The translations under genes were made by a program, and so were the position numbers. Below are positions 1-35,428 of a stretch of DNA of 35,428 nucleotides, one piece after another. Position 1 is the stretch's first letter. Every line of letters starts with the position of its first letter. The notes under the pieces were generated by a model. It saw only the letters and a list, made by a program, of their open reading frames with translations, did not search any database and was not told the origin of the DNA. The stretch is from Lentisphaerota bacterium (GTDB lineage Bacteria; Verrucomicrobiota; Kiritimatiellia; RFP12; UBA1067), in contig DUPH01000162.1 of NCBI GenBank assembly GCA_012838435.1, forward strand, positions 1 through 35,428. The letters are read 5' to 3'.

Positions 1-931
1 ACTTGCGGCTGGCGATTTGCACCGTCGAAGCATACAGGATCATGCCGTTGGTCGGCGCGTAGATCTTGCTTTTCGAGATCTGGAAATTGAGCTCCGCCAG
101 CCGGTTGGTAGCGCGGTCGCGCTCGCGAGTCCGCGCGTTTACCTCAGTCTCCACCTGACGTAAGGACGCCTTGTTTTGCCATTTGACACGCGCTAGTGCG
201 CGTTCCGCCTTACGGCGCGAGCTTTCCAAGGTTGACCGCTGCTGCAACACCGTATAGTTGGTCAACACATTGATCTTACTCATCGCCATCTCAAGGTCGA
301 GCTTCTTGCGCTGTAACGCCAACTCGTCGGCTTGCAACTCCGTGCGTGTCAGAAATCCTTCCTTGGCTAAACGTTGCGACCACTCCAGCTTCTCGGCGGC
401 GCGCTTCAACTCCTCATCAGCCAGCGCGATATCCGCATCGTACTGCCGCACCTGTTGCGGGTAGTCGCCCTTCTGATACTTTTCAAGAGCCATGTTCGCC
501 AACATCAGATCCACTTCGCGGTCCAACAGCGCCGCCTCGCAATCACCTTGCGTGATCCCGAGCTTCTCTTCGGCAATGATCAGATTCGCTTCGGCATTCG
601 CCACCTTGATCTCTTGCTCATTTTTCTTCTCAATCAGATCGCTAGAGTCAAACTCCAGCAACAGGTCGCCGGGCTGCACGTTGACACCTTCGTCGATCAC
701 CCAGATCACGGTGTTGTTCCCCTCAAGCTCACTGGAGATCACCGCCTTGTCCCGGCTTTGAATTGAGCCGCCCGATGTCACGGCGATTGTCAGCGGTCCG
801 CGTTGCACGGTGAAGACGGGCACCTGTTCACCCACCGCACCGCTCTTGCGCGTGAACATCCAGACCGTCCCCGCCAGCACAACAACAAGTGTACCGATGA
901 TCCATTTTTTCTTTGAACGCTTCTTAACCAT
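1..931 (-). CDS. HlyD-family periplasmic adaptor (membrane fusion) protein, C-terminus cut by window edge
   Basis: The 310 residues visible start MVKKRSKKKW, a basic N-terminus followed by one transmembrane anchor (about residues 10-26). A lipoyl/barrel-sandwich half-motif follows (residues about 45-95, containing VISSELEGN and VQPGDLLLEFDSSDL), then a long alpha-helical hairpin rich in E, K, R and A (about 95-290), and then the return strand with KIYAPTNGMI, where the frame runs off the window. This is the architecture of adaptors that join an inner-membrane transporter to a TolC channel, in RND/MacA-type or ABC exporters. The start codon overlaps the stop of the TolC-like gene by 8 nt (924-931), so the two are translationally coupled. 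GGAGAGG upstream is a good ribosome-binding site. The inner-membrane pump is not in the window and probably follows beyond base 1, so the substrate cannot be told. Confidence 0.9.
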   Translation of the reverse strand, partial: MVKKRSKKKWIIGTLVVVLAGTVWMFTRKSGAVGEQVPVFTVQRGPLTIAVTSGGSIQSRDKAVISSELEGNNTVIWVIDEGVNVQPGDLLLEFDSSDLIEKKNEQEIKVANAEANLIIAEEKLGITQGDCEAALLDREVDLMLANMALEKYQKGDYPQQVRQYDADIALADEELKRAAEKLEWSQRLAKEGFLTRTELQADELALQRKKLDLEMAMSKINVLTNYTVLQQRSTLESSRRKAERALARVKWQNKASLRQVETEVNARTRERDRATNRLAELNFQISKSKIYAPTNGMILYASTVQIASRK

Positions 932-2660
932 GATCCTCTCCGCTGGCCTCAATCCACATGCCAGTATCCGAAATCTTCAACACCCCCATATCGCGCTGCA
1001 GCTCGAGATCGCTCACCAGCCACTCGATCAACACCTTGCACAATGCGTTGCGCGCGTCTAACAAATTCTTCTGCGCCTCGAGCACGTCACGCATCTCCGC
1101 GCGTCCCGACTGCTGGAACAGCGCGTTGCTCTCTACACGAAGGCGTGCCACCTTGACCGCCTCAACCTGATTCACATACGAGGCTCGCGCTGCAACCAGA
1201 TTACGCAATCCACTGCGCACCGCCTGTTTGACGGCGTCCTCGCGCTCCTCCAGCGATCGCTTGGCCTGCTCCAGAGCGATCAACTGCTTGCGAAACACAT
1301 TACGTTCCCGCCGACGGTTCCAAGGCCAGTCGGCACGCACACCGGCATCCCACGTCTCCTCGCCTTCAAATCCGCTTTCACCGGTCGCGCGCGCCCGGTC
1401 CAGCCGCGCACCGCCGGTAAGCGCGACATCCGCGCGCAGCGCATCCGCCGCGATCTTCACGGCGCGCTCCGAATCTTCAACACGACAGCGCGTAACAAAC
1501 AGATCATGCCGTTCAGACAGCGCGATGCGGCATGACTCCGCCTCGTCCGGATAGGCCGCCACCGCGTCGTCGCTGGCTTGCGCCCAACGTTCCATCTTTT
1601 GCTCCAACCGCTCGACCTCCGCCAGGTCCACCTCAACGCGCGCTTCCGGCGGCAGACCGAGCTTGAGCTTGAGCGCATCAAGCTTGACCTCATAGTTCTT
1701 ACGCGCGTCAATCACGCTCTTGTTCGCCGCCAGCAAGTCGGAGCGCGCTTGGTCGACCTGAATGCGCTGCAAGCGTCCGGCTTCGAACATCATCTCGGCA
1801 CGGCGGCTGTTCTCGGCCAGATTGCGCTCGTTATCCAGCGCGTTCTGCACCCGCTGCACATACTCGATCACATCGAAGTAGGCAACCGCCACCGAAACCG
1901 CATACGTCTGCCGGTAGTGCTCAAACGCGCGGATCGCGTAAACCAGATTCCGCTCCGCCTGTGTCAACGGCTCACGCACGATGTCGCGCCCGGCACCGCG
2001 CATCAGCGGCAGCGTCATGGTCAGGTCGCCGGTTATCCCGAGCGAGCGCCAATCATCGCGCAACAGACTCACGACATCCAGCGCCAGACTGCCCGCGACC
2101 TCCGCGCCGCTCTCAAATTTGCGCGCGAAACCACCCGCCGTGCGCCCGGTGGCTTTCTCCGCTTCCGGATCGCCAGAGAGCAGCCCCAGCATCATACCGC
2201 TGAAGGTGGTGTCGAACTGATACTGCTGATAATCAAGATCAAGTGCGGAGGTAAACACCGCCTCCTTCATGTTCTGGTAGGTGCGGTCATTACGCGCGGC
2301 CACGCACATGGCGTCCGGCAACGAGAGCGTCAACACGCCATTTGAAACCGAGAACGGGGCTGCATGCGGAATCTTGGGGAACACCACACCCTGCTCGCCG
2401 CGCACGACCGCCAGCAACGCAATACGCAACGTCAAGGCGTCCGCCGGACGGTGAACGTCAAACTCTCGGGTGCTGCCGCTCTGCTGCTGCCAGAACTCCG
2501 TCGCCAAGCGCACGCCGGTCTCGTTGCTTTCGCGGTAAGCCTTCTCGGGCGTCATACACCCGGTTGCCACCACCATCGCGACCAACGCCGCAACGGCACA
2601 GCCAGCCGCAGCCAACCGCCAGGCAACACTCTCACGCAGGTTTTTCCCTGCCATCCACAT
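924..2660 (-). CDS. TolC-like outer membrane efflux lipoprotein
   Basis: Predicted outer-membrane channel of a tripartite efflux system, about 578 residues. The chosen ATG at 2660 follows a GGGGGAAGAG ribosome-binding site; an open frame continues to 2699 but lacks one. A signal peptide with a hydrophobic stretch (AVAALVAMVVATGC) ends in a lipobox-like ATGC, so the mature protein should be lipid-anchored at that Cys. Two long coiled-coil helical regions (the second around SRRAEMMFEAGRLQRIQVDQ) and the late YVNQVEAVKVARLR...LEAQKNLLDARNAL segment match the outer-membrane efflux protein repeat. An N-terminal segment with little resemblance to classic TolC makes it longer than usual. It lies directly upstream of, and overlaps, the adaptor gene, so channel and adaptor are made together. 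The family call is firm; the cargo is unknown. Confidence 0.9.
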   Translation of the reverse strand: MWMAGKNLRESVAWRLAAAGCAVAALVAMVVATGCMTPEKAYRESNETGVRLATEFWQQQSGSTREFDVHRPADALTLRIALLAVVRGEQGVVFPKIPHAAPFSVSNGVLTLSLPDAMCVAARNDRTYQNMKEAVFTSALDLDYQQYQFDTTFSGMMLGLLSGDPEAEKATGRTAGGFARKFESGAEVAGSLALDVVSLLRDDWRSLGITGDLTMTLPLMRGAGRDIVREPLTQAERNLVYAIRAFEHYRQTYAVSVAVAYFDVIEYVQRVQNALDNERNLAENSRRAEMMFEAGRLQRIQVDQARSDLLAANKSVIDARKNYEVKLDALKLKLGLPPEARVEVDLAEVERLEQKMERWAQASDDAVAAYPDEAESCRIALSERHDLFVTRCRVEDSERAVKIAADALRADVALTGGARLDRARATGESGFEGEETWDAGVRADWPWNRRRERNVFRKQLIALEQAKRSLEEREDAVKQAVRSGLRNLVAARASYVNQVEAVKVARLRVESNALFQQSGRAEMRDVLEAQKNLLDARNALCKVLIEWLVSDLELQRDMGVLKISDTGMWIEASGEDHG

Positions 2661-2746
2661 AAACTCTTCCCCCATACACTCACCATGCGGCGCGCGCATT
2701 CGCTCCCCAGACGGCGCCCACCGTGACCTTCTGGTCTAAACACTCA

Positions 2747-2876
2747 TGCGGGCAAGCCCGCAACCCAATTATTCCATCTCACGTCATCGGGCTTGCGAAG
2801 CGCAGGGAGGGGCAAGCGTCTGCTTGCCTGCGGACGAGCGACGCTCGTCCCTCCCATCCTTCCGCATAGCGGAAGG
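2747..2876. repeat. Cluster of four short perfect hairpins
   Basis: Four inverted repeats lie in 130 bp: TGCGGGC/GCCCGCA with a 2-nt loop (2747-2762); GGCAAGC/GCTTGCC with a 4-nt loop (2811-2828); GGACGAGCG/CGCTCGTCC around a single A (2832-2850); and CCTTCCGC/GCGGAAGG with a 3-nt loop (2858-2876). No T-run follows any of them, so they are not ordinary terminators. They look like intergenic palindromic (REP-like) elements. Confidence 0.85.
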
Positions 2877-2927
2877 CGGCTCGTGGGGACACTCGCCCTC
2901 CAACCTTCGCGCCTTCGCGTGAAACAA

Positions 2928-2969
2928 CAGAGCAGTGCTTTTACACTCATCATTGCGGCCAGCCCTGCA
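2928..2969 (+). repeat. Dispersed intergenic repeat B, copy 1
   Basis: Begins CAGAGCAGTGCTTTTACACT. The first 30 bases match the copy at 29810-29850 at 23 positions by eye. A third copy lies on the minus strand at 17510-17546. It sits just before the octad repeats, as copy 2 does. Confidence 0.65.
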
Positions 2970-2979
2970 CCTCCAAAAA

Positions 2980-3115
2980 CCTCTGTGATCTCTGTGCTCT
3001 CTGTGGTTAAAAAACCGAGCAGTGCCCTCCAAAAGCCTCTGCGTCTCTGCGTCTCTGCGTTAAACAAACCCGAGCAGTGTCCTCCAAAAACCTCTGCGTC
3101 GCTGCGTTAACAAAC
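2980..3115 (+). repeat. Octad (TCTCTGCG) repeat modules
   Basis: Three modules of CTCTGTG or TCTCTGCG octads, each ending in a GTTAAA-like tail. The later modules are introduced by GAGCAGTG(C/T)CCTCCAAAA. On the minus strand they read as ETQRRR or HREHRDHR peptides, a known source of spurious proteins in many environmental genomes. The last module runs into the 3' end of the aldolase gene, whose final codons (ending VC) and TAA stop lie inside the repeat. A further copy is at 29884-29940. Confidence 0.85.
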
Positions 3116-4177
3116 CTGCTTCGCTCGGTACGATTCAACCTCCCAATTCTCGATGAATCCGCGCGCGCGGTCGCTCAAATACCGTATGCCGCCGAAGGCG
3201 CGCGCCAATCGCTTCACGCCGGCTCCGTCACGCGCCAACTCCAACGCCAGCCGCGCGCCCTTGTCGTTCGCGCCAACGCCCAGCACCGCGCTGTTCGTCA
3301 CAACCACGCGCGGCGCATAGCCGCGCACCTGCTGGAAGGCGCGCAGGTTGTCGACCGTCAGCGCACCTTCATACGGATACGACTTTGCGTACACAATATG
3401 ATCCGGCGAGATCGGCCCGTCGCCGACCTCAAAGCGACCGGCCGCCGCCACCGCGCCGGCGTCCGCCCCCAGCGCTTCGGCCAGCACACCATGCCACGCC
3501 GCCACCCGCGCGGCCTCCGGCACCAGCCCCTCCGGCACGGTAGCATCGACGCCCGCCGCCGCGTAGGCGTCCGCCAGCGTCTGCATTACGCGCGCATACG
3601 TCGCGCGCACCTCATCCGCCGTATCGCCGGAGACAAAGACGCCGTGATTTTCCAGAAAGATCAATGCAGGCTCGCACCCCTGCCGCGCGCGATACTCCCG
3701 GATCGCCTCGCGCACCGCCATGCAGAGCGTGTATCCGGGATCGGTGTAGGGCACCCACAGCGCATCCGGAAAAAGACGCGCGGCGGCCACGCTGCCGCCC
3801 ACGGCGCAGGTCATCCCGTTGACCGCCATCGGATGGGTATGCACCACAAAACGCGCCGCCAGCGAATCGTGCAGCGGTGCCTCGACCGACGCGCGCCCCG
3901 GTGTCTCAGGCTTGACCGCCGCCGCCATCATGTTCTTCACCAGTTCCTCGCGCGCCGCCGCATCGTCCGGCGTCTGCGCGGTATAGAGATCCGCCAGCCG
4001 CGCACGATCCAGCGCCACGAAACCTTGCGGCGTGAGCGCGGCCAACGTGGTGCCGGAAGGCTTGACCCACAGCGTGTCGTCAGTCTTGCAGGAAGTGTTG
4101 CCGCCGCCGGCTTTGACATACTCGTCGCTGCCGAATTCGTGGGACAACTGGGTGATGGTGTCTAACAGGCTCGTCAT
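3107..4177 (-). CDS. Class II aldolase/adducin family protein, probable L-rhamnulose-1-phosphate aldolase
   Basis: Predicted zinc-dependent aldolase of 356 residues that would split a ketose 1-phosphate (rhamnulose- or fuculose-1-phosphate) into dihydroxyacetone phosphate and lactaldehyde. Visible family marks are the phosphate-binding GGGNTS (24-29), the KPSGT motif (39-43), the HTH zinc ligands (113 and 115) in VVHTHPMAVNG, and the third histidine in ENHGVF (about 178). It is longer than E. coli RhaD (about 275) and lacks the dehydrogenase domain of bifunctional RhaD proteins. The ATG at 4177 is preferred; an upstream TTG at 4195 in frame has no better ribosome-binding site. It lies about 70 bp downstream of rhaA on the same strand, which is the main reason to assign rhamnose. 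Its last codons overlap an octad repeat. Family certain, substrate inferred. Confidence 0.85.
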   Translation of the reverse strand: MTSLLDTITQLSHEFGSDEYVKAGGGNTSCKTDDTLWVKPSGTTLAALTPQGFVALDRARLADLYTAQTPDDAAAREELVKNMMAAAVKPETPGRASVEAPLHDSLAARFVVHTHPMAVNGMTCAVGGSVAAARLFPDALWVPYTDPGYTLCMAVREAIREYRARQGCEPALIFLENHGVFVSGDTADEVRATYARVMQTLADAYAAAGVDATVPEGLVPEAARVAAWHGVLAEALGADAGAVAAAGRFEVGDGPISPDHIVYAKSYPYEGALTVDNLRAFQQVRGYAPRVVVTNSAVLGVGANDKGARLALELARDGAGVKRLARAFGGIRYLSDRARGFIENWEVESYRAKQVC

Positions 4178-4248
4178 AACTGATTTGATTTGCAAAGGTG
4201 GTCATGCCGCAGGAGAGGCGTCACGCCTCCCCTACGACGCTGCGGCGA

Positions 4249-5511
4249 TTAGCGCTTCGACAACACGTTGGCCTCGTAGGTCTTGACCTCCTGCAACCAC
4301 GCCGTGTCCAGCGGCACATCTTCATCCTCGCAGAACTTGTCCCAGATCGCGCCGAACGGCATCGTCTTCGCCGTTTCGGTCCAGGCCAGACGCGACGCGT
4401 AATCTTCGCTCTTCTCGGCATCGGTCATCAGCTTGATCGGTTCGAGCATGGCGAAGAGCAACGCCTTCTGCATGGCACGCACGCCGATCACCCACGCCGC
4501 GATGCGGTTGATGCTGGCGTCGAAGTAGTCGAGCCCGATATGCACGCGCTTGAACTGATCGAGGCGCACCAGTTCCTGGGCAATGGCGAGCAGGTCATCG
4601 TTCACGATCACCACATGGTCGCTGTCCCAACGGACACCGCGACTGACGTGGAGCAGGATCTCCGGCACGAACAACAGGCAGGCGGAGAGCTTGTCCGAGA
4701 TCGTCTCCGTCGGGTGGTAGTGGCCGGCGTCCAGTGTCAACACCTTCTGGTTCTTGACCGCGTATCCCATGTAAAACTCGTGCGAGCCGACCGTGTAGCT
4801 TTCAGCGCCGATGCCGAAAAGCTTGGACTCAATGGCATCCAGCATGTGCTTGGGGCTGAACTGCTCCTCGAAGCAGATATCCAGCGAGTCATTCAGAATC
4901 TTACGGGGTGTCGCGCGGTCAGCCGGAATGTCCTTAAAGCCGTCCGGAATCCAGACGTTGTTGACGCAGGGCGAGCCTAGCGCCTTGCCGATCGCCGCCG
5001 CGATGCGCCGCGTGGCGATGGTGTGGCGGATCCAGAAGTCGCGGATCTTCTTCTTGCGGCTGGCCAGCGAAAAGCCGTCGAACATCGGGTGCGAGAAGAG
5101 GGTCGGATTGAAGTCCATGCCCAGCCCGTTTTTCTTGGCCCAGTCAATCCAGCCCTTGAAGTGCTCAGGCTGCAGCGCATCACGGTCGACCTTCTTACCT
5201 TTTTCAAACTCAGCGTAACAGGCGTGCACATTCACGCGATGCGAACCGCCGATCAACGAGAAGACAAAATCAAGGTCGCCGCGCAGCTCCTGCGGCGTGC
5301 GGGCGCGCCCCGGATAATTGCCGGTCGTCTGGATGCCGCCCGTGAGATCGCCGTCAGGGTTCTCGAAACCGCGCACGTCATCGCCCTGCCAGCAGTGCAG
5401 CGAAATCGGGATCTTCACCAACTTCTTCAGGGCCGCTTCCGCATCGACTCCAAGTTCCGCATACCGTTCACATGCCAGTTTGTATGCCGCTTCAACGCTC
5501 TTTTTGCTCAT
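4249..5511 (-). CDS. rhaA: L-rhamnose isomerase
   Basis: Cytoplasmic, metal-dependent aldose-ketose isomerase converting L-rhamnose to L-rhamnulose, the first step of rhamnose catabolism. The 420 residues match the usual length (about 419). Characteristic stretches are PISLHCWQGDDVRGFE (36-51), the TGGIQTTGNYPG loop, GGSHRVNVHACY, MDFNPTLFSHPM, and the metal/substrate-binding run SHEFYMGYAVKNQ...TLDAGHYHPTE. A GAGGAG ribosome-binding site stands about 12 nt before the ATG. The aldolase gene follows about 70 bp downstream. No rhamnulokinase or regulator is present, so the pathway is completed elsewhere in the genome. The upstream 250 bp, shared with the divergent tRNA gene, must hold its promoter, but no strong minus-strand match was found. 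Confidence 0.96.
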   Translation of the reverse strand: MSKKSVEAAYKLACERYAELGVDAEAALKKLVKIPISLHCWQGDDVRGFENPDGDLTGGIQTTGNYPGRARTPQELRGDLDFVFSLIGGSHRVNVHACYAEFEKGKKVDRDALQPEHFKGWIDWAKKNGLGMDFNPTLFSHPMFDGFSLASRKKKIRDFWIRHTIATRRIAAAIGKALGSPCVNNVWIPDGFKDIPADRATPRKILNDSLDICFEEQFSPKHMLDAIESKLFGIGAESYTVGSHEFYMGYAVKNQKVLTLDAGHYHPTETISDKLSACLLFVPEILLHVSRGVRWDSDHVVIVNDDLLAIAQELVRLDQFKRVHIGLDYFDASINRIAAWVIGVRAMQKALLFAMLEPIKLMTDAEKSEDYASRLAWTETAKTMPFGAIWDKFCEDEDVPLDTAWLQEVKTYEANVLSKR

Positions 5512-5692
5512 GGATACTCTGCTCCTCTCTGGTTTCCGCCATGGACGGAAACGGATTCACCTGACTCTGACAACGGGGAACGACCGTCCCCGCCTCCGAC
5601 ATCTTTAAAACAAAGCTCTTATCTTACACTCCACGCCCATTAACTTCCAGCCAGAATGTCAGCAAACGAAAACAAAAAACCTCAAAAGAGCA

Positions 5693-5721
5693 TTGACAGC
5701 GCAAAACCGATCGTTTAGAGT
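5693..5721 (+). promoter_or_regulatory. Sigma70-like promoter for tRNA-Phe (and probably mnmA)
   Basis: A perfect -35 TTGACA (5693-5698) and a -10 TAGAGT (5716-5721) are separated by exactly 17 nt. Transcription would start near 5728, about 40 nt before the tRNA. No terminator is seen between the tRNA and mnmA, so read-through is likely. Confidence 0.75.
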
Positions 5722-5769
5722 GGCACCCGTTTTTCCCCCAAGAAGGGGTTTTCCGAAAACGACGGTTGT

Positions 5770-5845
<76 letters not shown>

Positions 5846-5887
5846 TTTTTTTACACATTTCCCGTCCAACTCCCGTCAGAATGGCCC

Positions 5888-7039
5888 ATGAGCAACGCAC
5901 GGCAAAATGAGACCCGAGGGCTCACCGTGGCGGTGGGCATGAGCGGTGGAGTGGACTCCGCCGTCGCAGTCTGGCTACTCAAACAACAGGGGTGTGATGT
6001 CATCGGGCTGACAATGAGCATCTGGGATGCCAAACGGCCCTTCACCCCAACAAAGCACAACGCCTGCTACGGTCCGGACGAAGCCGCGAACATCGCGGCG
6101 GCGCGCGCAACGGCTGAACGTCTCGGCATCCCCCACCACACCATACCGCTGGCCGACGAGTATGAACGTCATGTGCTCAGCGCCTTCCGCAACCAAAATC
6201 TGGCGGGGCTCACCCCGAACCCCTGCGCCCTCTGCAACCCTGTCATGAAGTTCGGGCTCCTGCCCGCCCGCGCCCGTGCGCTCGGTATCCGTTTCGATCG
6301 CTTTGCGACCGGCCACTACGCGCGCATCGTACGCGACGAAACCGCCGGGCGTCTCCGTTTGTTGCGCGGTGCGGACCCAGACAAGGATCAATCCTATTTT
6401 CTCGCACGCCTCTCACAGGCGCAATTGGCCGAGATCCTCTTTCCGCTCGGCGACAAGACCAAGCATGAGGTACGCGCGCTTGCGCACGAAGCCGGACTAA
6501 GCGACCTGACCATGAAACCCGAGAGCCAAGATTTCTTTGCGGGGGACGATATCTCGGTCCTCTTCGACGGTGCCGGCACCGTACCCGGCCCGATCGTGGA
6601 TACTACCGGACGCATGCTCGGTCAACACCGCGGCATCATTCACTACACAGTCGGCCAGCGCGACGGCCTCGGAATCGCGGTGGGACGCAAGGTCTACGTC
6701 AAAGAGATCCGTGCCGACTCCAACACGCTGGTCGTGGACGACCGCGAGGGCGTGCTGGCCGACACCTGCCGCGTGACCGACATGCAGTGGATCGCGGAAG
6801 CCCCGCCCGATGCGCCGCGCCCGGTCACCGCCCGGCTGCGCTACCGCCACAAGGGCACCGCCTGCCGCTATACGCTCCGTCCCGACGGCATGCTTGACCT
6901 GCGTTTCGACGAACCGCAGTTTGCCGTGACGCCGGGCCAGATGGCCGCGCTCTACGATGGCGACGAGGTCTTGGGCGGCGGCTGGATCGCCTCCGCGCCG
7001 TGCGCGGAGGCGAAGTTGAATTTAGGATTTAGGATTTAG
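5888..7039 (+). CDS. mnmA: tRNA-specific 2-thiouridylase MnmA
   Basis: ATP-pyrophosphatase that thiolates U34 of tRNA-Lys, -Glu and -Gln. The 383 residues are normal length. The start at 5888 places the PP-loop SGGVDS at 19-24. Other marks are NPCALCNPVMKF (111-122) with C113 and C116, FATGHYA (139-145), KDQSYFL (166-172) and the C-terminal beta-barrel domain with HYTVGQRDGLGI. The position usually written SQ(E/D)ICF, holding the second catalytic cysteine, reads SQDFFAGD here, so that Cys seems to be absent while an extra Cys makes a CxxC. The last codons (NLGFRI) come from a GGATTTA heptad repeat, suggesting that the original stop was replaced by repeat sequence. It is probably co-transcribed with the tRNA gene just upstream. 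Confidence 0.95.
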   Translation: MSNARQNETRGLTVAVGMSGGVDSAVAVWLLKQQGCDVIGLTMSIWDAKRPFTPTKHNACYGPDEAANIAAARATAERLGIPHHTIPLADEYERHVLSAFRNQNLAGLTPNPCALCNPVMKFGLLPARARALGIRFDRFATGHYARIVRDETAGRLRLLRGADPDKDQSYFLARLSQAQLAEILFPLGDKTKHEVRALAHEAGLSDLTMKPESQDFFAGDDISVLFDGAGTVPGPIVDTTGRMLGQHRGIIHYTVGQRDGLGIAVGRKVYVKEIRADSNTLVVDDREGVLADTCRVTDMQWIAEAPPDAPRPVTARLRYRHKGTACRYTLRPDGMLDLRFDEPQFAVTPGQMAALYDGDEVLGGGWIASAPCAEAKLNLGFRI

Positions 7040-7041
7040 GA
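7014..7041 (+). repeat. GGATTTA heptad repeat over the mnmA stop codon
   Basis: AATTTAGGATTTAGGATTTAGG: about three heptads in register. They supply the last five codons and the stop of mnmA. Confidence 0.75.
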
Positions 7042-7076
7042 GTCGTTCTGCATTCACACCATACATCAGGCCCTCA

Positions 7077-9821
7077 ATGAAACTTGAAACCAGAAACCTG
7101 AAACTATCCTTCGCAGCGCTCGTGCTTTGTGGCTGTATGCTAAAAATGTCGGCATCGGCGGATGTGGAGGTGTCGACCACAGGCGCGGTGAACACGCCGC
7201 AGGCGGCACTTGCCAAGGTAAAGGAGCTACGCGCTGCCGGGAAAATCCCCGCCGGACGCGCGGCAGTGGTGCGTTTCGCCGCAGGCGTTTACGAACTTGC
7301 GGAAGAACTCGACGTCTCCGGCACGGATGCGCCGATATGCTTCAAAGGTGCTCCAGATGGCCAAACCGTTTTTTCCGGCGCGCGTAAACTGGGGCCGTTC
7401 ACGGCAGACGCGGACGGCATTTGGCGCTGTTCCGTGCCAGCGGGACTCGTCTTCGAACAGGTGTGGGTGAACGGCTCACGTGCGCAGATCGCGAAGAGTC
7501 CGAACACGTTCTACAACTACGTACTTTCGTCCGAAGGCGAAGGGACCGATCCGATGACGGGCAAGGAAGCCGATTTAGGCAGGCGCATGTTGCGCACGGA
7601 TCCGAAGGCGCTTGCATGCCTCGCCGCATTGCCGCCGGATGAACTGCGTGACGTGGCGATTCATGTGTGGTGGGCCTGGGACTCCGAATGGCAGAAGGTT
7701 GCGCGGGTGGACGCGGAAGACGGCGTGCTTTGGTTTCAGGGCCGTGTGAATCGCGACTTTTTCATGTGGCCGAAGTGGTGCCCGCGCTTCACGATCGAGA
7801 ACTGCCGTACCGCATTGGACGCGCCGGGCGAGTGGTTTCTGGATCGAAAAAAGAGCGAGCTTCTCTACATCCCGCGCACGGGCGAAAGGCCCGAAACCTC
7901 ATTCGCGGCAGTACCTGTCCTGAAACGTATCGCATTCGTGCACGACACAAAGGACGTCACCTTCGACGGCATCACGTTTGCGCATAATTCTTGGACACTG
8001 CCGAGCCCCGGCTTTTACGCGTATCAGTCGGCTTTCTATGCAGACGCAGCGCTTGAGGTTTCCAACGCCACGCAAGTCGCGTTCCTGAACTGCCGCGTGG
8101 AGCACACCGCGAATTACGGTCTCTGGTTCAATGCGGGCTCGCGTGATTCCTGCGTGCGCCACACATGGTTCGAGGATCTCGGCGCAGGCGGCGTGCGTCT
8201 TGGTGCGCGTACGTGGAGCACGAACGATGCGCCGGAAAAACTCGTTTCAGGCGTGACGGTGGACGACAACGTGATCACCTCCGGCGGCCACGTCTTCCCC
8301 GCCGGGACTGGCGTATTCATCACCTATGCCAAAGATTGCCGTGTGACACACAACGAAATCTGTGATCTCTACTACTCCGGCATCTGCTGCGGCTGGCGCT
8401 GGGGTTACGCGCCCGCACCGAACCGGAACAACGAACTTTCCTGGAATCACATCCACCACCTCGGCAAAGGGGTGCTGAGCGACATGGGCTTCATCTACAC
8501 GCTCGGCGACAGCCGCGGCACGGTCATCGCCGGCAACCACGGCCACGACATGTTCTCCTACGGCTACACGGGTTCGGGCGGCACCGGCCTCTACCCGGAC
8601 GAAGGCAGCTACGGCATCCTCTGGACCTCGAACCTCATTCATCACACAAAGACATCCGCTCTAAGCCAGCACTACGGACGTGAAAATTTCTTCCACAACA
8701 ACATCTTCGCGTTCTCGACCAAACCAGAATCATCCGTGGCGGGCCGTTGGCGCGTGGAAAATGACCACTGCTCACTCATCTGCTCAAACAACGTGTTCGT
8801 GTGGGCCGGCACGGAAGGACGTTCGGCATGGCGCGGCCCCGGCAAAGGACGTCCCGCGCCGGTGCACGACCTGGTCTTCGGCTCAAACCTCTGGTGGAGT
8901 CCCGATCCCGTGGCGACCAACGCATTCAACGGCGGCACATGGGAAAAGTGGCATGCCGAAGTTGACAACGGCTCCATCCTTGCCGATCCGCTTTTCCGCG
9001 ACTGGCAGAAAGGCGACTGGCGTCTGAAACCGGAGTCCCCCGCATTCACGATCGGTTTCAAGGAGTGGGATTACACGCTTGCGGGCGTACGTAAGGAAGA
9101 CGCCGCTTGGCGTGCGCGGGTGGCTGCAATCCGTCCTGCGGCTTACGAGGTGGCGCCAGAGCCGCCCCTGAATCCCGGCAAGCGTTCGTTCAGAACCGGG
9201 TTCGAGACACGCCGTCCGGGGACATTCCCAAGTGGAGCGTTCGGTGGCGTTTCGAGCCGTGAGCGCGGCTACGTGATGGAGTCCACGCGCGCCTGCCGCA
9301 CGGGCAAGCAGGCGCTTGAAATCCGCGACTTCGAGGGGCTGCAAACGCGTTACTGGCCGCACTTCTATCAGTCTTTCAAGATTGTCTCCGAAACGTTCGT
9401 TCTCAAATTCTCGCTCAAATGCGATGCGCTCGCGAACCTGATATGCGAATGGCGCGAGTGGAATCCCGCCGCGAAAAACGGACAGTACGCAGACGGACCG
9501 TACGTCTTCGTACAAAACGGCGCATTCTATGTCCGTGCGCGGGAAGTACGGGCAGACGGCAAGGCATACGGTTTCGATAGGAAGATTTCATCTTACGCGC
9601 CGGACACGTGGTGCGACCTTGAATTCACGCTGCACACGCCGAAGGATGGCACGCCCACATGGGACTTCGCTTTTACCGGCGCAGATGGCATCCGACACGA
9701 GATGAAGGGGCTTCTCTACTACCATGAGGAGTGCGCCGTGCCGAACTGGATCGGGTTCCTCTCCAACGCAGACTGCGAAACCGTCTCCTTCATCGACGAT
9801 TATTCTTACGACAACCTGTGA
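7077..9821 (+). CDS. Secreted right-handed parallel beta-helix protein, GH141-like carbohydrate-active enzyme
   Basis: 914 residues with a Sec signal peptide (about 1-27; hydrophobic FAALVLCGCML, then SASA before the mature DVEV). Residues 35-135 form the leading beta-rich module with the pattern ...FSGARKLGPF...GIW...FEQVWVNGSRAQIAKSPN, typical of large beta-helix glycosidases such as GH141. Residues about 290-680 carry beta-helix rungs (VTFDGITFAHNSW, TQVAFLNCRVEHTANYGLWF, VDDNVITSGG, CRVTHNEICDLYYSGIC). Residues about 690-914 form a separate beta-sandwich that could bind sugar. Likely role: cleavage of a deoxysugar-containing pectin or sulfated glycan outside the cytoplasm. The first eight codons lie in a GAAACTT-type heptad repeat that provides the ATG and the basic n-region. 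Fold confident; GH141 assignment and substrate are inferences; a lyase is possible. Confidence 0.8.
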   Translation: MKLETRNLKLSFAALVLCGCMLKMSASADVEVSTTGAVNTPQAALAKVKELRAAGKIPAGRAAVVRFAAGVYELAEELDVSGTDAPICFKGAPDGQTVFSGARKLGPFTADADGIWRCSVPAGLVFEQVWVNGSRAQIAKSPNTFYNYVLSSEGEGTDPMTGKEADLGRRMLRTDPKALACLAALPPDELRDVAIHVWWAWDSEWQKVARVDAEDGVLWFQGRVNRDFFMWPKWCPRFTIENCRTALDAPGEWFLDRKKSELLYIPRTGERPETSFAAVPVLKRIAFVHDTKDVTFDGITFAHNSWTLPSPGFYAYQSAFYADAALEVSNATQVAFLNCRVEHTANYGLWFNAGSRDSCVRHTWFEDLGAGGVRLGARTWSTNDAPEKLVSGVTVDDNVITSGGHVFPAGTGVFITYAKDCRVTHNEICDLYYSGICCGWRWGYAPAPNRNNELSWNHIHHLGKGVLSDMGFIYTLGDSRGTVIAGNHGHDMFSYGYTGSGGTGLYPDEGSYGILWTSNLIHHTKTSALSQHYGRENFFHNNIFAFSTKPESSVAGRWRVENDHCSLICSNNVFVWAGTEGRSAWRGPGKGRPAPVHDLVFGSNLWWSPDPVATNAFNGGTWEKWHAEVDNGSILADPLFRDWQKGDWRLKPESPAFTIGFKEWDYTLAGVRKEDAAWRARVAAIRPAAYEVAPEPPLNPGKRSFRTGFETRRPGTFPSGAFGGVSSRERGYVMESTRACRTGKQALEIRDFEGLQTRYWPHFYQSFKIVSETFVLKFSLKCDALANLICEWREWNPAAKNGQYADGPYVFVQNGAFYVRAREVRADGKAYGFDRKISSYAPDTWCDLEFTLHTPKDGTPTWDFAFTGADGIRHEMKGLLYYHEECAVPNWIGFLSNADCETVSFIDDYSYDNL
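7079..7106 (+). repeat. GAAACTT-type heptad repeat at a gene start
   Basis: Four heptads in a row, GAAACTT, GAAACCA, GAAACCT and GAAACTA, immediately after the ATG of the beta-helix gene. They are read as KLETRNLKL. Confidence 0.75.
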
Positions 9822-9887
9822 GCCTAGTCATTATCTGTCCTCCAGACCCGGATGTAGCGACGGCGCGGTAGGCTAACTCCTGAAATC

Positions 9888-9914
9888 AAAGCGCTGCAAG
9901 TTCAACGCTTTTTT
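9888..9914 (+). terminator. Intrinsic terminator between convergent genes
   Basis: AAAGCG and TG pair with CA and CGCTTT across one mismatch and a 6-nt loop, followed by a run of T. It lies 67 bp after the beta-helix gene. The matching A-run on the other strand allows it also to serve the minus-strand operon that ends at 9917. Confidence 0.6.
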
Positions 9915-9916
9915 AG

Positions 9917-12109
9917 TCACTCGCGTTGCTTCGCTGCGTCGAACGTACCCCAGCAGGCACCGTTCGAGTCCATCCAGATATAAAACCGCTGCCACTCTTC
10001 ATCGGTGAGTTTCACGTCACCGTGTCCGGACTCAAGGCGTTTCAGGAGTTTGGAGGGCAGAGCACCGAACGTGAGCGGTCTTGTGAGCGGTTCGTTATTG
10101 TTGTTCGGTTGTTGGTTCCAACTGGAATAGGGGACATGGCGAATGAGCACGTTGAACGATTTGCATGACCATCCATCCGGCTCGCCCGTCAATGCCGGCA
10201 CGCCCTCACGCTTCCCGTCGTGGCACGTCACGCACTTGCGGTCCAACACGGGCTGGAGAAGTTTGAGGTAGCTGAACGGACGCGTCCCGGAGAGCGAGGG
10301 CTGAATGACAGACGGCGCGCGTTGTGTGGCCAACGCGGGTTGCGCGGGCATGTAGCTCTTGCGGCGATCCTCATGGCAGCCCACACAGCTTTCGTGTTCG
10401 CCGGGCTGGAGGTACACGGCTGAACGCATCGTCTGTACGGCGCGTCCCTTTGCGTCGAGCGCTTGGAAGTAGAGCGGCATGTTGGCGGGGGCCTCGAAAT
10501 AGGCGCTGCCATCCGCCTCCACGGGCACGGTCCCAAGAATCTCGCGTCCGACGGAACCCAGTCCGGCACCCACCTTTGGGGAGTCGATATTCGGCGTTGT
10601 CTTGTTGATGATGTGGAAGACGCGCAACGCAACGATGGGGTATTGGGACGGGAAGGCATCTGGCCATGCCTCCGTCACCTTGTCGATCGAGAACGTGCCC
10701 GTCAGGCGCTTTGCGCGTTCGGGATCGATAGGCGATTGGGCCAGCTTGGGCGGCGTACGCGGTTCGATCGGTCGCGCCCAGAGGCTGGAGATGCGCGGAT
10801 CGCGATAGATGAGTTCGCGCGTGCCATCGGCATCGCAGAGGTAGATGCCGTACTGGTTCGGGATGTTGCCGCCTGGCTCGCCCAGCAGGCGGTCGTAGGA
10901 ATACGAGGCGAGGAACGTGGTTTCGGAGAGCGGCCACGGGCTCTTGAACGAATGCCCGGGCCAACGCTTCTCCTGCACCGTCGGTGTTTGGTTGCGCGCG
11001 GGGCCGGGGATGCCTCCTCGCCAATAGCTGCGGGGCGTACTGTCGAACGCGACATCCTTCACGAAAGCGGGTGCGTGGGCGAGCGGCTCTTCTGATTCAG
11101 TGAAACGCACCTCCGGCGTGAGGCGCGTGATAGGCGTCGCGCCGTCAATGCCTTTGAGCGTGTCGATCAAAATGACAGATCCCGCCGACATCGCATGGTG
11201 CGGTCCGGCAATGGCCATGACCTTTGTGGAGTTCGGCACTGGGCGTGCCTCCCACGTGCCGCACGGATTCCATGTGTTGTTGCCGTAGTAGATACGCACG
11301 CCGCCGCCGTCTGGCCGCGCCGTCCAGAGGTGTTGGTAGAGAACGCCGTTACGGTCCACATAGTCCCAGCGCGTATAGAGAAGCCGTCCATCCGGCAGCA
11401 AGGCGGGCGTCCACTCATGCGTTTCGTGAAACGAGATCGAACGCGGATTCTCACCATTCGGTCCCATTCGCGAGAGCGTGAACACAAAGCAGGGACCAAG
11501 GCCGCACCGATGGTAACCGCCGCGTCGCGTGGAGGAGAACACGATGTCGCCGTCCGGCAGGTAGATGGGAAAAATGTCGTCGTGGCCGTCGTTCGTCAAT
11601 CGCCGCGCCGTGCCGCCTGCAAGCGGCGCTTCATAAATGTTGTAGCGGTGCGCGAGGCGATCAGGCGTGCAGAAGCGGGGAACATCACGTCCGCCCGTAT
11701 ACGTGCCGGAAGGATCGGACGCGACGGGCGAGTAGGAGAAAAGGATCTTGGTTGCATCCAGCGAAAGCTCGGGGTTGAGGAAACTGCCGGGCGGCAGATT
11801 GGGTGGCGTCACTTCGCGCGGGCGCATCGATACGCCGGGCTGCTCCAGTACAAAGAGGCCGCCTCCCGGACGTGCGCAGTAGCCGAGGCACTGCGTGAGC
11901 TGGTGGCTCATCGCGCCGGGTACGAACTTCGCGAAGAAGAGCGTGCGCCCCTTCAATTGCGCGAGCGCCCGCGTGCGGAGGGCTTGGTGGAGTGCCCGCC
12001 ATATGCTCATCACTCGTCTCGGGGGGCGGCTGCGCAAGCCCCGCCATTCTGAAGCGCGCCCGCAGCGGTACCACGGCCTCGGCGAATGTGCACGGTTCGC
12101 GGGGCACAC
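9917..12109 (-). CDS. HzsA-like beta-propeller/di-haem protein, main (C-terminal) part of a frameshifted gene
   Basis: From about MSIWRAL (near 12005) onward this follows the HzsA-related family: a TolB/WD-like beta-propeller (SLDATKILFSYSP, LPDGDIVFSSTRRGGYHRC, ALLPDGRLLYTRWDYVDRNGVLYQHLW, GPHHAMSAGSVILID), then a c-type-cytochrome-like end with two CXXCH motifs, CVGCH (about 10385) and CVTCH (about 10230). It is the middle/C-terminal architecture of hydrazine synthase alpha and its many non-anammox relatives, presumably periplasmic and haem-binding. The first residues of this frame (MCPANRAHS...) are not protein-like for the family. The real N-terminus, with signal peptide, is in another frame and joins at a C6 run (12021-12026). 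It follows the 1617-residue glycosidase-like gene in the same operon. Function outside anammox is unknown. Confidence 0.8.
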   Translation of the reverse strand: MCPANRAHSPRPWYRCGRASEWRGLRSRPPRRVMSIWRALHQALRTRALAQLKGRTLFFAKFVPGAMSHQLTQCLGYCARPGGGLFVLEQPGVSMRPREVTPPNLPPGSFLNPELSLDATKILFSYSPVASDPSGTYTGGRDVPRFCTPDRLAHRYNIYEAPLAGGTARRLTNDGHDDIFPIYLPDGDIVFSSTRRGGYHRCGLGPCFVFTLSRMGPNGENPRSISFHETHEWTPALLPDGRLLYTRWDYVDRNGVLYQHLWTARPDGGGVRIYYGNNTWNPCGTWEARPVPNSTKVMAIAGPHHAMSAGSVILIDTLKGIDGATPITRLTPEVRFTESEEPLAHAPAFVKDVAFDSTPRSYWRGGIPGPARNQTPTVQEKRWPGHSFKSPWPLSETTFLASYSYDRLLGEPGGNIPNQYGIYLCDADGTRELIYRDPRISSLWARPIEPRTPPKLAQSPIDPERAKRLTGTFSIDKVTEAWPDAFPSQYPIVALRVFHIINKTTPNIDSPKVGAGLGSVGREILGTVPVEADGSAYFEAPANMPLYFQALDAKGRAVQTMRSAVYLQPGEHESCVGCHEDRRKSYMPAQPALATQRAPSVIQPSLSGTRPFSYLKLLQPVLDRKCVTCHDGKREGVPALTGEPDGWSCKSFNVLIRHVPYSSWNQQPNNNNEPLTRPLTFGALPSKLLKRLESGHGDVKLTDEEWQRFYIWMDSNGACWGTFDAAKQRE

Positions 12110-12491
12110 CGAGACCGTCCTGCAAACGCCAGTCCCACTCTACGAGCGCAGTGGCGATACGGTTGTCGAGCGGTCCCGATCCTTTCACGGGGCCTACGCT
12201 GTAAGGGCTCCGTTCGGGTTCGAGCGCGTTTGGCAGAACGACCACGTCATGCGGCGTGATCGCGTCTCCATTCACATGCCAGCCCGCACCGACCGCGCAC
12301 GCCCGCCACCCCTTTTGATCGGGGAATCCCGTGAGCAGCAACTGGTTGGTGCCGTGCTCATAGAACCATGTGCCCGTGACCGAGCCTGCCGAAGGCAGCA
12401 CTACGTCGAGCCCGAACGATATGCGGTCAGTACCCTGTCCCGCAAGCGGAACGAGTGCCGACAAAAAAAGCATGTGTACGGTTCTTTTCAT
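11685..12491 (-). pseudogene. N-terminal fragment of the HzsA-like gene (frameshift partner)
   Basis: This frame starts at ATG 12491, 9 bp after the upstream gene's stop. It encodes a signal peptide (MKRTVHMLFLSALVPLAG) and an N-terminal beta-rich domain up to RFRMAGLAQPPP, near 12021. Past that point its sequence is arginine/proline/histidine-rich out-of-frame translation with no family resemblance. Removing one C from the CCCCCC run at 12021-12026 makes AQPPP continue into RRVMSIWRALHQAL and gives one protein of about 857 residues (9917-12491). Either the gene is a recent pseudogene, or the run is a sequencing/assembly error or a slippage site. Confidence 0.75.
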
Positions 12492-12500
12492 ATTGCTTGA

Positions 12501-15500
12501 TTATGGCTTCTTGATGAGTTTGCCGCCCTTGTACGTGAACTCGGGGCAATCGCAGAAGTAGACGCGTTTGCCGTCCGCGTTCTCGGAGATTTCTGCCGTG
12601 ACCTTGCCGTCGCGCGTCCAGCCCTTGAATGCCCTCGGCGGCAGATCGATGGTTTCATCCCCGATTTTGGTCTTGAGCCGTTCTTTGAGATTGCCGTTCG
12701 CGACGATGACCGTGCCGTCCTGATATTCGACGAACACCTGATTGCGCTCGACCGTGCCGTCCGCAATCGCTGCGGAAGAGGCGTGCGCTTTGCCGTCCGC
12801 ATCGAGATACGCGATCGTGCTCACGTCGCTCTGCGTGTAGCGCGCGGCGAGCGGCTGAACCATGGCGTAGCTGCGGAGCGCGATGTCTATGTCCTTTTCA
12901 AAGTCGATCCGCCCCGGACCGCAGTAGGCGAGCCCGAACGGCTTTGACGGCGTGAAGCAGTAGTCGAGGATCAGGTGCGGGGCGTGTCCGAATGCAACAA
13001 CGGCGGTCAGGAAGCAATCGACAAGCTCCTCGATTCCTCCGACTGGTTCGGTGTTCGGCTGATACATCTTTCCCGGCGAGAACATCGGCAGCAGCCCCAT
13101 GCCGAAGTTGCACTCCTTGGGATGGATTTTGAGCAGGTCGAAGTCGACAATCCAAGGCATCGTAAAGAAGTTGTATCCGCGATCCTGCGCGTAGTTGCCG
13201 TCCGAGAGTCCCGAGTAGAAGAAGTGGTGTCCGCCTTCGGAGTAGACGGGGCCTTGCCACGCTTGCTTCTGCAGCAGCAATGTTTCTCCGTATGCGTAGA
13301 AGGTCTGTGCAAAAGTCGCCGCGCCGGGAACACGCGCATCGTAATCCGTGCGGCTCCAAGGCACCAGCGTGGTGTGGACATCGCAGTAGGCCGTGTTATA
13401 GCCGAACTTGCGTTTGAGTTCCGGAGCGAAACGCTCGCAGAGCATCGGTGCAAGAGCGGGTTTCGGACCGTAGCATCTGAACCACGCCGGATAGAACGAA
13501 CCGTCGCGTTGGCGGGCGATGAGGTCCCGTGACCAGATGGCGTTCATGGGCGAGAAGTCGGTGAAGTTGTTGTACGGGCCGTAGACGTAGCCGAGTTCCT
13601 CGCGCATGAAGCGTGAATAGTCCTCGGCACCAGCGTCTCCGCCCTTGCCCGGTGCAGCATCCGTGCGGCAGGTAAAGCTTTCGCCACGGTCGCGCCACAG
13701 CGTCTCGTGGTCGGTGACGATCACATGATCGATCCCGAGTTTCTTGACCTCCCGCCAGAAGGCCTTGTCCAGCTTGCGCACGTAACTGCCGTGGGACCTC
13801 CACGCGCCTTTACCGGCCACCGTTTTATACGGCGAGACGGGATTGGGAATTTCTGGCAGCACTTCCGCGAAATCTCGGCTGAGCGTGATGACGATCCGCT
13901 CGCTCACCGGATTGTAGGTTCCATCCGTCTTTGGGTAGTACCTCATCGACTGCGCGTTGCCCGCATTCGAAACCTCGCTCGCGTTTGAACGATACCAATC
14001 GAAGATCGCGCTCCGGTACCATCCGCCCTCAAGCAGATCGATCTTGAGACGATTCTGCCGGATGCCATAGGCGAGATACGGCACGATGAAGCTTTTGAGA
14101 ACCTTTGCTTCGGTAGCCGTTCCGCTCGAAACTTCCGTGACGGTTCCGGCGGGTGCGTACAGATCGACGACAAGGCTCTTGCCGCGACGGCTTGTCGTGA
14201 CTTCAAGCTTGCCGGTGTCGCTTCCGGCGATCGCGCCGCCGTTGAACGTAGCGATTAAGTCGCCCTCTTGCGGCGAAGACGTGCGCGGGATGATCGTGCT
14301 TTCCGTAGTCGGGAACGGCAGATTGCGGTCGCCGGTATTGATCCCCTGATCGGCGCCTTTGAGCGGCGTCAGGTTGCGTTTGGCGCGCGCGGCGATATCG
14401 AGTTTGCCGGAAAGCGTGTCCATGAAAAACGCGATGTTGTCAAAGTGCATCGGGCGGTATTCCGGTTGCGTTCCACCGGTGAGGACGAATCCCGCGAACG
14501 CAGCACCTTGGAAACGCTTAGTCTCTTCCGGCGAGAAGCGCCGCTCGATGCGGTGCCAATCCGGCCAGGTGATCTTGCCGAGCGAAACCCGCTGCTCCGT
14601 CCCGTCCGCGAGCCGCAGTGCGAGGAAGAGTTCAGCGGAGGGCACCTCGGGCTGCGTGTTGGCGCCGCGTCCGAAGTGGTCGCCGTGTACCCAGACCGCG
14701 AAGGTGTTCCAAGCGTTCGTAACCGCCACGGGTTTTTCGGGGCCGAAGGCGATGGACGGCTTGTCGCCTTTTCCGCAGTACGACAGCCGCAACGTCTTCT
14801 CTCCGAACAGTTGCGTCTCGCGCGTCGTCGCGCAGAGGGCCGCGGCGTTTTCGGCGCGCACCTTCCATGCTGGATCGTCCTCGAAATCGACGAGCGCAGG
14901 CACGTCGTCCAGTGTCCGGTTTGCGTTCTTGAATTCGTACGGACGGTTGTCCTGCGGATACGGCTTGCCCGCGCCGAGGTTTTCTGGATACGACTCGGCC
15001 TTTTCGTTCTCGCCGAGCGCATAGCACGCCGCCCGCCAGATGTCGTTGGCGTTGTCGCCGAATTCGGACGGCAGGATCACGCTCTTTGCGAGATAGTCGA
15101 CACATTCGCGGTAGCGCTTCGCATCCAGCAGCGACTTCGCATACGCGAGCTTCATGGGGTTTACCTCGGAATCAGCCGTGAGGCGGTTGCCGCGCAGTTC
15201 CGCGCGCCATCCACCGCCGAGTTCAATGGCGCGTGCGATGTCCGCATCGCCTGCGGCACCGAGACGCCTGCCGGCGCGGAAAAGGTAGAACGCTGCGAGG
15301 TCGGGCGCGTTTCCGCAGGCGGCAAGAAGCGCGTCCGCACGGTCTTGCTCGCCGTTCGCCGCAAGGAAGAGCGCGTGATAGTATTTGAACTTCCAACTGC
15401 TGTTTTCCCGCGCCGCCCATTCGAGCGCCGGGAGCGACTCGCGGCGGAACGGGAACACGAACTCCGCCGACAGCTTGGCGATGGCATTGAGCGCCGCAGC

Positions 15501-17354
15501 GTCGCGCTCCAGATATGCAAGGCGGATGCGCGCGACCGGATGGTCGCCTGCAAAGCCGAAGAGTTCGCGCGCCTCGTCGGCCAGCCCCGCCGCTTCGTAC
15601 CAAGTGCCGAGATCCATGAACGTTTCATGCGGCAGCTCGCACTTGATGTACGCGCGGAAATCTTCCTTGCCGCCCAGCTTGCCGAGCTCATATCTGACAG
15701 CGTGGAAGAGCGGGAGTTGCGCGAGCGTTGCCTTGGCGCTTGCCGTTGCGGCGGCTATGTCGCCTCCCTTGCGCAAGGCGATGACTTTCGCCAGCAGCGC
15801 GTCAAAGGAGAGTCCGTTGGCGCACAACGCACGATCCGCCAGCAGCGCCGCTTCCTGCCAGTTTTTCTCGCGAAGCATGATCTTCGATAAGAGCGAATAG
15901 GAGGCGGAACGCATCATCGGCGAAAAGGCCGCGAGCCCGAGGCGCTCCTTGGCGGTGGCCAGATCGTCTTGCGCGAACGCGGCGAATCCCGCGAGATAAT
16001 TCGCTTCGCCGTCGTAGGTGTCGACAGCGAGCGCGCGCTCCGCGAGACGCGCTGCCTCGGCATAGTGCGCGCGCTTCGCTTCGAGCCCGGCGAGCGCGAC
16101 GAGCGCGGGCGCGAAATGGTTGTCGATGACGAGCGCCGATCTGAGCAGCCGCGCCGCGCCATCGTCGTCATGGAGATAGCGGAGCTTCTGCGTGCCCTTC
16201 AGGTAAAGCCCCTGAACAGAGTTCCAATCAAAGTCGGACGGCATCTCGATCGGGCGCGGCTTGACGCCGATTTCTGGGGTTCCGAACGCCTCGCGGTTCT
16301 TCACCATGCTCCACATCTCGTCGAAGACATCCGTTCCGCCGGGCGCGAAGGAAGGAACCTTGAACGGCGTTTTTTCGCAGGGCGGACGCGGTTGCTGGAA
16401 CGCGCGACCGGATTGCAACTCGGCGTACTGGCCGTCCTTGTCTGTCAGCAACGTCTCCCAGATGGCGCCTGCGCGCGACGGCGACCAGAGCCAGATTTTG
16501 CGTCCGTACTTGTCGTAGACCGGATTGCGGTGGACCGCGCCGAAACGGATATCCGGCCACCAGATGCCGAACACGCTGTTGTCGCCGTTGAGGACGTGGT
16601 ACGACTTGTTGCTGCCAAAACGGTTCTGGGCATATACCGAAAGGTCACGCCCTGCGTCGTCGATCGGCCAAGCGTGCGCGTCGCCTGGGTGTCCGATGTA
16701 GTTTTTGCCTGGGAAGAAGAAGTCGGTATTTTCAAACAGCGGAAATGCCGCGTTCATCCACTGGTAGTAGGGGCCGGTCAGGTTCGCGCCGTTGAACCAG
16801 ATCGTCCGCATCGTAAAGTGGTCGTCGCCGGGGGCGAGCCGCACTTCCACCTGCCAGATCGTGCGGCCGATGTACTCCGAAGCGCCAGCGAAGTAACTCG
16901 CGCTGCCGTCCTCGTTCTTCCTGACGTACCAGTCGACCGGCGTCGCCGAAGTCGGGGCGTGTCCGGTGATAGCGAAGTTGAACTCGATGCCGCCAGAGCA
17001 CCACGGTCCCCGGAGCGCGATATTGCGGAACTTGACCGCATGATTGTAGTAGATGAACGCGTGTCCGGTCGCGATCTCCTGCGCGCCCCAAACCTTGCCG
17101 CCGATTTCGGGGAGCATGGTCACACGGATCTTTTCATTTTCGAGGATCACCGCCTTCCACTTCTGCGCTGTCGGCTCCGCCGTCGAGCCATCGAAACGGA
17201 AATAGGGGTAGAGCGGCGAATCCGTCCGGGGCACCGGATCAGGATCAGAGAATCCGTACGTCGGGAATTCGAGTTCGGTTTCCACGATCGAAACCGCCGC
17301 GCCGAATGACACGGCGGCAAACAGGGTGAGAGAGACGATGACCGTTTTTTTCAT
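12501..17354 (-). CDS. Giant secreted DUF5107-TPR-glycosidase-like protein
   Basis: 1617 residues from the ATG at 17354, which begins a clear signal peptide (MKKTVIVSLTLFAAVSFGAA); an upstream open extension to 17423 lacks one. Domains by eye: a DUF5107 beta-supersandwich (about 30-370; LENEKIRVTMLPEIGGKVWG, RGPWCSGGIEFNF, TPVDWYVRKNEDGS); a helical TPR array (about 400-800); a beta-sandwich resembling a carbohydrate-binding module (about 830-1000, ending HFDNIAFFMDT); a short beta linker; and a C-terminal (beta/alpha)8-like region (about 1190-1560) with AYCDVHTTLVPW and YSEGGHHFFYSGL. There the Asp (about 1323) and Glu (about 1372) are candidate catalytic acids. DUF5107 proteins normally stop after the TPRs, so this is a fusion. 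It heads an operon with the HzsA-like gene. Substrate unknown. Confidence 0.85.
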   Translation of the reverse strand: MKKTVIVSLTLFAAVSFGAAVSIVETELEFPTYGFSDPDPVPRTDSPLYPYFRFDGSTAEPTAQKWKAVILENEKIRVTMLPEIGGKVWGAQEIATGHAFIYYNHAVKFRNIALRGPWCSGGIEFNFAITGHAPTSATPVDWYVRKNEDGSASYFAGASEYIGRTIWQVEVRLAPGDDHFTMRTIWFNGANLTGPYYQWMNAAFPLFENTDFFFPGKNYIGHPGDAHAWPIDDAGRDLSVYAQNRFGSNKSYHVLNGDNSVFGIWWPDIRFGAVHRNPVYDKYGRKIWLWSPSRAGAIWETLLTDKDGQYAELQSGRAFQQPRPPCEKTPFKVPSFAPGGTDVFDEMWSMVKNREAFGTPEIGVKPRPIEMPSDFDWNSVQGLYLKGTQKLRYLHDDDGAARLLRSALVIDNHFAPALVALAGLEAKRAHYAEAARLAERALAVDTYDGEANYLAGFAAFAQDDLATAKERLGLAAFSPMMRSASYSLLSKIMLREKNWQEAALLADRALCANGLSFDALLAKVIALRKGGDIAAATASAKATLAQLPLFHAVRYELGKLGGKEDFRAYIKCELPHETFMDLGTWYEAAGLADEARELFGFAGDHPVARIRLAYLERDAAALNAIAKLSAEFVFPFRRESLPALEWAARENSSWKFKYYHALFLAANGEQDRADALLAACGNAPDLAAFYLFRAGRRLGAAGDADIARAIELGGGWRAELRGNRLTADSEVNPMKLAYAKSLLDAKRYRECVDYLAKSVILPSEFGDNANDIWRAACYALGENEKAESYPENLGAGKPYPQDNRPYEFKNANRTLDDVPALVDFEDDPAWKVRAENAAALCATTRETQLFGEKTLRLSYCGKGDKPSIAFGPEKPVAVTNAWNTFAVWVHGDHFGRGANTQPEVPSAELFLALRLADGTEQRVSLGKITWPDWHRIERRFSPEETKRFQGAAFAGFVLTGGTQPEYRPMHFDNIAFFMDTLSGKLDIAARAKRNLTPLKGADQGINTGDRNLPFPTTESTIIPRTSSPQEGDLIATFNGGAIAGSDTGKLEVTTSRRGKSLVVDLYAPAGTVTEVSSGTATEAKVLKSFIVPYLAYGIRQNRLKIDLLEGGWYRSAIFDWYRSNASEVSNAGNAQSMRYYPKTDGTYNPVSERIVITLSRDFAEVLPEIPNPVSPYKTVAGKGAWRSHGSYVRKLDKAFWREVKKLGIDHVIVTDHETLWRDRGESFTCRTDAAPGKGGDAGAEDYSRFMREELGYVYGPYNNFTDFSPMNAIWSRDLIARQRDGSFYPAWFRCYGPKPALAPMLCERFAPELKRKFGYNTAYCDVHTTLVPWSRTDYDARVPGAATFAQTFYAYGETLLLQKQAWQGPVYSEGGHHFFYSGLSDGNYAQDRGYNFFTMPWIVDFDLLKIHPKECNFGMGLLPMFSPGKMYQPNTEPVGGIEELVDCFLTAVVAFGHAPHLILDYCFTPSKPFGLAYCGPGRIDFEKDIDIALRSYAMVQPLAARYTQSDVSTIAYLDADGKAHASSAAIADGTVERNQVFVEYQDGTVIVANGNLKERLKTKIGDETIDLPPRAFKGWTRDGKVTAEISENADGKRVYFCDCPEFTYKGGKLIKKP

Positions 17355-17423
17355 GGTAGATATCCACGATGTGGAGACTTTCGTTACGTTGGGTAAAATC
17401 TCATTTTGCGATGGCTTTGACAA

Positions 17424-17630
17424 GAATGAACTCCGTACTCCTTTTCCTCACGAAGGTGGGGCAAACCGCCTGTCGCGGGTCGCCAGTCAACTTCTCTTAT
17501 TGCGACCACACAGTGGTTCGCAATCTTGAGAGTAAAAGCGCTGCCCGTTTTCTTTGCGCTGTGGGCGCAGGTATGGTACTTTGTATGCGTCTAAAGTGTT
17601 GCCTGTGACACATCGTGGAGTCCGTGCCTT
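17424..17630. other. Divergent intergenic region with a repeat B copy
   Basis: Lies between the minus-strand giant gene and the plus-strand restriction enzyme gene. It holds repeat B copy 3 (17510-17546, minus strand) and the paired ATTGCGACCACACAGTGGTTCGCAAT inverted repeat near 17499-17524, split as ATTGCGA/TCGCAAT with an inner CCAC/GTGG. Both operons must have promoters here. None could be assigned with confidence. Confidence 0.6.
17510..17546 (-). repeat. Dispersed intergenic repeat B, copy 3 (inverted)
   Basis: Read on the minus strand, 35 bases starting CAGCGCTTTTACTCTCAAGA match the copy at 29810-29850 at 29 positions. Both are followed downstream by GACTGGCGAC and CGCG, so the shared element extends beyond the core. 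Confidence 0.7.
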
Positions 17631-20576
17631 ATGCCGATCAGTTGGAATGAGATCAGACAGAACGCCATCCGTTTTTCTCGCGAATGGGCGGATGAGTACC
17701 GCGAGGACGCGGAGGCCAAATCTTTCTGGGATGAGTTTTTCGGCGTCTTCGGCGTCCGCCGCCGTCTCTTGGCCACCTTCGAGGAGCCCGTCCGCAAGAT
17801 CAACGGCCAGTACGGCTACATCGACCTTTTCTGGCGCGGCGTCATGCTCGCCGAGCACAAGAGCCGCGGCAAGTCCCTCGACAAGGCCGAATCACAGGCC
17901 TTCAGCTACATTCAGGATCTTGCCCGCGAGCAGCGCTTCGAGGAACTTCCCCGCTTCGTCATTCTTTCTGATTTTGAGCGCATCGCGCTGTATGATCTCG
18001 AACCCGAGGATCAACTCGACCTGCCGCTTTTCGAATCCCGCCATTACTACAAGAACGAGTTCCTGCTCAAGGATCTCCACAAGCACCTTCACGACTTTGC
18101 CTTCATCGCCGGTTACCGGCAGCACCGCCTGCGTGACGAAGACCCCATCAACATCCGAGCTGTTGAGATCCTCGGCGATCTCCACGACGCGCTGGCCGCC
18201 GGCGGCTACGCGGGCCATGACCTTGAGCGCTTCCTCGTGCGCATCCTTTTCTGCCTCTTCGCCGACGACACCGGCCTTTTCGAGCCCGACAGCTTCAAGC
18301 TCTACATCGAGAACCGCACCGCCTCCGACGGCTCTGACTTGGGCCTGCACCTAGCACAGCTCTTCGAGGTGCTGAACACCCCGTCCGAGCGGCGACAGGC
18401 GCATCTCGATGACATGCTCGCCGCCTTCCCGCACGTCAACGGGGAGTTGTTCAAAGAGCGTCTGGCATTCGCCAGTTTCAACCGCGCTATGCGCGATGCA
18501 CTGTTGCGGTGTACCGAGTTCGACTGGTCGGCCATTTCGCCCGCCATCTTCGGCTCGCTCTTTCAGGGCGTGATGGATCCCAAGGAACGCCGCCAGACCG
18601 GTGGACACTATACCTCCGAACGCGACATCCTCAAGGTCGTCAACGCGCTCTTCATGGACGACTTGCGGACGGAGTTCGCAAAGGCGCGGCACAACAAAGC
18701 CCTGCTCAAGCAGTTCCACCGGAAACTTGGAACCCTCCGCTTCTTCGATCCGGCGTGCGGGTGCGGCAACTTTTTGGTCATCACCTACCGCGAACTGCGC
18801 CTGTTGGAGATCGACGTCCTCAAAGCCCTGTTCGGGAAAGAGGTACAGCAGGAACTGGACATTCAGGCGCTGTCAAAGGTAGACGTCGACGCCTTTACCG
18901 GTATCGAAATCCAGGAGTGGCCTGCCCGCATCGCCGAAGTCGCCATGTGGCTCATGGACCACCAGATGAATATCCGCCTTTCGGAAGCGTTCGGCCAATA
19001 CTTTGTACGTCTGCCGCTCAAGAAATCCGCCAACATCGTTCTTGGCAACGCCCTTCGTCTCGATTGGAAGACGATTCTTCCGCCTGATCAATGTTCGTAC
19101 GTGCTCGGCAATCCGCCTTTCGTTGGCAAGCACTACCAGTCTGCGGAACAGAAAGCTGACATGGCGTCCGTTTTCGGCAAATTCAAGAACATCGGCGACC
19201 TCGACTACGTGACCTGTTGGCACTACCGTGCGGCTGAGTATATCCAAGGCACGGCCATCGTGGTTGGCTTCGTGTCCACCAACTCGATCACCCAAGGCGA
19301 ACAGGTGCCGCTGATCTGGGGCCTGCTCTTCGATAAGTGGCACATCAAGATCCACTTTGCCCACCGGACGTTTCCGTGGGCCAGCGAGGCGCGCGGCAAG
19401 GCGCATGTCCACGTGGTCATCATCGGCTTTGCCGCGTTCGACATCCCTGGCAAAAAGTTGTTTGACTACGACTCCGGCAACGGGGATGCCGCCGTGATCG
19501 AAGCGATCAACATCGGTCCCTATCTCACGCCCGGCCCCGACGCATTCGTCACCAAGCGTCAGAAGCCGATCTCGCCCGTGCCGGAAATGCGCTGCGGCAG
19601 CAAGCCGTCTGACGGCGGCAACCTGATTCTGACGGACAGCGAACGGGACGCGCTGGTCGCCGCCGAACCCGGCGCGAAGCAATACCTGCGGCGCTACACA
19701 GGGGCGGAAGAATTCATCAACGGCAACATGCGCTGGTGCCTCTGGCTCGAAGGCGCCGACCCGGGCAGTCTGCGCGCACTGCCGCTGGTTATGGAGCGCG
19801 TGGAGAAGGTGCGCGAGTTCCGGGAAAAGAGTACGGCCGCCCCCACCCGCAAAGCGGCAAAGACACCGGGGCTGTTCTTCTACCGCTCGCAGCCGACCAC
19901 CGATTACATCCTCATTCCCGAGGTTTCATCGGAACGGCGGCATTACATCCCGATCGGCATCGCGAGCCCGTCGCTCGTTCCGAGCAACAAATGTTTTCTG
20001 CTACCGACAACCGACCTCTATCTATTCGGCGTGTTGACCTCCGCCATGCACATGGCGTGGATGCGTCAAGTGGGCGGACGTTTGGAGTCGCGGTATAGCT
20101 ACTCGCGCACGATGGTCTACAATACCTTCCCGTGGCCGCGGCTCAGCCTGCCGATCCAGGAGGGTGACGCCTGCGTCCGGGAAGCGGCGTCACGGCTCTA
20201 TTGGTCGTCGTATCACGAAGGCGGGGAGTACGAAAACGCCCCGCGTCCGCAACCGGGGGAACCCCGGTCTGTCCGCCTGACCGGCGACGCGCGGAAGAAG
20301 GCCGCCGTTGAGGCCAAGGCAAAGGCCGTGCTCGATGCGCGGGCGAGATATCCGCTCTCGACGCTGGCTGACCTCTACGATCCCCTGACCATGCCCGCCG
20401 ATCTGGTGAAGGCGCATGCCGACCTCGACCGCGCGGTAGACCGTTGCTACCGCTCCCAGCCTTTCACCTCCGAACGCCAGCGCGTGGAGTTTCTCTTCGC
20501 CCTCTACGAGAGCTACACCGCGCCGTTGCTTCCGGCGGAGAAGACGAGAAGGCGTCGGGGACGCAGAAGTCCGTAA
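17631..20576 (+). CDS. MmeI-like type IIL restriction-modification enzyme
   Basis: 981 residues, the usual size for single-chain MmeI relatives, which cut and methylate with one polypeptide. The N-terminal nuclease has the D-x9-E-x-K signature intact (D65, E75, K77 in YIDLFWRGVMLAEHKSRG). A helical connector (about 160-340) ends in GGHYTSERDILKVV. The gamma-class N6-adenine methyltransferase follows, with motif I FFDPACGCGNFL (about 373) and motif IV GNPPFVGK (about 493). The target-recognition domain is about 640-830 and a C-terminal helical domain closes the chain. No separate methyltransferase or specificity gene is needed or present. A GGAG site precedes the ATG. The acetyltransferase gene begins 23 bp downstream, so the enzyme may share a transcript with carbohydrate genes, which is unusual for a defence gene. 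Recognition sequence cannot be read off. Confidence 0.92.
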   Translation: MPISWNEIRQNAIRFSREWADEYREDAEAKSFWDEFFGVFGVRRRLLATFEEPVRKINGQYGYIDLFWRGVMLAEHKSRGKSLDKAESQAFSYIQDLAREQRFEELPRFVILSDFERIALYDLEPEDQLDLPLFESRHYYKNEFLLKDLHKHLHDFAFIAGYRQHRLRDEDPINIRAVEILGDLHDALAAGGYAGHDLERFLVRILFCLFADDTGLFEPDSFKLYIENRTASDGSDLGLHLAQLFEVLNTPSERRQAHLDDMLAAFPHVNGELFKERLAFASFNRAMRDALLRCTEFDWSAISPAIFGSLFQGVMDPKERRQTGGHYTSERDILKVVNALFMDDLRTEFAKARHNKALLKQFHRKLGTLRFFDPACGCGNFLVITYRELRLLEIDVLKALFGKEVQQELDIQALSKVDVDAFTGIEIQEWPARIAEVAMWLMDHQMNIRLSEAFGQYFVRLPLKKSANIVLGNALRLDWKTILPPDQCSYVLGNPPFVGKHYQSAEQKADMASVFGKFKNIGDLDYVTCWHYRAAEYIQGTAIVVGFVSTNSITQGEQVPLIWGLLFDKWHIKIHFAHRTFPWASEARGKAHVHVVIIGFAAFDIPGKKLFDYDSGNGDAAVIEAINIGPYLTPGPDAFVTKRQKPISPVPEMRCGSKPSDGGNLILTDSERDALVAAEPGAKQYLRRYTGAEEFINGNMRWCLWLEGADPGSLRALPLVMERVEKVREFREKSTAAPTRKAAKTPGLFFYRSQPTTDYILIPEVSSERRHYIPIGIASPSLVPSNKCFLLPTTDLYLFGVLTSAMHMAWMRQVGGRLESRYSYSRTMVYNTFPWPRLSLPIQEGDACVREAASRLYWSSYHEGGEYENAPRPQPGEPRSVRLTGDARKKAAVEAKAKAVLDARARYPLSTLADLYDPLTMPADLVKAHADLDRAVDRCYRSQPFTSERQRVEFLFALYESYTAPLLPAEKTRRRRGRRSP

Positions 20577-20599
20577 AGTGCAGTTAAGAGGAATAACGC

Positions 20600-21772
20600 A
20601 TGAAAGAGAAATCTCATAGCGAACGTCTGATGTCGTTGGATGCGTTGCGGGGCGCAGACATGCTTTTCATCATGGGCTTTTCCGGTGCGATCGTAGCGCT
20701 TTGCGAGGTCTGCGGCTTCGGGCGCGATTGTTGGCTGGCAACGCAGATGACGCATGTTGCTTGGCATGGTTTTCGGCACCATGATACGATCTTCCCCCTA
20801 TTCCTGTTTCTCGCCGGGGTGTCCTGGCCGTTTTCCTATGCGAAACAGGTCGCGATGGGACGTTCAAAGGCACAGATCGTCCGGAAGATCCTTTTGCGTG
20901 CGTTTTGTCTGTTTGCGATTGGATTGATGTGGTCGGATCTGTTTAGCTTCAACTGGCGGATGTACCGGTGGGATTCCGTTCTGGCGCATATCGGCATTTG
21001 CTGGGCTGGCGCGGCATTGATCTTCATGTTCGTCAAGAATTGGCGTGTACGGCTGGGGCTGGCGGCGGTGATACTCGTTGGTTATTGGCTGATGCTTGTC
21101 TGTTTCCGCGCGCCGGACGCAGAGGCGCTGCTCGCGTCGACAGATCCAGGGGTGATGAAGAAGGTTGCCTCTTACGCGACCTACGGTACAGATAACTTCT
21201 CGTTTACGGGGAACATCGTTGGGTGGTTCGACCGGACGTTCATGCCCGGGCGCCTCCATGAAGGAATTTTCGATCCGGATGGGCTCTTATGCAAGTTGAC
21301 CGGCCTAGTGACGGCGATGCTCGGCACGTTCGCCGGTGAACTGTTGCGGCGCACGGACTTGTCCGGCAATCGCAAGACCCTGATCCTGTTGGGGGCGGGG
21401 GTGGTTTCGTTGCTCGTGTGCCTTGTCTGGATGCCTTGGTGCCCGGTCAACAAGAAGATCTGGACGCCGACGTTTGTTCTGGCTGCCGGCTCTTATTCCT
21501 TCATCGCTTTGGCTGTTTTTTATTGGATAATCGATGTCAGAGGATGGCGTCGTTGGTCATTCTTCTTTCAGGTTATCGGTATGAATGCCATCACCATCTA
21601 TGTGATTCGTAGAGTCGTTCCTCTGCGTCCCATCGGAGAGTTCTTCCTCAAGGGTGTTGCATCCAGGGGTGATGCCGCGTGGAGTTCGCTCGTCCTCTCG
21701 ATGGGCGAGGTTGCCGTTGGATGGCTGATACTCTGGTTCCTCTATCGCAAAAAGGTGTTTCTCAAGGTCTGA
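20600..21772 (+). CDS. NagX/HGSNAT-like membrane acyltransferase (DUF5009-type)
   Basis: Polytopic inner-membrane protein of 390 residues with about ten hydrophobic segments. The N-terminal SLDALRGADMLFIMG (12-26) and HVAWHGFRHHDTIFPLFLFLAGVSWPFS (52-79) are hallmarks of the heparan-alpha-glucosaminide N-acetyltransferase/NagX family, in which a periplasm-side sugar amine is acetylated with acetyl-CoA from the cytoplasm. The histidines around 52-61 are candidates for the acetyl-accepting residue. AGAGGAA stands 8-14 nt before the ATG. The secreted glycosidase-like gene begins 2 nt after this stop, so the pair is translationally linked. This suggests that sugars released by, or presented to, that protein are acetylated at the membrane. 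The exact substrate is not shown. Confidence 0.87.
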   Translation: MKEKSHSERLMSLDALRGADMLFIMGFSGAIVALCEVCGFGRDCWLATQMTHVAWHGFRHHDTIFPLFLFLAGVSWPFSYAKQVAMGRSKAQIVRKILLRAFCLFAIGLMWSDLFSFNWRMYRWDSVLAHIGICWAGAALIFMFVKNWRVRLGLAAVILVGYWLMLVCFRAPDAEALLASTDPGVMKKVASYATYGTDNFSFTGNIVGWFDRTFMPGRLHEGIFDPDGLLCKLTGLVTAMLGTFAGELLRRTDLSGNRKTLILLGAGVVSLLVCLVWMPWCPVNKKIWTPTFVLAAGSYSFIALAVFYWIIDVRGWRRWSFFFQVIGMNAITIYVIRRVVPLRPIGEFFLKGVASRGDAAWSSLVLSMGEVAVGWLILWFLYRKKVFLKV

Positions 21773-21774
21773 AT

Positions 21775-23433
21775 ATGAAAAGAAAAACAACAGGATTCGT
21801 TGCCGCGGCCGTTGCGCTTGCGGCGGGTATTAACGCGGCTGAACTGCCGCCGCTCATGATGATTCGTCTGCGGGCACCGCATACGGCGGATGACGCGCAG
21901 TGGGCAAAGACGCGCACCGTGCTCGTCGCAAACCGCGGCGCGTGCGATGAGGTATGGTTCTCGACGGGCATCGGCGTGCCGACGCTTGCCTGGCACGCTG
22001 CGCATGCAGAGCGTCTCGCGCGGTACGCCGCTGAACTGCGCGCGGCCGGCATCGTGCCGAGCTTGCAAGTACAGGCGACGCTCGGCCATTCCGACGAACT
22101 CTCCGCGCTTGAAGGCACGCCTGCGAAGACGTGGGGCGGTTTCACTGGACGCGGCGGTACGGAATGCCGTCACTGTAACTGTCCGCGTCAGCCCGATTTC
22201 CTTGCCTACGTGCGCGAGATGTCGCGGCTCTATGCGTCGTTCAAGCCTAGGAGCGTGTGGATCGATGACGATCTGCGTGTCGCCGGGCACGCGCCTGGGT
22301 CACCGTGGGGCAAGGTTAAGGACGGCTGGATCGGCTGTTGGTGCCCAACATGTCTCGCGGCGTTCAACGCTGAGATGAAGACGAACTGGACGCGCGAAAC
22401 GTTAGACGCCGCGATGGCGAAGGATACAAAGCTTTTCGACCGTTGGGAGGCGTTTTCGTTCGCAGGTATCGCCGCCGTTGCACGCGCGATCGCTGAGGAG
22501 TTTCACAAGGTTTCGCCGACGACGCGTCTCGCCTATCAGCACGGCGATTACCGCAACGATTCGCTGCTCGCCGTCTTCCGTGCGCTGCACGAGGCGACGG
22601 GACTTCCGGTCGGGTCGCGTCCCGGGGGCGGCGCGTACTACGACCAGAACCCCAATCTGCAGATGATCAAAGCGTTCGGCGCGGCGTACACTCGGAAACA
22701 GTTGGGAAATCCCGACTGGATCGATACATGGTGTCCCGAAGTCGAGACGTATCCGCGCGCATTCGCAAGCCGGACGGCGCAGGGCATCATGAACGAGGCG
22801 TTTGTCAATCTCGCGCTCGGCATGAACACCGTGAGCTTGCTGATTATGGACACGCGCTATGAAACCGACGCATGGTACGGCGAGTGCCTCCTTGCGCCGC
22901 TTGCGGCGGAACGGTCTGTGCTCGAGGGCTATCGCAAACACAACGAAGGGAGTGTTCCCGTGGGGCTGAAGGACGCGACAACAGTATCGAAGGGAAAGCT
23001 TTACGAGTTCGCGCTTGTGGGCGTCCCCGTCGTACCGGGCGTCGGAAAAACGTTCGGCGAAGTGACCAATGCCGATCTGTCGTTCAACCTCAGCGCGATG
23101 TCGTCGCGGCAGATCCTTGATCTTCGGCAACGGATGGATACGCGCGCTGGCGGCAAGCTGCCCGTTATTGCCGAGACGCCGTCTGTCGGCCTTGTCATAC
23201 CACGCATGGCGCCCGATGGCGTGCTTCGGAGCGTCGCATTCATCAACGCGCGCATCGATGTGCAGCCGCCGATTACGTTACGCCTCCGTGGCGTCGCGCC
23301 GGACAAGGCGTCCGCCACCTGGCATGCTTTGCGTGCCGCACCGGTGACGGTGCCGCTTGTTCGCGCCGATGGCGAAACGCGGGCGACCCTGCCGCCGCTT
23401 GCCGCATGGAATTGCGGTTGGCTGGAACTGTAG
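21775..23433 (+). CDS. Secreted glycosidase-like protein of unknown family
   Basis: 552 residues from the ATG at 21775, giving a signal peptide (MKRKTTGFVAAAVALAAGINA). An upstream in-frame start inside the acetyltransferase gene would lose it. The body reads like a TIM-barrel hydrolase of the GH-A type: early TGIGVPTLAWHAAHAERL, the strand-end acidic cluster SVWIDDDLRV (about 158-167), TRLAYQHGDY, GGGAYYDQNPN, WCPEVETYPRAF (about 319) and a C-terminal beta-sandwich (about 450-552). Two cysteine groups, CRHCNC and CWCPTC, could form disulfides or a metal site. The adjacent stop/start (2 nt) ties it to the NagX-like gene. I do not recognise a named family. Amino-sugar or N-acetylated polymer cleavage is a guess from context. 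Confidence 0.7.
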   Translation: MKRKTTGFVAAAVALAAGINAAELPPLMMIRLRAPHTADDAQWAKTRTVLVANRGACDEVWFSTGIGVPTLAWHAAHAERLARYAAELRAAGIVPSLQVQATLGHSDELSALEGTPAKTWGGFTGRGGTECRHCNCPRQPDFLAYVREMSRLYASFKPRSVWIDDDLRVAGHAPGSPWGKVKDGWIGCWCPTCLAAFNAEMKTNWTRETLDAAMAKDTKLFDRWEAFSFAGIAAVARAIAEEFHKVSPTTRLAYQHGDYRNDSLLAVFRALHEATGLPVGSRPGGGAYYDQNPNLQMIKAFGAAYTRKQLGNPDWIDTWCPEVETYPRAFASRTAQGIMNEAFVNLALGMNTVSLLIMDTRYETDAWYGECLLAPLAAERSVLEGYRKHNEGSVPVGLKDATTVSKGKLYEFALVGVPVVPGVGKTFGEVTNADLSFNLSAMSSRQILDLRQRMDTRAGGKLPVIAETPSVGLVIPRMAPDGVLRSVAFINARIDVQPPITLRLRGVAPDKASATWHALRAAPVTVPLVRADGETRATLPPLAAWNCGWLEL

Positions 23434-23437
23434 GACG

Positions 23438-24736
23438 CTACGTTCTCAGCTCTTGGATCACTGCGTGCAGATTGTCGAAGAGCGCATCAAGCTTGTCGCA
23501 CGGCACGGATGAGAAAGCGATGCGGATCAAGCCCATCAGCACAATGACGCCAGTGCTGCGTGTAGCGAGCAGATGCTTGCGCACCGCTTCGGCATCGATG
23601 CCCAGCGGCTTGATGCACATGAAGTACCCAGAGTTGAAGGGCATCGGGACGAAGGAGTGCGCGTACTCTGGATGTGCGGCAAAGATCGCCTTGATGCGGT
23701 CATAGCGCCGCTTGAGCGTGTTAAATTTCTCCTGCTTCTGCACGGCGTACGCGGGGTTGCGGTAGGCATCCAGCAACAGGCTCTGGCCGATGTTGGTGAC
23801 GCTGGAGATCGAACCGCGCACCACGCCGGCGGCCTTGGCTTCAAGCGCTTTGTACTGTGCCGGGGTCGCGTCTTTGCAACCAAAAGTCAGAAAGCCCACG
23901 CGGAGGCCCCATACGTAGTCCTCCTTGGTCGGGCCATCAAGCTTGACTGCCAGCAAGTTGGGGTGCAGGTCGCAGAGGACAGCGAAGAGCGACTCCTTGC
24001 TGACGCCCTCTTCATATACGAGGCCGAAATAGGCGTCATCCAGAATGGCCACCACGCGCTTGCCGGCCTCAACGGCGCGTTGCAACGCGGCACAGATCGC
24101 CTTGGCGTCACTCTCGGTCGCGGTGTAGCCGGTCGGATTGTTGGGGAAGTTTAGGATCACTATTTTTTTATCACCGGGCGTCAGCAGCAGACGCTCCATG
24201 CCTGCCACATTAAAGCGGTCGCCCTCGAACATCGGGAAGGGCGTGAGCGTGCCGCCGCACGCCTCTTCAAGTAGCAACTCATAATTGTCCCAGTAGAGAT
24301 CAGGCAAGATCAGGGACTCGCCAGGATCGGTGAAAAGGTATCCAGCGACGCCGATTCCGTGGGTCAACGCATGCGTGACAATCGGCAGACTGAAGCTCTT
24401 GTCGGCCAGCGAGGGGTTCTTGGTCCGCAGCATGTCGCGCCAAGTTTCGCGCAACTCAGGTAGGCCGAAGCTCGGGGCATAAAGATAGGCGGTGGAGGGC
24501 AGGTTGACCAGCCCTTCGAGGCATTCGAGGCAGAGCGGGGTGCCATCCTCCTCAAAGGCGGTGCCGATGGTGGCATTGATGGCGGCACCTTTGGCCTCGG
24601 CACTTTGGCCGAGAATGCCGCGTGACGGGAAGAAAGCGCGCCGTCCCTTGGCCGAGAGCATGCTGAAAAGAGAACTACCGCCTGCCTGCAAATCAGCGTT
24701 TAGGGCCTGCGCCAATACGTGCGCCTGTTCCGTCAT
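23438..24736 (-). CDS. PLP-dependent aminotransferase, class I/II fold type I
   Basis: 432 residues, cytoplasmic. PLP-binding residues are visible: NFPNNPTGY (196-204) with the conserved Asn 200, DDAYFGL (233-239) giving the Asp and Tyr that contact the cofactor, the Schiff-base Lys 271 in GPTKEDYVWGLRVGF, and Arg 279. The N-terminal part (SSLFSMLSAKGRRAFFPSRGILGQ) and the GxxLCLECLEGLVNLPSTAYLYAPSFG stretch mark a less-studied subgroup close to aspartate/alanine-type enzymes, so the amino-acid substrate is not assigned. AAGGA precedes the ATG by 6 nt and a promoter lies at 24781-24809. It converges on the glycosidase-like gene with only 4 bp between stops. Confidence 0.88.
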   Translation of the reverse strand: MTEQAHVLAQALNADLQAGGSSLFSMLSAKGRRAFFPSRGILGQSAEAKGAAINATIGTAFEEDGTPLCLECLEGLVNLPSTAYLYAPSFGLPELRETWRDMLRTKNPSLADKSFSLPIVTHALTHGIGVAGYLFTDPGESLILPDLYWDNYELLLEEACGGTLTPFPMFEGDRFNVAGMERLLLTPGDKKIVILNFPNNPTGYTATESDAKAICAALQRAVEAGKRVVAILDDAYFGLVYEEGVSKESLFAVLCDLHPNLLAVKLDGPTKEDYVWGLRVGFLTFGCKDATPAQYKALEAKAAGVVRGSISSVTNIGQSLLLDAYRNPAYAVQKQEKFNTLKRRYDRIKAIFAAHPEYAHSFVPMPFNSGYFMCIKPLGIDAEAVRKHLLATRSTGVIVLMGLIRIAFSSVPCDKLDALFDNLHAVIQELRT

Positions 24737-24780
24737 ACGATTCCTTCTGAAATTCTCAAATTCTTCCGTCGTTGTGCCGC

Positions 24781-24809
24781 ACTATAACATAACCTGTTGC
24801 GTGCGTAAA
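24781..24809 (-). promoter_or_regulatory. Sigma70-like promoter for the aminotransferase
   Basis: On the minus strand, TTTACG (24809-24804) and TATAGT (24786-24781) are separated by 17 nt, about 45 bp upstream of the ATG at 24736. Confidence 0.6.
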
Positions 24810-24890
24810 ATGTGAAAGTGTGATTGCGTAATCGGTGTTTACTTCCCTATCACCCCTGATTTATGATGGAAACGATTTAACGGAATACCC

Positions 24891-26288
24891 ATGACCTCTT
24901 TTTTTCAACGTTTGGCCGAACGCCGCCGTTTTGGCATGCGGCCTGGACTCGACATAATCAACCGCCTGACCGAACGCCTCGGTCATCCGGAGCGTGATCT
25001 GGCGGTCATCCATATCGCCGGCACGAACGGCAAAGGCGCAGTCGCCGCGCTCTGTGAATCGATCTTGCGTGCCGCCGGTTATCCGGTCGCCCGCTATACC
25101 TCGCCGCATCTGGTGCGCGTGCATGAGCGTTATCTGCTCAACGGTGCGCCAGTCGAGGATGCCATGCTGGAGGCCGCCTCGCGCGAGGTCGAAGAGGCCG
25201 TGCTCGCGCTGGAAGCGACGCCGGAAGCGCCTGAAGCCACCTTCTTTGAGTGCCTGACTGCCGTTGCGTTTGTCCTGTTCCGGCAGGCGGGCATTCGGCT
25301 GGCTGTGCTGGAAACCGGACTGGGCGGACGGCTCGACGCCACCAACATCGTCACGCCGCTGGTCTCGGTGATCACGCGCATCGGGCTGGACCACTGCGAT
25401 TGGCTGGGCGACACCCTTGAGCAGGTCGCGGCCGAAAAGGCCGGTATCATCAAGCCCGGACGCCCGGTGGTCTGCGCGGCAATGCCCGATGAGGCGCGTG
25501 CCGTGATCGCGGCCACCGCCGCGCGACAAGGCGCGCATTGCATTGACGCCGCCGACGCGGTCTCGGTCGCGGTTTCGCACAGTACGCTGGCGGGACAAAC
25601 CTTGACGATCAGCACGCAGGAGCGCACCCTGCCGCCGACTCACGTGCCGCTCGCGGGAGCCTTTCAGGTTGAAAATGTCTGTACAGCCGTCGCGGCACTC
25701 GAGGCCGTCGTGGCCTGTGGCTTGACTGTACCCGATACCGCATTTGTCACCGGCCTTGGCTCGGTCTGCTGGCCCGGACGATTTCAGTTGGTGACGGATG
25801 ACCCGCCTGTGATTGTCGATGGCGCGCACAATCCCGACGGTGCGCGTGCCGTGCGTCAAGCGTTGAAAAGCTGCAAGGTCAAAGCACCGGTCGCACTGAT
25901 CGCGGGTTTCTGCGGCGACAAAGACGCGCTCGCCCATCTGCGCATTCTCGCTCCGGTGGTCAAGTGCGCGTGGGGCGTGGCCACCTCGAATCCGCGCTCG
26001 TTGAGTGCCGACCAGACCGCCGGTCTGTTGCGTATGGCGGGCATTGATGCAGTGGCGTCCTCATCAGATGTACGCGCAGCGCTCGACGCGGCCCGTGCTT
26101 GGGCGCGCGCCAACAACGGCGTGGTGCTGGTGTGTGGTTCACTCTTTTTAGCTGGCGATGCGTTGACGGCGCTGGATGCCTATCCGTGGCCGGCCGCGCG
26201 CCGCGACGACAATGAATGGCTTACTAACCCGGCCACAAATTATGCTGCAACTCTGGACAGCGCCCACAGCGTTCAAGTGGAACCATGA
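24891..26288 (+). CDS. folC: Bifunctional folylpolyglutamate synthase/dihydrofolate synthase
   Basis: Mur-ligase-family ATP-dependent enzyme adding glutamate to dihydropteroate/folates, in the cytoplasm. 465 residues, slightly longer than the usual 420-440. Motifs: N-terminal RFGMRPGLDIINRL, P-loop AGTNGKGAV (43-51), the SPHLVRVHER loop (76-85), ETGLGGRLDATN, GLDHCDWLGDTLEQVAAEKAGIIK with the carbamylated-lysine type motif, and the C-terminal-domain DGAHNPDGA. The last 25 residues or so (after PWPAARRDDNEW) look non-conserved and run toward a repeat-rich gap, which suggests 3' extension. It is divergent from the aminotransferase and has no operon partner. Confidence 0.95.
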   Translation: MTSFFQRLAERRRFGMRPGLDIINRLTERLGHPERDLAVIHIAGTNGKGAVAALCESILRAAGYPVARYTSPHLVRVHERYLLNGAPVEDAMLEAASREVEEAVLALEATPEAPEATFFECLTAVAFVLFRQAGIRLAVLETGLGGRLDATNIVTPLVSVITRIGLDHCDWLGDTLEQVAAEKAGIIKPGRPVVCAAMPDEARAVIAATAARQGAHCIDAADAVSVAVSHSTLAGQTLTISTQERTLPPTHVPLAGAFQVENVCTAVAALEAVVACGLTVPDTAFVTGLGSVCWPGRFQLVTDDPPVIVDGAHNPDGARAVRQALKSCKVKAPVALIAGFCGDKDALAHLRILAPVVKCAWGVATSNPRSLSADQTAGLLRMAGIDAVASSSDVRAALDAARAWARANNGVVLVCGSLFLAGDALTALDAYPWPAARRDDNEWLTNPATNYAATLDSAHSVQVEP

Positions 26289-26490
26289 AACACATGAAAC
26301 TTCATGAAAAACGGGGGCACCTTGGCGGTTTCGGAAAACGCTCAACTTTCAAGTAAGTGCGCAAAATTTGGAGTGCGGTGACAAGAACCGCGCTGCGCGC
26401 GGGTCGCGGCACCGCTTTTTCCCTCCGCGCTGTGCGCGGAGACACTCTTAGTCCGCACTCTTAGTCGAATACACTGCTAAGGAAACCGAT
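26289..26490 (+). other. Intergenic repeat region before the Nudix gene
   Basis: No gene. It contains CATGAAA repeats (26285-26306), two CGCTCAA/CTTTCAA heptads (26338-26351) of the same kind as at 32214-32247, and palindromic repeat A (26368-26460). The Nudix ribosome-binding site AAGGAAA lies at the end. Confidence 0.7.
26368..26460 (+). repeat. Dispersed palindromic repeat A, copy 1
   Basis: GAGTGCGG (26371-26378) and CCGCACTC (26453-26460) form terminal inverted repeats around a GC-rich core that contains further palindromes such as TCCGCGC/GCGCGGA. Positions 26374-26415 match 29759-29800 read on the opposite strand at 40 of 42 bases. Confidence 0.85.
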
Positions 26491-26946
26491 ATGAACAAAC
26501 CTGCCTCAATTGAAGTGATCGCGCGTGGTGTCTGCATCGTGGACGACCACATTCTGCTCTGCCACGGCAAGCGCTCCACGCTCACCTATCTGCCGGGGGG
26601 CCACATTGAGTTTCGCGAGACCGCGCGGCAGGCGCTCGAACGTGAAATCGCCGAAGAACTGGGGCGGGCGTCGACAGCCGGCCGCTTTCTCGGCTGTTGC
26701 GAACACGCCTTCCTGCAGAACGGCGAGCCTCACGCCGAGATCAATCTGGTGTTCGAACTCACCATTCCGGGGCTTGCGCCCGGTGCGCCGGTGGAGGCCG
26801 CCGAGGCGTGGATCGGCTTCCGCTGGCAACCGCTGGATGAACTACGCGCGGCACGGATGGAGCCCGCAGTGTTGTGCGATGCACTCGCCGTCTGGCTGCA
26901 ACACCCCGGCGGGCATGTCGTTTCAGGCGACGCGTGGGTGCCCTAA
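26491..26946 (+). CDS. Nudix hydrolase
   Basis: 151 residues, a single Nudix domain that hydrolyses a nucleoside diphosphate linked to some moiety. The Nudix box G-x5-E-x7-REIAEELG is complete (GHIEFRETARQALEREIAEELG, about residues 37-58), with the metal-binding REIAEE glutamates present. AAGGAAA stands 7 nt before the ATG. It is a stand-alone gene that converges, with 1 bp between stops, on the glycine-rich surface protein gene. The substrate cannot be told from sequence; mutT-like, ADP-ribose or nucleotide-sugar activity are all open. Confidence 0.92.
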   Translation: MNKPASIEVIARGVCIVDDHILLCHGKRSTLTYLPGGHIEFRETARQALEREIAEELGRASTAGRFLGCCEHAFLQNGEPHAEINLVFELTIPGLAPGAPVEAAEAWIGFRWQPLDELRAARMEPAVLCDALAVWLQHPGGHVVSGDAWVP

Positions 26947-26947
26947 G

Positions 26948-28342
26948 TCAGGGGCATTCGCGCTTAAAGAATTTTTGGCGACCCCGTGGCCATACGGCGT
27001 TGGTCGGAGACCACTCAGTATCCAAGCGTTCCCAGCGATCCGTTAGGCGGTCCTTACCGAACAGCACCGAGACAGGTGACGGCGTCGATGGCCACGCGAG
27101 GACAACGTCGTCTGCAGAGACGTTGATCGCGCCGATACCCGCAGGCGGCACGGGAGTTTGCTGCGGCTCATGACCGATGATGGTGCCATTGTTAATAAAC
27201 GTGCCGTACACGACGATGGCTCCAAGGTTGGTGATGGTGCCGTTATTGATAAACGTTACGTTCTGCCCGATGATCAACTCTTGTCCATTCGTGACAATCA
27301 GAGACCTGTCCGCAGGAAGCGCTGTGTCAGCGGTCACGGCACTCGCGGCCCCGTACATCTGCCCGCCGTCCGGTGTGATAAGGACGCCGCGACGGAAATC
27401 GAGCCCGGCGACTGGTGTGTTGGCAAAGACAAAGGCATTGCCTGAAATGTGTCCGGTCGCCGCTCCCCCGGAAGAACCTCCGCCGATCGCCTCCGCTCTG
27501 TAACTTCCCTGCGCCTCTATGACGCCGCCGTATAGGGTAACGACGCCACCGGTTCCAGCATGACCGCCGCCGATCCCAGCTCCTCCGTACTGGTATGCTG
27601 CGCCCCCGCCACGTGCTGTGACATGTCCACCTGAAATCGTGACACACCCCGAAGATTCGTACAGGTGGCCCCCGATGCCAGCACTGCTTGCACTTCCCAG
27701 TGCCACCAATGCACCGTTCGTCGGACATGCCGCCACACCTGGGGCACAGTCTATAAACATCGCCGCCCCCTCTGGAACATGCATGCCGGCAGTCCTAGAA
27801 CCACCAAGGAAGGTGTTGGTTCCTGCAAGGAAGAGATGCGCGCACGCCCCCGGATACACATCGAAAGCGCACACATCCCCGGCCGTCACGCGGACATTGA
27901 CGTTTGAAAGAACCAAATCAACATCCGTATCCCGAGCCACGCATATTCGGTTTGCTGTGGGCGCGCCTGTTCCGTAGAGCAGGTAGTGCCCTTTCCAACA
28001 GAAATTCAGGCATCCATCGGAAAACGTAAATCCATAGCCATCGGTGGAAACCGTGTTGACATTGATCTCGATCGGATCGGCCGCACTGCCAGCCAGCCCG
28101 ACTCCAACCGGCACGGCTCCCGTCACAACTCCCGTCCCGCCGATGGGCAAGGCTGAGAAGGCTTGTCCGAAATTGACATATTCGCCGTCGACCGTGAACA
28201 TGCCATAGACTCTGATGAGCCCGATGTTTTCAAGAACGCCGTCAACGGCAAGTGTTCCGTACACATTGATGGAACCCGCGTTGGTCACGACGGTCTCTGC
28301 GCCAATCGTCAGGGACTGTTCTGCGGCGACATCAAACACCAC
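26948..28342 (-). CDS. Glycine-rich beta-helical surface protein, downstream half after an in-frame TGA
   Basis: 464 residues from a GTG at 28342, although this start is probably not native: the frame continues upstream without shift through five sense codons to a single TGA at 28358-28360 and into the upstream half. The content is beta-solenoid-like, with TIGAETVVTNAGSINVYGTLAVDG rungs repeated later as IIGQNVTFINNGTITNLGAIVVYGTF, and a central block of ISGGHVTARGGG...GGAGIGGGHAGTGG repeats. A C-terminal tail (VLFGKDRLTDRWERLD...FFKRECP) resembles the short conserved end of surface proteins in this bacterial group. No catalytic motif is seen; carbohydrate binding or adhesion is plausible. 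It needs export, yet this half has no signal peptide. Confidence 0.7.
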   Translation of the reverse strand: MVFDVAAEQSLTIGAETVVTNAGSINVYGTLAVDGVLENIGLIRVYGMFTVDGEYVNFGQAFSALPIGGTGVVTGAVPVGVGLAGSAADPIEINVNTVSTDGYGFTFSDGCLNFCWKGHYLLYGTGAPTANRICVARDTDVDLVLSNVNVRVTAGDVCAFDVYPGACAHLFLAGTNTFLGGSRTAGMHVPEGAAMFIDCAPGVAACPTNGALVALGSASSAGIGGHLYESSGCVTISGGHVTARGGGAAYQYGGAGIGGGHAGTGGVVTLYGGVIEAQGSYRAEAIGGGSSGGAATGHISGNAFVFANTPVAGLDFRRGVLITPDGGQMYGAASAVTADTALPADRSLIVTNGQELIIGQNVTFINNGTITNLGAIVVYGTFINNGTIIGHEPQQTPVPPAGIGAINVSADDVVLAWPSTPSPVSVLFGKDRLTDRWERLDTEWSPTNAVWPRGRQKFFKRECP

Positions 28343-28357
28343 ATTTGAAGGTATGCA

Positions 28358-29551
28358 TCAGGAATGGGGAATCGAGACGTGGTCACTGAGCAAGCGTCCC
28401 CGGCCATTCGTTGCGATCAGTCCTCCTTCGCAGGCGATGTTCGAATGGATGAGGTCTGTGATAACTACGGTGTTGCTTCCCGTTATACTCCCTGAACGGG
28501 GCAATAGCGTTGCAGTGGCGCGGGGAGGGGAACCAATGATGCCCGGTAACTGCTCATGAGCACCTACCGCATGAACAATACCGCCTGATATATTGACCGT
28601 CCAGCCGCCCTTGTAATTGTCGCCGCCGATGGATGCCCCGCCCGAACTGCCACCCGCAGCGGTCACAATGCCGCCAGAGATCGAAATGTCCACCATCGAC
28701 TCGGCACCGCCTTCACCACAGCCGATGCCCGCACCGCCATGACCGCCGAATGCCGTCACGTCGCCACCAGAGATGCTGATGGTGCCGCCGCCCGTGCCGC
28801 TCCCCGAGTATCCCGCCCCTCCGCCGATGCCCGCAGCTCCCGATGTTCCACCGTACGCGCGGATCGTTCCGCCGACGATCGTGATCGCTCCACAATTCTG
28901 CCCGTCGCACCCGCCGATGCCGGAGCCTGTTGTCTCACCGACTGCCGCAAGACTGCCGCCAGTCGGCACGGCATCGAAAACCACCGAGGCACCAGCGGGA
29001 ACCTGAATCCCCGCAGCGTGATTGTAGGCTTCTCCATATTCTTTTTCTGTGTCAGAGTATATCGGGTGCCAACCGGTGATAAACGCATTGCTCCCCGCCA
29101 GCGTCACATAAACAGGGGGACCGTTTTCAAGGAGAAAGGGCGACAGGTCGGCTTGTCCCGACGTACTGACATAGACGTTGGACAGCATAACGTGCGTCAT
29201 GCTGTCCTCGCCATACGAAATCGGCGGCGCAACCCGGATGGCGATGTTCGTCTTCTCGCCTGTTCCCAGAATCAGGTAATGCATGTTTTCGGTTGCAGGG
29301 GTCAACTCGACATGATCGCCATGAAACTGAAACCCTTCATAATAGGCATTTTCATCCAAGGCATTGATGTTAATCACGAACGGCTGATCCGCATCGCCTG
29401 GTTCGCCGAAGAGACTCGGTGCCGAACACACGTCCGCAAGGCAAAGCGCATACACGCACGCCTTCCCATTACGTCCAATATGCGATATTCCGGCTCCTGT
29501 CATATCCACCTGCTTTCTACGCCGCGCATTACTTATGCGCAAAGCCCACAT
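28358..29551 (-). CDS. Glycine-rich beta-helical surface protein, upstream half ending at an in-frame TGA
   Basis: 397 residues ending ...SDHVSIPHS then TGA. The next codons continue the same beta-strand pattern, so with the downstream half the intact protein would be about 863 residues. Repeats: YVTLAGSNAFITGW, IQVPAGASVVFDA, then SGIGGCDGQNCGAITIVGGTIRAYGGTSGAAGIGGGAGYSG and further ISGG(D/I)VTA(F/A)GG units, the same class as in the downstream half. The first residues (MWALRISNARRRKQVD) are not a signal peptide. An ATG at 29503 preceded by AGGTGG is an alternative start, also without a clear signal. The 5' end may therefore be truncated. Function unknown; surface carbohydrate-binding or adhesion is likely. 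Confidence 0.7.
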   Translation of the reverse strand: MWALRISNARRRKQVDMTGAGISHIGRNGKACVYALCLADVCSAPSLFGEPGDADQPFVININALDENAYYEGFQFHGDHVELTPATENMHYLILGTGEKTNIAIRVAPPISYGEDSMTHVMLSNVYVSTSGQADLSPFLLENGPPVYVTLAGSNAFITGWHPIYSDTEKEYGEAYNHAAGIQVPAGASVVFDAVPTGGSLAAVGETTGSGIGGCDGQNCGAITIVGGTIRAYGGTSGAAGIGGGAGYSGSGTGGGTISISGGDVTAFGGHGGAGIGCGEGGAESMVDISISGGIVTAAGGSSGGASIGGDNYKGGWTVNISGGIVHAVGAHEQLPGIIGSPPRATATLLPRSGSITGSNTVVITDLIHSNIACEGGLIATNGRGRLLSDHVSIPHS

Positions 29552-29675
29552 GACTTGTTCAAAATGTCGTATATACTACTAGATCAACGCCCCTTCCGCC
29601 ACCGGAGAAGTCGGGCGTCCTGTACGTTGCTAAATGCTTCGGACTAGCACTAAATACCTGTCCCTTAGTGCCTGA

Positions 29676-29801
29676 AAAATTTGGAGTGCGGCGGCAAGCG
29701 GTATTCCGCGCGACGCCGCTTTTTGAGCAGGAGTGCAGAGGCAAAGCGGCGCGCAAAGGCGGTGCCGCGACCCGCGCACAGCGCGGCTCTTGTCACCGCA
29801 A
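29676..29801. repeat. Palindromic repeat A, two inverted copies
   Basis: A forward half begins TTGGAGTGCGGCGGCAAG, sharing TTGGAGTGCGG with copy 1. A reverse half at 29759-29800 is 40/42 identical to 26374-26415. Facing each other, they form a composite inverted structure. Confidence 0.8.
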
Positions 29802-29809
29802 GATGAACA

Positions 29810-29850
29810 CAGAGCAGCGCCTTTTCTCTCACGGTTGCGAGCCACTGCGA
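29810..29850 (+). repeat. Dispersed intergenic repeat B, copy 2
   Basis: Begins CAGAGCAGCGCCTTTTCTCT. It is related to 2928-2969 (23/30) and, inverted, to 17510-17546 (29/35). It runs directly into GACTGGC heptads. Confidence 0.7.
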
Positions 29851-29883
29851 CTGGCGACTGGCGACTCGCGGCTGGATCACCCC

Positions 29884-29940
29884 TCAAAAAACCTCTGCGT
29901 CTCTGCGCCTCTGCGTTAAAAAATCCCGAGCAGTGCCCCC
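29884..29940 (+). repeat. Octad repeat module, second locus
   Basis: CAAAAAACCTCTGCG, then TCTCTGCG and CCTCTGCG octads and GTTAAAAAA, then CCCGAGCAGTGCCCCCAAAAA. Same unit, linker and orientation as the modules at 2980-3115. Confidence 0.85.
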
Positions 29941-29977
29941 AAAAATCCTTCGTGTTTCATGTGCGTTTCCTTTGGTG

Positions 29978-32224
29978 TCATGGGGCGGGGAAGAGGGTTG
30001 GGAGCAGGCTGCCGGTGAGTTCGTCGTCAACCGCGAAGAAGGCGAAGCCGGCGAGACGGCGGCGGCGGGTTTCGGCGATCTGCAGCGCGGCGGTGACGGC
30101 ATCGAACTGGCATTCGTCAGCGCCGCTGCCGAGACCGGGCACGAGTTTGTCCGCTGGCGCGGCGGCGAGGCACGCGGCGAGCTGTGCGTTGAAATCGGCC
30201 GGGCTTTCGGTGTAGATCATCGGGCAGGCGAAGTCGATCAGTCCGTCGCGCAGCCATTCGGGCCAGGCTTGGCCGTGCGCGGCAGCGGCGGCGGGCGTGG
30301 GGAAGACGGCGGCTGAGAGCGAGACTTCGGGAGCGGCGTCGCGCAGGGCGGCGCGGAGTTCGCGGATGAAGGTGGTCATGGTGGCGCGGCGAAATTCGGC
30401 GAAGGGCGCGGCGAGCGCGCCGCCGGGCAGGACGTCGGCGGGCCAGGCGGCGACGGGCTGGCCGCGCGCGGCTTCGAAGGCTTTGCGGGTGGCGGGCGCG
30501 TAGCAGCCGGTGGTTTCGGGGTAGCGCACGTAGTCGAGGTGGATGCCGGCCACGCCGCGGCGGGCGAGGGTACGCAGGCTGTCGATCAGCAGGACGCGGT
30601 TTTCGGGCAGGGAGGGGCAGAGCCAGGGCAGTGTGTTGCCGGCGGCGTCGCGCATCAGGCGGTCTTCGCGGGTGAGGCGCGTAATCAGGGCGGGGGCGGC
30701 ACCTTCGAGCGTCCAGCAGGTGACCCAGGCGTGAAGGGCGGTCTTGTGGCGGTCTGCGGCGGTGAGGGCTTCCGCCAGCGTATCGACAGAGGCGCGGCGA
30801 CCGGACTGCGTATAGAGCGGGGTGGCGGCGCTTTGCCAGTGGACGAAAAGGGTGTTGACGCGGTGCGCGGCGAGTTGGTCGAGTAGGCCTCGCCAGCCGC
30901 GCGGATGGCGGGCGGTCGGCAGCGGATTCCAAGCGGCGCGCATTTCGTTGGCGACGGTGGCGGCAGGGAGCGGAGCCGGGGCGGCCGGTGGCGGCAGGGG
31001 CGCCAGGCCGAGGTTGGGACAGAGGCTGCGGGCAAGGGTGTTCATCAGGGCGGCGGCGGAGGGGTAGGCCAGCGGCGGGACATGGGCGAACCAGACGCCG
31101 CGCGGGGTGAGCGCGCAGGCCGGAATGTCGGTATTGCGGCCGGTATCGTCGGCCCAGGTGGCCACGACGCGGGCGTCGGTGCCGGGACGGACGGAGGGAG
31201 GGATGATGCTGGTGGTGACGTGGGGGACGCGCGCCGGGGCACCGGGCAGGCGCGAGGGATCGCAGATCAGGGCGGACCAGGGCTGCGCGGGTTCGGAGCC
31301 TTGCCAGGTGCCGGGGCGCAGGCCGAGGCTGGCGGCGAGTTGGGGCGAGGCGTTGTAGAAGACGATAATGCGGCCGTTGCGGTCGACAAAGCGGGTGAGG
31401 CGGCTGAGTTGGCGTGAGGGGAGGGTGGGGGAGTAGGGCAGGAGCAGGAGCGTGTAGGGGTCGAGTGCGTCGAGCGAGTCGTCGATGACGGTGCAGGGGA
31501 TGTCGGCTTTGGCGAGCAGGCGGACACAGCGGTCGGTGAGGGCGTCGGCGAGGGCGGTTTCGCCCGGTGCGGTGGTGTCGCTGGCGCGGACGATGGCGAC
31601 GGCATCGGTGCGGGCGGAGGCGGCGTTGAGGGTGATGAGGGTGGTGCCGGCGCTCTGTTTCCAGGCGGAGATGCGCAGGGTGTGGGATTTTTTCCAGGGG
31701 CCGGGGCGGCCTTCGGGCTGGAAGATGCCGCGCGGCAGGTCGAGGCGTCGGCGCTGGCCGGAGGTGAAGGCGGGGGAGGCGTTATACCAGCCCTTGCCGG
31801 ACTGGAGGTGGATCGAGAGGCCGCGGATCGGCGCGGCATCGGTGCAGGAGAGGGTAAGCTGGAGGGCTGTGGCGGTCTTCGGGATGCGGGCGGGAAGGGG
31901 GATGTCCCAGTAGACGCGCTCGTGCGGGCCATCGAAGCGCACGGGCAGGCGCAGGCCGTCAGGGGCGGCTTCGGCAGGGAGCGTGGCTTCGCCGGCGCGG
32001 ATCTCGGCGGCGGCGGGGAAGGGAGGGAGGATCGGCGTTTCGGCGGCGGTGCAACGGAGGGCGGCGCAGAGCAGGACGGCCGCTGCGCGGCTGATTAGGG
32101 GGGCTCGTGCAAAATCCCCCGTGACATGGGCGTCCCGCCCATGAAACACGGGCAAGATGCCCGTGCCACACCTGCAAGCAAGAGGTTTTGCAATATCCTC
32201 TAGGGAGAAACCTTCAACTTTCAA
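29978..32224 (-). CDS. Secreted GHL10-type (DUF187) glycoside hydrolase-like protein
   Basis: Up to 748 residues. The C-terminal half (about 420-740) is a family-10-like TIM barrel: NEMRAAWNPL, LLDQLAAHRVNTLFVHWQSAATPLY, LHAWVTCWTLEG, the hallmark GIHLDYVRYPET, and DFACPMIYTESP. The N-terminal half is beta-rich (about 60-220) and then has a glutamine-amidotransferase-like alpha/beta segment (about 230-400; CTVIDDSLDALDPYTLLLLPYSP). A signal peptide (LISRAAAVLLCAALRCTAAE) lies near residue 42. No ATG precedes it in frame: the open frame begins with TTG at 32224 in a heptad array and passes through a double-hairpin repeat read as GTGILPVFHGRDAHVTG. The true start is thus a TTG or GTG between 32146 and 32224. 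Exported polysaccharide hydrolase, substrate unknown. Confidence 0.85.
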   Translation of the reverse strand: MKVEGFSLEDIAKPLACRCGTGILPVFHGRDAHVTGDFARAPLISRAAAVLLCAALRCTAAETPILPPFPAAAEIRAGEATLPAEAAPDGLRLPVRFDGPHERVYWDIPLPARIPKTATALQLTLSCTDAAPIRGLSIHLQSGKGWYNASPAFTSGQRRRLDLPRGIFQPEGRPGPWKKSHTLRISAWKQSAGTTLITLNAASARTDAVAIVRASDTTAPGETALADALTDRCVRLLAKADIPCTVIDDSLDALDPYTLLLLPYSPTLPSRQLSRLTRFVDRNGRIIVFYNASPQLAASLGLRPGTWQGSEPAQPWSALICDPSRLPGAPARVPHVTTSIIPPSVRPGTDARVVATWADDTGRNTDIPACALTPRGVWFAHVPPLAYPSAAALMNTLARSLCPNLGLAPLPPPAAPAPLPAATVANEMRAAWNPLPTARHPRGWRGLLDQLAAHRVNTLFVHWQSAATPLYTQSGRRASVDTLAEALTAADRHKTALHAWVTCWTLEGAAPALITRLTREDRLMRDAAGNTLPWLCPSLPENRVLLIDSLRTLARRGVAGIHLDYVRYPETTGCYAPATRKAFEAARGQPVAAWPADVLPGGALAAPFAEFRRATMTTFIRELRAALRDAAPEVSLSAAVFPTPAAAAAHGQAWPEWLRDGLIDFACPMIYTESPADFNAQLAACLAAAPADKLVPGLGSGADECQFDAVTAALQIAETRRRRLAGFAFFAVDDELTGSLLPTLFPAP
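32124..32165. repeat. Dispersed double-hairpin repeat (GTGILPV type)
   Basis: Two perfect palindromes side by side: CATGGGCGTCCCGCCCATG (32124-32142) and CACGGGCAAGATGCCCGTG (32147-32165), each an 8-bp stem with a 3-nt loop. It is read through by the start of the GHL10 gene. Confidence 0.85.
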
Positions 32225-32247
32225 CGCTCAACTTTCAACGCTCAACG
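32214..32247 (+). repeat. CTTTCAA/CGCTCAA heptad array
   Basis: Five heptads in register: CTTTCAA, CTTTCAA, CGCTCAA, CTTTCAA, CGCTCAA. Two heptads of the same family are at 26338-26351. Confidence 0.8.
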
Positions 32248-32273
32248 GTTATGGGTGGGGGATGCGGTGTACG

Positions 32274-32642
32274 CTACTCCCATTTGTAGACGGAGTCGGA
32301 CTCTTGAGAGGCCGCCATGTTGAGATACTTGTTAGGGGTGAACTGGCGGAAGGCCGAGACGGTTGCTCCTTCGTTGCCATTGCTTGGATAGGCGGGGTAA
32401 AAGGGGGAGCCCGCATTCTGGGGGTGCTGGGGAGGGATGCTTCCGATGGACACCTGTTGGAAGGGGTCTGAGAGTTTGACCGGGTGGTTTTTCTGGGTGT
32501 CCGGGGGTTTGGCGGACGGGGCGGTATGGCGTGTTTTTGGACCCCGTTTGTGGAAAATGCTTTTGTAGAAAGCCACGATCAGAAAAAAGACGCCCAGCAC
32601 GGAGGCGATGAGCGTGACATCGGAAATGGGAAGTTTAGCCAT
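32274..32642 (-). CDS. Small single-pass membrane protein of unknown function
   Basis: 122 residues. One N-terminal membrane helix (about 8-28, VTLIASVLGVFFLIVAFY) is followed by a basic patch (KSIFHKRGPKTR), placing the rest in the cytoplasm by the positive-inside rule. The tail is Pro/Gln/Ser-rich (SIGSIPPQHPQNAGSPFYPAYPSNG) and ends YLNMAASQESDSVYKWE. No enzyme motif. AGGA lies 9 nt before the ATG. It is the last gene of the receiver/KaiC-like/ExeA-like operon, 24 bp after the ATPase stop, so it is probably a membrane partner of those ATPases or of the divergent glycosyltransferase. I do not recognise a family. Confidence 0.75.
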   Translation of the reverse strand: MAKLPISDVTLIASVLGVFFLIVAFYKSIFHKRGPKTRHTAPSAKPPDTQKNHPVKLSDPFQQVSIGSIPPQHPQNAGSPFYPAYPSNGNEGATVSAFRQFTPNKYLNMAASQESDSVYKWE

Positions 32643-32666
32643 ACGGATGAGTCCTGGATAAGCGGT

Positions 32667-33542
32667 TTAGAGGGAGGGTTGGAGTGTGGTGTCTCGTGCG
32701 GCAACCAACTCGTTGTGCAAGACATCAAGTCCGGTGTCGTGGGCGGCCTGTCTGACGATGTCCCTGGTCACGTTTGGGGATTGGGCTGCGAAGCCGAGCA
32801 ACAGGGCGGTGTCGCAGAGGTTATTGATGCTGCGCGGGACGCCCTGCGAATAGGTGTACACGGCGTCAAGGGCATCTTGGCCGAACACCCAGATGTCGCC
32901 ACCCACGGCACGTATGTGATGATGGACGTACTCGGTGGTCTGGGCAGCGGTGAGGGGTTCGAGGTGCCAGTCGAGCTGAATGCGGCGGCGGAGGGATTCG
33001 TGGCGGGCCAGCGCGGGGCGGATGTCATTGGTGCCGGCCAGAATGATGGTGAATAGCGGACACCCCTCTTTTCTCGTGGTTGCCGGGATGCGCAGGTTAC
33101 AGAGATAGTGGGCGAGGTAGAAGCCGTCGCCAACGGCGAGGTGCTGGGCTTCGTCGATAAGCAGGAGCGAACGGGTGAGCGAGTTGGAGTTGCGCTGGCA
33201 GTGGGCTTGGAGCGACATCAGCGCCTCGGGCAGGGTTTGTGCGTGGTCGGGCAGGTCGAGGGATCGCAGGATGTGGCGGGCCATCGGCAGGCTGCCGTTA
33301 GGGATGGCGTCGATCCTGGTGACTGGCAGCCGGGTCTTCGCGGCATGCCGGTGCAGGCATTCGAGTGTCATGGTTTTGCCGACGCCGTAGGCACCGGTGA
33401 GCAGTCCAGCGATGCGTTCCTGGTCGATCAAGTAGTACAGCCGGGCGATTCCTTCCCTGTGCTGCTCCGTCATGTAGATCAGACGATCATTCACGACGTT
33501 CAGGAAGGGCAGGCCGGTCAGGTTCCAGTAGGCGGTATACAT
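32667..33542 (-). CDS. ExeA-like AAA ATPase
   Basis: 291 residues, cytoplasmic. The opening MYTAYWNLTGLPF is the signature start of ExeA/GspA-type ATPases, including those found beside exopolysaccharide/exosortase genes. Walker A is GAYGVGKT (50-57), Walker B is LLLIDEAQHL (126-135), followed by sensor 1 around TIILAGTND and a sensor-2/arginine stretch LRRRIQLDWHLEPL. The C-terminal helices include GVPRSINNLCDTALLLG, typical of the family. The C-terminal peptidoglycan-binding domain of true ExeA is absent. It lies between a KaiC-like ATPase gene (22 bp) and a small membrane protein gene (24 bp). An energy-dependent assembly or regulatory role in polysaccharide export is inferred from the neighbourhood. 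Confidence 0.87.
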   Translation of the reverse strand: MYTAYWNLTGLPFLNVVNDRLIYMTEQHREGIARLYYLIDQERIAGLLTGAYGVGKTMTLECLHRHAAKTRLPVTRIDAIPNGSLPMARHILRSLDLPDHAQTLPEALMSLQAHCQRNSNSLTRSLLLIDEAQHLAVGDGFYLAHYLCNLRIPATTRKEGCPLFTIILAGTNDIRPALARHESLRRRIQLDWHLEPLTAAQTTEYVHHHIRAVGGDIWVFGQDALDAVYTYSQGVPRSINNLCDTALLLGFAAQSPNVTRDIVRQAAHDTGLDVLHNELVAARDTTLQPSL

Positions 33543-33564
33543 AAGGCACCAGAGTTATCGCTTG

Positions 33565-34434
33565 TTACGGGAGCTGAACCACGGAGGAAAAATGGATGGG
33601 TCTTTTTGGGGAACCGGCGGGGATCGCCGCCGCGGCCGCTAGGGATGGCGCTCTCGGTGACGCCGCCGTCGCCGGGGCTGCCGCTGGGTTTTGCCGGATC
33701 TGTTGCGGTTGGGGTTCGTCAGACAGGCCTGAGCAGGGGCAGGGCGCAGGATCGGTGGTGATGCCGACACCGGGCAAGATGACGAAGGGGAACGGCGTAG
33801 AGAGCTTGCTGCTCTCGCCGAGGTATTTGGTGACACGCAGGATGCGACATCTGTCATGGGTGTGGGCGAGATGGATAACGACCGGACAGAGATCCTCCAA
33901 CCGGTTCTTCAGGGTGTGAGCGGCATTGGAGGCGGGTTTAGGGAGGAGCAGTAGCGAGGTGGCGTCCAGACGCTCAAGTGCGTGGATGAAGGAATAGACG
34001 TGTTCGGCGATGCGCGTTATCGGCTGAATCGCAACCCACGGCAGTACGGGGTCGAACGCGATCCGGCGGATGGACTGCGATTCGACGATCCCGTGAAGCT
34101 CCATGAACGATTGGGGCGGCAACATGACGTTGTTACTGGTGCCGCTTTCCGTAATGAACGTGTTGTACTCCAGAATGGTCAATTGTCCGCTGTTGACGGC
34201 ATCCGCAAAGGGCATGCCGAGGCTTTCGGCGACAATGACCGTGTCCTGCGCCTGATATCGGGAGAGCAGAAGCGCCTTGTCGCCCTCCAGCAGCGCCTGG
34301 TTCAGGAAGTGGCAGGCGAGAATGGATTTACCGCTGCGGCGGCTTCCCCAGCAGAGCACCGGCCGTCCGCGGTAAACGCCGCCAAGGCACTCATCGAAGA
34401 ACGCGAGCCCTAACTTGGTTTTGTCGATGACCAT
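33565..34434 (-). CDS. KaiC/RadA-like RecA-fold ATPase
   Basis: 289 residues. The RecA core: GLAFFDECLGGVYRGRPVLCWGSRRSGKSILACHFL with Walker A GSRRSGKS (30-37), then GDKALLLSRYQ, a hydrophobic strand IRRIAFDPVLPWV in the Walker B position, and LDATSLLLLPKP. Only one RecA domain is present, against two in clock KaiC. The C-terminal 60 residues are Pro/Ala-rich and look disordered. Its start overlaps the 3' end of the receiver gene by 44 nt, so the two are tightly coupled. This matches KaiC-like single-domain ATPases that work with two-component proteins. What it acts on is unknown; polysaccharide synthesis control is inferred from the divergent synthase. Confidence 0.8.
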   Translation of the reverse strand: MVIDKTKLGLAFFDECLGGVYRGRPVLCWGSRRSGKSILACHFLNQALLEGDKALLLSRYQAQDTVIVAESLGMPFADAVNSGQLTILEYNTFITESGTSNNVMLPPQSFMELHGIVESQSIRRIAFDPVLPWVAIQPITRIAEHVYSFIHALERLDATSLLLLPKPASNAAHTLKNRLEDLCPVVIHLAHTHDRCRILRVTKYLGESSKLSTPFPFVILPGVGITTDPAPCPCSGLSDEPQPQQIRQNPAAAPATAASPRAPSLAAAAAIPAGSPKRPIHFSSVVQLP

Positions 34435-34840
34435 GGTTTGTCTCTTTTTCCGGGACGTTACACGTTACTGTTTCGGGGTTGTTCTGGAAAACATTTTGCA
34501 GAATATTCTTAATGAAAACCAGTTCGAACGGCTTGCTCAGGAAGGCGAGCGCGCCGTTGGCTTTTGCGCAGGCATCCAGTTCGGCGGATGGCGCACCGGA
34601 GATCAGAACAACGGGAATGTCTTTGGCTTTCCGGCACAACCTTGTCACCCAGGCCTGGGCGTCAGGTGCGTCCGGGAGCCGGATGTCGGCGATGACCAGT
34701 TGAAACCCGCCTTCGTCCAGTTTAGCTAATGTGTCGGACGCATTCAGTGTGACTTCAACCTGATGCCCCAACCGCGTGATCAGGTTTGCCAGATAATCAC
34801 CAATGGTCCGCTCATCGTCAACGATCAACACTTTTCCCAT
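34391..34840 (-). CDS. Response regulator receiver-domain protein
   Basis: 149 residues from the ATG at 34840, chosen because GGAGCAGG precedes it and MGKVLIVDDE is a standard receiver start. CheY-like domain: acidic pocket D8/D9, phospho-acceptor D52 in LVIADIRLPD, S81 in VLISGAPS, and K103 in FLSKPFE. All key residues are present, so it should be phosphorylated. The receiver ends near residue 120; the last 30 residues (NNPETVTCNVPEKETNHGHRQ) look like an extension created by overlap with the next gene. No DNA-binding output domain and no histidine kinase is nearby. It is first in an operon with two P-loop ATPases, implying that it signals by protein contact, probably to the KaiC-like ATPase. 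Confidence 0.9.
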   Translation of the reverse strand: MGKVLIVDDERTIGDYLANLITRLGHQVEVTLNASDTLAKLDEGGFQLVIADIRLPDAPDAQAWVTRLCRKAKDIPVVLISGAPSAELDACAKANGALAFLSKPFELVFIKNILQNVFQNNPETVTCNVPEKETNHGHRQNQVRARVLR

Positions 34841-34952
34841 AACCTGCTCCACAACACATCCACTCACGAAAGCGACTGCTCCGCCCAGTGGCCAATGCGT
34901 CATAAACCAGAGTAATCTCAGGTTTTTGCGTTTAGTGTTACAAAAAGTGCGG

Positions 34953-34981
34953 TTGCGGTCAAAGACAAAAGGTCATATACT
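34953..34981 (+). promoter_or_regulatory. Sigma70-like promoter for the glycosyltransferase gene
   Basis: TTGCGG (34953-34958) and TATACT (34976-34981) are separated by 17 nt, with transcription starting about 25 bp before the ATG at 35014. It lies in the 173-bp divergent region shared with the receiver operon. Confidence 0.6.
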
Positions 34982-35013
34982 TTGTGGCAACTCACAAAGC
35001 AATGCCATCGGAT

Positions 35014-35428
35014 ATGCAGACGTATATGACCCATCAAACGACCCGTGGCGGCGGGATTGTCACCGGCCGGAGATGCCGGTGCGAGTTCTGCCATCTATCG
35101 GTCCACGTGATCGAGACGCCGATACCGACCGTATGCCCGTACTGTCGGCGGTCGCTCACCCATGAAACCACCGCCCTGCCGGTGGCGCCGGAGTTTCCGG
35201 TGCCGACCGGGCAGGAAGTGAAGAGCCGCTTGGACAAACTCTATTCGCGGCCGCCCAAACTGCTGGTCTTGCTGATTTCGTTTACGGCGATGTTTATGCT
35301 GGGCTGGGCGGTGTTTCTGCAATTGCGCAGCGCGGAGAACTATTGGTATCAGCCGATGGTAAGCATCTACTCCCTGCTGGCGGGATTGTTCGTTGTCTCG
35401 CGCTTTATCATCGCTGCTTTTTACTTGC
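35014..35428 (+). CDS. Membrane glycosyltransferase (GT2-type synthase) with N-terminal zinc-ribbon, cut by window edge
   Basis: 138 residues visible from the ATG at 35014 (a second ATG in frame is at 35026). It starts with a two-CxxC zinc-ribbon-like motif, CRCEFCHL...PTVCPYCRR (about residues 21-46). Two membrane helices follow: LLVLLISFTAMFMLGWAVFL (about 84-103) and SIYSLLAGLFVVSRFIIAAFY (about 117-137). The second is the signature approach to the catalytic domain in processive family-2 synthases (cellulose, hyaluronan and chitin synthase-like), whose GT-A domain would begin just beyond the window. Divergent transcription from the receiver/ATPase operon suggests shared control of an exopolysaccharide. 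The GT2 call rests on the helix pattern only; the catalytic residues are outside the sequence. Confidence 0.65.
   Translation, partial: MQTYMTHQTTRGGGIVTGRRCRCEFCHLSVHVIETPIPTVCPYCRRSLTHETTALPVAPEFPVPTGQEVKSRLDKLYSRPPKLLVLLISFTAMFMLGWAVFLQLRSAENYWYQPMVSIYSLLAGLFVVSRFIIAAFYL

Follow-up and report, generated by a model that had tools for sequence, protein, structure and literature searches.

The right-hand end of the window, a stretch of 35,428 nt that comprises a whole contig (G000:C29) of a bacterium from the class Kiritimatiellia, belongs to a locus for synthesis and export of a biofilm-type polysaccharide, of the PNAG/cellulose kind. Four genes of this locus, encoding a stand-alone receiver, a KaiC-like protein, an ExeA-like ATPase and a one-helix membrane protein (TM1), probably form a cytosolic module for control and assembly of the secretion system. 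The module would be gated by a phosphorelay and would assemble or activate the synthase. The new observations are a KaiC fold devoid of the catalytic glutamate pair, an F-S-S-V-like tail on the same protein, two conserved motifs in the TM1 tail, and an almost complete lack of GGDEF and a lack of PilZ proteins in locus-bearing genomes of the order, which do encode histidine kinases.

Organisation of the locus

All five genes reported in an earlier note on positions 32,274–35,428 (receiver, KaiC-like protein, ExeA-like ATPase, TM1 and GT2 synthase) are present. The first four lie on the reverse strand and the synthase gene on the forward strand, and the divergent spacer of 173 bp between the receiver and synthase genes was correctly described (positions 34,841–35,013, delimited by the ORF coordinates and the conserved MQTY start of the synthase). 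The search of this region for sigma-70 promoters yielded nothing convincing (one site found against 0.8 expected), and terminators were no more frequent than by chance. The 44-nt overlap of the receiver and KaiC-like genes is real (34,391–34,434), but it is peculiar to this genome, as in the relative L062 the receiver gene ends 36 nt ahead of the KaiC gene. Being absent from relatives, the overlap was set aside as a signal of translational coupling.

The description of the receiver, KaiC-like, ExeA-like and TM1 genes as one compact operon holds for these four genes; however, the operon is larger, since in most relatives a GHL10 homologue follows the ExeA-like and TM1 genes. Here this last gene (29,978–32,224, reverse strand) encodes a GHL10 glycoside-hydrolase-like protein of 748 aa, counted from a TTG codon whose status as the true start is uncertain (PF02638, E 2e-12).

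The synthase gene runs off the contig, and the final 127 bp of the window are identical to the initial 127 bp of contig G000:C33. The relatives L062 and L080 show the same gene order on unbroken contigs; thus, the join of the two contigs is sound. As had been anticipated for the sequence to the right of position 35,428, the joined contig completes the synthase and continues with export genes, encoding a PgaB-like protein, an MBOAT protein, an SGNH protein and a protein composed of TPRs, a deacetylase domain and a barrel.

Synthase and export proteins

The window carries the 5' part of the synthase gene (35,014–35,428, forward strand), and the remainder is found in G000:C33 (L003:1-1194), giving a protein of 493 aa in full. 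Its ATG start at 35,014 is corroborated by relatives from the same genus, which share MQTY at the same place. The GT2 domain on which the earlier interpretation depended was detected (PF00535, E 1.5e-23) together with the NDGS, DSD, DDR and QQxRW motifs. The N-terminal CxxC...CxxC module is a zinc ribbon (RC..C..CPYC), which is kept in every full-length GT2 protein of the loci. The NodC model scored higher (E 3e-43, 148.2 bits) than the PgaC model TIGR03937 (E 4e-35, 121.6 bits, short of its curated cutoff, 422.3), and a BLAST comparison with Escherichia coli PgaC gave 24% identity (E 1e-28).

The PgaB-like protein matches PgaB in the deacetylase region only (E 7e-30); its catalytic motif reads TFEQ instead of TFDD and the His pair (SH...H) is missing, so it does not have the make-up of a PgaB with an active deacetylase and a hydrolase at the C-terminus. 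The exporter carries a further deacetylase domain, fused in between its TPRs and its barrel. The C-terminus of the exporter is a predicted 16-strand barrel, for which the top Foldseek matches were BcsC (9b8a) and PgaA (4y25); on the predicted structure, the locus encodes a TPR plus 16-strand outer-membrane exporter of the PgaA type. No PgaD-like gene was present among the annotated neighbours.

Proteins of the cytosolic module

The receiver (34,391–34,840, reverse strand; 149 aa from ATG; PF00072, E 1e-15) has an intact phosphorylation pocket, as noted earlier, consisting of D8/D9, the phosphoacceptor D52, the Ser/Thr and the Lys. These residues are kept in nearly all of the 50 receiver homologues adjoining KaiC. 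Some families have a PAS domain added to the receiver, and in one genome (L085) an Hpt-like ORF lies beside KaiC, both of which strengthen the idea of a phospho-signal.

The KaiC-like protein (33,565–34,434, reverse strand; PF06745, E 5e-17) is a single-domain RecA-fold protein of 289 aa with a Pro/Ala-rich C-terminal linker. Its AlphaFold2 model (pLDDT 85.7) was most similar in the Foldseek search to the CI domain of KaiC (4tlb, TM 0.82 of target). The Walker A motif GSRRSGKS (34,324–34,347, reverse strand) is intact here and in most homologues; in some lineages it is degraded to GEGRE, GTN or GRT, and the Walker A lysine is lost in several. In every homologue that spans the site, the catalytic glutamate pair of KaiC is broken, and in most of them it is gone entirely. 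Because of the lost glutamate pair and the loss of Walker A in some homologues, the protein looks like a scaffold and not a clock. On the other hand, with Walker A intact in most homologues including this one, and with one Glu kept besides Walker A in the f6 family, such proteins may bind ATP or hydrolyse some of it. The protein ends in the peptide FSSVVQ (33,574–33,591, reverse strand), a putative docking motif with a conserved F-S-S-V-like pattern: the strict form was found in 35 of 57 homologues (mean of 2.3 for shuffled sequences) and the loose form in 51 of 57 (shuffled mean 12.8).

The ExeA-like AAA ATPase (32,667–33,542, reverse strand; 291 aa; PF13401, AAA_22, E 3e-14) has intact Walker A (GAYGVGKT) and Walker B (LLLIDEA) motifs, and G50, G53, G55, K56, D130 and E131 are invariant in 18 homologues. 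No domain was found besides the AAA region, and a search of solved structures with the alignment gave no match at E up to 0.1. The earlier proposal of two ATPases is doubtful: the ExeA-like motifs are intact, whereas the KaiC-like protein is without the glutamate pair and has lost the Walker A lysine in several lineages. Judging by its motifs, the ExeA-like protein alone looks like a working ATPase.

TM1 (32,274–32,642, reverse strand; an ORF of 122 aa with homologues in 26 loci) has one N-terminal hydrophobic helix, and the positive-inside rule puts its tail in the cytosol. The tail contains a C-terminal Y-x-W-E motif (YKWE here; 32,277–32,288, reverse strand), conserved as Y.W[ERDQ] at the end of all 26 homologues, and a mid-tail motif PVKLSDPF (32,460–32,483, reverse strand), conserved as P[VI][KR]L..PF in 25 of the 26. 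Assignment to the proline-rich salivary family PF15621 was discarded as a weak match below the cutoff that reflects composition.

Conservation of the gene neighbourhood

The receiver-KaiC-ATPase order was found in 22 of 22 assessable loci from the order to which the window belongs. In 23 further loci at the class level, KaiC adjoins the ATPase in every case and the receiver was detected in 20. Across Kiritimatiellia this arrangement lies nearly always within a polysaccharide-export locus, where its constant companions are the GT2 synthase, the PgaB-like protein, the MBOAT and SGNH pair, the TPR-barrel exporter and the GHL10 hydrolase. The expectation that the genes stay neighbours in relatives was thus borne out class-wide for the core of three, but not for TM1, which is confined mainly to the order of the window plus two other members of the class and was undetected in most class-level loci; tethering to the membrane by TM1 may be peculiar to some lineages, or another protein may take over elsewhere.

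Among 162 genomes of the order, 23 have both the ExeA-like ATPase and the exporter, three the ATPase only, seven the exporter only and 129 neither (Fisher p 9e-19, calculated on genomes that are not phylogenetically independent). The neighbourhood is far more than a chance arrangement. A literature search on Kiritimatiellota/Kiritimatiellae or KaiC plus exopolysaccharide found no description of the locus.

Signalling genes in locus-bearing genomes

Synthase-dependent systems such as Bcs, Pga, Pel and alginate are chiefly known for their control by c-di-GMP. No GGDEF protein was detected in 13 of the 14 locus-bearing genomes of the order and no PilZ protein in any of the 14 (bins 81–96% complete), while nine genomes of the order gave 9–34 HATPase_c matches each. 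Locus-bearing bacteria of the order seem to be without the usual control molecule. However, four class-level relatives (G180, G213, G269 and G305) have GGDEF proteins alongside the module, which therefore does not strictly replace c-di-GMP.

Proposed function and alternative explanations

From the gene content and its conservation we infer a mechanism in which a signal acts on the assembly or activity of the synthase. A histidine kinase encoded elsewhere would phosphorylate the receiver, and the phosphorylated receiver would engage the KaiC-like scaffold; ATP cycling by the scaffold itself is not expected in most lineages. With its flexible tail peptide the scaffold may bind a partner, either the ExeA-like ATPase or a different protein, the cytosolic motifs of TM1 would anchor the assembly at the inner membrane beside the synthase, and ATP turnover by the ExeA-like protein would cause the synthase to be assembled or activated. 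The module would in this way fill the place that c-di-GMP has in the Bcs, Pga, Pel and alginate systems.

We consider it unlikely that the module instead positions the secretion machine at a pole or focus in the manner of ParA/MinD, with the receiver setting where and when, and does not gate synthesis. Such a role would suit the combination of RecA-fold scaffold, AAA ATPase, membrane anchor and flexible docking peptides, and the present data do not separate placement from activation; however, the locus shows no obvious landmark protein, and ExeA/AAA_22 is not known as a positioning family.

It is similarly improbable that the ExeA-like ATPase helps an envelope-spanning part of the exporter through the cell wall, as in XrtA/PEP-CTERM or ExeA systems, the receiver and KaiC-like protein regulating that step only. 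The closest named model, and the best in NCBIfam, is indeed the XrtA/PEP-CTERM system-associated ATPase TIGR03015, matched over its full length (E 9e-37), but the score of 127 bits is far below the curated cutoff of 324.5. The ExeA-like homologues outside Kiritimatiellia have no KaiC-like neighbour, in contrast to those described here, and in L143 a chain-length-determinant-like protein precedes the ATPase; both observations would suit this explanation. Against it, no exosortase was found among the annotated neighbours, the ATPase has nothing beyond its AAA domain, and in place of a secretin the locus has a barrel exporter like PgaA and BcsC.

That the genes are unrelated neighbours kept in order by common descent is very improbable: all tight examples do come from one class, but the order persists across lineages that share only about 23–45% identity in their KaiC-like proteins, survives in both divergent and co-directional arrangements, and is accompanied by co-occurrence and co-absence across the 162 genomes. 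A circadian or timer ATPase driving periodic polymer production, brought to mind by the KaiC CI fold and the neighbouring receiver, is hardly credible and was rejected, as circadian KaiC has two tandem RecA domains with catalytic glutamate pairs and this protein has only one domain. No homologue that spans the site keeps the pair unbroken, several have lost Walker A, and the neighbourhoods showed no gene for KaiA or KaiB.

Comparison with known systems

The activating module proposed here most resembles the type II system of E. coli with BcsE, BcsF, BcsR and BcsQ. There, the degenerate KaiC-like NTPase BcsE is joined to a receiver; it is recruited by the one-helix BcsF and keeps the ATPase BcsRQ at the synthase (PMC7439463, PMC11470070). 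The locus shares a KaiC fold with a broken glutamate pair and an adjacent receiver gene, and alongside them a one-helix protein with a predicted cytosolic tail, a probable working ATPase, a GT2 synthase and a TPR-barrel exporter. TM1, with its fitting topology and conserved tail motifs, is a candidate anchor of the BcsF type, which would recruit the NTPase-like protein through a strand of its tail. Unlike in Bcs, the receiver is separate with an intact pocket, there is no GGDEF* or PilZ domain, the ATPase is AAA/ExeA-like whereas BcsQ is a SIMIBI protein, and a different polymer class is expected. The KaiC-like alignment reached a probability of 0.2% against E. coli BcsE in hhalign (a weak test, with BcsE as a single sequence), and PF10995 (BcsE) had no match in the KaiC-like protein. 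Membership in BcsE was rejected on the hhalign result and the analogy alone was kept.

A wider reading, possible and put forward tentatively, is that Kiritimatiellia control PNAG/cellulose-type secretion without c-di-GMP, the phosphorylated receiver acting on the synthase through a KaiC-derived pseudo-ATPase scaffold and the ExeA-like ATPase, in convergence with BcsE/F/R/Q. On this reading, RecA-fold pseudoenzymes would have become platforms for synthase assembly more than once, and the parallel, if physically true, would provide a clear example of convergence in assembly logic. A class-wide locus of this build with a fixed receiver, KaiC-like and ATPase module, whose carriers in the order have hardly any GGDEF and no PilZ proteins, would represent a second switching logic. 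It also gives a testable role to two orphan families, the stand-alone degenerate KaiC-like proteins and the ExeA-like ATPases of exopolysaccharide loci.

With PgaABCD the locus has in common a GT2 homologous to PgaC, the PgaB-like protein and the TPR plus 16-strand exporter resembling PgaA. It differs in that no PgaD was seen among the annotated neighbours, the deacetylase motif of the PgaB-like protein is degenerate, a second deacetylase domain lies within the exporter, MBOAT and SGNH proteins are added, GHL10 is separate and the GT2 bears a zinc ribbon. In a published survey of pga operons, KaiC and response regulators both go unmentioned in the main text (PMC7112194).

Another KaiC-like protein, ArlH, binds ATP without hydrolysing it, and its effect on the motor ATPase ArlI is stimulatory (PMC8978795). 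The KaiC-like single domain beside a separate, apparently working ATPase is reminiscent of ArlH (FlaH), but the archaellum is a different machine and the sequence similarity is only weak. ArlI is an ATPase of the type-IV-pilus type.

Gene Order and Export Machinery

The machine type encoded at the right end of the window is already known, namely synthase-dependent exopolysaccharide secretion, and its control module is a new variant, of which no published description was found among open-licence papers. Read from the right end, the minus-strand genes encode a receiver (34391-34840), a KaiC-like protein (33565-34434), an ExeA-like AAA ATPase (32667-33542), the 122-aa one-helix membrane protein TM1 (32274-32642) and a GHL10 hydrolase-like protein (29978-32224). 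A GT2 synthase gene starts on the plus strand at 35014, 173 bp from the receiver, and runs off the contig end. The final 127 bp of the window are the initial 127 bp of contig C33 of the same genome, with no other match in this genome, and the join is supported because L062 and L080 have identical gene order on a single contig. The window is one whole contig (G000:C29) of a genome bin that is about 90% complete, and its nearest named relatives are Kiritimatiellae/Verrucomicrobia bins (L089 and L090).

The polysaccharide synthase proposed in the earlier note was confirmed by reading on past 35428: the completed protein of 493 aa matches the GT2 domain (E 1.5e-23) and is followed on L003, a stretch of C33, by a PgaB-like protein of 1493 aa (L003:1176-5657), an MBOAT acyltransferase (L003:5666-7138), an SGNH/DUF459 protein (L003:7436-8143) and a 1224-aa exporter with a polysaccharide deacetylase domain between its TPRs and its C-terminal barrel (L003:8175-11849). 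The synthase matched the NodC (E 3e-43) and PgaC (E 4e-35) models, each under its curated cutoff, and is 24% identical to E. coli PgaC (E 1e-28); E. coli K-12 proteins were used as comparison sequences only. The NDGS, DSD, DDR and QQxRW motifs are all retained, and all full-length homologues from the loci share the N-terminal RC..C..CP[YF]C ribbon. The exporter C-terminus forms 16 strands in the predicted structure (pLDDT 75), with BcsC and PgaA as the top structural matches.

The PgaB-like protein carries TFEQ in place of the deacetylase motif TFDD and has no His pair, and this motif is lost in nearly all homologues with a readable region. The exporter deacetylase is intact in the window's genome (TFDD and SH...H) and partly degraded in other lineages. 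The MBOAT and SGNH families suggest that the polymer is O-acylated. Taken together, the synthase, exporter, deacetylase and MBOAT/SGNH features point to what is probably an amino-sugar polysaccharide modified during export.

Deacetylase domains occur twice in the one locus, in the PgaB-like protein and as a fused domain of the TPR-barrel exporter. In the class-level loci L116, L119, L120, L121 and L122, a second PgaB/TPR-like ORF, about 780-800 aa long, lies directly 5' of the GT2 gene and may be a duplicate or a split-off piece of the system.

Conservation of the Proposed Control Module

Most of the genomes compared are metagenome bins made up of short contigs, and several of the following counts come from related genomes and are non-independent. 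Among 162 genomes of the order, the ATPase occurs in 26, the exporter in 30 and both in 23 (Fisher p 9e-19). Contig breaks partly account for genomes with only one of the two: the receiver and KaiC lie at contig ends in G007 and G015, and the exporter is partial in G041. The co-occurrence that the earlier note proposed to check also held for the control genes, as both the KaiC-like protein and the receiver are present in 22/22 order loci with more than 1 kb upstream of the ATPase (the KaiC of L081, missed by the profile filter, was counted from a separate analysis). In further class-level loci, the KaiC-like gene adjoins the ATPase in 23/23, that of L182 being counted from a separate analysis, and a receiver was detected in 20. 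Of the named class-level loci (L115-L127 and L157), a set partly overlapping these counts, ten contain the full trio; in L118 and L124 the ATPase stands alone among different genes.

In these two PVC/Kiritimatiellae loci the ExeA-like ATPase is close (about 40% identity), but it has neither a KaiC-like neighbour nor any recognisable export-locus gene around it; the ORF next to it in L118 starts like a sugar-nucleotide epimerase.

Outside the class (L129-L156 and L158-L168), no ATPase homologue with a KaiC-like neighbour was found, except in L131, a copy of an order locus. Methylomirabilota and Rokubacteria loci (L149:2841-4004 and L150:7436-8666) pair a stand-alone receiver directly upstream of an ExeA-like ATPase without a KaiC-like gene, which hints that the receiver-ATPase association can exist without KaiC.

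Two arrangements were distinguished, the divergent one of the window and a co-directional one, in which a receiver+PAS protein sits between the exporter and KaiC. GHL10 comes next in most order loci and several class loci. In co-directional loci it is followed by a PTS IIA-like protein (e.g., L071:12351-12866), a possible metabolic input, which matches the fruA model best and PtsN as well.

KaiC-like Protein, TM1 and Receiver

Structure prediction (pLDDT 85.7) gives the KaiC-like protein a KaiC CI-type domain, with 21% identity and a TM of 0.82 relative to the target. The site of the catalytic glutamate pair (FEET in KaiC) is altered in every homologue covering it; most, the window's protein (SRYQ) among them, have neither glutamate, and genera g14, g15 and g18 (FAES) and family f6 (FCES) keep one. 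Most homologues have an intact Walker A; it is degraded to GEGRE in g14, g15 and g18, to GTN in L084 and to GRT in L122. Because the glutamate pair is altered throughout and Walker A is degraded in some, no lineage has a full KaiC active site, f6 coming nearest to one, and the protein is probably a scaffold.

The domain is followed by a Pro/Ala-rich linker terminating in an F-S-S-V-like peptide at a nearly constant position close to the C-terminus. A loose form of this motif occurs in 51/57 tails and a strict form in 35/57, against 12.8 and 2.3 expected by shuffling, respectively, although the motif was defined after inspecting the sequences and these comparisons overstate significance. TM1 has a single N-terminal helix followed by basic residues, so its tail is predicted to be cytosolic by the positive-inside rule; its homologues share a YxW[ERDQ] end (26/26) and P[VI][KR]L..PF (25/26).

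The receiver looks phosphorylatable, because the acidic pair, phosphoacceptor, Ser/Thr and Lys are conserved in nearly all homologues. Co-directional loci have PAS-containing receivers, and a 126-aa Hpt-like ORF adjoins KaiC in L085 (PF01627, E 6e-6, barely above its cutoff). The operon contains no histidine kinase gene, but HATPase_c matches number 9 to 34 in each of the nine genomes tested, not all necessarily histidine kinases. With search controls positive in E. coli and others, GGDEF gave no match in 13 and PilZ none in all of the 14 order genomes with the locus. Four class-level genomes have GGDEF, two of them also PilZ, so having almost no c-di-GMP parts is a trait of the order, not common to all owners of the module.

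Proposed Mechanism and Precedents

By analogy, the phosphorylated receiver would act on the KaiC-like scaffold, which would in turn act on the ExeA-like ATPase, with TM1 keeping this chain at the membrane and the ATPase step assembling or activating the GT2 synthase; the whole chain goes beyond gene content and motifs. The nearest precedent is E. coli BcsE/F/R/Q. The N-terminal domain of BcsE is RecA/KaiC-like, its Walker A has diverged, and it is linked to two degenerate domains, a receiver and a GGDEF; one-helix BcsF recruits BcsE by adding a strand of its tail to the BcsE sheet, and BcsE in turn retains the ATPase BcsRQ at the synthase (PMC7439463, PMC11470070). The likeness is one of working, not of identity: the KaiC-like protein was rejected as a BcsE homologue, as no homology was found at the sensitivity used, and the parallel is therefore an analogy only. 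In a second precedent, the KaiC-like protein ArlH binds ATP but leaves it unhydrolysed, and regulates a separate ATPase, ArlI (PMC8978795).

Other Features of the Window

A 1640-aa protein (12501-17423) starts with a DUF5107 domain, and about 1,270 of its other residues have no Pfam match. An MmeI-like type IIG/IIL restriction-modification protein (17631-20576) is complete, with each of the five MmeI Pfam domains, and scores 1165 bits for PADLOC REase_MTase_IIG; the ORFs after it (20600-21772 and 21679-23433) gave no Pfam or PADLOC match. On the minus strand (26948-29551), two adjacent Gly-rich ORFs, 26948-28342, which has no Pfam match, and 28358-29551, are packed with GIGGG-like repeats and are surface-protein-like.
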